Positions 1 through 51,451 of a DNA stretch of 51,451 nt are shown in pieces. Every line of letters begins with the position of its first letter. Position 1 is the stretch's first letter. The translations under genes were made by a program, and so were the position numbers. The notes under the pieces were generated by a model, which was given only the letters and a program-made list of their open reading frames with translations, was not told the DNA's origin and did not search any database. Origin of the DNA: Elainella sp. Prado103. Its GTDB lineage: Bacteria; Cyanobacteriota; Cyanobacteriia; Elainellales; Elainellaceae. Location of the stretch: the NCBI GenBank assembly GCA_025454395.1, contig JALOOM010000015.1, positions 1 through 51,451 on the forward strand. Reading direction: 5' to 3'.

Positions 1-476
1 GTACCTGCGGTAATCTGAACTTGCCGCATCAAGCTAATCGGTGCTTTTCGATTAATTTGTACAGGGTATCCATCGGCTTTCCAACTCAGTAAGCCGCCGG
101 CCAGATGGGTCACTTCGGTAGCACCGGCAGCAAAGCATTTCTGGGCCGCTTGGGATGATCGGCTTCCCGTGCGGCAGTACAGCACAACTGGTTTGTCCTC
201 AGCATCCGGAATCTGAGCGGGATCGAACTGGGAAAGTGGTAACAACATTGCATCTACAATATGTTCGCCAGCATACTCGATCGGTTCACGCACATCCACC
301 AAGGTCACTGCTTGCTGATCCAATAAGGCTTTTAAAGAAGCCGGATCAATGGTTTTGAGGCGATCGTATCGAGCCGGCTGGGGCGGTTGAGGAAGCGGGT
401 TCTGCTGGGACTGGAGTGATTCAGACATCTTTGATGAGGCAGATCTTTCCGGGTGGTTTTCATGGATACGGGTCAT
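1..476 (-). CDS. Rhodanese domain plus DUF2892 membrane protein (YgaP-like), partial at window edge
   Basis: The minus-strand frame starts at ATG 476 and is still open at base 1, so the C-terminus is missing. An AAGGAG ribosome site lies 6 nt upstream of the ATG, which supports this start. Residues about 40-140 form a rhodanese domain with LVDVREPIEY and an active-site loop CRTGSRS (Cys about 101), so the sulfur-accepting Cys is present. The last visible residues, around APISLMRQVQI, match the start of the two-helix DUF2892 membrane region of YgaP-type proteins; the helices themselves lie outside the window. Rhodaneses of this type carry sulfane sulfur at the membrane. The gene lies 98 bp downstream of a persulfide dioxygenase on the same strand, near an ArsR gene, an arrangement known from sulfide-detoxification operons. 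Role in persulfide handling is inferred from that context. Confidence 0.85.
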   Translation of the reverse strand, partial: MTRIHENHPERSASSKMSESLQSQQNPLPQPPQPARYDRLKTIDPASLKALLDQQAVTLVDVREPIEYAGEHIVDAMLLPLSQFDPAQIPDAEDKPVVLYCRTGSRSSQAAQKCFAAGATEVTHLAGGLLSWKADGYPVQINRKAPISLMRQVQITAG

Positions 477-493
477 TGAATTCTCCTTACACT

Positions 494-505
494 GTTCGAT
501 CGAAC
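494..505. promoter_or_regulatory. Perfect 12-bp palindrome upstream of the rhodanese gene
   Basis: GTTCGATCGAAC is a perfect palindrome 18 bp upstream of the rhodanese ATG. It could be an operator, but its core CGATCG is extremely common in this genome, so chance is a real alternative. Confidence 0.2.
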
Positions 506-534
506 ATCGTTTAGCTGCCAAGTAGCTAGCTAAC

Positions 535-564
535 AGACCAGATCCCGGCTCTACAGACTGGTCT
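535..564. other. Inverted repeat between persulfide dioxygenase and rhodanese genes
   Basis: AGACCAG (535-541) and CTGGTCT (558-564) are perfect 7-base arms around a 16-nt loop, just after the dioxygenase stop codon. In a transcript running on the minus strand it would form a hairpin without a clear U-run, so it may be a processing or attenuation structure rather than a full terminator. Confidence 0.35.
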
Positions 565-574
565 AAAATTGCGC

Positions 575-1273
575 CTAACTCACAGTCAACAGGTTGCCAC
601 AGCGCTCATTGGCAGGTACTGCTTCCATGATCTTGCGAGGATTAGGCAAATTCAGGCTGTTCATAAACTCGATAAACTGCTCGCGGTTCCGTCCGACCAG
701 GCGCGGGTTCCATTGTTTCTCTTCACCGATCGTAGACACTGTATGGCCTCGATAATCATGCCCTGGATAGACTAAAGTTTGATCAGGTAAGGTAAATAGG
801 TGTTTGGTGACCGAGTCATATAATGTGCCGGGATCACCGCTTTGAAAATCTGTTCGTCCACACCCTCGAATAAATAAAGCATCGCCCGTTAATACCCGAT
901 CGCCATTGACAAGATAAGCCATGTGACTATCAGTATGTCCTGGTGTAGGAATCGCCCGAATCTCAATCTCACCGACTTTGAGCACTTCATCAGGTTCGAT
1001 CAGGCGATCAGCACAAGCGACAGTAGCATCTGCAGGGACAATCCCGGTGCAGCCAGATAATTCACGCAGTTTTCCAGAACCAGTAATGTGATCGGCATGA
1101 ACATGGGTTTCTAAACAATACTTCAGGGTCAACCCCAATTCATTCACTAATTTGAAATCCCGCTCGACTTGTTCAATGACTGGATCGACCAAGGCTGCTT
1201 CTCGACTAGCAGGATCGGCAATCAGATAGGTATAAGTCCAGGTGTCTTGATCAAACAATTGACGAAATAACAT
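575..1273 (-). CDS. Persulfide dioxygenase, ETHE1-like metallo-beta-lactamase fold
   Basis: The 232-residue protein has the compact MBL fold of ETHE1/persulfide dioxygenases, which oxidise glutathione persulfide to sulfite with a mononuclear iron. Visible motifs: THVHADH (His57, His59, Asp61, His62), PTPGHT (His113), TGDALF (Asp131), GCGRTDFQ and VYPGHDY (His172). The 2-His/1-Asp iron set of this family would be His57, His113 and Asp131. The length and the GCGRTDFQ-GD-LY signature separate it from glyoxalase II, which it otherwise resembles. It is cytoplasmic, with no signal peptide. It is followed on the same strand by the rhodanese gene, with the ArsR gene 450 bp upstream, and so probably belongs to a sulfide-responsive unit. 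A glyoxalase-type activity is the less likely alternative. Confidence 0.9.
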   Translation of the reverse strand: MLFRQLFDQDTWTYTYLIADPASREAALVDPVIEQVERDFKLVNELGLTLKYCLETHVHADHITGSGKLRELSGCTGIVPADATVACADRLIEPDEVLKVGEIEIRAIPTPGHTDSHMAYLVNGDRVLTGDALFIRGCGRTDFQSGDPGTLYDSVTKHLFTLPDQTLVYPGHDYRGHTVSTIGEEKQWNPRLVGRNREQFIEFMNSLNLPNPRKIMEAVPANERCGNLLTVS

Positions 1274-1297
1274 GATTAGTTTTCACCTCGCTCATTT

Positions 1298-1347
1298 CTT
1301 ATGTCGTGTCTTATATCGCGTGCTTATGGCGTATGCTTATGTCGCGA
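1298..1347. repeat. Four degenerate 12-13 bp tandem repeats upstream of the dioxygenase gene
   Basis: Units start with CTTATG or CTTATA at 1298, 1310, 1323 and 1336 (cttatgtcgtgt, cttatatcgcgtg, cttatggcgtatg, cttatgtcgcga). They occupy the probable 5' untranslated region of the dioxygenase gene. The rest of 1274-1721 contains the dyad at 1411-1435 and otherwise nothing I can name. Confidence 0.6.
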
Positions 1348-1410
1348 ATTTACCGCACTATTTTTTGACCTCACTCCCTCCAGCGATCGATCTCACCCTC
1401 GATATCTATT

Positions 1411-1435
1411 AAATTACCATATGGTCATATGATTT
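1411..1435. promoter_or_regulatory. AT-rich dyad, candidate ArsR operator
   Basis: The core ACCATATGGT (1416-1425) is a perfect palindrome, and two CATATG hexamers (1418-1423 and 1426-1431) lie two bases apart, framed by AAAT and ATTT. ArsR-family repressors bind AT-rich imperfect dyads, and this one lies between the arsR gene and the dioxygenase it may control, about 140 bp before the dioxygenase start. Assignment to the ArsR protein is inference; the distance to the start codon is long unless the transcript has a leader. Confidence 0.4.
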
Positions 1436-1721
1436 ATCAAGGGGATTGACTGTATCAGCAGAGTGAACCGAGCAGGAGCGCGCGAGGAAACTTTAATGAG
1501 GCGTTAACACTGCGGCATTATTGTCTTGATCCAGAGATTGGTTGCAATTGGCAACAAGCTATCCTGAACGCAGCAAAATAGCCTCGATCGAATCACCCAA
1601 GATGGGGGCAGTTCAACGATCGAAGCTATAGATGACCCTGGGTTTAGACCAGAAGCCAGCGAGAGCAAGCCTTAACCCAAATCAGAGCGGTAGCAACCAC
1701 CCAATAGATTAACTTTATAGA

Positions 1722-2243
1722 TTAACTTTGCCGCAATTTAGATAACTGACGAAGCTGCTGGTTTTGTTGTTCAACCTGTTCAGACAAAGCCTCACAAACC
1801 AGATCACAGAGTTGAAATAACAGGGGATTAGCAATCCGGTAATAGACACAGACCCCCCGTTGCTCCCGGGACACTACCCCTGCCTGCGTCAACATCTTCA
1901 AGTGTTTAGAAACGTTTGCCTGTCCCAACTGCGTTTCTTCGATAATTTCAGTGACATTCCGTGCCCCCGTTTTGAGCGCACAAACAATTTGGAGGCGGCT
2001 CACTTCAGATAACACCTTGAAAAAATCAGCAATCAGCCCCAAGGCTTCCGGAGGCAACTTAGACATGCCACACTCGTCAGTCAATCTTACCGTCCCTGCC
2101 CCATCTTGACGAGCCGTCGCACTGACAACCTGCACCAACTCATCGGTAATGGACTTTTCCGCAGCAAAATTTTCCTCAACCAACTGCTCTGTAACAGACT
2201 TTCCTACGATCGCGACAGACTTTCTAGGGGATTTCGAGGGCAT
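1722..2243 (-). CDS. ArsR/SmtB family transcriptional repressor
   Basis: The C-terminal half (residues about 60-155) is a winged helix of the ArsR family: LSEVSRLQIVCAL, then NVTEIIEET-LGQANVSKHLKML as helix-turn-helix, then a wing GVVSREQRGVCVYYRIA. The first 59 residues are an unrecognised extension, and an internal Met60 could be an alternative start giving the usual family length. There are five Cys (about 58, 87, 132, 146, 150) and no CXC metal site like that of ArsR proper. Cys87 and Cys132 could act as a thiol sensor of the SqrR/BigR kind. The regulated target is most likely the downstream dioxygenase-rhodanese pair on the same strand. Arsenic or other metal sensing cannot be excluded from the sequence. 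Confidence 0.85.
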   Translation of the reverse strand: MPSKSPRKSVAIVGKSVTEQLVEENFAAEKSITDELVQVVSATARQDGAGTVRLTDECGMSKLPPEALGLIADFFKVLSEVSRLQIVCALKTGARNVTEIIEETQLGQANVSKHLKMLTQAGVVSREQRGVCVYYRIANPLLFQLCDLVCEALSEQVEQQNQQLRQLSKLRQS

Positions 2244-2320
2244 GAGAGTGATCTCAGAGTTATTCTTATCATTATATTACCACGCAGTTGTATCACACTC
2301 TGCCCCGATCCATCTGCCCA

Positions 2321-3820
2321 TCAAGTCAAAACCTGAGCCAACCTGTGAATCCCGGTGACAATCTGGGACTCCTCCAAACCTCCATAACCGAGAATGAACT
2401 CACCCCGATCCTGCGAATGAAGATAGTGAACTTGAGCTGAAGTGATGCCCACTCCCACCTGGGCGGCTCGTTCTACCAAATTAGCATCTCGTCCAGGATG
2501 CTGGATCTTCACCATCACATGCATACCCGCTTCAGCCCCCATGATCACCGCCCGATCGCCCAAGTCTATCTGCAACGCTTGCACTAGAGTTTGTCGAAGT
2601 CGATCGTAGTGGGATCGCATTTTGCGAATATGGCTTTCCAAATGCCCACCTTGAATAAACTCTGTTAATGCCCGTTGCTCCAGACTGGGAAGCTGACGGT
2701 CACTCAACCATTTAGCTCCAGTAAACAAACTAACTAGCGCGGGAGGGACGACCAGATAGCCAATCCGTAACGATGGAAACAATACCTTTGAGAAAGTACC
2801 CAGATAAATTACCGTCTGTGAGTCTAAGCCTTGTAACGCGGGGATAGGACGATTGCCATAGCGATATTCACTATCGTAGTCGTCTTCCACAATCAGACCA
2901 TGATGCTGCGCTGCCCATGCCAATAACTCGAGCCTGCGAGCTAACGACAAAATCGCACCTGTAGGAAACTGATGGGAGGGTGTGACATAAACTAAACGCG
3001 GCGTAGTGGGCAAGTTGGCTAATTGCTCAACCTTCAAACCTGACTCATCCACTGCAATTGGATGCAGTTTAGCCCCATGGCTGAGAAAAACGCGACGAGC
3101 ACTTAAATATCCCGGATCTTCCAGAGCCATATCAGTCCCTGGATCGATCAACAGCCGCATGATCAGATCCAGCCCCTGTTGAGTTCCATTCGTCAAGATA
3201 ATTTGATCAGGATGGCATTGCACTGCTCGTGCCCGTGTTAGATAGCCCGCAATCGCCTGCCGCAAAGGTTGATAGCCCTGCAAGTCCCGTGCATAATCTA
3301 GCCAATCAGTTTGGGATCGACAAACTCGAGCCAGCAATTTGCGCCAGAGCCCGATCGGAAACTGCTGGAAGGCGGGTTGCCCATACCGAAAGTCGATCGG
3401 CGCATCCAAAGTGGGTTGCAGACCCAAAGGAAACTGCTGTAGACGATGACCGTAACCGGATAGAACGATGGATAGAGGGATGGGCTCGATCGGATCGGCG
3501 CAGGAGCGATCCGACTCTAACAGGGCAGCCTGCTCAGGGATAACAGAGGCTGGACTATGCAGCAGATCATCCGGTAGTTGAGCGCAAACATAGGTGCCCG
3601 ATCCCACGATCGTTTCCAAATAACCTTCGCTGAATAGCCGATCGTAGCTCTGGGTGACGGTTGATCGAGAAACCTGCAAGAGTTTGGCTAAGGCACGGGT
3701 CGAAGGTAATTTCTGACGAGGCATACACCGTCCAGTTAAGATCGCCTGCCGCAATGCATCATAAAGCTGCTGGTGCAACGGCAAAGGAGACTGATTATCT
3801 AGGACGATCGCAAAATCCAT
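2321..3820 (-). CDS. MocR-type transcriptional regulator (GntR wHTH fused to a fold-type I aminotransferase domain)
   Basis: Residues about 10-78 form a GntR-type winged helix (LPLHQQLYDALRQAI, LPSTRALAKLL-VSRSTV, GSGTYV). Residues about 140-500 form an aminotransferase-like domain with NGTQQGLDL, VEDDYDSEYRY and the PLP lysine in GTFSKVLFP (Lys345). MocR proteins are PLP-binding regulators, typically of vitamin B6, GABA, taurine or amino-acid genes; the target here is unknown. I chose ATG 3820 (MDFAIVLD, the usual family beginning). The frame extends to GTG 3850, which would overlap the upstream gene. The gap to the preceding fatty-acid hydroxylase gene is 11 bp, so the two are probably co-transcribed, and the arsR gene follows after 77 bp on the same strand. 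Confidence 0.88.
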   Translation of the reverse strand: MDFAIVLDNQSPLPLHQQLYDALRQAILTGRCMPRQKLPSTRALAKLLQVSRSTVTQSYDRLFSEGYLETIVGSGTYVCAQLPDDLLHSPASVIPEQAALLESDRSCADPIEPIPLSIVLSGYGHRLQQFPLGLQPTLDAPIDFRYGQPAFQQFPIGLWRKLLARVCRSQTDWLDYARDLQGYQPLRQAIAGYLTRARAVQCHPDQIILTNGTQQGLDLIMRLLIDPGTDMALEDPGYLSARRVFLSHGAKLHPIAVDESGLKVEQLANLPTTPRLVYVTPSHQFPTGAILSLARRLELLAWAAQHHGLIVEDDYDSEYRYGNRPIPALQGLDSQTVIYLGTFSKVLFPSLRIGYLVVPPALVSLFTGAKWLSDRQLPSLEQRALTEFIQGGHLESHIRKMRSHYDRLRQTLVQALQIDLGDRAVIMGAEAGMHVMVKIQHPGRDANLVERAAQVGVGITSAQVHYLHSQDRGEFILGYGGLEESQIVTGIHRLAQVLT

Positions 3821-3831
3821 AAATTCATAGG

Positions 3832-4740
3832 TTAACCTGAACGGTTGCACTCCTCAATTGACTGGCTATCAATTAACTGGCTTTCATCTCCGCTTTCATC
3901 CGCAGAGGGACCGGTGATAGGACTACTGGCAGATCGAGGTAACGGTTGCAGCAGTTGCCCAGTCAGACTGGAGGCAGTCGGTTCATCAATTCCATATTGT
4001 TTGGGCCACCGATTCCTGGGTAGATAAAAAGTGCCAAATATTTTGTCTACCCATGGGAAAAGAGCAGCATAATTTTTATCAAAATATTGTGCCTCATCAT
4101 TGGTATGGTGCCAATGGTGGAAAGCAGGAGTAGCAACTAACTTTTCTAGCCAACCAAAACGCCAACAGAGATTGGCATGGACAAAGAAACTCCAGACCGT
4201 TCCCAACACAACATAGAGTAATGGCACAATATCAACCCTCTGCCCTGTGGGTTGTGCCAAGCCAAGGATATAAATAGGAACTAAACCACAAAGTCGGATA
4301 AAGAAAATATCCAATGGGTGAGCACGGGTGTTGACCAGCCAGTCCATCTCTTTCGCACTATGGTGGATCGCATGGAACTGCCATAACACAGGAAACTCAT
4401 GCATCCAACGATGCCCCCAATAGCCACCGAATTCTCCTACAATAATCGCCAGGAAAAAGCGGGATCCTACTGACAGACTTGCTACCCCTGCATATAGCCC
4501 GGTCGGTTCAAGCCGATGAATGACCCAGGCAAGTATGGATAATGGTAGAGCTAGGAGCATTTTAGGCAGAAGACTATTCAGAAAGTAGTAGAGCAAATCG
4601 GTCAAAAATTCATGACGGAATACCTTCTGCCTGTTTTGGGGACTGAGTCTTTCCAGAGGAACAAAAATCAGCACCAGCAGCCCCAACCAAACTGACAATC
4701 TGAGGACATCGAACAGAAGGGATGCGATAATGTGATACAT
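3832..4740 (-). CDS. Fatty-acid hydroxylase / sterol desaturase superfamily membrane protein
   Basis: This is a membrane-bound di-iron oxygenase. The three histidine clusters HRWMH, HAIHHS and HHWHHT plus His-rich spacing are the family signature, and FGTFYLP near the end is typical. Several hydrophobic segments occupy the N-terminal half (about residues 5-35, 50-75, 85-110 and 160-185). Substrate is unknown; relatives hydroxylate sterols, fatty acids, alkylglycerols or carotenoids. I start at ATG 4740 (MYHIIASLLF); the frame can be extended only by a TTG at 4767. The last 30 residues are polar and low in complexity (Ser/Asp/Glu-rich) and look non-conserved. It is probably the first gene of a unit with the MocR gene. 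Confidence 0.85.
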   Translation of the reverse strand: MYHIIASLLFDVLRLSVWLGLLVLIFVPLERLSPQNRQKVFRHEFLTDLLYYFLNSLLPKMLLALPLSILAWVIHRLEPTGLYAGVASLSVGSRFFLAIIVGEFGGYWGHRWMHEFPVLWQFHAIHHSAKEMDWLVNTRAHPLDIFFIRLCGLVPIYILGLAQPTGQRVDIVPLLYVVLGTVWSFFVHANLCWRFGWLEKLVATPAFHHWHHTNDEAQYFDKNYAALFPWVDKIFGTFYLPRNRWPKQYGIDEPTASSLTGQLLQPLPRSASSPITGPSADESGDESQLIDSQSIEECNRSG

Positions 4741-5067
4741 CGATTTGAGATTCCATCCTGAGTACAAAATAAGCGTTAAACATAGAGAATTTAGATGGCA
4801 AGGTAAAATTCAGGATAGGCATCCTACCAAGTTAGGTGACTTACTTTTCTAGGTTATTGCATATATTTTTGTATATATACACTTTCTCATATATAGTTCT
4901 CATATATAGATTCTCGGATACACAGGTTGAGGTAGGGCCGCATTGAAGTGCGGGCACAAGACATGACCTTCCTTCATCAAGCGACCCTATTATGGCTGCA
5001 AGGACAAGTTGGCAAAACTTTCTGTCCGCTAAATGCTAGTCGTGAGCCCCATTAGAAATGAGACCCA
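4741..5067. other. Gene-free gap with AT-rich repeats
   Basis: Between the hydroxylase start and the stop of the next gene lies an AT-rich patch (about 4858-4915) with repeated CATATATAG and TATATATA elements, including TCTCATATATAG twice. It may contain the hydroxylase promoter, but I cannot place -35/-10 boxes with confidence. No gene is supported. Confidence 0.4.
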
Positions 5068-5856
5068 TTAGGAAACAGTAGATGTTTCTGCTGATTCACT
5101 TTTACGTTTACGCCAAGCACTCAGCCCCAGACCAATCAATCCTGGCAACAGAGCGGGAGTCGGAATTTCTGCCACAGAAACACCAGATAACAGAGCAAAG
5201 GGGGGCTGTCCGGCGGGAGAACCGAGTGCTAAGAATTCAAGCACTTGATCGGAACTATTAGCCGTAAAAGTCATCATTTGCTTCTGCCAAGGACTAACCG
5301 GAGCCTTACTAGCATGGTTCATCAAAGTTGAGAGCTGACTTGCTCCACCAAAACTAACCTGCCATTGATCGGTACTATCACCATCAAACCCACTTTGCTG
5401 TGCAGAAGCTTGATAAAAACTCACAGCATATTGCTGTCCTACCTTGAGACCAGTCAATGTCTGTTTGATGGAAGCAGGTAATCCATAAGCCCCATCCATT
5501 GCGATAAACCAACCCGATCCATCGGCACTATTTACGATTTGTCCAGGCGAATACAACGATACTGGCCCACCACCTGGTGCAGAAATTGTCGTTCCCCAGA
5601 CCGGGTCGGGCCCATAACTAGCCGCATTAATGTTTGTTGTCGCAGTCGTACCATCTGAAACCAAGAAGCTATAGGATGAGTTGACAGTCCAACCCGTGAT
5701 ATCAACCTGCCCACCGCCTATGTAAGCAGAGGGAGCGGATAGATTAGTCGGTTGAAAGCCGCCATTGACAAAGGTGAAGGCATACGCAGAAGAACCGATC
5801 ACTGAAAAGCTGACAACGGACAAGCCAGCAATGGCCGCATTCAATACATGATTCAT
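5068..5856 (-). CDS. PEP-CTERM-type exported protein, DUF642-like fold
   Basis: The protein has an N-terminal signal peptide (hydrophobic AAIAGLSVVSFSVIGS, cleavage near SAYA-F at about residue 26). A beta-rich body contains NGGFQ, DITGWTV, GSGWFIAMDG, L-GL-VGQQYAVSFYQAS and W-Q-M-TFTA, a pattern of DUF642/carbohydrate-binding exported proteins. The C-terminus has the sorting form PTPALLPGLIGLG, a hydrophobic stretch and the basic tail WRKRK. PEP-CTERM tails are processed by exosortase, in cyanobacteria usually linked to envelope or extracellular polysaccharide. The start ATG 5856 has GGAGAA 9 nt upstream; longer in-frame starts at 5865 and 5892 have no usable spacing. The substrate bound, if any, is unknown. 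Confidence 0.8.
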   Translation of the reverse strand: MNHVLNAAIAGLSVVSFSVIGSSAYAFTFVNGGFQPTNLSAPSAYIGGGQVDITGWTVNSSYSFLVSDGTTATTNINAASYGPDPVWGTTISAPGGGPVSLYSPGQIVNSADGSGWFIAMDGAYGLPASIKQTLTGLKVGQQYAVSFYQASAQQSGFDGDSTDQWQVSFGGASQLSTLMNHASKAPVSPWQKQMMTFTANSSDQVLEFLALGSPAGQPPFALLSGVSVAEIPTPALLPGLIGLGLSAWRKRKSESAETSTVS

Positions 5857-6135
5857 TTCTAACATTCTCCAGTATGAAGGTGAATAATGCACCAGTCATA
5901 CACATATTTCCATGTCAGACTTCGTAAATCAATAAGTTCATTGTTCCTTCAACAAAAATCGCGATCAATAAAAACTTCTCAGGAATTTTTGGAGTTTTAT
6001 CCTTTGATCAACCTTTTTCGGATTGACAAATGAACGAATGGAGGGTAAAAATAACCAAATTTTGATGAATTTAAAGTATCCATCGATGGGAACTATTTAA
6101 AGTATTATCAGAATGGAAATTTAATGAATAAAATA

Positions 6136-6330
6136 TATAGTCAGTAGGTATAAATTAAGAACAACCGAATTGATTAAATAGTCAGTATAAAGAGTCAGTA
6201 TAAAAAGAAAAACAGAAATCAGTATGGATAGTCAGTAGATATAAAAAGGTAATATAAACAATCAGAATAGAAGTTGGCACAGATAGTCAGTAGATATAAA
6301 AAGACGATTAGACCAGAGTCAGTAGGTTGA
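6136..6330. repeat. Degenerate AGTCAGTA(GATATAAAAAG) repeat array
   Basis: GATAGTCAGTAGATATAAAA-AG occurs exactly twice (6227-6248 and 6282-6303), and shorter variants AGTCAGTA-TATAAA occur at about 6138, 6179, 6193 and 6317. The whole gap 5857-6526 is AT-rich; apart from the promoter of the PEP-CTERM gene, which must lie near 5860-5950, I see no gene in it. Confidence 0.65.
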
Positions 6331-6526
6331 GAGAGAGCAGTGCTAAATACCAGTGCAAGTTAGTAGAAATGGTAAGAGGCATTGCTTTGCGCCACGGAGC
6401 CCTTTTACCCATGCTCCACCATCGCCAACTCAACCCCCTTACCCATGCGTATGTCTACCTCAAAATTCTCCCCGTACCGCACCATTTGCCAGTATCTTCT
6501 TCAATCACTCATCCTATCCAACTACC

Positions 6527-7684
6527 TCATGAGCTTTCATGAGGACTGGTGGCATGAATCAAGTCGGGTTGTTCTTTCGCAGGGGAACACTCGATCGACT
6601 GATTGCCTGTTGGACGTTGAGCCCGATCGAGCTGTGCTATTTTGACAGAACCACCTTGCTCGATCGACTGATAAAGGGCTCGAATAATGCGTACATCGTT
6701 TAATCCTTCTTGACCTGATGGTTCTGGATCTTGGTTCTGAAGAATGCAATTCGAGAAGTAAGTAAACTCAGCAGCCAACTGGTCATGGGGAGGAAAGCGA
6801 CGTTCTTGAGTTTCGCCATTGACTGTCAGATAATACTTGAGTTCTCCCTGCCAAGCATAAGCCGGATCTAAGCGCAGATCACCTTGGGTGCCGATAATTT
6901 GATAAGTAGAAACTGGTGCTGCACCAAAACTCACTGTAAATGTAGCAAGTCGTTCATTGGGAAATCGCAAAATAGCAGTTGTCATTTCCTCGACTTCGTT
7001 AAATCGCTGCTCTCCTTTATTGGCCGTGGTCGCGAATACTTCGATCGGTTCATCCTGAAATAGATATCGCGCTGCGTTAATGCAGTAAATTCCAATGTCA
7101 TCCAGTGTGCCACCGCCAGTAACATTGCGCAGTCGAATATTTCCTTCATCCGTCACTTGCTGAGTGAAAACTGAATTGAAGATACGGGGCTCACCAATCT
7201 GAGCCGATCGGATCACCTCAACTGCTGCCATATTAGCCGGTTCCAAATGCAAACGATAGGCGATCATCAGTTTCACGCCATTGTCGTTGCAAGCCTGAAT
7301 CATCGCTTCACACTCGGCTTCAGTCATGGCCATCGGTTTTTCACACAAAACATGGATCGACTGTTTCGCGGCGCGGGCTGTATATTCCTGATGTAAATGG
7401 TTGGGCAAAGCAATATAGACGGCATCCACTTTGCCACTGGTCAAGCAATCTTCATACTCCTCATAGGAATAGGTTTGCTGCACACCATATTTTTGCCCCA
7501 ATTCCTCTAGCTTAGTGGGATCATCGGACACTAAAGCAATTAATTCTGAATTCTCAGCTTGGGCGAAAGCTGGTAAAGCAGCTTGTTGCGCAAACCAACC
7601 TAATCCCACAACAGCATAGCGAATTTTGCGTTGATGGTGTTGAGAAGTTGCTTGGGATTGGGATACAGGGTTAGATGAAATCAT
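6527..7684 (-). CDS. Gfo/Idh/MocA family NAD(P)-dependent oxidoreductase
   Basis: A Rossmann domain opens the protein (RYAVVGLGWFAQQAALPAF, GxGxxA-type), followed by DAVYIALPNHLH and the family signature HVLCEKPMA with the conserved Glu-Lys-Pro (about residues 113-117). The C-terminal alpha/beta domain follows from about residue 140 (GGGTLDDIGIYCINAARYLF, where the Asp and the spaced Tyr are typical). Relatives include glucose-fructose oxidoreductase and sugar or inositol dehydrogenases; the sugar substrate cannot be read. The last 40 residues are non-conserved. AGGAG 7 nt before ATG 7684 supports the start. It stands alone, and no sugar transport gene is adjacent. Confidence 0.88.
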   Translation of the reverse strand: MISSNPVSQSQATSQHHQRKIRYAVVGLGWFAQQAALPAFAQAENSELIALVSDDPTKLEELGQKYGVQQTYSYEEYEDCLTSGKVDAVYIALPNHLHQEYTARAAKQSIHVLCEKPMAMTEAECEAMIQACNDNGVKLMIAYRLHLEPANMAAVEVIRSAQIGEPRIFNSVFTQQVTDEGNIRLRNVTGGGTLDDIGIYCINAARYLFQDEPIEVFATTANKGEQRFNEVEEMTTAILRFPNERLATFTVSFGAAPVSTYQIIGTQGDLRLDPAYAWQGELKYYLTVNGETQERRFPPHDQLAAEFTYFSNCILQNQDPEPSGQEGLNDVRIIRALYQSIEQGGSVKIAQLDRAQRPTGNQSIECSPAKEQPDLIHATSPHESS

Positions 7685-8040
7685 GCAAGCGCTCCTGTAA
7701 ATTAGAGTCTGATGGCTGGCATCTGGTTGATGACAAATAATGAACGCACAAGTGAATTTAATTAGTGAATTTAACCGGCCCTACTTTGCTGAGTGGGCAA
7801 GAATCCGCTTGGAGCGTATCAATCTGAGCATCAATTGCCTCACGCAATCAGCCTAAACACTGGATGCTGACCTGACCTCTGACAGATGGGATAGACTGCC
7901 TATCCAGAAATTCGCTCGATGGGAGGAGATTCGATGAAGACTAAAGGTTTACCAGCTAAGTTCCTCTATTTGAGGACGATCGATTGAATTGACTGGATAG
8001 GGATGAAAGGCTACTGAGACAGCTTGTCCGAATCGGTGGA

Positions 8041-8100
8041 TCACTTGGAATAGTCTACTGTCTGTCACCAGGGGCTTAAGCCCCTTGCCTGTTCAAGTGA
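8041..8100. repeat. Palindromic dispersed repeat (AGGGGCTTAAGCCCCT) with outer inverted arms
   Basis: AGGGGCTTAAGCCCCT at 8070-8085 is a perfect 16-bp palindrome. It lies inside outer arms TCACTTG (8041-8047) and CAAGTGA (8094-8100). A relative, AGGGGCTTCAGCCCCT, is at 37791-37806. Such palindromes are common dispersed elements in cyanobacterial genomes. The rest of the gap 7685-8168 shows nothing recognisable. Confidence 0.6.
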
Positions 8101-8168
8101 TTTCGACACGACCCTTTAATGAGTATTGAGCGATTATCTCGCGATCTTGTTAGGCTGCCTTAACCTCA

Positions 8169-9128
8169 TTATGATCCGACTACTGCTAGACTCGTTTCCA
8201 TCTCCATGGTTTGAATCAACTGTTCCCGTTCATCTGCTGAGAGAAGTCGATCGCCTGCTTTTGCATTCATGACTGCTTGTTCAGGTGATTTGGCACCTGG
8301 AATCACAACGGGTTGAACCGGATGAGAGGTCACAAATTGTAGAGCAGCAGTTACCATTGATTCACCAGGTTGGAGATGGGTCTTAAGCTGTTCCACTTGG
8401 GCCAGGTTGCGCGCTAGTTTAGCTTGCTGGGTTGCATCGAGATACCACTCGGATCGGACTGTATCTGTGAAAACGGTATCTGGGGTATATTTACCAGAGA
8501 GCAGCCCTTTATGGAGTGGGCCACGGGCTAGAACGGCGATCCCATGCTCCTGACAGTAGGGCAAGAATTCCGCTTCAGCTTTGCGATTTAGCAGAGAGTA
8601 GTCTACCTCCACAACACGACAAGTATTGTTAACGTTAAAGCGTTTGAGAACTTTGAGTTTATCAGTGGAAATGCCATAAGCACGAATGTAGCCCTGCTCC
8701 TGCATTTGATCGAACGCTTCTAGATAAATGCTGGGATCTTCAATCTTACCTTCATGACACAGCATGACATCGATCCAATCTGTACGGAGACGATATAAAC
8801 AGGCATGGAGACAAAGCCGTACCATATCTACGGTGGTCATCGGTACCGTCTGCCCCGAGCGCCTGCCCCAGCGTCCAATTTTTGTAACAATGTGAACTTG
8901 ATCGCGGATGCCGGTGAGGGCTTTGCCGAGGCGTTCTTCGGAAAGGCCGGCTGGAATACCGTAAGATTCGGCTGTATCAAATAGGTTAATGCCCTGATCA
9001 AAGGCACTCCGGATAGTATTGAGTGCTGTATCCTGATCAATTTCACCCCACTGATTGCCAATGTTCCAGGTGCCCATGCCGATCGTAGACACGTTCATTC
9101 CAGTTTGACCCAGTTGACGATAAAGCAT
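8169..9128 (-). CDS. Aldo/keto reductase
   Basis: This 319-residue TIM-barrel NADPH-dependent reductase has the complete catalytic tetrad: Asp51 and Tyr56 in LFDTAESYG, Lys83 in VTKIG and His125 in LCHEG. The N-terminus MLYRQLGQTGMNVSTIGMGTW is the standard AKR opening, and the cofactor-binding end PVVIPGAKSPEQA is present. Specific substrate is unknown; the family reduces aldehydes and ketones. AGGAG 7 nt upstream of ATG 9128 supports the start. It is on the same strand as the neighbouring glycan cluster but 71 bp beyond it, so co-transcription is possible but not shown. Confidence 0.9.
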   Translation of the reverse strand: MLYRQLGQTGMNVSTIGMGTWNIGNQWGEIDQDTALNTIRSAFDQGINLFDTAESYGIPAGLSEERLGKALTGIRDQVHIVTKIGRWGRRSGQTVPMTTVDMVRLCLHACLYRLRTDWIDVMLCHEGKIEDPSIYLEAFDQMQEQGYIRAYGISTDKLKVLKRFNVNNTCRVVEVDYSLLNRKAEAEFLPYCQEHGIAVLARGPLHKGLLSGKYTPDTVFTDTVRSEWYLDATQQAKLARNLAQVEQLKTHLQPGESMVTAALQFVTSHPVQPVVIPGAKSPEQAVMNAKAGDRLLSADEREQLIQTMEMETSLAVVGS

Positions 9129-9199
9129 GAGTTTCTCCTAAGGGATACGGGTAAGTAATGAATGATGAAATTAGAATGGTGAGTTGAGATTCACGTAGA

Positions 9200-10360
9200 C
9201 TAGGAAATTGAAGATAGGGGAGATCGATCGGGAATCGAATGAGTCACAGAGTCAGAAGGCTTGCTGACGCTCAAAACTTGATGAGGATGGGTCTGAATGT
9301 TTGCTGGCATGGCAGTTTTGGCATGGCGATCGGAAATCCAGCAGTTGAGTTGCTTTTCAAGTTTAACGAGCTGTTTTTCGAGTCGTTTGGCAACCGCTGG
9401 GCTGAGTAGGCGTAAGGGAGCCACTAGGGGTTGAATCATTTCTTCCCGTCTGCGCCAACCTAGTTTTTTCAGCCGTTTCACAAAGTATTTGGACTCCACC
9501 AAATCCCATTTTTTCTGGAAGTGTAGCAAGCTTTCTCGCTCCCAAGCATCACTCCAGCGCACCATAAAGTAAGGAAGATCAAACCACTTCAAAGTAGGGG
9601 CAGGGGGATGGGTGAGGAAAGTGACGACAGAAGCGGGTTCCAAATAAACTGTACCGCCAGATTGGGCGACTAACATACAGAAATCCAGATATTCCTTCGT
9701 GCAGGAGAATCCTTCGTCAAGCAGCCCAATTTGATCGAACCACTCGGTACGGACTAACATGGCATGAAACTCAACGAAGCCTGTAGGCTGGCGTTTCAAA
9801 TGGGCTTGTACCTCTGCGATCGGACGATTCTGATAGAAAGTTTTTTCGTTGATTCGCCATTTACCCCGTTCGCCAGCAAGGAGGGTGGTACTCGGTTCTC
9901 CTTTAACAAAATGGGCGAATTCCTCGGCTGACATATACTCGCCGCCTGCACAGTGAATGGTGGTGTGAACTGGACGGTATTGGCATACTAGCGAGCCGAC
10001 CACCGTAGCATCAGTTTCCTCAGCACAATTGACCAATGCTTGCAACCAGTTTGGTGCAAAAATCACATCGTTATCAACGAAAACAATGTAACGGCTTCTG
10101 TTCGGCTGAGTTAAAGCCATCTTCAGTCCCATATTGCGGGCTTGATTCGGCGAGAGAAAGCGATCGGTTTGAATCAGATCAAAGCCCTTAACTTCGGCTT
10201 GAGTTTGCAGATATTTGCTGAGGAATTCGGGAGAATGATTGTCTACATAGATCAGATTGAAGGGATAATTGGTTTGCTCATAGAGGCTTTCAAGGGACTC
10301 ACGGGCAAACTGGAAACGTTCTCGCGGGACAACGATTATGGTTACTTCTGGAGTGCTCAT
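9200..10360 (-). CDS. Family 2 glycosyltransferase (copy 1)
   Basis: The GT-A fold begins with VTIIVVPRERF-ARESLESLY and NLIYVDNHSP, then the nucleotide-metal motif VFVDNDVIF (DxD as DND), and VEFHAMLVRTEWFDQIGLLDE as the acceptor-side region. There is no signal or strong membrane segment, so it is probably a cytoplasmic or peripheral enzyme. It is a clear paralogue of the gene at 13748-14872; both open with PRERF and share LSPNQARN/ISPNQAKN and the WFDLPYFM block. That alignment places the start at ATG 10360 (MSTPEVTIIV) rather than the in-frame ATG 10399. It is the last gene of a five-gene glycan cluster. Sugar donor and acceptor are unknown. The last 60 residues are polar and probably unstructured. 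Confidence 0.85.
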   Translation of the reverse strand: MSTPEVTIIVVPRERFQFARESLESLYEQTNYPFNLIYVDNHSPEFLSKYLQTQAEVKGFDLIQTDRFLSPNQARNMGLKMALTQPNRSRYIVFVDNDVIFAPNWLQALVNCAEETDATVVGSLVCQYRPVHTTIHCAGGEYMSAEEFAHFVKGEPSTTLLAGERGKWRINEKTFYQNRPIAEVQAHLKRQPTGFVEFHAMLVRTEWFDQIGLLDEGFSCTKEYLDFCMLVAQSGGTVYLEPASVVTFLTHPPAPTLKWFDLPYFMVRWSDAWERESLLHFQKKWDLVESKYFVKRLKKLGWRRREEMIQPLVAPLRLLSPAVAKRLEKQLVKLEKQLNCWISDRHAKTAMPANIQTHPHQVLSVSKPSDSVTHSIPDRSPLSSIS

Positions 10361-10430
10361 TGTTTTACTGCTCAATTCTCTTATGGGTTGACGATCCATT
10401 TCTATTCAACACTTTCCAACTAATACTGAA

Positions 10431-12299
10431 TTATTGATGGCAGGTTGTCATCGATGTTTCCAGTGGCATACCGATTGCAGCTTGCATTTTATAAAGAGCC
10501 GCATAACGCTGTCCTAGCCGCAACAATTCGGAATGGGTACCCTGCTCTAGGAGACAACCCTGCTCAATATAGAGGATCTGATCAGCATCAGTCGCAGCTC
10601 GCAGGTCATGGGTAATCAAAAAGGTAGTGCAATTTCGGGTGAGGCGGCGCAAAGCTTCAGTGACTGCCTGCTCATTTTCGTTATCTAACCCAACAGTAGG
10701 TTCATCTAAAATGACGATCGGGGCTCTGCGGATGGCAGCACGAGCGATCGCAATCCGTTGACGTTGGCCGCCTGATAGCGTGGCTCCCCGTTCTCCCAGT
10801 AGCGTATCATAACCATTCGGTAATCCCATAATGAAATCATGGGCATTGGCTAATTTGGCAGCGGCTTCAATTTCTCGATCGGTCGCTCCTAAAGAACCAT
10901 AGGAGATATTATCGCGAATGCTAACCCCAAATAGAACGCTATCTTGCAGCACAATGCTAATTTGTCGTCGCAGGGAGGCAAGTTTATACGCTCGCAGATC
11001 ATGACCATCAACTAAAATCTGTCCCATGCTCGGATCATAGAACCGCAGCAGCAGGCTGACCAGGGTCGATTTACCTCCTCCCGATGGCCCCACCAAGGCA
11101 ACTCGATCGCCTGGACGGACTTGAAAGTTGAGTTGCTTCAGGATCAGTTTTTCTGGGTCATAGCCAAAGCAGACATTTTTGAATTGCACAGCTCCTTGAA
11201 ATGGAGGTGCTGAGATTGCGCCACGACTATCCCGAATATCAGGAACCACGTCTAGCAAATCTACAATTCGTTCACCGGAAGCAGTCGCTTTAGAAATCAT
11301 CGCTGTATGCTTGGCAAGCTGGCGAGTAGGACGATAAGCGGTTTTCAGATAGTTGATGAACACCAGAAGATCGCCCGCGGTTGCCGATCCCTGCATGACC
11401 AGGTGAACCCCTCGCCATAGCACTAATGCCGTAGCCACCGCTACTAATAATTCCACAGTACGTTGCAGTCCGGCTGAGAGTTGCTGGGTTTTTGCGACAT
11501 CCTCTAAGCTTTTCTCATTCTCTCGGGAGAACATCTCCTCCAGCATTTCCTCCAGAGATAGAGCCTGTACCACTTTGATTGCTCCCATCGCCTCAGCCGC
11601 CGCCGCTGCCATCACTCCTTCTCGTTTCCGCTGCTGACGGGCTACGTTGTGAATGCGCTTGGTAATCTTGAGCGTGGAGAGAACGAACAAGGGGAAGATA
11701 GCAATGGCAATCAAAGCCAGTTCCCAGTCCATATAAAACATGACCCCAATCATCCCAATTAGGGTTACGGTGTTAACCAGGAGTGGTACGGCAGCGGTAA
11801 CCGTAACATCTCGAAGTCGATCGATATCGCTGGTAATGCGAGTAATTAGATCGCCGCTTTTAGCTCGGTAATGGAAGGAAAGAGAGAGCCGCTGCAAGTG
11901 GGTATACAACTCAGCCCGAATTTCGGTGACGATCCGGCTAGCTGCTAAAGACATTCCTACTAAGCTGACATAGGCGGCACCGGCCTGTAATGCGGCAACC
12001 CCAATGACAGCAAACGCAGCTCCTACCAACAACATGGTTGGATCGAGATTACTGAAGGGAATGCTCCGAGGGGTAGCACTGGCACCAGGCACAATAATGT
12101 TATCGAAAATCAGCTTTAATGGCCAGGGTTCCAGCAGCCGTGCCAACACTTCCACAAACAGTCCGATCGTAGACAAGCTCAGTAAAGCGCCCTGTTTACG
12201 AATCTGGGGAGAGAAGCGTTGGACAATTCGTTGCATGGAGGGTAAGGCAGCTTGCAGCGATCGGGGCCGTTTTCGTTTGAGTAGGGGAGATGAGTTCAC
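10431..12299 (-). CDS. ABC transporter, fused permease and ATPase (ABCB/MsbA type)
   Basis: A six-helix ABC_membrane domain (about residues 35-325) is followed by an ATPase with Walker A GPSGGGKST, Q-loop in VLQDSVLFG, signature LSGGQRQR, Walker B IVILDEPT and H-loop FLITHDLR. It would work as a homodimer. Exporters of this class move lipids, glycolipids, peptides or glycans, and the flanking glycosyltransferases suggest a glycolipid or polysaccharide. The start is GTG 12299 with GGAG 6 nt upstream; no ATG fits. The gap to the upstream GT4 gene is about 117 bp and contains the direct repeat at 12394-12447. Confidence 0.9.
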   Translation of the reverse strand: MNSSPLLKRKRPRSLQAALPSMQRIVQRFSPQIRKQGALLSLSTIGLFVEVLARLLEPWPLKLIFDNIIVPGASATPRSIPFSNLDPTMLLVGAAFAVIGVAALQAGAAYVSLVGMSLAASRIVTEIRAELYTHLQRLSLSFHYRAKSGDLITRITSDIDRLRDVTVTAAVPLLVNTVTLIGMIGVMFYMDWELALIAIAIFPLFVLSTLKITKRIHNVARQQRKREGVMAAAAAEAMGAIKVVQALSLEEMLEEMFSRENEKSLEDVAKTQQLSAGLQRTVELLVAVATALVLWRGVHLVMQGSATAGDLLVFINYLKTAYRPTRQLAKHTAMISKATASGERIVDLLDVVPDIRDSRGAISAPPFQGAVQFKNVCFGYDPEKLILKQLNFQVRPGDRVALVGPSGGGKSTLVSLLLRFYDPSMGQILVDGHDLRAYKLASLRRQISIVLQDSVLFGVSIRDNISYGSLGATDREIEAAAKLANAHDFIMGLPNGYDTLLGERGATLSGGQRQRIAIARAAIRRAPIVILDEPTVGLDNENEQAVTEALRRLTRNCTTFLITHDLRAATDADQILYIEQGCLLEQGTHSELLRLGQRYAALYKMQAAIGMPLETSMTTCHQ

Positions 12300-12393
12300 G
12301 GTTTACTCCAGCGGTTGTTCCGTTAAGGATGAGGTTGATCGGTAGAGGAATGCCTAGATTCAGCAACGAGCTATAACGAGCTATCTTGGGGTC

Positions 12394-12447
12394 ACTCCGA
12401 TTCAGGGATAGTTCGATCAATGACTCCGATTCAGGGATAGTTCGATC
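12394..12447. repeat. Direct repeat duplicating the end of the GT4 gene across its stop codon
   Basis: The 25-bp unit at 12394-12418 recurs at 12423-12447 with a period of 29 bp. The second copy encodes the last residues (IELSLNRS) of the GT4 protein; the first lies just beyond the stop. The repeat therefore copies a coding end into the intergenic space. Confidence 0.75.
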
Positions 12448-13676
12448 GATTTCGCGGATATGTTCGCTGGACTGGTTCCTAGCACTTGGTGGTAGACTTG
12501 TCTCCAGTTTTCCTGTTCAACGGCCGGAGCAAGCTGACGCAATACCTGTTCACGGGCTGCAATCCCTAGCTGTTGCCGCAGGTGAGGTTGCTCACTCAGG
12601 CGTTTGAGTGCAGCGGCTAAATCAGGACTAGAGAATGGCTTGACGACCAACCCTGTGACCTCATCGGTCAGAATTTCACCGATCGCATCTACATGAGTTC
12701 CCACAATGGCACGAGCAGCTAACATTGCTTCTAGCAATGCATTGGGACATCCATCGTGAATGGACGGAATTGCAAAGATATCCATGTAGGGCAGGTAAGC
12801 CAAAGCCTCTGTGCGGCTAATTTTGCCCGTGATCACCACCTGATCAGCCATACCACTGTGGTGCAACTCCTGCTCCCAGTAACCTCGTTCTTTCTCAACG
12901 AAATCACCCACAAACAGTAAAGTTATTTCTATTTGTGCATCTCGGAGGATTTTCCCAGCTTCCAATAGGTATTCCAATCCTTTCTTGTCACGGAAACTGC
13001 CAACGGAGCCAATGACAGTTCCTTTGAGCCGATCGACTAAGGTCGGGGTTGGTAAGTGATCGAACTCCAGCGGAGTGATCGAGTTCCAGAAGGCAGATGA
13101 GCGCGGCTGGATTTCTGGCACCAGTACCCGAGCCCGTTGCATCAAATCCCGACTCACGAAGGTAATCCAATCAGATTGCGCTAAAGTCCAGGTGATCTGG
13201 CTATGTAATGATGGGCTGAAAATGTGCTTATGCAGGTCAGCACCACGGATACTATTGATAACGGGAACGCCATTTTCTTTGGCAAGCAGGGTGGTCAGAA
13301 ATCCCATTTCGTTGATAAAAAAGGCATGAAACAGATCAAACTGGTGCTGATGTTGGAGTGTATTAAGTAGGTCATAGAGATCACTCAAATAGTCTTGCTC
13401 TTTGGCAACGGTTGAGCGAACTGCGGGTTTAAGGCGATGGACGGTAATGCCATTTTGCTGACTGGTTTGGCAACTGGCTCGGCGAAACTGACCTAGCTCA
13501 GCTTGAGCCCGTTCTGGGCGGAAGATCGCCCGAAAGACGGCAACATGAACTTCATAGCCGAGCGAAACTAACATTTGAGCGATGCGATAGACGGATTCAC
13601 CCACCCCTCCAACATCGGGCGGAAATTCGAGTGTGGTCAGGCAAACTTTAGGTCGGTTCATGGATATGAGATTCAT
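12417..13676 (-). CDS. Family 4 glycosyltransferase
   Basis: The GT-B fold shows an N-terminal LEFPPDVGGVGESVYRIAQML (glycine-rich acceptor loop), then GSVGSFRDKKGLEYLLEA at the start of the C-terminal donor domain and the donor-binding block SIHDGCPNALLEAM. In this block the usual EX7E begins with Asp (D-G-C-P-N-A-L-L-E), a mild departure. The last residues IELSLNRSH are part of a duplication with flanking DNA. ATG 13676 and ATG 13661 are both possible starts, and neither has a clear ribosome site. It lies in the middle of the glycan cluster. Sugar specificity is unknown. Confidence 0.85.
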   Translation of the reverse strand: MNLISMNRPKVCLTTLEFPPDVGGVGESVYRIAQMLVSLGYEVHVAVFRAIFRPERAQAELGQFRRASCQTSQQNGITVHRLKPAVRSTVAKEQDYLSDLYDLLNTLQHQHQFDLFHAFFINEMGFLTTLLAKENGVPVINSIRGADLHKHIFSPSLHSQITWTLAQSDWITFVSRDLMQRARVLVPEIQPRSSAFWNSITPLEFDHLPTPTLVDRLKGTVIGSVGSFRDKKGLEYLLEAGKILRDAQIEITLLFVGDFVEKERGYWEQELHHSGMADQVVITGKISRTEALAYLPYMDIFAIPSIHDGCPNALLEAMLAARAIVGTHVDAIGEILTDEVTGLVVKPFSSPDLAAALKRLSEQPHLRQQLGIAAREQVLRQLAPAVEQENWRQVYHQVLGTSPANISAKSIELSLNRSH

Positions 13677-13747
13677 TGGGATAAATAGAGATAAGGGAAA
13701 AAGAATGGAATTTAACTTTTGGCGATATCAGAACCAGGAGCTTGTAG

Positions 13748-14872
13748 TTAAGTAAACTGAGATTGAGCGAGTTGAGCTTGCTCTGCTAAAGTTTCAGCCA
13801 GTTGATGCTGTTTCATTCTTTGCTGCATATAACGTCGATAAACCCAACGATTGATCGGACGTTCGATTTGAATGAGCAGTTTTTCTAGCCAGGGATTGCC
13901 CTTGCCCAAGGTGAGCGATCGAACGATCGGTTTAATCAACAATTCATGCCGTCTAGCCCCGACTTTGGCATAACGTTTTTTGAAATAATCATCTTCGGTT
14001 AGATCCCACTTTTGTCGCAAATGGTGCAAGCTGGCCAGATCCCAAGCATCATTCCAGCGCAACATGAAGTAGGGTAGATCAAACCATCGAAAATCGGGGA
14101 GCTGGATCGAACCAAACCAGTCTACTAATCCGGTTTGATTGGTTTCAATGCCGATCGTATCGGTAGTCACCACGGCTTCCCGCTCGCTGTAAATAGTCCC
14201 GCCTGCTTGGGTCACCATGAAGCAAAAATCAATGTGTTCGCGAGTAGCTAACATGCCTTCATCGAGTAAGCCGACCTGATCGAAGATACTGGTGCGAACC
14301 AACATACAATGAAACTCAACATAGTCGGTTTTCTTGCGACGTAGTTTATCGGCCACTGCGGTCACCGCTTTTCCAGTCAGAGCTGCACTTTGGTAAATAT
14401 ACCGTCGCGTTTTTTGGTCATTAACTTCAGTGACGATGTAAGATTTTCCACCTGCATTATGGATGACTTGGTGTGCCGGGCTACCAATACAGGTGAGTGG
14501 TCCAACCACAGCAGCATTCGTTTCTTCCGCACACTCAACCAACTTAGTCAACCAACCCGGTTTCACGATGACATCATTTTCAATGAACACGACATACTTA
14601 TACTGTTCATTAGTCTGCTCAAGCACATATTTCAATCCTACATTCTTGGCTTGATTCGGTGAAATATAGTAGTTCGTTCGGATCAGATGAAACGATCGCG
14701 CTTGAGCTTGTTCCTGTAGGTATTGGCGGATTGGGGCTGGGGTGCAAACATCCACGTAGACTAAATCAAATGGATACTTGGTATGATTGTAGAGACTCTC
14801 AAGGGAGGTTTGCGTAGAGCTAAACCGTTCTCTAGGGCCGACAATCAACATCACCTTGGGGATTGCGTTCAT
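13748..14872 (-). CDS. Family 2 glycosyltransferase (copy 2)
   Basis: Paralogue of the gene at 9200-10360: MLIVGPRERF-TQTSLESLY, FDLVYVDVCTP, ISPNQAKNVGL, VFIENDVIV (the DxD position reads END), VEFHCMLVRTSIFDQVGLLDE and WFDLPYFMLRWNDAW. AGGAGG 10 nt upstream of ATG 14872 supports the start. END instead of DND still leaves one Asp plus Asn/Glu for metal binding. Two related GT2 enzymes flanking a GT4 and an exporter suggest that each adds a different residue of one oligosaccharide; this is inference. Confidence 0.85.
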   Translation of the reverse strand: MNAIPKVMLIVGPRERFSSTQTSLESLYNHTKYPFDLVYVDVCTPAPIRQYLQEQAQARSFHLIRTNYYISPNQAKNVGLKYVLEQTNEQYKYVVFIENDVIVKPGWLTKLVECAEETNAAVVGPLTCIGSPAHQVIHNAGGKSYIVTEVNDQKTRRYIYQSAALTGKAVTAVADKLRRKKTDYVEFHCMLVRTSIFDQVGLLDEGMLATREHIDFCFMVTQAGGTIYSEREAVVTTDTIGIETNQTGLVDWFGSIQLPDFRWFDLPYFMLRWNDAWDLASLHHLRQKWDLTEDDYFKKRYAKVGARRHELLIKPIVRSLTLGKGNPWLEKLLIQIERPINRWVYRRYMQQRMKQHQLAETLAEQAQLAQSQFT

Positions 14873-14924
14873 CGTTTATTGGCCTCCTAATTCTGAGTGA
14901 TGACTTTGCGACGAACTGATTGGA

Positions 14925-16133
14925 TTAGACTGCGATCGGCTGCTGACAAAGTAAAGCTTTTAATCGATCGGCGGAGTTGGCGGCTCCTTCTAGATTGAAT
15001 GAGTGCGGTGAAGGTTGCTGCTGCAAATAGGTAAGAATTTTGTCGGCTAATCGATCGCCTGTCAGATCTGCTGGATGAACAACTTGCAGGACTCCCAATT
15101 GCTCTAGCTTCTCAGCCCGAATCGATTGCTCACCTGCCTGATTCTCTGAAATGAATGGAAAAACTAAGGCTCGCACTCCAGTCTTGAGAATATTCATGGT
15201 TGTGTTATAACCACCCAAACTGATTGAGAGATCAGCGGTTTGCATGTATTGAATCAGGTGCGGCGTGAAACGACGGATCGTAAAATTTGTCATGGCTGGA
15301 ACTGGCTCAGAGCCTTCTCCCTGCTGTAATGCCTGAAATTGGGCTTCTGGCATCCAGGGGCCGGCAAAGGCATAAACTTGATGGGGAATCGATCGCGCTA
15401 AAATTGGGCTGGCTTGTTTCAGTGCATTCAAGAGGTCATACCCAAACCGTCCGCCGCCGACACTGGCAACTATTCTCGGTGTCGATTGACTGAGGTGAGC
15501 GGCATCCATGAAGCCAAGTGGTGTTTCGGGTGGAGACTGGGAGACATAGCCTGTGTAGTAGACTTCTGCTGTGAGGCGATCCGCGAGGGGAAAGAAATCT
15601 GCCAATGTTTGTAACTGGGGATCGCCATGAAAGAGAATCAGATCATAGTAACGGTTGACCAGATTACAAACCTTTTCGTACTTGCGATCCCAAGCCTCAG
15701 GCGATAGGGCTTGGGTCATCACCAAATCTCGCAAACTGCACACAATCCGAACCGGATGGGAGGCAGATTTAGCCCGATCGAGCAAGGGCTGCAATTCAAA
15801 TTTGACTCGATGCTTACTAAAAGGAAAACATTCGGTGATCAGACAGTCAGGCTGAAACCGATCGAATACGGCTAGCAGTTGCTGAATGCGATGTTGCTTG
15901 ACTACTTCGATATCGGCCGAGGCATCGACCGCTTTCAACTCACCCGCCTCTTCTAAAATGGCAGGCAAATGCACAACTTCGATCTGGGCAGGTAATTCAA
16001 ACTCAGCGATCGGCTGTCCACCATTTACAAAGCAAACTTGAAAATCGGGAACCAGGCTGCGAATAATTTCTGTGCTCCTCACCAAGTGGCCCATGCCTGC
16101 TAAATATTGGCAATAGAACATGATCTTCTTCAT
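14925..16133 (-). CDS. Predicted glycosyltransferase, COG4671/GT28-C-like
   Basis: The protein opens MKKIMFYCQYLAGMGHLVRS, a GT-B glycine loop (GMGH) like that of MurG and monogalactosyldiacylglycerol synthases. It ends with a GT28-type donor domain (VASVGGGRFGYDLL, FAGPW, FTPHLIQYMQTADLSISLGGYNT, VFPF--ENQAGEQSIRAE). The SLGGYNT-x-E-x-Q pattern is the UDP-sugar binding end of the fold. The start is ATG 16133, with AGAGG 8 nt before it; earlier in-frame GTG 16142 and ATG 16139 sit too close to that site. It is the first gene of the five-gene minus-strand cluster. Confidence 0.8.
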   Translation of the reverse strand: MKKIMFYCQYLAGMGHLVRSTEIIRSLVPDFQVCFVNGGQPIAEFELPAQIEVVHLPAILEEAGELKAVDASADIEVVKQHRIQQLLAVFDRFQPDCLITECFPFSKHRVKFELQPLLDRAKSASHPVRIVCSLRDLVMTQALSPEAWDRKYEKVCNLVNRYYDLILFHGDPQLQTLADFFPLADRLTAEVYYTGYVSQSPPETPLGFMDAAHLSQSTPRIVASVGGGRFGYDLLNALKQASPILARSIPHQVYAFAGPWMPEAQFQALQQGEGSEPVPAMTNFTIRRFTPHLIQYMQTADLSISLGGYNTTMNILKTGVRALVFPFISENQAGEQSIRAEKLEQLGVLQVVHPADLTGDRLADKILTYLQQQPSPHSFNLEGAANSADRLKALLCQQPIAV

Positions 16134-16880
16134 TGGCATCACCTCTTATAGTCTTGGTGGGTTCAGTGAGTTGACCTGTATATGTATGCGACGCAACCTC
16201 GCCTGATTATGACTGTGTGTAATCATAATTTTGTGCGATTGCAACTCACTGTATCGATCGCCATTAAACCTTCGATGAAAGTTATGTGAGAAGCTTTTCA
16301 TCCAGGCCAGCCAATTCTGATCAGAGGCTGGCAGTCCGACCAAGTTGCAGGACAATTCGAACCTTTGCCAAATTCAACTTGTTTGAGAGCGATCCATGCT
16401 GGCAAAACGGAATCAAATTACCTCATGTGCCGTCAAATTTCTGACATACTGCTCATAATTTTGATGGAAACCATTACTTACGTCCATCTCTACTGATTTG
16501 TGAGAGTTTTCTCATCAAACCTTCATGGTCAATTCATTCGCACTTGGCAGGGTAATTTGTATTCTGAATAGAGACGAACCACACTTGAACTTGTTTCCGG
16601 GTCTGAAAATTTTCTACAGCTCGATTTCACAATCACTTGGTTCGTTCGTTGCTGGTCTGAACCGCTACAGTCTCAATCTCCAGGTTGTGCTTCCGTAACA
16701 AATGGGGGTGAGCTGAGCGATTCAATCATGCTTCGTTCCTGATCGTCGCTTACCTCCCAGGGTGAATTTCTGGTGAATTCCAGAATCATCCATTGCGTAA
16801 TCTTTAATTCAATGTATTCAATTGATTTATGTTCTAGTGGTGCTCCTTCGGATCGGTTATTCTCAAGAGAGATTCGAGGG
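16134..16880. other. Long gene-free gap between divergent units
   Basis: About 750 bp separate the divergent glycan cluster and the response regulator. It must hold both promoters, but no clear -35/-10 pair stands out. An inverted repeat, ATTTCTGG (16766-16773) with CCAGAAT (16780-16786), lies 95 bp before the regulator ATG and might be an operator. A 69-codon minus-strand frame at 16146-16355 has no recognisable features and was not called. Confidence 0.4.
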
Positions 16881-17264
16881 ATGGGAGATGGTGCAGTGGT
16901 TCACCGGATTTTGGTCGTTGAGGATGAGTCTCGCATTGCAGCCTTTATGGAAAAGGGGTTTCGCAAGCATGGCTATTCTGTGACGATCGCCAGAGATGGG
17001 GTGGAAGCTGTAGAAAAGGGTTTAGCGGAAGAGTTTGATCTGATGCTGCTCGATCTCGGTCTACCTGGGAAAGATGGCTGGGTCGTTTTGCAAGAGCTGC
17101 AAGCACAAGGGAAACGGCCACCTATGGTGATCATCGTAACGGCTCGTGATGATATTCGCGACATGATGGCTGGAGAGCATTTCAATGTCAATGATTATGT
17201 GACCAAACCATTCGGCTTTAATGATTTGTTGGATCGGGTTAAGAAGCTGCTGGGTGGAGCATGA
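16881..17264 (+). CDS. Single-domain response regulator (CheY-like receiver)
   Basis: The receiver has acidic pair ED (HRILVVEDES), phospho-acceptor Asp58 in LMLLDLGLPGKDG, the Thr of VTARDD and Lys in YVTKPFG. There is no output domain. I start at ATG 16881 (MGDGAVVHRIL); the frame extends upstream to GTG 16773 through unrelated residues. The effector is probably a protein partner. No kinase is adjacent; the nearest are at 28.7 and 31.5 kb. Convergent to the pentapeptide-repeat gene. Confidence 0.85.
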   Translation: MGDGAVVHRILVVEDESRIAAFMEKGFRKHGYSVTIARDGVEAVEKGLAEEFDLMLLDLGLPGKDGWVVLQELQAQGKRPPMVIIVTARDDIRDMMAGEHFNVNDYVTKPFGFNDLLDRVKKLLGGA

Positions 17265-17337
17265 TGACCTGAAGGGAGCCCGTCCGAACCGAGTAGGATA
17301 CGAGTCAATCAGCGGCTATTTTTGCAACCTCTCAAAA

Positions 17338-17931
17338 TCACCATGGGAATGGCTTTTGGTCAAGCTGAGAATTGGTTAAAATCGCTCCTTGCAGTTCCGT
17401 ATAGGTCAGATCGGTTTGAGATAAATCTACTTTCCGGAGATCGGCTTTTTGCAGGTTAGCATCCTCCAGTCGGCTGCCTCTCAGGTTGGCTCCAACTAAA
17501 TTGGCCGCTTCCAAATCTGCCCCTTGCAGATCGGCAGCGGCGAGGATTGCACCTCTCAAATTGGCAGTTTTCAGCCCTGCTGCTGCCAAATTTGCTCCCG
17601 CTAGGTTCGCCTGCGTTAAATCGGCACCTTCCAAGTTGCTACCAAACAGAGAAGCCTGAGCGAGATTGGCGGCGATCAAAATGGCTCCTCGCAGGTCAGC
17701 TTCTGTGAGATCGGCTTGGGCCAAATCTGCTCCCGTTAAATTCGCTCCTGCTAGCTTAGCTCGTCTAAGTCGAATGTGGGCTAATGACAAGCCCGACAGA
17801 TCCATGCCCACCAAGTTTGCGCCTTCCGAAACGCCAACCAATTTTTCTAGCAATGCGACTTTACCCATTTCAATCATGCTGAGCTGTGTTGGATGCGACG
17901 ATTGGATACCATAACTTGGATGCTGTAACAT
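17338..17931 (-). CDS. Pentapeptide-repeat protein
   Basis: From about residue 36 to the end the protein consists of consecutive A(D/N)Lxx units (for example GANLTGADLAQADLTEADLRGA), about 27 in a row, which fold as a right-handed quadrilateral beta helix. The short tail KPFPW is outside the repeat. Function is unknown; such proteins are abundant in cyanobacteria. The start is uncertain: GTG 17958, ATG 17931 or ATG 17877 are possible. The first two lie inside the GGATGC-type DNA repeat array at 17888-18125, so residues before ATG 17877 may be non-native sequence derived from the repeats. Confidence 0.8.
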   Translation of the reverse strand: MLQHPSYGIQSSHPTQLSMIEMGKVALLEKLVGVSEGANLVGMDLSGLSLAHIRLRRAKLAGANLTGADLAQADLTEADLRGAILIAANLAQASLFGSNLEGADLTQANLAGANLAAAGLKTANLRGAILAAADLQGADLEAANLVGANLRGSRLEDANLQKADLRKVDLSQTDLTYTELQGAILTNSQLDQKPFPW

Positions 17932-18125
17932 TTGGATGCTATCGCTGGATGTGACCACTGGATGCCATCACATTTGGGAACCATCACTGAATGCAACAAC
18001 TAGATGCCATCACTGAATGCCATCACTGGATGCAACAACTGGATGTGGCAACCATATGTCATCACTGGATGTCATCACTAGATGCCATCACTGGATGCAA
18101 CAACGGGACGTGACGACTAGACGGA
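17888..18125. repeat. Degenerate GGATGCCATCAC-like tandem array
   Basis: About 18 imperfect units of 11-15 bp of the form (C/T)TGGATG(C/T)-A(T/A)CAC run from inside the 5' end of the pentapeptide gene to 18125, including exact or near-exact GATGCCATCACTG at several places. The rest of the gap to 18398 is AT-rich and must carry the promoter of the downstream NTPase pair; I see nothing else. Confidence 0.65.
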
Positions 18126-18398
18126 ACAGCAATCAGAACTTATCACAACCTATCAAACAACCTATCAAAATCTAACGGACTGGAACCAATTTACCCCAGG
18201 AAACCCACTAGAATATTTCTTCATCCTAGGAAGCTCCATCAAAATTAACAAGGTGAAAAAAGTAAGGATATGGAGAGAGAGTTTCCTCACAGGTCGCTGG
18301 AAACAATTGATTTTTAGGAGATCGATTCCACTCTATACTGAATACTGAATCATACTGATTGCAATCTCTTACTCATCTTGACTCGCGCCGGATCTCTA

Positions 18399-19841
18399 AT
18401 GAATGCGGAAGAAGCCTTGATCTTAGTGGATACGGTGCTTGCCCCACAGCGGCTTAACACAATCCAAGAGCTGGTCTTCAAGCAATGTTTCTTGGGGCAG
18501 ACTTATCAGGAGATCGCCGAGCATTTTGGCTACGACTATGATTATGTGCGCGTCACGGGATATCGGCTCTGGCAGGCGTTAACCGAGGTATTAGGGGAAC
18601 GGGTGACAAAACACAACTTTCGGGCTGTGCTGCGCCAACGGGCAGACCAAGTTGCCAGCGATGGCTCGATCGCCAATCCGGCTGGAATCCATCGAACCCT
18701 GGGGACGGTGGCTGACTCAGAAATCCCCAAGAAACTGCAAGCTACAACTCATCAGGTGATCGCTCCTGCTACCTCTGCTGATGGTTCACCCGCTTGCTCA
18801 AATATTCCTGAATTTCCCAGCGGCTCAGTCGCTTTGGGTTCAGCTTTCTATATGCCGCGCTTTCCAATCGAGCAGCGCGCTTATGCCGAAATTTTACACC
18901 CAGGTGCCCTGATTCGCATTCGGGCCCCGAAGCAATGGGGCAAAACTTCTCTAATGTTACGGTTGTTACAAGTCGCTGAGGCTCAGGGATATCGAACCGT
19001 GCGCCTGAATTTGCAGCAGGTCGATCCGGCAGCCCTCTGGGATCTCGATCGCTACCTACGATGGTTTTGTGCCAATCTGTCGCAGCAACTACAACTGCCT
19101 GCCCAACTGGACGAGTATTGGGATGAAGATTTAGGCAGCAAAATTAGCTGTACCACCTATCTGCGGAGCCATATTCTGGCCCAAGTCCCAACGCTGGTGA
19201 TCGCGCTAGATGATGTGCAGGAGATCTTTGAATTTCCTGAGATCGCCAAAAATTTCTTGCCGCTCCTACGATTTTGGCATGAAGAAGCCAACAATCAAGA
19301 AATCTGGCAGCGGCTCAGGTTAATCGTCGCTCATTCAACGGAAATTTATATTCCGCTCAACTTGAATCAATCACCGTTTAATGTTGGTTTGCCGATCCGC
19401 CTGCGGGAGTTTACTTTGGAGCAAGTCCAGGAATTAGCGCTCCAGCATGGCTTTGACTGGGCGGCTGACACCTCCGGACAACAGCAGTCGAGTGCATTAC
19501 AATCCTTGTTGAATGGGCATCCCTATCTGATCCGACTAGCGCTATATCATCTTTATCACGGTGAGTCGATGCAGACTCTATTGGCAGATGCGCCGACTCC
19601 GGCTGGCATTTATGGTGACCATCTCCTACGACATTTAACAGTGCTGCAAAAACATCCCCACTTGGCAGCGGCCTTTGCCCAAGTGGTGGCAGCCGATCAA
19701 CCAGTTGAGCTGGATACCCTCACCGCCTATCAACTAGAAAGTATGGGCTTGGTGATGATGGTTGGCAATCAATCAGCTCCCCGCTGTCGCCTCTATCAAA
19801 TCTATTTTCATGAACGATTCCATCATTTGTTAAATTCCTGA
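18399..19841 (+). CDS. AAA-like (AAA_35) NTPase with N-terminal vMAP-M0-type helix-turn-helix domain
   Basis: Residues 1-80 form the small domain common at the N-terminus of cyanobacterial AAA_35 and NACHT-like proteins ([58 protein letters not shown]). A linker precedes the NTPase core: [13 protein letters not shown], Walker [12 protein letters not shown] (Lys182, Thr183), Walker [10 protein letters not shown] (Asp271, Asp272) and [10 protein letters not shown] as sensor-like strand. There is no C-terminal effector. The start ATG 18399 matches the family opening; TTG 18378 is the only upstream alternative. Only 22 bp separate it from the next AAA_35 gene, so they are probably one operon. Such proteins are thought to act in signalling or conflict systems, but none of that is shown here. 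Confidence 0.85.
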
Positions 19842-19863
19842 ACTCGTTTGTAACATCAGCCTT

Positions 19864-22800
19864 ATGAGCTTAGAAATTTCGTCCTCGTTCAGTCCTGATT
19901 GGCTTGCTGGTGTGTCATCCGATCCAACGCGGTATCCCTATCAGGTGGGGGGAAGTCTGGCTGCTGAAGCGCCCACCTATGTCATGCGACAGGCCGATCA
20001 CGATCTCCTGGTGGCATTGCATCAAGGGGAATATTGCTATGTTTTCAATTCGCGCCAGACGGGAAAATCGAGTTTGCGAGTTCGCACCCGCTATCGACTG
20101 CAACAGGCTGGTTTTCGTTGCGCGGCGATCGATATGACCAGTATTGGCAGCGAAACCGTGACTCCACTCCAGTGGTATAAAAGTCTGGTCTTCGAACTGT
20201 GGCAAGGGTTTGAACTGAATCGGTTATCGGCAGGAACCTTACCCAGCTTTAAGCAGTGGTGGCAACAAGTTGATCAATCGCCAGTCCAACAATTTAAACG
20301 ATTCATTGACGAAGTTCTGCTCGTTTATATTCCTGATCGCATTGTTATTTTTATTGATGAAATCGATAGTGTCTTGAGTCTTGATTTTTCGCTGGATGAC
20401 TTCTTTGCCTTGCTGCGCTTTTGTCGCAACCAACGAGTCGAAAATCCAGACTACCAACGATTAACATTTGCTTTATTTGGTGTAGCAACCCCCTCTGATT
20501 TGATCTGCGATCGGCAGCGTACTCCATTTAATACGGGCAAAGCCATCCAATTGCGGGGATTTCAGATGCCTGAAGTGGCTCCCCTGTCTTGCGGATTAGC
20601 GGCGATCGTAGCAGATCCAGAGGCTTTGCTGGCTGCTATTTTAGATTGGACAAATGGGCAGCCATTTCTGACCCAAAAGATTTGTCAGTTTGTACTGGAT
20701 TGGGGGGTGGAGCATCCTGGAGAGCAAATTTTAGTCGGCACGGAAGCGGCTTGGATCGCGCAATGTGTCCAGACTCAAGTGATTGATAATTGGGAAGCGC
20801 AGGATGATCCAGAACATCTCCGCACGATTCGCGATCGGCTACTCAGGCAAGAAGTCTCGATCGGGCGGCTTTTAGGGCTATATCAGCAGATTTTGCAACA
20901 GGGATCGATCCCCGCCGATGACAGTTGGGAGCAGATTGAACTGCGGCTATCGGGGTTGGTGTTGAATCAAGATGGTCAGTTACGAGTTCAAAATCGGATT
21001 TATGAGGCTGTCTTTGATCTGCTTTGGGTCAGTAAGATTCTGGTTCGATTGCGTCCCTACGCCACGATATTGTCTGCTTGGCTAAAGTCCGACGGCTTGG
21101 ATGAATCTCGGCTGTTGCGAGGGCAGGCTCTGCAAGAAGCGATCGCTTGGGCGGAAACCCATCAACTCAGCTCGGTCGATTACCAATTTTTGGCAGCCAG
21201 TCAATCGCTGCAAAATCGAGAAACCCAACGAGAAGCGCAGCAGGCGGCTCAGACGGTTGAAATGCAACTGATGCGGCAGCAAGAAGTCTCTAAACTTCAG
21301 CGCTATATTCTCGGCACAGTGAGCGCGGCGTTGTTGTTGAGTATGAGCTTGGGAATTGTGGCCTTTAATCAATCGCGGCAGGCACAAATCAACGAAGTGA
21401 AGGCGTTAGTGAATGCCTCAGAGAAGTCATTTGCCCAAAATCAAACTCTGCTTGCCCTCTTTGAAGCTCTCAAGGCTCGCAAGACCTTCCAGCAGATCTG
21501 GCAGGGCCCCACCAAATTATCAGCTCAAGTTGAGGAAATATTTTTTAAAGCGGCCTATCGAGTTCGTGAATACAATTATCTATCAGGACATCGCGGCACA
21601 ATCTATGACATTGTGTTTAGCCCGGATGGTCGTCTCATCGCTTCTGCCAGTCGCGATGATACCGTGCGGCTGTGGAGACCCGATGGCTCCTTGGTGACCG
21701 TGTTGCGAGGGCATAATGATCGGGTACAGCATGTTGTGTTTAGCCCGGATGGCAAGCGGATTGCTTCTGCTAGCCAGGATGGCACCATCAAACTTTGGCG
21801 ATTAGATGGTTCGCTGATCCGCACCTTAGAAGGCTACAGTGTGGTGGATAATTTGGTGGTGTTTAGTCCAGATGGCCAGCAGGTAGCCGGTGTGACGGAT
21901 AATCACACAATTCGGATCGTGCGATTAGATGGTCAAAAAGTGGCAACTCTGGCAGGGCATCGCGATCAGGTGCGATCGATGGCCTTTAGCCCCGATGGGC
22001 AACTTCTAGTTTCTGCTAGCAAAGACAAAACCCTTAAGATCTGGCAGCACAACCGGCTGCAGCAGCAGATTAGCCATCAAGCGGGTGTGAACCGGGTTGC
22101 CTTTAGTCCCGATGGGCAATTTTTTGCCTCAGCCTCTGAAGATCAATCGATCCGCTTCTGGAGCCGCCATGGAGCTGAGCTGAAAACCCTGTCGAGTCAT
22201 GCAGGCAGCGTTGATCATTTAGTGTTTAGTGCCACCGGACAGGTGTTTGCTTCAGCCTCTACGGATCACACCATCAAACTCTGGCGACAAAATGGCACCA
22301 TTTTGCATACCTTGAGTGATCCGTTTGGGGGATTGACTGCATTGGCAATTAGCCCGGATGGCCAGACGATCGCTTCAGCCAGTGGAAATCATGTGATCAA
22401 ACTGTGGCGAGTTGCTAATCCTCTGCTCACCGTTGTAGAAGGACATTCCGATCAAATTGAAAGTGTGGCCTTTAGTCCAAATGGGCAAATTATTGCTTCG
22501 ACTTCCGATGATCAAACGATGAAACTATGGCAGCGGGATGGACGGTTAATCAGAATATTTGAAGGGCACCATGATGAGGTAGAAGATGTTGCATTTAATC
22601 CAAATGGAGAGCAATTGGCTACGGTTGGTGAAGATGATACTATTAAACTATGGCAGATAGATGGAACATTGAAGGGTGTTCTAAAAGGACATAAAAATGA
22701 TGTTGAAGGAGTAACCTATAGTCGAGATGGTCGCTGGATCGCCTCCTCATCCGATGACAAAACCGTTCGGTTATGGTCTGCCGATGGGCAATTGCTACAA

Positions 22801-23385
22801 ATTTTACGAGGACATACTGCCCGGGTTGAAAGCGTCAATTTCAGTCCAGATAGCCAGCTCTTAATTTCAGCGGGTGCAGATGGGACGATCAAACTCTGGC
22901 AGTTGAATGGCAAATTGGTAAAAACCATTGTGGCCCAAGCAGGAGTGGTTGAAGCGGCTGCCTTTAGCCCTAATGGTCGAATCATTGCGACTGCGGGTGA
23001 AGATGGCACGATTCAGCTCTGGACATTGTCAGGGCAGCGATTCCGCCAGTTTGCTGGACATCAGGAACAAATATTTGCCCTAGACTTTAGTCCAGACGGA
23101 CAACGATTGGCCACAGCGAGTGGAGATGGCACGATCAAAGTCTGGAGTATGGAGGGGGTTTTACAACAGACATTAAGTGGTCATAGTGCCAGTGTGAATA
23201 GCCTCATGTTTAGTCCAGATGGCAAAGCGATCGTCTCTGGCGGCAACGATCGACAAATCATTGTTTGGGATCTCACACAAGCCATTAATACAGAAGAACT
23301 ATCGAATTATGTTTGTGAATGGATACAGGATTATTTAAAAACGAATAGCGACTTAACAGAGCGCGATCGACAATTGTGTCGGTAG
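19864..23385 (+). CDS. AAA-like (AAA_35) NTPase with one membrane segment and 14 WD40 repeats
   Basis: The AAA_35 domain occupies residues about 15-370: [21 protein letters not shown], Walker [11 protein letters not shown] (Gly67-Lys68-Ser69), Walker [10 protein letters not shown] (Asp165, Glu166) and [14 protein letters not shown] coiled linker leads to one hydrophobic segment (residues about 480-502, [21 protein letters not shown]), then a short helical linker, then 14 WD40 repeats from about residue 570 to 1150, each near F-SPDG--IASAS-D-TIKLW. Fourteen equals two seven-bladed propellers. Repeats 3, 5, 6, 7 and 12 lack a canonical GH. The layout resembles STAND-type sensors in which the propellers bind a ligand and the NTPase switches. 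The C-terminus ends in a Cys-containing [12 protein letters not shown]-like helix typical of such cyanobacterial proteins. Probably co-transcribed with the preceding gene. Confidence 0.9.
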
Positions 23386-23631
23386 TAAGCGATATTCCAT
23401 ACACTGACTGTCTAGCGCTCCTGATGGTCGTTTGAAGTTGCTTGATAGTTGGTTGATAGTTGCTTGATAGTCGTCAGCTCAGATTGTATATCTATTGTAT
23501 AGATATAGTTAGTGCAGATGTTAAAGTAGATGTAGACATTGAGGCTTGGGGGATTTGCTCAGTGAGTGTTGAATGATTGGCAAGTATTGAATGAGTAGCG
23601 ATTGTCCCAATGTTCGGTCTGAACCTATCTT

Positions 23632-23786
23632 CTGATCGTTGTTTGTTCGATCGTTATTTACCTGATTGTCATTTACCTGATCGTCGTTTGTTTGGTCATC
23701 ATTTATCTGATCGTCATTTACCTGATTGTCATCCGCCTGATCGTCGTTTGCCTAATTGTCATCTGCCTGATCATGATTTGTCTGAA
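23632..23786. repeat. Array of about ten 15-bp repeats (CTGATCGTCATTTAC type)
   Basis: Units CTGATCGTCATTTAC, CTGATTGTCATTTAC, CTGATCGTCGTTTGC and similar follow each other with a constant 15-bp period. Read on the minus strand in one frame they give degenerate five-residue units such as ANDDQ-ADDNQ-VNDDQ, interrupted by one stop and lacking a start codon. The gap 23386-23938 also holds a shorter repeat of TTGATAGTTG(G/C) near 23437-23470. No gene is supported, and the NRPS promoter must lie in 23790-23935. Confidence 0.7.
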
Positions 23787-23938
23787 TAGTTCCTGGTTTC
23801 ATCGCTGATTGGTTGCTCAGGGTCGATCGGGCAGTGATTGAAGTCAAGGACTGTAAAAAGATGGTGGTTTTTGCTTGATCTGGGGGCACTATAGCTTCGC
23901 ACCCAAAGATTGTATGGGATGCTAATTTGCTGCTGTGA

Positions 23939-26900
23939 ATGCTGATAAGAATTATGACTGACCATTTTCTGAGTGGGGTAATTACGCAATGGATTGAACA
24001 CCAGGTTGCTCAATCACCTGATGTTACGGCAGTCATCTACCAAACCGAACAAATTTCCTATCAGGACTTAAACCATCGATCCAATCAACTGGCTCGTTAT
24101 TTGCAAGAGTTAGGGGTGGGTGCTGAAACAAGGGTGGGGATTTGCATGAACCGATCGATCGAAATGGTGATCGGGCTACTCGGTATCTTAAAAGCCGGTG
24201 GGGCCTATGTGCCCCTGGATGTCACCTATCCTCCAGAGCGTTTGTCATTCACAATCGAAGATGCACAAATGCCGTTTGTGCTGACCCAAACTGGGCTAAC
24301 CGACGGGATCAGGCTTCATCAGGCTCAGCGAATTTGCTTAGATGTGGCTCCAATTGGGCAATATGCTACCGTAAATTTGGACGGGTTAATCCAGCCGGAT
24401 CAGTTAGCCTACATTATCTATACCTCCGGTTCTACCGGGCAGCCCAAGGGTGTAGCGATCGAACATCGCAATACGGTCGCGCTGATGGATTGGGCCCGGC
24501 AAGTGTTCACAGCAGACCAATTGCGTGGGGTTTTGGCCTCGACCTCTCTCTGTTTTGATCTGTCTGTGTTTGAAATTTTTGTCACCTTAAGCCAGGGGGG
24601 AACCCTCATTCTGGCGGAAAATGCACTGGAACTCCCAAATCTGCCAGCGGCTAACCAAGTCACGTTGATCAATACGGTGCCCTCGGCGATCACAGCATTA
24701 CTGCGCTGGCAGAAGATTCCCCCAGCGGTGCAGACGGTTAATTTAGCGGGTGAACCGCTCCAAACTCACCTTGTTCAACAGTTATATCGTCTGCCCCAAA
24801 TTCAAAAAGTTTACAACCTCTATGGCCCTTCAGAAGACACGACCTATTCCACTGTGGCTCTGATGCCTCGTGATTTGACGGAAATCCCCTCGATTGGGCA
24901 ACCGATCGCCCATACCCAGATCTATCTAATCGAAACCCCGGCACGCCGTCAGCAGGATCCCCTTAAGCCGGTGCCGCCTGGGGTGCCTGGCGAAATTTAT
25001 ATCGGAGGAGCAGGGCTGGCCAGGGAATATTTGAACCGCCCCGAATTGACGGCCGAGCGATTTATAGCCAATCCCTTTGCGGCCGATCCAACTGCCAGGC
25101 TTTATAAAACAGGTGATTTAGCAGTTTATCGACCCGATGGCAATTTGCAATATCTCGGCCGGATCGATCATCAGGTGAAAATTCGAGGCTTCCGGGTGGA
25201 GTTGGGAGATGTGGAAGCGGCTCTAGCACAACATCCAGCGGTGCAAGAGGCGGTGGTGGTCGCAAAGGACGATCGCACCGGCAACAAGCGGTTGGTTGCC
25301 TACATTGTGCCGTCGGAGGGCTCCTCGATGGGGCATTCTGAGCCAGCCCTGCCTGATTTAGCAGTGTCCCAGTCCTCCGATCCAGTCGTTCCAGCCCCGA
25401 TTGAGCAATGGCAGCTTGAGCAGTGGCAACAGATTTGGAGTGCCACCTATGGTCAAGTCTCTGAAATGACGGGTGTGTTATCCGATAGTGTCGGTTGGAT
25501 CGATAGCTTCACCGACTTACCCATGTCCGCCAGTGAAGTAGAAGACTGGGTCAACGCTACGGTTGAGCGTATTTTAGACTTGCGACCTCAGCGTGTTTTA
25601 GAAATAGGCTGTGGTCGTGGCATGGTACTCACTCGCGTGGCACCCCATTGTACCCGCTATGTCGGGCTGGATATTTCCCAGGAGGCGATTCAAGCGCTCC
25701 AGCATCGATTAGCCCAAACCGATCGAGACTGGTGCCATGTCACGGTGTCCCAACGCCCTGCCCATGAGCTAGAGGGTTTGGCAGCAGAAGGGTTTGATAC
25801 GGTCATTTTGAACTCCGTCATCCAATACTTTCCCAGCGTAGAATATTTACTTCAGGTCTTGGAGCAGGCGATCCAATTGCTGCGTCCCGGTGGGCAAATT
25901 TTTATAGGCGATGTGCGCAATTTGCTGTTGCTGAATGCCTTCCATACTGGTATTCAACTCAACCGAGCAGCAGCCGAGCTTTCCTGCCAACAATTACGGA
26001 GCCGGATTCAGGATCGGATCAGTCAAGATCAGGAACTGGTCTTGCATCCAGACTTTTTCTTAGCGCTCAAGCAGCACTTCCCCCGGATTCGTCATATCCA
26101 ATCGCAACTGAAGCGCGGCTCCTCAAACGATGAATTGACAAGGTTTCGGACAGATGTTTTGCTCTCCTTAGATCAGCCGGTGTTACCGATCGTCGCAGTA
26201 ACTGAGATCGACTGGCAGGAGCAACCGTTTTCGCTGGATCAGTTGCGTCAATATTTAGAGGGGACTGCCCCTCCTTCGCTCCGGCTCAATCGGGTGCCCA
26301 ATCAGCGGTTGTGGATGGCGGTTCGAGCCACCGAACTCCTGCAAAATCTGTCTGCCGATACCCCAGTGGCAGTACTCAGAGATCAATTGGCAGCCGATTC
26401 TAGTCTGGCGATCCATCCAGAAGCCTTCTGGCAACTGGGCGCAACGTTGTCTTATCGGGTTTATGTGACGGGCGCAACGGATCCTGCCAATGGCACCTAT
26501 GATGTCGTGTTTCAACGGGTCACTGATCAGCCGATCGATCAGCGCTGGGGATTAGTGGAGCCGGAAATTACCCTGAAGCCATGGCAGGCATATAGCAACA
26601 ATCCTGGGAAAGCTATAGAACGAGAACATTGGATCCCCCAGTGGCGGCAGTGGCTGCAAGACAAACTTCCAGACTATATGGTGCCTTCTGCGTTCGTTAT
26701 GCTGGATCAGCTCCCGCTCACTTTGAATGGCAAAATCGATCGACGAGCCCTACCGGAACCCAAGCAAGATCGTCCAATCCTGCCCACCGCTTATGTGCCA
26801 CCCGCCACCCCTTTAGAAAGCCAGATGGCGGAAATCTGGTCCCAGATCCTGGAGGTTGAGCCGATCGGTATGCATGATAATTTTTTTGATCTGGGGGGAC

Positions 26901-28420
26901 ATTCTCTGCTCATGACCCAGTTGATTGCCCAGATAGCGACGGTAATGGGGATGGAGGTGCCCCTATTTCACTTGCTGCGGGAACCTACGATCGCAGGGCT
27001 GATCCAAACTCTGAAAACACTGCCCCAAACCGTTTCAGGCTGGCAACCTCCGGCGATCGATTTTGCCCAGGAAACCAGGCTCGATCCCACGATTCAACCG
27101 GAGGGCGATCCGGACAGTGGATCACCGGACTGGGCAGACCCCCACCATATTCTTGTGACCGGCGCAACGGGCTTCTTAGGCGCAGCTTTGCTTGATCAAC
27201 TCCTGCAACAAACTGAAGCAAAGCTTTACTGTTTGGTGCGCGCCTTCAGCCTGGAAGAAGGGCTGCGTAAACTGCAAGACACCTTAGAGCGCTATCAACT
27301 TTGGCAAGGGGAGCTGCCCAAGCGGATCATGCCTGTTTTAGGTGATCTATCCCAACCTCGATTGGGGCTGGCTGAACCTCAGTTTCAGGCTTTAGCCCGT
27401 CTGTTGGATGGAATTTATCATGCTGGGGCGTTGGTGAATCTGGTATATCCCTACAGTGCATTACGGGATACCAATGTGCTAGGAACTCAGGAAATTCTGC
27501 GATTGGCTGCCCTGGGCAAAGTGACTCCGGTTCACTATATCTCGACGATCGATGTTCTCAAGCCGTTAGCCAATGTGCAGCAACTGCATCGATCGTCTGA
27601 TGCTCCCCCCCTTTTAGTGACTGAAGCCGCTTGTCCAGACGATGGATCGGTGATTGACAAAGGCTATACTCAAACCAAATGGGTGGCAGAGCAACTGGTC
27701 ATGGCTGCTCAACAACGCGGCATTCCCGCCTGCATCTATCGTCCAGGCATGTTGACAGGCCATAGCCGCACGGGGGCATCCCAAACCAACGATCTGCTCT
27801 GCCGCATCCTCAAAGGGGTCATTCAATTGGGGATAGCCCCTATCCTGGATCGGGCGATCAATATGATTCCGGTCGATTATGCCAGCCAAGCGATCGTTTA
27901 CCTCTCAATGCAGCCCCAAGCTAGGGGTAAAGCCTTTCACATCCTGAATTCTCAGGCTTTACCCTGGAATGAGTTGATCCAACGGATCAGCGATCTGGGT
28001 TATCCGCTCCGTTCTTTACCCTACCCCCAGTGGCAGGCGATGTTGTCGAATCTAGACCCCACAACGGGGAATGTGTTAGCTCCGCTGTTGCCCTTATTCA
28101 CAGAGATCGATCCGAAAACAGCGTTAACCTATTTTGAAACTTTCTTAATGACGGCCCAATCATTTGATAGTCGCAATACCCTGGAGGGGTTAGCCGAAAC
28201 TTCAATCACCTGCCCGACTATTGACCCAGCGCTACTAAAGACTTATTTTGATTACTTTCGACAGGTCGGCTTTTTGCCGTCTGTCCCCCATCTGTCCATT
28301 TCCCCTCTGGAGGAGCAACCGTACGAAACGCCACTCAAAGACATTAAACGTCAAACAACTCAATGGCTGCACCGAGTTCACCAGCCGATCGATCAACCCA
28401 ACATTCAGCTCTTTTCGTAG
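23939..28420 (+). CDS. Single-module NRPS: adenylation domain interrupted by a methyltransferase, carrier protein, terminal reductase
   Basis: The adenylation domain runs from about residue 15 with core motifs LKAGGAYVPLD (A2), YTSGSTGQPKGV (A3), FDLSVFEIF (A4), NLYGPSEDTTYS (A5), GEIYIGGAGLAREYLNRP (A6), YKTGDLA (A7) and VKIRGFRVELGDVE (A8, about 413). After A8 a SAM-dependent methyltransferase is inserted (VLEIGCGRG at about 553, then LLRPGGQIFIGD), the usual site of NRPS N-methyltransferases. The adenylation domain then closes with NGKIDRRAL (about 930). A carrier protein follows (DNFFDLGGHSLL, Ser989), then a thioester-reductase domain (VTGATGFLGAAL at about 1073, YTQTK with Tyr1243/Lys1247). 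There is no condensation or thioesterase domain. Aligning by eye with GrsA, the specificity positions read D-L-F-N-N-A-L-T-Y, which I recall as alanine-like but cannot check. Expected output is an N-methylated amino aldehyde or alcohol. ATG 23954 is an alternative start. Confidence 0.9.
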   Translation: MLIRIMTDHFLSGVITQWIEHQVAQSPDVTAVIYQTEQISYQDLNHRSNQLARYLQELGVGAETRVGICMNRSIEMVIGLLGILKAGGAYVPLDVTYPPERLSFTIEDAQMPFVLTQTGLTDGIRLHQAQRICLDVAPIGQYATVNLDGLIQPDQLAYIIYTSGSTGQPKGVAIEHRNTVALMDWARQVFTADQLRGVLASTSLCFDLSVFEIFVTLSQGGTLILAENALELPNLPAANQVTLINTVPSAITALLRWQKIPPAVQTVNLAGEPLQTHLVQQLYRLPQIQKVYNLYGPSEDTTYSTVALMPRDLTEIPSIGQPIAHTQIYLIETPARRQQDPLKPVPPGVPGEIYIGGAGLAREYLNRPELTAERFIANPFAADPTARLYKTGDLAVYRPDGNLQYLGRIDHQVKIRGFRVELGDVEAALAQHPAVQEAVVVAKDDRTGNKRLVAYIVPSEGSSMGHSEPALPDLAVSQSSDPVVPAPIEQWQLEQWQQIWSATYGQVSEMTGVLSDSVGWIDSFTDLPMSASEVEDWVNATVERILDLRPQRVLEIGCGRGMVLTRVAPHCTRYVGLDISQEAIQALQHRLAQTDRDWCHVTVSQRPAHELEGLAAEGFDTVILNSVIQYFPSVEYLLQVLEQAIQLLRPGGQIFIGDVRNLLLLNAFHTGIQLNRAAAELSCQQLRSRIQDRISQDQELVLHPDFFLALKQHFPRIRHIQSQLKRGSSNDELTRFRTDVLLSLDQPVLPIVAVTEIDWQEQPFSLDQLRQYLEGTAPPSLRLNRVPNQRLWMAVRATELLQNLSADTPVAVLRDQLAADSSLAIHPEAFWQLGATLSYRVYVTGATDPANGTYDVVFQRVTDQPIDQRWGLVEPEITLKPWQAYSNNPGKAIEREHWIPQWRQWLQDKLPDYMVPSAFVMLDQLPLTLNGKIDRRALPEPKQDRPILPTAYVPPATPLESQMAEIWSQILEVEPIGMHDNFFDLGGHSLLMTQLIAQIATVMGMEVPLFHLLREPTIAGLIQTLKTLPQTVSGWQPPAIDFAQETRLDPTIQPEGDPDSGSPDWADPHHILVTGATGFLGAALLDQLLQQTEAKLYCLVRAFSLEEGLRKLQDTLERYQLWQGELPKRIMPVLGDLSQPRLGLAEPQFQALARLLDGIYHAGALVNLVYPYSALRDTNVLGTQEILRLAALGKVTPVHYISTIDVLKPLANVQQLHRSSDAPPLLVTEAACPDDGSVIDKGYTQTKWVAEQLVMAAQQRGIPACIYRPGMLTGHSRTGASQTNDLLCRILKGVIQLGIAPILDRAINMIPVDYASQAIVYLSMQPQARGKAFHILNSQALPWNELIQRISDLGYPLRSLPYPQWQAMLSNLDPTTGNVLAPLLPLFTEIDPKTALTYFETFLMTAQSFDSRNTLEGLAETSITCPTIDPALLKTYFDYFRQVGFLPSVPHLSISPLEEQPYETPLKDIKRQTTQWLHRVHQPIDQPNIQLFS

Positions 28421-28476
28421 GGTTTGATATCTTCAATCTGACAGGTGTAATGTGAAGGATCAAAGCTGGGCATTCT

Positions 28477-28520
28477 GAAGCTAGGTTGAAGCCAGGTTGA
28501 AGCTAGGTTGAAGCCAGGTT
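28477..28520. repeat. Four 11-bp tandem repeats (GAAGCYAGGTT)
   Basis: GAAGCTAGGTT and GAAGCCAGGTT alternate exactly (28477, 28488, 28499, 28510) just after the NRPS gene. Confidence 0.85.
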
Positions 28521-28560
28521 AATAGCCGGGGCATCCTGGCAAGGGTAGAAGATCAAAGCT

Positions 28561-28632
28561 GCAATATCAAGGCAATATCAAGGCAATATCAAGGCAATAT
28601 CAAGACTGCAATATCAAAATTGCAATATCAGG
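28561..28632. repeat. 11-bp tandem repeats (GCAATATCAAG)
   Basis: Four exact GCAATATCAAG units start at 28561 and two degenerate GCAATATCA copies follow at about 28608 and 28622. With the array 40 bp upstream this fills most of the gap 28421-28736. The two arrays share a period of 11 bp but not a sequence. No gene is present; the kinase promoter is probably at 28640-28735. Confidence 0.8.
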
Positions 28633-28736
28633 CTGCAAGCTCCCCCAGCTACCTGCCCGACCCAGTGGCCGTAGGGACTGAAGTGAATCTTCGGACAAAA
28701 CCTGTCCCAGGATGAAAATAACCCGCGATACTACTT

Positions 28737-31388
28737 ATGATGTTTCATTCCGTCGGTGCAAAATTATTCTTCTACGTGTTGAGCAGCGCGCTGATCGGAT
28801 TGGGCGGCATGTCTTTTTTCTTTTATCAAGCCTTAGAAGACCAGGCGAAGAAGGAAATTACCGGCACGCTTAATACCCAGGTGAAATCGATCGAGGGTAA
28901 ACTGGCCCGGGCTGAACAGACCATGTTGGGGGTGGTAGCAGCCGTAAAAACCTTGGAACAGGCTGATATCCGTGATCCTGAAGTTTATAGCCAGATGGTG
29001 TTCGAGATCCTGAGGAAACGCTCCTCTCTCACCATGGGGGTAGGATTTGGTCAGGCTCCTTACCGTATCTTGCCCGATCGAGAACAGTATTGGCCTTACT
29101 TTTTCGTGGATCAACAGGTGCCCAACCAAGTCGGGGAACCCCTGCCTCCTCCCTACAATGACATTCGTAAAACCGATGTCTGCGAGTTAGAGCCTACTTG
29201 CTTTGAGCAGAACTATTACACCTTGCCCGTAAAGGCCGGTAGACCCATCTGGCTAGAGCCCTACGAATGGGGTAATATCGCGCTCACAACGACCACTGCT
29301 CCTATTTATAATTCCCGCGGCCGCCTTTTGGGCATCGTGGGGCTTGATATTAATGTGACCGCTCTAACCAATGAGGTGACAGCCCCGGAGGGTTGGCGGG
29401 GTGGCTACTTTTTGATTTTAAGTGAACAGGGCAATTTACTGGCCTATCCGCCCGATCCCGATAAGGCGAAGTCCTTTGCCACCTATCAAGATATTCCTCA
29501 GTTACAGCCCATCTGGGGACAGATTAGCGGAGATCAGTCTGGCATTCTGGTGGATGGGGGCAAATATTGGGCCTATCAGCATGTGGAGGGGACAAATTGG
29601 TTAATGCTGGCTGCTGTGCCGCAGTCGGTGGTATTGGCTCCCGTAGTGGCCATTGCGATCGGCGGGGCGCTCGGGGCAGGGTCGGTGTTGGCTCTCGTCG
29701 TTTTCCTGTTGGTGCGCCATCTGAATCATCGGCTTGAACCGATCCTGGCAGAATGCAAACATCTGGCGGAAACCAACACGCAGCGTGGGGAGGGCGACAA
29801 TAGTGCCTCTGAGGTAGCCGATCTAGATCGATTAGTGGCAAACCTGGAGAAAGCCGATGAGATCAAAGTCTTAGAAGTATCTTTTCACCACATGGCAGCC
29901 CAGCTCAAAGCTTCGTTTGAAGAGTTAGAGTCGCGGGTGGAGGCCCGAACCGCCGAACTCAAACAGGCAAAAGAACAGGCGGATGGTGCCAACCGGGCCA
30001 AAAGTGAGTTTCTGGCCAATATGAGTCATGAATTGCGGACACCGCTCAACGGCATTCTCGGATATGCCCAAATTTTGCAGCGCTCATCCACGTTGTCCGA
30101 TTCAGAACGCAAAGGGCTAGGGATTATCAGCCAATGTGGTACGCATTTGTTGACCTTGATCAATGATATTCTTGACCTCTCGAAAATTGAAGCTCGAAAA
30201 TTGGAGTTGTATCCCAGCGAGTTCAATCTACCGTCATTCTTGCAAAATGTGGTGGCAATCTGCCGGGTGCGCGCTGAGCAGAAAGGGCTAAAGCTAACTT
30301 ATCAGGCCGATCAAGATTTGCCGATGGGTATTCTGGCGGATGAGAAACGGTTGCGGCAAGTCTTAATTAATCTTTTGAGCAACGCAATTAAATTCACGGA
30401 TAGTGGTTCTGTCACTTTTACAGTATGTTCCCATTTATTACTTGGGCAGGAGCGCCGATATCGGCTGCGGTTTCAAGTGGATGATACGGGTATTGGCATC
30501 TCGCCGGAGCAATTAGAGCGAATTTTCTTACCCTTTGAACAAACGGGAGCGCTTGATAAGAAAGCAGAAGGAACTGGGTTAGGGCTGACCATTAGCCAGA
30601 CCATTGTGCAGATGATGGATAGTATGTTGATGGTGAAGAGCCAGTTGGGGAAGGGCAGCAGCTTTTGGTTTGAAATAGATTTGCCGGAGACGATCGGATG
30701 GCAGCAGCCCGTTACGCAAGTCCGTGAACAAACGGTGATTGGCATTCGGGATCGCCAACCCAAAATTTTAGTTGTGGATGATCTTTGGGAAAATCGATCG
30801 GTGCTCGTTGGTTTGCTAGGGCTAATTGGGTTTACTGTGTTTGAAGCAGTTCATGGCTTAGATGCTTGGAATCAAATCATGACCTTACAGCCTGACTTAA
30901 TCATTACGGATTTAATGATGCCTGTGATGGATGGCTATCAACTGCTAGAGAAACTGCGCCAGTCTGAGTCATTTCACCAGATCCCAGTGATTGTCTCGTC
31001 AGCAAGTGCCTTTGAAACGGATAAAGCCAAAAGTTTGCAGGCTGGAGCCGATGCATTTATTTCAAAACCGATCCAGGTTGATCTATTGTTAGAAATTCTG
31101 CGGGTTCACCTGAATTTGGAGTGGATCTATGGAGCACCCCACCCCGGAACTGCATTAGAGATGGCTACCGTAGATGGCACGGTCACAGAGATTGTGCCTC
31201 CTTCACAGGAAGACCTGACTCTGTTGCTGGATCTGAGTCGAAAAGGGCTCATCAAAAACATTCTGCACGAAATTGAACGTATTGAGGCGAGCGATCGGCG
31301 CTTCGTACCTTTTACTCATCAGTTACGCCAGTTTGCCCAAAGCTTTCAACTGAAGCAAATCCGTGTTTTTGTGGAGCAGTATTTGTAA
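28737..31388 (+). CDS. Hybrid sensor histidine kinase with extracytoplasmic CACHE domain and receiver
   Basis: An N-terminal membrane helix (about 8-30) precedes a periplasmic double-CACHE sensor (about 31-295, including WLEPYEWG and GIVGLDINV), and a second helix (about 300-330) leads to a HAMP-like linker and coiled coil. The HisKA box is [10 protein letters not shown] (His431). The ATPase shows [18 protein letters not shown], and [10 protein letters not shown] receiver domain follows with VVDDLWEN and Asp725 in [13 protein letters not shown], then a conserved tail ([18 protein letters not shown]) often seen in cyanobacterial hybrid kinases. The ligand is unknown. It is followed after 76 bp by a receiver-kinase gene on the same strand, so the two may form one phosphorelay. 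Confidence 0.92.
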
Positions 31389-31464
31389 GCTCTGCTAGCC
31401 GCTGATCAGCGCGATCCCCTTTCCCATTTCATACTGTCTTGACATCTACGACGGATAACGAACA

Positions 31465-32910
31465 ATGACCTTCAACCCCGAATCTCAAGCCATTCTGATT
31501 GTTGATGATACGCCCACTAATTTAGAAATTCTTTCTGAAACCTTAGTGGAGGCGGGTTTTCAGGTTGCAGTTGCTGTAGATGGGGAGAGTGCCTTAGAAC
31601 AACTGGAATATTACCAGGCAGATTTAATTCTGCTGGATATTATGATGCCAGGGATTAATGGGTTTGAAACTTGCCGTCGCCTCAAAGCGAATCCTGCAAC
31701 CCATTCTATTCCGGTGATTTTCATGACTGCTTTGTCTGATACTGAAAGTAAGGTAAAGGGGTTGTCGCTGGGTGCAGTCGATTACATTACGAAGCCGTTT
31801 CAGCAGGCCGAAGTACTCGCTAGAGTCAAAGTGCAGTTGCAAGTGCGCCATTTTAGTCGCGCCTTGGAAAGCCAAAATCAGCAACTGAAACAAGAAATTG
31901 CTCGGCGTGAGCAGGCAGAAGCCGCCTTATATCAGTTAAATCAGACTCTGGAAATACAGGTGCAAAACCGGACAGCAGAACTGTCAACGGCGTTAGAATC
32001 TCTCCAACAGATGCAAGTTCAGCTCATTCATAGCGAACGCATGTCTTCGTTGGGACAATTGATCGCTGGCATTGCCCATGAGGTGAATAACCCGATTAAT
32101 TTTATCTATGGCAATCTGACTCCTGCAACCGAATACACCCAGGCACTTCTGCACCTGGTCAATTTATATCAATTGTCATTTCCCCAAGCCAGTCTAGAAA
32201 TTCAGCAACAACTTGAATCGATCGATTTCAATTTTTTGCGAGAGGATTTGCCTAAGTTGCTCTCTTCGATGAAGTTAGGAGCAGAACGAATTCGTCAATT
32301 AGTCACCTCTTTGCGTTGCTTCTCTCGCCTAGATGAATCGGAAATGAAGCCGATCGATATTCATGAAGGCATTGACAGCACCCTATTGATTCTGCAACAT
32401 CGATTGAAAGCCAGAGGGAGCTATCCAGCGATTGAGGTGATCAAGAGCTACGGTAATTTACCACCGATTGAATGTTACGGTGGGCAACTCAATCAGGTGT
32501 TTATGAATGTATTGGCCAACGCAATTGATGCGATTGAGGAGCGTTATCAGACCCAAAATGAGGTGATGAAGTTAGGGCAGATCCAAATCATCACCGAACC
32601 CCTGCAAACCCGCTGGGTCGCGATTCGAATTAAGGATAATGGTTCAGGAATCCCAGAGTCGATCGTTTCCCGCATTTTTGCTCCCTTCTTTACAACAAAA
32701 GCAGCCGGGAAAGGAACCGGGCTGGGCCTATCCATTAGTCATCAAATTGTCGTTGAAAAGCATGGTGGGCGGCTATTGTGTCATGCTACCTCAACCGGAG
32801 GCAGTGAGTTTGTGATTGAAATTCCGATGAGTAAGCATCAGGTGGGTGTAGACTCGTTAGAGCTAGAGGTGAGCCGGAATCAGGTGAAGTGCAATGTGAT
32901 AGCCGAATAA
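31465..32910 (+). CDS. Receiver-histidine kinase fusion (REC-coiled coil-HK)
   Basis: The protein is cytoplasmic, 481 residues. A receiver domain ([10 protein letters not shown], Asp58 in [13 protein letters not shown], Lys in ITKPF) is followed by a coiled coil (about 125-185), a HisKA box [12 protein letters not shown] (His205, the NNPINF subtype common in cyanobacteria) and an ATPase domain ([35 protein letters not shown]). A kinase whose N-terminus is a receiver is likely controlled by phosphotransfer from another kinase, here plausibly the hybrid kinase immediately upstream. Output partners are not identified. The gene ends 10 bp before the convergent coaR gene. Confidence 0.92.
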
Positions 32911-32920
32911 AATTGGTCTG

Positions 32921-34102
32921 TTAACCTTGATGCTGATGCCGCTGTTCCGATTGCAAGTAACAGTGACAATGCGGTTTTTCCAGTAAAGAGGCAACCAGTG
33001 TGTTGAGCGTAGTAGCAGCTAACAACCCCCCCCCCATCGTTCCTTCTAAGGTAATGAAAGGCACAGAAGATTGCATCAGACGACGTTTGGCAGAAGGAGC
33101 ATGGCTGAAGCCGATCGGCATACCAATCACCAATGAGGGCTGTAAAGTACTTTGATTGATCGCATCACAAATCGCTAATAGTACGGAAGGCGCATACCCC
33201 ACCACCAGCAGACAACCCTGGGGAAGTTGATTCACCCGTTGTCTGAGTGAGGTACTATGCCAGAACTCCTGTTCCGCTTCTGAGGCGCTATGGATGTGGG
33301 GGTTGTTGATTAAAGCTTCAACTGAACAGCCAAGATGAGCGAGCCGAGTTTGATCCAGCATGGCCGCAATCATAGCCGTATCAGTGACAATCGGGCAGCC
33401 TTGTTGCAGCGCCGTTCGAGCCGCCCCAATCGCGTTCTGTGCTGGCGATCGACTCAGCCTGACAAACTGAATCAGACTCACATCTCCTCCTGCCAATACC
33501 AGTTGAGACAGCAATTCCGCTTCAATTTCGGAACGATCGCTGAGATCGGGCAACAAGCGCTGTAAGGCTTCTTGAAACATTTCCGGATGGGCATGCACTT
33601 CCCCATCTAAGCTGTTCCATAGTTTATCCAGATCGTCCCGACTCTGATAGGTATCAATTTCCAACTGTTTGAGTTGGGACAAAGCATTGGCCTGAACAAT
33701 CTGGCAGGACTGATCCCGTCCCAACAGCCGTTCTAGCGCAACCGCTGTTTGTCTGAGTTGGCTAATTTGGTGGATCACAGCTCGATATTGCTGTTGCAAC
33801 TGGGTGATCAACGAGTCACGCTCTGAGATCGGTTCAACGTCCAGCAGTTTACGAATGTGAGAAAGTTGAAACCCTTGCTGCTTCAAAGCCACAATTCGCT
33901 TCAGACGCTGCACATCTTGTTCAGAATAGAGGCGGTAGTTGCCAGCCGATCGGGGTGGCTGAGGCATCAGTCCAAGCTGGTGATAGTGCCGTACCATACG
34001 AGGCGTAATGCCTTGTCCAACCGCAATAGTGAGTTCTTTGATGGTGAGTGCTGAAGCAGAGGTAACCATAGAAGCAGAGGTAACCATAGCAGAGATAACC
34101 AT
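32921..34102 (-). CDS. coaR: Cobalt-responsive MerR-type regulator with CobH/CbiC-like effector domain
   Basis: The N-terminal MerR winged helix (about residues 18-90: LTIKELTIAVG-ITPRMVRHYHQLGL, NYRLYSEQDV) and dimer coil (95-130) are fused to a precorrin-8X methylmutase-like domain (about 160-370: GDVSLIQFVRLS, GCPIVTDTAMI, VVGYAPSVLLAI, LVIGMPIGFSHA, TMGGGLLAATTLNTLV). The C-terminus carries Cys-His-Cys (about 379-381). This is the arrangement of Synechocystis CoaR, which activates the cobalt exporter gene coaT, and coaT is divergent here. The position of the catalytic His of true methylmutases reads Leu (VLAGGD, about 203), fitting a sensing rather than a catalytic role. The N-terminal MVISA/MVTSAS repeats come from a DNA repeat, so the true start may be ATG 34069; GTG 34117 and ATG 34102 are also in frame. 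Confidence 0.92.
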   Translation of the reverse strand: MVISAMVTSASMVTSASALTIKELTIAVGQGITPRMVRHYHQLGLMPQPPRSAGNYRLYSEQDVQRLKRIVALKQQGFQLSHIRKLLDVEPISERDSLITQLQQQYRAVIHQISQLRQTAVALERLLGRDQSCQIVQANALSQLKQLEIDTYQSRDDLDKLWNSLDGEVHAHPEMFQEALQRLLPDLSDRSEIEAELLSQLVLAGGDVSLIQFVRLSRSPAQNAIGAARTALQQGCPIVTDTAMIAAMLDQTRLAHLGCSVEALINNPHIHSASEAEQEFWHSTSLRQRVNQLPQGCLLVVGYAPSVLLAICDAINQSTLQPSLVIGMPIGFSHAPSAKRRLMQSSVPFITLEGTMGGGLLAATTLNTLVASLLEKPHCHCYLQSEQRHQHQG

Positions 34103-34228
34103 AGCAGAGATAACCACAAGGGAGAGGGCGATTCAAACTGAGGAGCACTGGGGTAGCAGCACTGGGGTAGCAGCACTGGAGGTTAGCAGACCAGCCACGC
34201 CGCTCAAAAAATGACTTGATATCAGATT

Positions 34229-34263
34229 ACCTTGACATTGACACTAATGTTAAGGTTTAGCCT
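34229..34263 (+). promoter_or_regulatory. MerR-type operator-promoter of coaT
   Basis: ACCTTGACATT (34229-34239) and AATGTTAAGGT (34246-34256) are inverted arms matching at 10 of 11 positions across a 6-bp centre. The dyad lies between a perfect -35 TTGACA (34232-34237) and a -10-like TAGCCT (34258-34263), with a 20-bp spacer. The overlong spacer carrying a dyad is the hallmark of promoters activated by MerR proteins through DNA untwisting. Confidence 0.8.
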
Positions 34264-34290
34264 GAGGAAGTTGTTAGTTTCCGCCCATGG

Positions 34291-36393
34291 ATGGTGACGA
34301 TGTTGCCAATTTCTTTCTCCTCGATCCGTCACTCGTGGATCGCTCGATTGCTAAATTCTGGCTGGAATCACAGGGGGTTGAGCCAATATGCCGATATGAT
34401 TCCGCCCCTGCTCTGTGGATTGTTGTTGCTGTTGGGTTGGTTGACCCTCCATATCGGTTGGATTGGCCTAGCCTTGCTGATTTTAGCCGCGGCTTATGGG
34501 ATCGGGGGTTTTGCCAGTGCGCGTGAAGGATTGACGACTCTCTGGCAAGAGAAAGAGTTGGATGTGGATTTGCTGATGATTGTGGCGGCCTTGGGTGCGG
34601 CAGGACTGGGATTATGGCGGCAAGAATACTACCTGCTGATCGATGGGGCTGTGTTAATCCTGATTTTTTCAATTAGTGGTGCGTTGGAAAGTTATGCGAT
34701 GGGTCGCACCGAACGAAGTATTCGCAGTTTGATGCGCCTGACCCCAGATGCGGCCTGGTTACTGCACCAAGGGCAAGAAAAACAAGTGTCGATCGCCCAA
34801 CTGAGGATCGATGATCAGATTTTAGTTAAACCCGGAGAGCTGATCCCAACCGATAGTGTGGTGGTGGATGGCTATAGTACAGTCAATCAAGCGGCGATTA
34901 CGGGTGAATCGATTCCGGTAGACAAAACAGTCGGCGATGAAGTCTTTGCTGGAACCTTAAATGGCCACGGAGCGCTGAAACTGCGAGTGCATCAACCACC
35001 AGAAAGCAGCTTGATTCAGCGAGTGATTCGATTAGTAGAACAGGCCCAAACCGAGAAACCCCCCTCGCAGCAGTTTATTGAAGCCTTTGAGCGCGGGTAT
35101 GCCAAAGTGGTGGTGGTAGTCGGTGTGTTATTGATGGTGTTGCCGCCATTCTTGGTGGATTGGAGTTGGGAAGACACGATCTATCGAGCCCTGATTTTTC
35201 TGGTGGTTGCTTCTCCTTGTGCCTTGATGGCTGCTATCATGCCAACGCTGTTGTCTGGAATTGCCAATGGAGCCAGCCAGGGGATTTTGTTCAAAAATGG
35301 GGCTCAGCTTGAGCAGATTGGTCGGGTGAAGGCGATCGCATTTGATAAAACCGGCACCCTCACCACTGGCCAACCCACGGTTCAGACGATTGTGCCAGCC
35401 CCAGGCTATTCAGAACAGCAAGTTTTAACGATCGCAGCGGCCCTAGAAGCCTATTCGGAGCATCCGATCGGGCAGTCGATCCATCAAGCCGCCCTACAGC
35501 GATCGATCGATCGGCTCCCAGTCACTGATGTACAAGCTCAACCGGGACAAGGCATTTGGGGACGGGTGGACTCAGAGGCATTGCCAACCCAAACATTGCC
35601 AACCCAAACATTGCCAACCCAAACATTGCCAACCCAAACATTGCCCTTGCAGCAACCCAAGCAGTCTGTGCCATTGGCCGTGGGTCAGCTCACATTTATT
35701 CAGCAGCTTTTAACCCCCTCTGCTGCCCAGACCGATCAACCGATCAGCCATATCCTGCCTGTCGAGTTAGTTCAACAAGCCAAACAGTTACAACAAACGG
35801 GTCAGACTGTGGTGGGTGTTGTGGCTGGCCAGCAATTGATCGGGCTAATTGGGGTGGCTGATCAAGTTCGCCCAGAGGCTGCCCATGCCATCCACCAGTT
35901 AAAAAAATTAGGGATTCAACATGTGATTATGTTGACGGGTGACAATTGGGATACAGCGCATAGCATAGCCCAGCAGGTGGGCATTCAAGAAGTTCATGCC
36001 AATCTTTTACCAGAAGACAAGCTGAAGCTAATGCGACAATTGCAAAAGCGGTATGGAGCCGTTGCGATGGTTGGCGATGGGATGAATGATGCCCCTGCGC
36101 TGGCCCAAGCAACCGTGGGGATTGCCATGGGGGCCGCCGGAAGTGATGTGGCTTTAGAAACGGCTGATATTGTGTTGATGACTGACTCACTCGAAAAAAT
36201 TGCCCTTGCGGCTCAACTGGGTCGTCGATCGCAACGAATTGTGAAACAGAACATTGGTTTAGCCCTCAGCTTTATTCTGCTCCTGCTGATCGCCAATTTT
36301 GCCGGTAACATCACCTTACCGATCGGTGTGATTGGGCATGAGGGCTCAACGGTGCTAGTCACCCTGAGTGGGTTGCGCCTTCTTAAAGCCTAA
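34291..36393 (+). CDS. coaT: P1B-4-type metal-exporting P-type ATPase, cobalt exporter
   Basis: A 700-residue P-type ATPase. Motifs: phosphatase loop TGES (204-207), ion-site SPC (308-310) in VASPCALMA, phosphorylation DKTGTLT (Asp352), nucleotide-binding SEHPIG, hinge GDGMNDAP (595-602) and a final-helix HEGST (683-687). SPC together with HEGST defines the P1B-4 subgroup (Co/Zn/Fe exporters), and there is no N-terminal heavy-metal domain. The divergent coaR gene and the operator between them make cobalt the likely substrate. The nucleotide-binding domain holds an insertion of LPTQT units encoded by a 15-bp repeat at 35581-35640. Start ATG 34291 follows the promoter by 27 bp. Runs toward but is separated by 130 bp from a convergent response regulator. 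Confidence 0.93.
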   Translation: MVTMLPISFSSIRHSWIARLLNSGWNHRGLSQYADMIPPLLCGLLLLLGWLTLHIGWIGLALLILAAAYGIGGFASAREGLTTLWQEKELDVDLLMIVAALGAAGLGLWRQEYYLLIDGAVLILIFSISGALESYAMGRTERSIRSLMRLTPDAAWLLHQGQEKQVSIAQLRIDDQILVKPGELIPTDSVVVDGYSTVNQAAITGESIPVDKTVGDEVFAGTLNGHGALKLRVHQPPESSLIQRVIRLVEQAQTEKPPSQQFIEAFERGYAKVVVVVGVLLMVLPPFLVDWSWEDTIYRALIFLVVASPCALMAAIMPTLLSGIANGASQGILFKNGAQLEQIGRVKAIAFDKTGTLTTGQPTVQTIVPAPGYSEQQVLTIAAALEAYSEHPIGQSIHQAALQRSIDRLPVTDVQAQPGQGIWGRVDSEALPTQTLPTQTLPTQTLPTQTLPLQQPKQSVPLAVGQLTFIQQLLTPSAAQTDQPISHILPVELVQQAKQLQQTGQTVVGVVAGQQLIGLIGVADQVRPEAAHAIHQLKKLGIQHVIMLTGDNWDTAHSIAQQVGIQEVHANLLPEDKLKLMRQLQKRYGAVAMVGDGMNDAPALAQATVGIAMGAAGSDVALETADIVLMTDSLEKIALAAQLGRRSQRIVKQNIGLALSFILLLLIANFAGNITLPIGVIGHEGSTVLVTLSGLRLLKA
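35581..35640. repeat. In-frame 15-bp tandem repeat within coaT, four exact copies
   Basis: TTGCCAACCCAAACA is present four times exactly, encoding (LPTQT)n in the ATPase nucleotide-binding domain. Because the unit is 15 bp, copy number could change without a frameshift. Confidence 0.92.
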
Positions 36394-36525
36394 CTGCCTG
36401 CCTGGGCTCTTGTATGGGCTCCGGCATGGCTAGTTGATGATGGAGTTACCAGTAACGTTCAATCCAGCAGTAATCTTTAATGAGTCAGTTGATCAATGAG
36501 TCTAATTGACCAATTGATCAATGAA

Positions 36526-36927
36526 TCAATTAACGGGTTGTAGGATCGATCGAACTCGGTTGAGTAACTCATCAAAGTCGATCGGTTTACGAATAAAGCC
36601 ATCGGCCCCCAAGTCAAACCCATCGGCCGGGCTGGGCTCGGTATAGCCTGTAATCAGCAAAATGGGAATGAAAGGCAACTCAGCATTTTGGCGGATGCGT
36701 TGGGTGACTTCAAACCCATTCATACCTGGCATCATCACATCTAGTAAGATGAGATCCGGCGGATTATCGGCGATCTTTCGGAGCGCAGTCCGGCCATCAT
36801 CTGCGACTTCAACCTGGTAGCCTTCTTCTTCTAGTAGCGTTTGCAGTAAAAATGAATTATCGGGGATGTCATCAACAACTAAAATTCGGTCAGTACGAAC
36901 TGGGAACGGAGCAATGGAGTTACTCAT
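36526..36927 (-). CDS. Single-domain response regulator
   Basis: A receiver domain only, with acidic pair in RILVVDDIPDN, Asp63 in LILLDVMMPGMNG, Thr in LITGYTE and Lys in FIRKPIDF. The N-terminal 10 residues are unstructured. The start ATG 36927 is preferred over a TTG at 36936. The ATG is preceded directly by a 14-bp dyad instead of a Shine-Dalgarno sequence. The partner kinase could be one of the two encoded at 28.7-32.9 kb, but there is no direct evidence. The short gap 36394-36525 after coaT contains repeated GATCAATGA/TTGATCAATGA sequence. Confidence 0.87.
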   Translation of the reverse strand: MSNSIAPFPVRTDRILVVDDIPDNSFLLQTLLEEEGYQVEVADDGRTALRKIADNPPDLILLDVMMPGMNGFEVTQRIRQNAELPFIPILLITGYTEPSPADGFDLGADGFIRKPIDFDELLNRVRSILQPVN

Positions 36928-36941
36928 GGTGTTCAAACACC
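36928..36941. promoter_or_regulatory. Perfect dyad abutting the response regulator start codon
   Basis: GGTGTT-CA-AACACC: six-base arms, two-base centre, immediately 5' of the minus-strand ATG at 36927. It may be an operator or, in RNA, a hairpin covering the ribosome site. The remainder of 36942-37305 shows only a direct repeat of TTATCAAGATTA (about 37067-37094). Confidence 0.45.
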
Positions 36942-37305
36942 AAAATCGATCTTAAAAACTACTCTAATTGTGTAGATTTCTGAGGTCAAATCGTCTCTTG
37001 CCAAAGAAAGAGATCTTTAAAATTAAGCCAAATTTCTTGCTGACGATCGATGCATTATCAAGAAATTATCAAGATTAACATTATCAAGATTAGATAAAGT
37101 TTACTTCTGCCTGATTAAACCTTGCCCCAATTTCATGCCAATCTTTGCGCGATCTGAGCCCATGGCTGATCCCAATAGTTCTACCCTATGGTAAATCCTT
37201 TCTGAACTTGGTCTTGATAAATTCCAGACAGCCGCCTGAAGTCCCCTCATTGGTGCTCACCAGGCTGATAGGAGATATCTACAACCAACGCTGCTGGACT
37301 TTATT

Positions 37306-37716
37306 ATGACTCCCATTTTTCAAATCGATCGTAAAGAAATCCTCAGGGGCATCTTGGCAGTTGCACTGATGATTGTCGGACTGACACATTTCACCCATGC
37401 TGATCAGTATGTGCGGATTGTTCCTGGCGTACTGCCTGCCCCACTGGCGTTAGTCTATATTAGTGGTGTATTTGAGATTCTAGGTGGGATTGGTTTATTG
37501 ATCCCAGGGGTTAGTGTGGTGGCGGCATGGGGGCTGATCGCTCTATTTATTGCCGTCTTTCCTGCCAATATCAATCAAGCGATCCACCATATTCCGATCG
37601 ATGGTATTCCAAATTATCCCTGGCTTTATTGGGTACGATTGCCTTTTCAAGCAGTCTTGATTACTTGGGCTTGGTGGTACACGACCCCAAACTTATCGGG
37701 CTATCCATCGCGTTAG
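37306..37716 (+). CDS. DoxX-like small integral membrane protein
   Basis: A 136-residue protein with about four hydrophobic segments (ILAVALMIVGLTHF, PLALVYISGVFEILGGIGLL, VVAAWGLIALFIAVF, WVRLPFQAVLITWAWWY). The phrase GVFEILGGIGLLIP and the ANINQAIHH segment after the third helix are typical of the DoxX/SURF4-like family. DoxX relatives are linked to quinone or thiol redox in some organisms; function here is unknown. It stands alone on the plus strand, with no clear ribosome site before ATG 37306. Confidence 0.75.
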   Translation: MTPIFQIDRKEILRGILAVALMIVGLTHFTHADQYVRIVPGVLPAPLALVYISGVFEILGGIGLLIPGVSVVAAWGLIALFIAVFPANINQAIHHIPIDGIPNYPWLYWVRLPFQAVLITWAWWYTTPNLSGYPSR

Positions 37717-37790
37717 ACCATGACCTACAATCCCTAATCCCTAATACCAATTTGATCATGAGCTTGCGTAGAATCAATTCTTGCTCGACG

Positions 37791-37806
37791 AGGGGCTTCA
37801 GCCCCT
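37791..37806. repeat. Palindromic dispersed repeat (AGGGGCTTCAGCCCCT)
   Basis: Arms AGGGGCT and AGCCCCT with a two-base centre; nearly the same as the palindrome at 8070-8085. It sits in the convergent gap 37717-38049, between the DoxX-like gene and the SDR, and could serve both as a bidirectional terminator, although no T-run follows. Nothing else is recognisable in the gap. Confidence 0.6.
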
Positions 37807-38049
37807 GGTTCTACTCAACTTCACAAAGAATAGGTATAACAATGCCTCAATTGTCATCCCTCTCAATCTTCCCAATCTACAAAAGTCTCCAGTGCTTTGG
37901 CCGAGACATTGCCAGGATTGTCATGAAGATTGGAGGGATACAATGAGGGCAGCGCAAGGTTGAGCTGAATGGGAAGTGCAGTTGGTTGATTGAATTAAGT
38001 CTATGAATCTTCCATTGTTGATTCAATAATTCAATCAATTCCAGAATCA

Positions 38050-38916
38050 TTAACCGTTAACTACTTCACCACCATTCGGGTGCAGGATCTGTCCTGACAT
38101 ATAAGATGCATCATCTGATGCCAGAAATACATAACTGGGTGCAATTTCTTTTGGCTGTCCTGCCCGTTGCATCGGCACCTGCGAACCGAAACTTGCAACT
38201 TTGTCTTCTGGAAAAGTAGAAGGAATCAGGGGAGTCCAGATGGGCCCAGGTGCCACGCCATTAACGCGGATATTTTTACTGACCAGCGCCTGCGACAGCG
38301 ATCGGGTGAAAGCGACGATCGCCCCCTTTGTGGTGGAATAGTCGAGCAGTTGAGGATTACCTTTATAGGCTGTGACTGAGGTGGAGTTAATGATGGCACT
38401 GCCTGCCTGGAGATGGGGCAGAGCTGCCTTGGTCAAATAAAACATAGAGAAGATGTTGGTGCGGAAAGTACGCTCGAGTTGTTCAGCACTAATGTCTTCA
38501 ATGCTTTCCTGAGGGTGCTGTTCGGCAGCATTGTTGACTAAAATATTCAGGTGTCCGAGCTCCTGCACGGTTTGCTCCACCGCCTGTTGGCAGAAAGATT
38601 CATCCCCAATATCGCCTGCAATGGTGATGCATTTTCGTCCTTCTTGCTCAACCTGCCGTTGTGTCTCTTGGGCATCCTCATGCTCATTGAGATAGACGAT
38701 CGCCACATCTGCCCCTTCTTTGGCATAGGCGATCGCTACAGCTCGACCGATCCCACTATCTCCTCCGGTGATCAACGCAACTTTATTCAGGAGTTTATTG
38801 CTGCCTGTATATTGCTGCTCTTCGGACTCAGGGCGGGGAGTCATTTCTGCTTCACGTCCGGGACGTTGTTCTTGATGTTGTTTAGGTTGCAAGTTTTGTT
38901 GAGTACTTTGAGCCAT
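38050..38916 (-). CDS. Short-chain dehydrogenase/reductase of the general-stress (GSP39-like) subgroup
   Basis: A polar N-terminal extension rich in Gln/Glu (about 40 residues) precedes the SDR core: cofactor loop TGGDSGIGRA, LVNNAAEQHP, catalytic Ser in INSTSV and Tyr-x-x-x-Lys in YSTTKGA, and PGPIWTP, ending SGQILHPNGGEVVNG. The extension and the DSGIGRAVAIAYAKEGADVAIVYL form are typical of the bacterial stress-induced SDR group; the substrate is unknown. GGAGG 8 nt before ATG 38916 fixes the start. The gene stands alone, facing a 1.1-kb gap. Confidence 0.88.
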   Translation of the reverse strand: MAQSTQQNLQPKQHQEQRPGREAEMTPRPESEEQQYTGSNKLLNKVALITGGDSGIGRAVAIAYAKEGADVAIVYLNEHEDAQETQRQVEQEGRKCITIAGDIGDESFCQQAVEQTVQELGHLNILVNNAAEQHPQESIEDISAEQLERTFRTNIFSMFYLTKAALPHLQAGSAIINSTSVTAYKGNPQLLDYSTTKGAIVAFTRSLSQALVSKNIRVNGVAPGPIWTPLIPSTFPEDKVASFGSQVPMQRAGQPKEIAPSYVFLASDDASYMSGQILHPNGGEVVNG

Positions 38917-39021
38917 CCGTTTTTCCTCCAAGATCATTACACGGCTTCTTCCCCACCTTGGCGTACCAGGTTGATCTAGACATCTGTCCAGAAGGAGAGA
39001 ACCAAGGAGAAAACAACTGTA

Positions 39022-39060
39022 GGGGCTGAGTATGAGGGGCTGAGTATGAGGGGCTGAGTT
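39022..39060. repeat. 14-bp tandem repeat GGGGCTGAGTATGA
   Basis: Units at 39022-39035 and 39036-39049 are identical, and a partial third runs from 39050. It lies just upstream of the SDR start, in its likely leader or promoter. Confidence 0.8.
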
Positions 39061-39946
39061 GGATCAACTGCCTGTAACCGACCAGTACAGCTTGATTAAC
39101 CAGTTACAGCAAGAAATCTCACTCATGATGTAGGACGGCATGTAGGACGGCTATCGTCTAATACAGGGGGAAAAAAGGGGTAAATTCAGATCTCAAAACC
39201 CAATGCATCTTCTTTGAGATATGCCCTCTTTGAAATGGACAGTCTTTATAAAATTCTCAATAGAGGACTGCTCAATAGAGAGGCAGCGGGTTGGATAAGG
39301 GCAGCTCAACTGATTGCCTTGACATTTTGATTGCCTTGACATTCCTTATCTATGCAATTTGGCTGATTGACAAACGTAATAGTCACGCTTTTTGCATACA
39401 TTTTTGGATGTAAACAAAGACTTTGTTTGATTTAGCACACTACCCTGCTTCGATGCGAGGGATTTAGTTATTGCGAATTCTAGCTATTACAAGACAGAAT
39501 TTTTGTACAGTTAAACCTAACCATTGAACCTAATACCGAATCATTAAACCCAATCGTTAAGCCTAAGGCGAGTTGTTTTGCAGTAGATTGGCTTACGCCA
39601 TCATGCCGAATAATAATGCGACAGTCAGATGACTGGATAGCAAATATGCATTCAAGGCTGCGAGAAATATTGACAATAAGTGTCAAGCTTCGAGGATGCT
39701 TCGAGGGCTGGCGTAATTGGGGGCAAACTGGCACCCCAACCCGTTGAATCAATTCAATTGAAGGAACGATCGGAGCAGTAGAGGGTCGCCTATCAGACAG
39801 AGAACCAACGTAACATCAAACTTTTGGAGCAGAATCCCCCAGTCCGGGAACGAGGCAGTGAATAAACTATTAACTGCCAGGATTGATGATTATAAGTGAC
39901 TTAACTCAATCAATCTGGGAATCTTGCTCCGTCGTACCTCAATTAA

Positions 39947-39998
39947 TCTGGACTTGTAGTCTGGACTTGTAGTCTGGACTTGTAATCTGGACTTGTAA
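39947..39998. repeat. Four 13-bp tandem repeats TCTGGACTTGTA(G/A)
   Basis: Units begin at 39947, 39960, 39973 and 39986, the first two ending in G and the last two in A. The array ends 13 bp after the stop codon of the basic protein gene at 40011. Confidence 0.9.
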
Positions 39999-40010
39999 TC
40001 GGCTACCACG

Positions 40011-40577
40011 CTAACCAGACTTTTTCCGTCCACGTTTAGATGGTGTCGTTTGCTGCGCCACAGCGCTAGACTGAGCCTTGGTTTTTCCATTCGGCTTGGC
40101 GGTTTGAACCTTAGTTTGCGGAGCAGCATCCACGCTAGCGGCGACCGATTTACTTCGCCCCCGAGTCGGTGTAGACGGGCTGGTTCTTGAGGCCGTTGAG
40201 CGAGAGCTAGCAGCAGAGACGGGCTCTTGCACAGAAGGTTCTACAACGGCCGCCGAAACGGAACGAGTCCGTCTGCCAGACTTACCTGCGGTTGCCCTTG
40301 GCTTACGCTTACGCGGATTGCCCAGCGAAATATACCGCTTGACAGTTGCTGCAGTTGTCTTAATGCCGCGATCCCCGAGAATTTCCACGATGTCCTCATA
40401 GCTATAACCCTTAGCTAGAGCACCTTGAATTGGCTCGCGTAGTTCATCGATCGCCTCCCGCAAAGACATCTCTTCTTTGGGCTTGGCAGACAAATCTTGA
40501 AGCAGGGAGCCAACGTGATCAAGCGCTGTTTTAGAAACGCTGACCGTTTTGGGCCGATTTCGACTCGCTGTTGCCAT
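40011..40577 (-). CDS. Basic two-part protein: small helical DNA-binding-like domain with histone-H1-like tail
   Basis: I do not recognise a named family. Residues about 15-90 are helical and include LREAIDELREPIQGALAKGY and SYEDIVEILGDRGIKTTAATVKRYI, a pattern like short HTH proteins (SYEDIAELL--RGI--S--TVK-YL). Residues about 90-188 are low-complexity and rich in Lys, Arg, Ser, Thr, Ala and Pro, with AT-hook-like RGR/GRKK pieces (TRGRSK, SKRGRKKSG), resembling the tails of histone H1 and bacterial H1-like proteins. The whole is strongly basic, so DNA binding and a nucleoid role are a reasonable inference. Plasmid-type DNA-binding proteins share the N-terminal pattern and are an alternative. 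A 13-bp repeat array follows the stop. Confidence 0.75.
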   Translation of the reverse strand: MATASRNRPKTVSVSKTALDHVGSLLQDLSAKPKEEMSLREAIDELREPIQGALAKGYSYEDIVEILGDRGIKTTAATVKRYISLGNPRKRKPRATAGKSGRRTRSVSAAVVEPSVQEPVSAASSRSTASRTSPSTPTRGRSKSVAASVDAAPQTKVQTAKPNGKTKAQSSAVAQQTTPSKRGRKKSG

Positions 40578-40949
40578 TTTTAATCACCGAGAGTAAATAC
40601 AATGCATTTATTTTATTCCTAATTTGCAAGATTGAATAGTGCTAATATTCTCAATTTTGCAAATTAAAATTCACCCACTAATTTTTCCTGGCACCTCTGT
40701 TCTACCCATCCGGCTTCAACAGGGTTAATTTCCTGTCGGATACTGAGATAGCTACTACATTAGCTACTCTTTAGCTACTCTTTAAATACTGAGATAGCTC
40801 TTTTCTACCTCTTGTTTACCACAGAATCAGTCTGTCTTGCCATGCAATACGGCATTCTGAAGTTTTTTCTGATACGACCCGCTCACCTTATCCTGATGTT
40901 ATCCTGAAAAAAGCGAATTGATCTCCAGCCGATCGTAAAGGAAATCGTT
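40578..40949. other. Gene-free divergent gap
   Basis: The region separates two divergent genes and must hold both promoters. It is AT-rich near 40600-40680 and contains a repeat of TTAGCTACTCTT (about 40759-40784). I cannot name a promoter. Confidence 0.4.
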
Positions 40950-41624
40950 GTGACATCGCTTGGCAACCCCTTACCTGAAGTACTTTACCGTCTCATTCTC
41001 GATCAGGCAATTGCTACAGTAGAATACAGCGCAACAGAGTGGCAAAAATTTCGCCAATACCTCCAGGCAGAGACTTGCCAACCTGGGCTGAGACAGGAAG
41101 GGTTGAGACAGGAAGGAGTGACGGCTGAGCAATTTGAAGATTGGATGGATCGAGCACTCAAGATCCGAAAGTTTCAGCATCAGCGCTGGGGCAAAACGGT
41201 TAATTCTTATTTCTTGCAGCGTAAATCACAGCTCGATCAGGTGATCTTTTCACGCATCTACCTCTCTGATCCGGAGATTGCCCAAGAACTTTATTTCAGG
41301 ATTATTGAAGGAGAAGCAACCTTTACAGAAGTGGCACTAGCTTTTTCGCAAGGAGAAGCTGTTGGAGAGGGTAGTCAAGTCGGCCCCATTCCTTTAGGGC
41401 AGCTAGAGGCTCCATTGGTACAATGGTTTCATGGTGGTCGTCCGGGGCAAATTTGGGCACCGATGCGGATGGGGCGGTGGATGGTCATTACTCGCTTGGA
41501 AGAAATTCTCCCGGTTCGATTCGATGAATCCATGCGGCAAACCCTATTGAATGAGCTGCTAGAAAATTGGTTGGCGGATCAGGTGAAGCAGCGCTTTCCG
41601 TCTGCCAGGGAAATTGAGGATTGA
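40950..41624 (+). CDS. Parvulin-like peptidyl-prolyl isomerase family protein
   Basis: A 224-residue protein with an N-terminal helical part (about 1-110) and a C-terminal parvulin-like domain (about 115-215): IFSRIYLSDPEIAQELYFRI, ATFTEVALAFSQGE, GEGSQVGPIPLGQLEAPL, GQIWAPMRMGRWMVITRLEE. This is the cyanobacterial SurA/PrsA-like form without a signal peptide, so it is likely cytoplasmic. Related genes often accompany HlyD/ABC export systems, but none is nearby. The start is GTG 40950 with AAAGGA 8 nt upstream; no ATG is available near the conserved N-terminus. A repeated GLRQEGLRQEG (41089-41118) reflects a 15-bp DNA duplication. Confidence 0.8.
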   Translation: MTSLGNPLPEVLYRLILDQAIATVEYSATEWQKFRQYLQAETCQPGLRQEGLRQEGVTAEQFEDWMDRALKIRKFQHQRWGKTVNSYFLQRKSQLDQVIFSRIYLSDPEIAQELYFRIIEGEATFTEVALAFSQGEAVGEGSQVGPIPLGQLEAPLVQWFHGGRPGQIWAPMRMGRWMVITRLEEILPVRFDESMRQTLLNELLENWLADQVKQRFPSAREIED

Positions 41625-41970
41625 CGCGGCTGATAATTGATATTGCTGATTGTTGATTACTGATCACTGATTGCTGATTTACTGATTACTGATGCAGTCG
41701 ATCACTCATGCTGTGGATAAGGCATGGGATCGATCGCTGATGCGGTTGATGACACGGTTGATGACGATCGTAACCGATGCTTGAGGGAAGGATGACTGCG
41801 ATCGGGGGGCGGTGAGGAGATCCTAATGCCATTGAGGCTTGATGCCGTTGTGATAGAAAATAGCTCTCTCTTTAGAGGGTTATGCGGTTGACAGTCAGCT
41901 AGTCCATTCTCAGACCGAATTCTCATACAATTTGGGATATGACCTAAAATCCACTCGCTGCGCACTTTGA
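41625..41970. other. Gene-free gap with CTGATTACTGAT repeats
   Basis: A degenerate run of CTGAT(T/C)ACTGAT and GCTGATT units occupies about 41634-41700, followed by GGTTGATGAC copies near 41744-41766. No gene is supported. The promoter of the kefF-kefC pair should be in 41850-41965 but is not identifiable. Confidence 0.45.
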
Positions 41971-42600
41971 ATGAGCAACCGCATCTTGATCCTATTCGCC
42001 CACCCTGCCCTAGAAAAGTCTCGCGTCAATCGCCAGTTGCTCCAAGCCGTGCTTGACCTAGAGTCAGTTACCATTCACGATCTCTATGAGTCTTATCCTA
42101 GCTTTCATATCAATATCAGACGAGAGCAAGCACTGCTAACCTCTCACGACATTATTGTATTTCACCATCCTTTCTATTGGTATAGTAGCCCAGCCATTTT
42201 AAAAGAGTGGCAAGATCTGGTGCTAGAGCATGGTTTTGCCTATGGTCAGGGAGGAAGTGCCTTGCGGGGGCGACGCTTACTCTCTGCGATTACCACAGGT
42301 GGTAGTGAACAAACCTATAGTCGGCAGGGGTACAACTATTTCACGATCCGGGAATTGTTGACTCCCTTTGAGCAAACAGCCCAGCTTTGCGGCATGGAAT
42401 ATTTGCCACCGTTTGTGGTGCAGGGGACTCATCAAATCCGCGAGCAATCCTTAATCAGTCGATATGCTCAAGACTATCGAGCCGTCATCTTAGCGTTGCG
42501 AGACGATCGGGTCAATTGGGAGTCCCTGAAAAAATTCAACCATTTTAACCATTCGCTAGAACAGGTGATCACTGCATCAGAGGCTTCCCATCATGCATAG
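41971..42600 (+). CDS. kefF: KefF/KefG-like flavodoxin-fold NAD(P)H oxidoreductase
   Basis: Flavodoxin_2-family quinone reductase: RILILFAHPALEKSRVNRQLL (FMN phosphate loop), VFHHPFYWYSSPAILKEWQDLV, FAYGQGG-ALRGRRLLSAITTGG (flavin and NAD(P)H binding). In enteric bacteria KefF binds KefC and is needed for full activity of the potassium efflux system; here the gene overlaps a kefC-like gene by 8 bp (42593-42600), so translational coupling and the same partnership are likely. ATG 41971 gives the usual family length of about 200 residues. KefF versus KefG cannot be separated by eye. Confidence 0.88.
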   Translation: MSNRILILFAHPALEKSRVNRQLLQAVLDLESVTIHDLYESYPSFHINIRREQALLTSHDIIVFHHPFYWYSSPAILKEWQDLVLEHGFAYGQGGSALRGRRLLSAITTGGSEQTYSRQGYNYFTIRELLTPFEQTAQLCGMEYLPPFVVQGTHQIREQSLISRYAQDYRAVILALRDDRVNWESLKKFNHFNHSLEQVITASEASHHA

Positions 42601-44482
42601 CGATTTCTTTACCCAGGCCTTCATTTATTTAATTGCAGCAGTTGTTTCCGTACCCATTGCCAAGCGTCTCGGATTGGGTTCGGTGTTGGGCTATCTGATC
42701 GCGGGGGTGGTCATCGGGCCGTTTGGGCTGCAATTTGTCGGTCAGGAAGGGCAAAGTGTATTACAGTTTGCTGAATTTGGCGTAGTGATGATGCTGTTTC
42801 TGGTAGGACTGGAGCTACAGCCAGATCTACTCTGGCGGCTGCGCGTGCCGATCGTTGGCTTGGGGGGCTTACATCTGCTCATCACAACCCTGATTACCCT
42901 GGTCATCAGCGTGATGATGGGGCTAAGCTGGAAGATGGGGTTAGCGATCGGGCTCATTTTACCGCTCTCCTCAACAGCCATTGGACTACAAACTTTAAAC
43001 GAACGCGGATTGATTAAAACCGAGGGAGGACAGTCGGCTTTCTCGGTGCTTTTGTTCCAGGCGATCGCGGTGATTCCCATTTTGGCGTTTTTGCCGCTGC
43101 TAGCTGTCGATTCCAACCTGAGTGCGACAGCCATCCAGACAGTACAACTGGTCTCAAATCAAGCCACCGAGGCGGCGGGTCGTCCCGGTTGGCAACAAAC
43201 CTTGATGTTAATGGGCACGATCGGGGGAATTGTGATTGGGGGCCGATTTTTGATGCGTCCGGTGTTTCGTTTGATCGCAGCAACCCGCCTCCGTGAAATT
43301 TTTACCGCCACGGCCTTACTCTTAGTGGTCGGAATTACCTTAGCGACCCAAGCCGTTGGGCTCTCTCCCGCTTTGGGTACTTTTTTAGCCGGGGTGGTGC
43401 TGGCCGAAAATGAATATCGGCATGAGCTGATGAGCAACATTGAGCCCTTTCAAGGGTTACTGCTAGGGTTATTTTTTATTTCCGTTGGAGCCAGCATTGA
43501 CTTTAATTTAATTCTGCAACAGCCGCTGCTGATTCTGTCGCTGGTCTTGGGCGTGGCATTGCTCAAAAGTGGAGTTTTGTTTGGACTTGGTCAGTTTTTT
43601 CAGTTAGGGTTAGCCCAGAGTCTCTTGTTTGCCTTTGCCTTGGTGCAAGGAGACGAGTTTGCCTTCGTGTTGTTTTCGTTTGCCACCGAGAGTAATGTGC
43701 TATCGGCATCGATGTCGGGCAGTTTAGTGGCAGTTGTAGCACTCTCAATGATGCTCTCTCCGCTATTTATGATCACCTATGAGCAGCTATTGCAGCCGCG
43801 GCTGGAAACCCCCGAACCAGAACGGGAGGCTGATCCGATCGATCACAATGAGAATCCGGTGATTATTGCAGGCTTTGGGCGATTTGGGCAAATTGTCGGA
43901 CGGTTGTTGCTTGCGAACGGATGTAGTATTACGGTCTTGGATCATAGTCCCGATCAAATCGAGTTATTGCGACGATTTGGCTGGAAGGTATTTTATGGAG
44001 ATGCCTCTCGGATTGATCTGTTACATGCGGCAGGAGCCTCCCAGGCGAAATTGTTAGTAGTGGCGATCGATGAGCGAGAGAAAATTCTGCAAATTACCAA
44101 ACAGGCCCGTAAACATTTCCCCCACCTCAAAATTCTGGCCCGGGCGATCGATCGACGACATGCCTACGAATTAATCCGTCGGGGTGTGGATGTGATTCAA
44201 CGAGAAACCTTCAGTTCGGCATTAGATATGGGAGTAGATGCCCTGAAGTTGCTGGGTGTGCGTTCCTATCGAGCCCATCGAGCGGCCTTGATCTTCAAAG
44301 AGCATGATGAAGCGGCAATGCACGACATGGCGGAACTAGAAGGTGATGAAGCGGTGTTGGTGGCCCGATCGCGCCAGTTAGCGGAAGACCTAGAGCAGAT
44401 CCTCCGCGAGGATAATCAGGAACTCCGACAGGAAGTGGATCGGGCCTGGGATGTGACGGCAGCGATTCGGAAGTCGATCTAA
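42593..44482 (+). CDS. kefC: Glutathione-regulated potassium/proton antiporter, KefB/KefC type
   Basis: A monovalent cation:proton antiporter-2 (CPA2) protein. About 12-13 membrane helices (residues 1-400) include VLGYLIAGVVIGP, VVMMLFLVGLELQPDLL, ALGTFLAGVVLAENEYRHEL and LLGLFFISVGASIDF. A cytoplasmic RCK/TrkA-N domain begins near residue 420 (NPVIIAGFGRFGQIVGRLL, Rossmann GxGxxG) and runs to about 545 with FYGDASRIDLL and RAIDRRHAYELIRRGVD. A charged coiled tail follows. Glutathione holds such channels closed and electrophile adducts open them, giving potassium efflux and cytoplasmic acidification. Overlap with the KefF-like gene supports this over a plain KefB/NapA antiporter. Confidence 0.9.
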   Translation: MHSDFFTQAFIYLIAAVVSVPIAKRLGLGSVLGYLIAGVVIGPFGLQFVGQEGQSVLQFAEFGVVMMLFLVGLELQPDLLWRLRVPIVGLGGLHLLITTLITLVISVMMGLSWKMGLAIGLILPLSSTAIGLQTLNERGLIKTEGGQSAFSVLLFQAIAVIPILAFLPLLAVDSNLSATAIQTVQLVSNQATEAAGRPGWQQTLMLMGTIGGIVIGGRFLMRPVFRLIAATRLREIFTATALLLVVGITLATQAVGLSPALGTFLAGVVLAENEYRHELMSNIEPFQGLLLGLFFISVGASIDFNLILQQPLLILSLVLGVALLKSGVLFGLGQFFQLGLAQSLLFAFALVQGDEFAFVLFSFATESNVLSASMSGSLVAVVALSMMLSPLFMITYEQLLQPRLETPEPEREADPIDHNENPVIIAGFGRFGQIVGRLLLANGCSITVLDHSPDQIELLRRFGWKVFYGDASRIDLLHAAGASQAKLLVVAIDEREKILQITKQARKHFPHLKILARAIDRRHAYELIRRGVDVIQRETFSSALDMGVDALKLLGVRSYRAHRAALIFKEHDEAAMHDMAELEGDEAVLVARSRQLAEDLEQILREDNQELRQEVDRAWDVTAAIRKSI

Positions 44483-44521
44483 CCGCTGGGTAAAGTGACT
44501 GATTCAGTCTGCAAATTTATC

Positions 44522-44573
44522 CTCTACCTGCGTCACTCTACCTGCGTCACTCTACCTGCGTTACTCTACCTAC
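44522..44573. repeat. 14-bp tandem repeat CTCTACCTGCGT(C/T)A
   Basis: Units start at 44522, 44536 and 44550, with a partial fourth at 44564. The array lies in the convergent gap between kefC and an SDR gene. Confidence 0.9.
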
Positions 44574-44622
44574 CAGTTCAGGACTACTCAACTTCCTAGC
44601 CGCTCAATCCCGACTGCAACAG

Positions 44623-45438
44623 CTACCAAGGCAAGCGACTGCCATCCCAGGAAAAGAAGGAGCCGCTGTCTTCCGGTTGCAAGTTTTCGAGAATGCTGAG
44701 TAACTGGGAAACAGTCCGTTGAGGAGAGAAGAGTTTTTCTGGAGGAACATTGCGCTGAAAGGGACGAGAAAGCTGGGTATCAGTGGTGCCAGGATGAAGC
44801 AACACTAAAATTGCTTTAGGGGCTTTACGACTATATTCGATCGCCGCAGTGCGAATGAACATATTTAAGGCCGCTTTGGAGGCTCGGTAGCCATACCACC
44901 CCCCGATTTGATTATCGCCAATGCTGCCAATCTTAGCTGAAATACAAGCATAGACGCTGCGATCGAGTTTGAGTAACGGCAACAAATGTTTGGCCAGCAA
45001 AACGGCTCCAATACTATTGACTTGAAAGTAGCGCAGTAGTCGATCGCTCTGGATCTGCTGCAAGCTTTTTTCAGGCTGGAGAGATGATTCGGATCGAGAA
45101 CTGGTTTCAGGACGGGCTTCAGGACGGGCTTCAGGACGGGTTTCATGCAGAATCCCAACGCAGTTGATCACAAGCTGTAATCGGTCAGTCTGGGTTTGGA
45201 TATGGCTGATGGCTTGCTGGATCTGGGTTTCGTCCGTGATATCCAGGGAGAGAAGGGTGAGGCGATCGGGGTGTGCTACCGTCAACTGGAGCAAGTCGGG
45301 GGATGGCACTTGGCGATGGCTGGCATAAACATGGCTAACTTGGGGATTGGCTAATAACTGGCGCACAAATTCGAGCCCGATCCCCCGATTCCCGCCCACA
45401 ATGAAGGCTTGCAGAGTAGATGATGCGAAGACAGACAT
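44623..45438 (-). CDS. SDR family oxidoreductase, C-factor (CsgA)-like
   Basis: A 271-residue classical SDR with cofactor loop VGGNRGIGLEF, LVINCVGILH, IGSI/AKIGSIGD region and Tyr-x-x-x-Lys in YGYRASKAAL, PGTTDTQLS. C-factor-like SDRs belong to this group; the substrate is unknown. AGGA 7 nt before ATG 45438 sets the start. The frame extends upstream to 45675 only through the repeat array, giving an artificial hydrophobic RSFAFAPLLSLLC repeat. A 12-bp internal repeat inserts RPEARPEA between the NAD domain and the catalytic part. Divergent from nudC. Confidence 0.85.
   Translation of the reverse strand: MSVFASSTLQAFIVGGNRGIGLEFVRQLLANPQVSHVYASHRQVPSPDLLQLTVAHPDRLTLLSLDITDETQIQQAISHIQTQTDRLQLVINCVGILHETRPEARPEARPETSSRSESSLQPEKSLQQIQSDRLLRYFQVNSIGAVLLAKHLLPLLKLDRSVYACISAKIGSIGDNQIGGWYGYRASKAALNMFIRTAAIEYSRKAPKAILVLLHPGTTDTQLSRPFQRNVPPEKLFSPQRTVSQLLSILENLQPEDSGSFFSWDGSRLPW
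45106..45141. repeat. In-frame 12-bp tandem repeat inside the SDR gene
   Basis: TTCAGGACGGG(C/T) occurs three times, encoding the PEAR/PETS repeat after the NCVGILHET segment. The 12-bp period preserves the reading frame. Confidence 0.85.
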
Positions 45439-45522
45439 AACGATATCCTGTGACTGGCAATTGAAGGTTTCGATGAGCTTTTCGATCATAAAGGTTGAGC
45501 AAAGGTTGATCATAGAAGTGGA

Positions 45523-45620
45523 GCAAAGGAGCGAAAGCAAAGGAGCGAAAGCAAAGGAGCGAAAGCAAAGGAGCGAAAGCAAAGGAGCGAAAGCAAAGGA
45601 GCGAAAGCCAAGGAGCGAAA
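45523..45620. repeat. Seven 14-bp tandem repeats GCAAAGGAGCGAAA between divergent genes
   Basis: Six exact units and one variant (GCCAAGGAGCGAAA) run from 45523 to 45620, between the divergent SDR and nudC genes. Each carries AAAGGAG or AAGGAG, a Shine-Dalgarno-like core on the plus strand, the last one 36 bp before the nudC ATG. Confidence 0.95.
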
Positions 45621-45649
45621 GCAACCATCGAGGGAGAGAGCAAATAAGT

Positions 45650-46462
45650 ATGTCCAGCGAATTTACATCCAGCATTTTGTTTCCAGAAGAGCCTCGATCG
45701 GGCTGGTGGTTTGGCTTTGTGGGGGCGCGACTGTTGGTTTACGATGAACAGCCAGTGCGATTACCAAAAGTCAGCTCCTTGAAAGCGATCGGTATTCAAC
45801 CGATTCGGACGCAGTTCATTGGGTATTTGCAAGGTCATCCCTGTTACTCGGCCGAACTGTCGCTGGAGGCTCCGCTCCCAGATGGATTAGCCTTGATTCG
45901 ACTGCGAGAACTCTATGGCAGTTTGGATGAGCAGCTATTTGCAGTCGCCGAACGAGCAGTACAAATTGTCGAGTGGGATCGCACCCATCAGTTTTGTGGC
46001 TGTTGTGGCACTCCAACGATCCAACTCCCTAACGAGCGGGCCAAACGCTGTCCGAAGTGTGCTTTAGTCAACTATCCGCGCTTGTCTCCAGCCATTATTG
46101 TTTTAATTGCCCGCGATCAAGAAATTTTGCTAGCTCGGGCTCCTCGTTTTCCAGAGGGCATGTATAGCATCTTAGCGGGCTTCGTTGAACCGGGTGAATC
46201 CTTAGAAGAAGCGATCGAACGAGAGGTTCAGGAGGAAGTGGGGGTCGAAATTCAAGAGATTCACTATTTTAGTTCGCAGCCTTGGCCCTATCCCAACTCC
46301 CTCATGGTGGGGTTCACGGCAACCTATGCGGGGGGAGAAATCGTGATCGATCATGAAGAAATTGTTGATGCTGGCTGGTTTCACAAACATCATTTGCCGC
46401 GTCTTCCTTCTCGCCATAGTATTGCGCGAAAGATGATCGATTGGTTTGTGGAACAAGCTTGA
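45650..46462 (+). CDS. nudC: NADH pyrophosphatase (NudC-type Nudix hydrolase)
   Basis: A 270-residue protein with N-terminal domain, a zinc ribbon with four Cys (116, 119, 134, 137; CGCC and CPKC), and a Nudix box at about 177-199 (GFVEPGES-EEAI-REVQEEVG). NudC's distinguishing SQPWPYPNSLM follows the box. NudC cleaves NAD(H), and in bacteria also NAD-capped RNA, to nicotinamide mononucleotide and AMP. ATG 45650 is the start. An upstream extension through the 14-bp array would encode a repetitive basic peptide (SKGAKAKERK) and is not credible. GAGGGAGAG occurs 12 bp upstream of the ATG and may be the ribosome site. Confidence 0.92.
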   Translation: MSSEFTSSILFPEEPRSGWWFGFVGARLLVYDEQPVRLPKVSSLKAIGIQPIRTQFIGYLQGHPCYSAELSLEAPLPDGLALIRLRELYGSLDEQLFAVAERAVQIVEWDRTHQFCGCCGTPTIQLPNERAKRCPKCALVNYPRLSPAIIVLIARDQEILLARAPRFPEGMYSILAGFVEPGESLEEAIEREVQEEVGVEIQEIHYFSSQPWPYPNSLMVGFTATYAGGEIVIDHEEIVDAGWFHKHHLPRLPSRHSIARKMIDWFVEQA

Positions 46463-46589
46463 GATCAGTGCAGCAGGACAAAGAATAAATATCAAATTCT
46501 ATAAATTTCAGACACAGAAAATGATAAAGTAACGAAATTTAACACCTTGAGTGACAGAAAATTTTTAGATAAATCAGGAAAGATTCTAG

Positions 46590-46988
46590 ATGAACTGGAT
46601 TGAGTATCTGGAAGGAAGCTTAGGTGAGTTTGTCAGTTTCTTAGGGTTGACGTTAGAGTTTATCTCAGTGGGTTGCGTCTCGATCGGCCTTATTAAGACC
46701 ATTCAGCTCGCGGCAACATTGAAGCGGCATCGCTATCGTCATCCGTTTAATTTGGTGCGTTTGCGCTTTGGCATCTGGTTAGCTTTGGCATTAGAGTTTC
46801 AGTTAGGGGCAGATATTTTAGCAACAACGGTGGCTCCCTCCTTTGAAGAATTGGGCAAATTAGGATTAATTGCTGTGATCCGAACTTTTCTCAATTATTT
46901 TTTGGGCAAGGAGTTAGAACTAGAATTTCAGATCCATGAAGAAGGAGCGGCCTTGGTGACAGAAGGACGAAAAACACGATCGTCGTAA
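46590..46988 (+). CDS. DUF1622 family membrane protein
   Basis: A 132-residue protein with three predicted membrane stretches (FVSFLGLTLEFISVGCVSIGL, RFGIWLALALEFQLGADIL, LGLIAVIRTFLNYFLG). The RxxFGxWLALALEFQLGADIL-TT and AVIRTFLNYFL phrases are characteristic of DUF1622, whose function is unknown. AGGAAAG lies 9 nt before ATG 46590. It follows nudC on the same strand after 127 bp of AT-rich DNA. Confidence 0.85.
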   Translation: MNWIEYLEGSLGEFVSFLGLTLEFISVGCVSIGLIKTIQLAATLKRHRYRHPFNLVRLRFGIWLALALEFQLGADILATTVAPSFEELGKLGLIAVIRTFLNYFLGKELELEFQIHEEGAALVTEGRKTRSS

Positions 46989-47099
46989 AAAATGGAGTCT
47001 GGTAGAAGCTTCTCTATCGAATGAACCTAGAGCCATGAAATCAATCCTGCCCGTTCGCTAGCATTTCCTTCGCTGGAGTGAGGAGAGAGGAGGTTCAGA

Positions 47100-47618
47100 T
47101 TGACTACAGTGCAAGGGACGAGTTGCGAGAACATCATCATGACGAATATCCAAGATGCCCTTGTCAATGCTAAGGATAATATGCCCAATGTCACTCCTAC
47201 CCCTCCTGGGTTTCATGCGCAAGCAACCGTGCATGAGTTGAAATCCCGCCTCCAGTGGGGTGAACCTGGACTGACAATCATTGATGTGCGTGATCATGAA
47301 GCATTCAATCAATGCCGCATTCAAGGTGCCATGAATATGCCGATCGATCGCTTGACCGGTATGGTCGAAAGCAGCATTCGCCCCGATCGTGATCTCTATC
47401 TCTACGGTGCTAATGAAGGCGAAACCAGCCGAGCAGCAAACCTGTTGCGAGAAGCGGGATACCAGAAGGTCGCAGAATTGAAAGGTGGATTATTGGCATG
47501 GCAGGAAATTGGAGGCGCAGTAGAAGGTGTGATTGAAGAGCCCGGTGCGGATGCCTACAACGTAGTCGCTCGCTTGCAGGCATTTAACGAAACACGCGCT
47601 AAAGAGCAGCAAATGTAA
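47100..47618 (+). CDS. Rhodanese-fold protein lacking the catalytic Cys
   Basis: A rhodanese domain occupies about residues 40-150: ATVHELKSRL, LTIIDVRDHEAFNQCRIQGAMNMP, then where VYCxxGxRS normally lies the sequence is LYLYGANEGETSRAANLL, then GGLLAWQEIGG. The catalytic Cys is absent (Gly/Ala region), so sulfurtransferase activity is not expected; such folds can be sensors or adaptors. The start is interesting: TTG 47100 has a near-perfect GGAGG 6 nt upstream, whereas the first ATG (47139) has none, so I keep the TTG. It is alone between the DUF1622 gene and the convergent C45 hydrolase. Confidence 0.8.
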   Translation: MTTVQGTSCENIIMTNIQDALVNAKDNMPNVTPTPPGFHAQATVHELKSRLQWGEPGLTIIDVRDHEAFNQCRIQGAMNMPIDRLTGMVESSIRPDRDLYLYGANEGETSRAANLLREAGYQKVAELKGGLLAWQEIGGAVEGVIEEPGADAYNVVARLQAFNETRAKEQQM

Positions 47619-47744
47619 CACTGAATCAGATCAGTGTGATTGAGTCTGGGTGGATCGATTGGCATTGATGCTGAGCCTGATCCGATCGTAGTCCGATCGA
47701 GATGAGGAGGTGCAAGAACTGTGCTTTCTCATTTGTCGATCGGA

Positions 47745-47854
47745 CTCACGAACGAGAGGCTACATTTGAGGAGCCTGACAGCAGTTTCTCTAGGAGACTT
47801 CGGCAAGAGTAAACTAGCTCACGAACGAGAGACTACATTTGAGGGGACTGACAA
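47745..47854. repeat. 37-bp direct repeat overlapping the end of the C45 hydrolase gene
   Basis: 47745-47781 and 47818-47854 match at 33 of 37 positions (CTCACGAACGAGAG...CTACATTTGAGG...). The second copy encodes the last residues of the hydrolase and its stop; the first lies downstream in the gap. The same arrangement is seen at the GT4 gene (12394-12447). Confidence 0.8.
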
Positions 47855-50487
47855 GGGCTGGCATTCGGTAGATTAAGTAGTTCGTTCATCGAGAAGCAAA
47901 CAAATGGATTCTCAGGAATAGGGGGTTGGCCAGCCGCGATCCAGAACTTCAAGCGACCTGGATCGTAAATGGCTTGTCGCAAGGCACCATTGCCACCGGG
48001 GCTCGCATCATCATCGAAGAGATTCAACGGGCTGACTACTTTTGTATACGGATTGGTTCGATCGCGTAACACCTGAGCCATCCGTTCGGGTTGGAGTTGC
48101 CCATATAATGAGCCCGGTTGATCGGGTTCCAAGAGCTGACTAAATCGATCGAAGCGAGATTGGCTGGATGGATCAACGGGCAAAGGTTGCTTTTCATACA
48201 TTTCAGAAGTGACGAAATGATTAGTCACATACAGCACGCCATTGGGTTGGAGCGGCCGAACTGCCAAACTTTTGCCGGTGAATTCAAATACACCTGCTTG
48301 CTGGGATTTGCCATCGGCGATCAGGATCAGATTGGCCCGCACCCGAGGCTGGGTTGCCATAATCTGGTTGGCTTCATCAAAATTGGTAGCAGTTTCCAAA
48401 ATTTTGGCCATGATCTGAACATTGCTGCGTCCCACCAAAGATAATTCATCTGGAGAATTCGGATGAGCCGTATCTAATCCCAAGCTAATACCGGCCACAT
48501 TCATCCCTGAGTTGGGCCAGATCGCCCCAGGATAGCCCACAAAAACATGGGGCAACCCTCCAGTCGGTTGACGCACAAACACGACTGGGTTGTTAATGAC
48601 ATAGGGAACGGGCTTTTGATCATTATCGACACTACTACCGTGATAGAGATAGCCATCGATTGTGGCGCTACCAGCAGCAACAAATTGGTTGCAGCCCTCC
48701 CAAAATAATTCTTGAGGTAAGGTATAACCCAGAATTTCCTGAAAGACATCGGCATAGGCCATCAGCATACAGACATCCATCGTCACCCCAATATCTGCCG
48801 TCGCATCAACCAATCCTCGACATTCTTCGATCAGGGTAGGATAGGTGCGGTTTTGGGCTAACCGACCGAAGGCCAGTCCTTTTCCTACAAAACCGGCAAT
48901 GTTAATTACCTCTTCTCCGAGCGAAGCAATCTCGTCATGCAAATATTGACCATGTTGATAGCCCATTTCGTAGGGTGTGCCTTGCAGCCAAACCACCTTG
49001 ATTTTGCCCCGATCTTCCCGATGAGGTGCCACGGGTTGCCAGTGAGCAGGTAGATATTGAGCTACCGCAGCGGGATCTGCGATCGGGCTAGGAGCAACGG
49101 TCAAAGGATTTTCTGCCGCTTGAATCGCATTACAATCACACAAGTCGGCGGCGGCAGTGGCTTGTACTTTCAACAACCAGCCTTCTAAATCATTAATGAC
49201 TCCTTGGGCTCCACCCGGCGCGAGCAAACGATCGACCCGCGTCCCTAGGCGAGCCAGCCGAATGCCATTAACTTGAACTTGTTGGAGCGGATAATTTTGC
49301 AGAATCTCTAACAGGGAAAGCTGATCATCGGCAATTACAGATTTGATGATTGCCGATCGCAAAGCCTGAATATTGGCTGTGTCGGATGGAGTTTGCACCA
49401 GTTTGCCGACTTCATAAAGTGCATATTCACCAGGGAGAGAATTCAAAGTTTGATCCAGCAACTTTGCTCTAACCTGAATGGGCTGAGATAAGGCTGTGCG
49501 AATGCTGTCGCGATCGATGTTGGCAACATTAAAGTAAAATTTCCAACCTCGTGAAAGTTCACCCGTTTCGACAAAGCGAGTTAATTCACCGATCGTAATG
49601 GCAGGACGAAAGATCCCGAACGCGAAGACTAAGTTTTTGTCTGCATAGGGGCTAGAAGTCGTGCTAACCGCCTGAGCAGTCAGCATGGTGGCTGGCATGG
49701 CAGGAGATCCGATCGCGCCTGGTGAAATGGGGACTGCATCCATCGAAGTCGAGGGGAGAGCAGAGGCGATCAAGATATCGGTATCGGTCGCGGCAGTGAG
49801 AGGATGAACAAGGGGTGTTTGTGTTGGAGTCGCAAAGACGGGATTAAAAGACAAACTGGTGGCAGACGGTTCGATCGGCGGTAAATTGCAACTACAGAGT
49901 AGTTCAGGCAATAACTGCTGAGTGATCTCAAACACAGGCTTTAAACGAGTCACAAATAAAGTAATGTCGTTGTAAGCTCGTTCCAGGCTATTGAGGGTTA
50001 ATCGAACACTCTTTTGGGGATATTGCTTCAACACTTCCATCAGCGAAAACGTTTGATCGGGCTGAAAAGCTTTGCTGAAAGCAGTTCGCAGTGAAGTTAA
50101 ATCTTCTCGTCCTAAGACATCACCCACCGTTTTGTTGATTTGAATCAGGACAAAGTCTCCGGGTACCTCATCGCTAAACTCGCCCTTGATCGGAAAATTA
50201 AGCCATTTTCGTACATCATCTGGGTTTTCCCGCGTTTGCTGCAAAAAAATATCCAGTTCAGGGCTTAACGTGCCTTGATCGGCAAATGCTTGCAACTCCG
50301 ATCGAGGAATCGATAGTTTGCGATCGAAATGTTGTAACAGCACCGTATCGGCAGCATGAGCACGAGCAGCAAAGCACAAAACTGTGATGCCGATCCCCAG
50401 CAACAGGCTCAGTCCCAACTGTCCAATGCGAGGGAGTCTAGGTCGAAGGTTGAAAATGAAGCGGATCGCCTGAAGTAAATAGGTCAT
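47833..50487 (-). CDS. Two DUF1400 domains fused to a C45-type Ntn acyltransferase/hydrolase
   Basis: Starting at ATG 50487 (GTG 50520 is possible), a signal-anchor segment (IGQLGLSLLLGIGITVLCFAARAHA) ends at about residue 45. Two copies of DUF1400 follow (about 45-195 and about 285-440), each with a LS(I/V)---L--FA--G-LS pattern and a later LSL(L/M)E(I/V)L--YP. DUF1400 normally precedes alpha/beta hydrolases in cyanobacteria. Here the C-terminal 400 residues are a C45/acyl-CoA:6-APA acyltransferase-type Ntn domain: VWLQGTPYEMGYQHGQ, and EGCNQFVAAGSAT with a likely self-processing nucleophile Cys at about 599, then YLYHGSSVDND and VGYPGAIWPNSGMNVAG. It would act in the periplasm or at the envelope. 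Substrate (acyl amide, lipid or lactone) is unknown. The fusion order is the odd part. Confidence 0.82.
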   Translation of the reverse strand: MTYLLQAIRFIFNLRPRLPRIGQLGLSLLLGIGITVLCFAARAHAADTVLLQHFDRKLSIPRSELQAFADQGTLSPELDIFLQQTRENPDDVRKWLNFPIKGEFSDEVPGDFVLIQINKTVGDVLGREDLTSLRTAFSKAFQPDQTFSLMEVLKQYPQKSVRLTLNSLERAYNDITLFVTRLKPVFEITQQLLPELLCSCNLPPIEPSATSLSFNPVFATPTQTPLVHPLTAATDTDILIASALPSTSMDAVPISPGAIGSPAMPATMLTAQAVSTTSSPYADKNLVFAFGIFRPAITIGELTRFVETGELSRGWKFYFNVANIDRDSIRTALSQPIQVRAKLLDQTLNSLPGEYALYEVGKLVQTPSDTANIQALRSAIIKSVIADDQLSLLEILQNYPLQQVQVNGIRLARLGTRVDRLLAPGGAQGVINDLEGWLLKVQATAAADLCDCNAIQAAENPLTVAPSPIADPAAVAQYLPAHWQPVAPHREDRGKIKVVWLQGTPYEMGYQHGQYLHDEIASLGEEVINIAGFVGKGLAFGRLAQNRTYPTLIEECRGLVDATADIGVTMDVCMLMAYADVFQEILGYTLPQELFWEGCNQFVAAGSATIDGYLYHGSSVDNDQKPVPYVINNPVVFVRQPTGGLPHVFVGYPGAIWPNSGMNVAGISLGLDTAHPNSPDELSLVGRSNVQIMAKILETATNFDEANQIMATQPRVRANLILIADGKSQQAGVFEFTGKSLAVRPLQPNGVLYVTNHFVTSEMYEKQPLPVDPSSQSRFDRFSQLLEPDQPGSLYGQLQPERMAQVLRDRTNPYTKVVSPLNLFDDDASPGGNGALRQAIYDPGRLKFWIAAGQPPIPENPFVCFSMNELLNLPNASPCQSPQM

Positions 50488-50603
50488 GACCAGATCAGAA
50501 ATCAGAAAAAAGGGAATCACTGCTAGCGCGCTATAGAAATATTACTTGCAAGTTTGCATCCTGAATTTGCCAATCAAGCTAAAAATTTGCAGAACCGATG
50601 ACT

Positions 50604-50655
50604 CGATCGTTTAGCCCGATCGTTTAGCCCGATCGTTTAGCCCGATCGTTTAGCC
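50604..50655. repeat. Four 13-bp tandem repeats CGATCGTTTAGCC
   Basis: Exact units start at 50604, 50617, 50630 and 50643 in the gap between the divergent C45 hydrolase gene and the DUF3887-like gene. The core CGATCG is the abundant HIP1-like hexamer. Confidence 0.95.
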
Positions 50656-50726
50656 TGATGATTTTGCTATATATTCGAGTAGCAGAACGAACCACGGTTG
50701 CTGCAAAGGTTTCAAGTGAGGATTCT

Positions 50727-51281
50727 ATGATGGGTTGGAATAGTTTGCTGAGATTGCCTCAACACCAGCAGGGACGGCATGGGAAAATGTTTATCATGAT
50801 GCCGATCGCGTTTTGCATTGGGCTTATGACTCAGCCGATCGGCCTAGCATTCGCGATCCCTCGAACCCTAACGGCCACTCCGCTAGACCCTATCAGTGGA
50901 GCGATCGGATCCAGACAGACTCCGATTGCCTCAAACCTGACGATCGCCCAAGCCGATCCATCTGCCGAACTCCTCGTCAAAGTACAACGCTTTTTTGATC
51001 TGCTCTTTGTCCAGGCAGGTTACTCCGAAGCCTCAGAGATGATCGCCCCCGTTTTACAGTCCGAGTTTTCCCCAAGGGCGCTAGAACGGAAGCGGCAAGA
51101 ATTTGAGGCGGGTGCCGGCCAGTTTGTCAAAATTGTGGATGAGTGGGCTGAGAGTGATGTGGTAATTGTTGAGGCGGAGTTTGAACGCCGCACTGTTACC
51201 TTTGTCGTCAGCTTTGATGCCAACCAACAGATCGCCGGGGTCAACCCGGTACTAGATTTTATCGGAGAACCCCAGCCTTAA
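50727..51281 (+). CDS. Small exported protein with a DUF3887-like domain
   Basis: A likely signal peptide (MFIMMPIAFCIGLMTQPIGLAFA, starting about residue 22 after a basic N-region) precedes a spacer and a domain of about 100 residues: LLVKVQRFFDLLFVQAGYSEASEMIAPVLQ, FKIVDEWAES and VTFVVSFDANQQIAGVNPVLD. This resembles DUF3887, a cystatin-like or NTF2-like fold found in exported proteins beside hydrolases. Function is unknown. GAGGA 4-5 nt before ATG 50727 supports the start; ATG 50658 upstream would add 23 non-conserved residues. Divergent from the C45 hydrolase, so the two may be functionally linked. Confidence 0.7.
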   Translation: MMGWNSLLRLPQHQQGRHGKMFIMMPIAFCIGLMTQPIGLAFAIPRTLTATPLDPISGAIGSRQTPIASNLTIAQADPSAELLVKVQRFFDLLFVQAGYSEASEMIAPVLQSEFSPRALERKRQEFEAGAGQFVKIVDEWAESDVVIVEAEFERRTVTFVVSFDANQQIAGVNPVLDFIGEPQP

Positions 51282-51371
51282 AAGGAGGATGAGTCCGTCA
51301 GGCTAAGAGCATTCAATGCTTTGCGCCCTTTGCTTTAGGTCTTATGCTTTAGGTCCTGATTGACTGACCAA

Positions 51372-51451
51372 TCTTTTCCCCTCATCCCTAAATCCCTTCT
51401 CCCACTAGGGGCGAAGGGACTTGCAATCAAATCCTGGTTCGAAAGCCCCTC
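51372..51451. repeat. Dispersed cyanobacterial repeat at window end
   Basis: The stretch CTCATCCCTAAATCCCTTC and hairpin CCCTTCTCCC/GGGGCGAAGGG (51394-51418) match a sequence type that recurs in many cyanobacterial genomes (recalled, not searched). No gene is present after 51281. Confidence 0.45.

Follow-up and report, generated by a model that had tools for sequence, protein, structure and literature searches.

A stand-alone A-MT-PCP-R enzyme encoded beside a sensor kinase in Elainella sp. Prado103: a candidate one-enzyme small-molecule synthase

What can a nonribosomal peptide synthetase (NRPS) module make when it carries adenylation (A), methyltransferase (MT), carrier (PCP or T) and reductase (R) domains and no condensation (C) domain, and with which genes does it work? 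The question is raised by a gene in the window, the 51,451-nucleotide stretch of Elainella sp. Prado103 DNA analysed here (compared loci, genomes and families are designated by L, G and f numbers). The original prediction was that this enzyme alone could load one amino acid, methylate it and release it, that it had no partner genes, that neither the two kinases downstream nor the AAA pair upstream was biosynthetic, and that the product might be a signal.

The enzyme and its genome

The gene runs from ATG to stop over exactly the positions listed in Table 1 with no internal stop, and the protein starts directly with the adenylation domain, no other domain preceding it. Pfam models matched in the order AMP-binding (1.6e-78), Methyltransf_12 (1.2e-18), PP-binding (3.9e-11) and NAD_binding_4 (2.8e-67). 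The core motifs were found at residues 84 (A2), 156 (A3), 206 (A4), 293 (A5), 351 (A6), 389 (A7), 407 (A8), 553 (VLEIGCGRG of the methyltransferase), 910 (A9), 930 (A10, NGKIDRRAL), 980–991 (spanning LGGHS of the carrier), 1075 (start of GATGFLG), 1200 (YIST) and 1243 (YTQTK). Pfam and motifs thus agree on the predicted architecture in an intact protein of 1493 aa, with all adenylation cores, a methyltransferase after A8, the carrier serine and the YxxxK of the reductase.

Table 1. Positions of the enzyme, its domains, the adjoining kinases and nearby repeats in the window
Feature	Position	Strand	Basis
Tandem array of a 15-nt repeat, preceding the NRPS gene	23632..23779	.	repeat scan
A-MT-PCP-R monomodular NRPS-like enzyme, 1493 aa	23939..28420	+	ORF, Pfam, motif scan
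Adenylation domain, cores A2–A8 and start of AMP-binding_C (residues 20–462)	23996..25324	+	Pfam, alignment, motifs
Insert that follows A8 and precedes A9, housing the SAM methyltransferase (Pfam core, residues 554–653)	25325..26623	+	insert limits approximate
A9–A10 motifs closing the adenylation domain	26666..26752	+	motif scan
Peptidyl carrier domain, LGGHS phosphopantetheine serine	26825..27010	+	Pfam, motifs
Thioester reductase domain, T-Y-K residues kept	27155..28288	+	Pfam, structure-profile match, motifs
Tandem repeats with an 11-nt unit, inside the 316 nt that separate the NRPS gene from the kinase gene	28476..28630	.	repeat scan
Hybrid sensor histidine kinase, 883 aa: TM, periplasmic dCache, TM, HisKA, HATPase, REC	28737..31388	+	Pfam, profile; TM segments by eye
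dCache domain of the 883-aa kinase	28818-29666	+	profile
Second partner kinase, a REC–histidine kinase hybrid of 481 aa	31465..32910	+	Pfam, model

The methyltransferase lies between A8 and A9 and carries a SAM-binding motif, as in interrupted adenylation domains. Among solved structures it aligned over 302 positions (5e-47) with 5wmm, which we take to be the N-methylating domain of TioS, with LEIGxGxG and NSVxQYFP kept; the SAM-binding residues, which the original prediction had singled out for a structural check, are therefore present. The R domain retained its T, Y and K residues and was far closer to the MxaA R domain (7e-97) than to carboxylic acid reductases (CAR, 5.7e-29); since we take MxaA R to be an alcohol-forming four-electron reductase, an alcohol is as likely a product as an aldehyde. 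The closest solved A domains belong to NRPSs, namely linear gramicidin synthase and the microcystin synthetase McyA (chain 8jbr), and the specificity pocket read from the alignment is DLFNNALTYK, presumably an alanine code, although this exact string was not found in the literature searched. CARs have the A-T-R order as well, according to the available text of PMC7586950; the identity of the R and A domains' nearest relatives speaks against assigning the window enzyme to them.

The host genome (5.84 Mb, 99.3% complete) gave no match to the condensation domain model PF00668 with two candidates scored, a search that was positive in 4 of 14 control genomes. It encodes one phosphopantetheinyl transferase (PPTase; 251 aa, resembling Sfp in size alone). 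Its single strong thioester reductase is the window enzyme itself (1.3e-68), the next NAD_binding_4 match being at 9.1e-15. The only other megasynthase-sized ORF with an AMP-binding domain (2967 aa, on another contig) begins with that domain, probably of the FAAL type, and continues with carrier, KS, AT, DH and ER-type domains; it is a polyketide synthase without C domain in the 2456 aa scanned. No condensation partner, in cis or in trans, was thus found in the genome searched, in line with the predicted lack of condensation domains.

With a complete domain set in one protein and a genome free of C domains, the predicted load-methylate-release enzyme is supported at the level of sequence, and we consider the following chemistry probable. 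The A domain would activate a small amino acid, probably L-alanine, to be carried by the PCP; the embedded methyltransferase would N-methylate the bound amino acid; and the R domain would release it as 2-(methylamino)propanal, which might be reduced a second time to N-methylalaninol or form a cyclic N-methylated dimer. Since dimerisation to a simple aromatic pyrazine is closed to an N-methylated amine, chemical reasoning makes a small secondary amine (the monomer) or an N-methyl cyclic dimer the more likely product.

Linkage to sensor kinase genes

The search for relatives took full-length matches from 386 genomes of the phylum and from 36 of the order; the phylum-wide searches with the enzyme and with an MT-less relative scored two candidates per genome, and the resulting sets are samples. 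Beyond the window enzyme, they included at least seven A-MT-PCP-R monomodules (L097–L100, L104–L106), so that the architecture proposed for a search does recur in cyanobacteria, together with at least three A-PCP-C-A-MT-PCP-R dimodules (L101–L103) and at least one C-A-PCP-C-A-MT-PCP-R protein (L107). The MT-less query was covered for the most part in at least 44 places, which domain models resolved into 12 A-PCP-R, 2 A-PCP-C-A-PCP-R and 30 C-first proteins (6 of them cut at the upstream end), and two Nostoc plasmids added L116 and L054; the plasmid of Nostoc sp. NIES-3756 bears the locus in its dimodular form. A separate search of genome contigs for close orthologs returned 23 loci with no monomodular A-MT-PCP-R by domain models. 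Not every R motif of the A-PCP-R proteins was picked up by simple patterns (e.g. in L110, L112, L163, L164), and nothing was drawn from those cases. Two further arrangements were seen: L054 (Nostoc sp. C052 plasmid, 7887–12722) encodes A-PCP-C-PCP-R, one A domain for two carriers, with large kinase proteins on both flanks, and L001 (a Microcoleus vaginatus MAG) encodes a multimodular NRPS starting A-MT-PCP-C, preceded by a kinase that is cut at the locus edge.

For linkage counts, loci were chosen by NRPS similarity only and ORFs of at least 100 aa were counted, leaving aside L147, L152 and L153 (picked by kinase), L106 (contig end), and L113 and L114 (fragment, overlapping stretch). A histidine kinase was encoded at most three ORFs away from all seven testable A-MT-PCP-R genes and 11 of 12 A-PCP-R genes (18/19 monomodules), 5/7 A-first multimodules and 1/31 C-first NRPSs, in which other NRPS genes fill part of the three-ORF space and 6/31 are cut on the upstream side; the background among far ORFs was 4/276. 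The comparison of 18/19 with 1/31 gives a Fisher p of 2e-11, which is not independent evidence, the rows being related. The reductase tree holds a single independent pair of mono- and multimodular branches (three pairs for the trait 'begins with A') and has no power, so the contrast partly reflects shared descent. On the same tree the linked label required 6 changes, with starred branches forcing at least 4 of them, against a shuffled mean of 19.5, and 5 once seven cut or untestable rows were left out; linkage tracks lineages, yet occurs in several, and it was found in the family codes f1, f3, f6, f10, f12, f14 and f21 as well as on Nostoc plasmids.

Gene layout is stronger evidence than the p-value: in 16 of the 19 monomodular loci, the NRPS gene is followed immediately, on the same strand, by a kinase gene. 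In L111 NRPS and kinase are separated by a split R fragment, and in L161 the next gene encodes a separate dCache protein, followed two ORFs further by a HAMP kinase. L162 is the only monomodule with no kinase nearby, and a sensor kinase of the same kind is encoded about 11 kb away in its genome. Matches to the model of the second window kinase, the REC-kinase, lay within three ORFs in 10/19 monomodular loci, after the sensor kinase in the window, L097–L099, L108 and L111 and before the NRPS in L104, L112, L158 and L163; these varying positions suggest that the NRPS-kinase set has been kept together despite rearrangement. Among 22 loci compared all against all, the shared neighbours were mainly kinases and other signalling proteins, plus a permease pair in two, and no biosynthetic gene except the NRPS was shared. 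The view that the enzyme lacks partner genes must therefore be given up: the sensor kinase is a conserved partner and the likeliest functional link of the enzyme, and it was wrongly set aside, while the second kinase accompanies about half of the monomodules. In the literature covered, mostly titles and openings of abstracts with many journals outside its scope, a linkage of this kind was not described.

Searches in the reverse direction showed that the kinases also occur without an NRPS. Among the 15 full-length REC-kinase matches listed for the order, 9 (the window included) had a reductase NRPS within three ORFs, 5 had none and 1 was at a contig edge; two more partial matches on one short contig (L154) had none. 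CHASE2 sensors occurred in two of the NRPS-less kinase pairs (L148, L149) and a dCache-HAMP sensor in one (L154, short contig). On a Calothrix plasmid (L197) a kinase pair follows a phosphonate-type binding protein, and on an Acaryochloris plasmid (L196) a sensor-type kinase follows a REC protein, both without NRPS. For the dCache HK-REC form of the window (type 1), 7 of 9 matches below 1e-125 adjoin an NRPS, these seven having built the profile, and L200 and L201 do not; all nine more distant matches examined (L202–L208, L216, L217) were without NRPS. L201, a type-1 kinase pair grouped with export genes and a thioesterase, belongs to G289, in which the A-MT-PCP-R gene sits elsewhere, at a contig end. 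Of the 21 matches to a second, dCache-HAMP form (type 2), 16 were compared: 9 adjoin A-PCP-R genes (8 had built the profile, G145 had not), in G187 the A-PCP-R gene is some 11 kb distant (L209), and the other 6 lack one (L210–L215).

Sensor domains, outputs and other neighbours

In the window kinase, the periplasmic dCache domain sits between two apparent TM segments. This type-1 sensor is common to seven NRPS-linked kinases, the others being 54–68% identical to that of the window. Seven further kinases have the type-2 form, recognized by Pfam, below the dCache cut-off, in L108, L109, L112 and L115 and by alignment in L111, L159 and L163; the L110 kinase aligns with them and has no dCache match. 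Another dCache-HAMP form was found in L103 and L116, a MASE1 front in L101 and L102, a borderline amino-acid-permease front in L105 (24.8 bits, cut-off 24.6), and fronts resembling each other with no Pfam match in L147 and L164.

Against solved structures, the type-1 profile matched 7psg best (2.9e-12, covering positions 132–219 only), with the amine receptor 3lib fifth, 6d8v, presumably McpX, eighth and the amino-acid receptor PctA (5ltx) fourteenth; other top matches included 7k5n, 9hvj and 9heh. The type-2 profile gave weak matches (best 3.8e-4) with no amine preference. According to the available part of PMC10104139, 7psg is PacA with betaine, 3lib is an amine receptor, and the dCache_1AM motif comprises a central aromatic pair and a terminal Asp, both of which amino-acid receptors have too, an Arg marking the amino-acid motif. 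By eye on the alignments, all seven type-1 sensors have a YY or YF pair and the Asp of GLDI, and all seven lack the Arg two residues before the aromatic pair; these positions alone do not prove membership in dCache_1AM, and the 7psg alignment leaves the Trp, the Met/Ser and the Arg-Asp cap unmapped. A pocket that kept the aromatic pair and Asp and lost the carboxylate-binding Arg would suit an amine without carboxylate, which is the expected product of the enzyme. A strict match between sensor type and A-domain code was rejected: type 2 occurs with Ala- and Gly-like codes and type 1 with Ala-, Gly- and Pro-like ones. The A-PCP-R of L158 (G116), for instance, has the code DVQFIAHVVK, which we take to be proline-like, and lies beside the same type-1 dCache kinase as in the window.

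Second-messenger enzymes or a phosphatase were encoded within three ORFs in 5/19 monomodular loci, namely REC-GGDEF in L098 and L099 (with GGDEF-EAL one gene further in L099), GGDEF in L109, a class III cyclase in L110 and REC-SpoIIE in L115; none of these outputs adjoins the genes in the window. The kinases and regulators scanned, which are a part of all neighbours, included no DNA-binding response regulator, and no exporter adjoins the three window genes. L097 has a PPTase gene directly after the two kinases (18078–18710, +, running off the contig end), and in L108 aldehyde dehydrogenase family proteins lie on both sides of A-PCP-R and kinases (711–2084, -; 10639–12108, +); both fit an aldehyde-releasing carrier enzyme, each in one locus only. 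A BPD_transp_2 permease pair near the A-MT-PCP-R of L104 (15021–17448) and the A-PCP-R of L112 (15825–17932) may import the product, by analogy with the Lsr system for AI-2.

Upstream of the enzyme, an AAA_35 protein and a 1173-aa WD40-repeat protein are encoded (18378–23385, +). The former has no homolog in the 22 loci and the latter a single match, over 26% of its length, in L110; because they are nearly absent there, both are probably unrelated to the enzyme. A MerR regulator fused to a CbiC-like domain (32921–34117, -) follows the kinases, divergent from a P-type ATPase (34291–36393, +), an arrangement that presumably resembles the cobalt system CoaR/CoaT and is ordinary. The window also contains a run of glycosyltransferases with an ABC transporter (9200–16142, -), forming an exopolysaccharide-like cluster, and an 895-aa protein joining a DUF1400 alpha/beta hydrolase to an AAT (penicillin acyltransferase-like) domain (47833–50520, -). 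Short tandem repeats with units of 11–15 nt are frequent across it, several being nearly perfect (45520–45624, 35579–35645, 39944–40000, 44522–44571 and others), and a scan for promoters and terminators gave no excess over shuffles.

Proposed function and comparison with known systems

We give an even chance to the reading that the locus pairs a one-enzyme synthase of a small molecule with a sensor kinase of its own, for which the domain order, the intact active-site residues, the lack of C domains in the genome searched, the single PPTase and the conserved linkage form the observed basis. The product would leave the cell, and the hybrid kinase encoded next would detect it with its periplasmic dCache domain and, here with the REC-kinase hybrid, relay phosphate to an output, perhaps a second-messenger enzyme in some relatives. 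The earlier suggestion of a signal as the product gains support from the kinase linkage, and a signalling role is the leading if unproven interpretation.

A different order of events, in which the kinases act upstream, an outside cue switches on the NRPS and the product is an effector (allelochemical, metallophore or building block) and not the ligand, appears less likely, though it accounts for several observations: biosynthetic genes often have adjacent regulators, the kinases occur without NRPS too, the sensor types vary without strictly tracking the A code, and a MerR-type gene follows the window kinases, though it looks paired with the metal ATPase. Against it stand the neighbours scanned, in which the outputs were c-di-GMP or cyclic-nucleotide enzymes or a phosphatase with no DNA-binding response regulator among them, and the rarity of a kinase within three ORFs of C-first reductase NRPSs, which would be equally in need of regulation (1/31, subject to the filled space and the 6 cut loci mentioned above). 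Supply of the amino aldehyde or alcohol in trans to another pathway (e.g. for a polyketide or lipid headgroup), the kinase linkage being historical, seems improbable: the genome does encode a polyketide synthase on another contig, and the dehydrogenases of L108 suggest a possible role of the aldehyde as an intermediate of metabolism in that locus, but the neighbours shared among the 22 loci are mainly signalling genes, and the link recurs in seven family codes and on Nostoc plasmids. A functionless remnant of a larger, lost NRPS cluster, to which the multimodular relatives (L101–L103, L107, L116) and the C-free genome might point, is very improbable, given that frame and all searched active-site motifs are intact in 8/8 A-MT-PCP-R proteins, window enzyme included, and that C domains are also absent from 5 of 13 other monomodule-bearing genomes tested (G395, G389, G060, G116, G056).

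Taking up the synthase-and-sensor reading again, we tentatively put forward, at less than an even chance, that it extends to a new class of signalling in cyanobacteria, from cell to cell or back to the producer, in which a single C-less NRPS, with or without MT, would make a very small amine signal from Ala, Gly or Pro; the adjacent sensor kinase would read this signal and relay it to c-di-GMP or cyclic nucleotides. Swapping the A domain, the MT or the sensor type would then give chemically distinct private channels, and cyanobacteria would gain a signalling system whose synthase and receptor are encoded side by side and which, with one enzyme and one sensor, is simple enough to be rebuilt in the test tube.

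Among known proteins, the interrupted adenylation domain of TioS (A4-M4, 5wmm) shares the SAM and NSVxQYFP motifs over the 302 aligned residues; we take TioS to belong to a multimodular line with no R domain. The window enzyme itself has A, T and R domains with their catalytic residues and no C domain, and C-less A-T-R enzymes making aldehydes, pyrazines or signals are already known (ATRed, PvfC and HamD; PMC7586950, PMC10512218, PMC5878181), so that the 'unusual complete pathway' of the original prediction should be put more modestly. AusA/PzaA, which makes aureusimine (available text of PMC10512218), is A-T-C-A-T-R, the order of the dimodular kinase-linked L152 and L153, to which L101–L103 and L116 add an MT; it has a C domain, unlike the window enzyme. 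ATRed of Xenorhabdus indica is a minimal A-T-R enzyme whose proposed product, an amino aldehyde, forms a pyrazine by dimerisation; it activates Phe and has no MT, and the accessible part of the paper mentions no linked kinase (PMC7586950), whereas the window enzyme has both MT and kinase.

The closest parallels are the likewise C-less and monomodular HamD, PvfC and MgoA. As far as the available texts go, valdiazen, a quorum signal, requires HamD (PMC5878181) and autoinducers require PvfC (PMC10512218, PMC10194917), the ham, pvf and mgo NRPSs are described without methyltransferase, and the pvf cluster has a diiron N-oxygenase. The window enzyme has an embedded MT and a sensor kinase next door, and a Pfam scan of three ORFs before and four after its gene found no PvfB-type N-oxygenase; it is not of the pvf type as far as the oxygenase defines one. 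That dCache domains sense AI-2 (available text of PMC7584622) is a precedent for receptors of a made signal of this kind, and the pvf paper, in its accessible part, leaves the receptor to future study, whereas here an A-T-R enzyme of the signal type is paired with a candidate receptor. By analogy, the locus would best be read as operating like the A-T-R enzymes of the valdiazen and pvf systems, with methylation and a dedicated sensor in addition.
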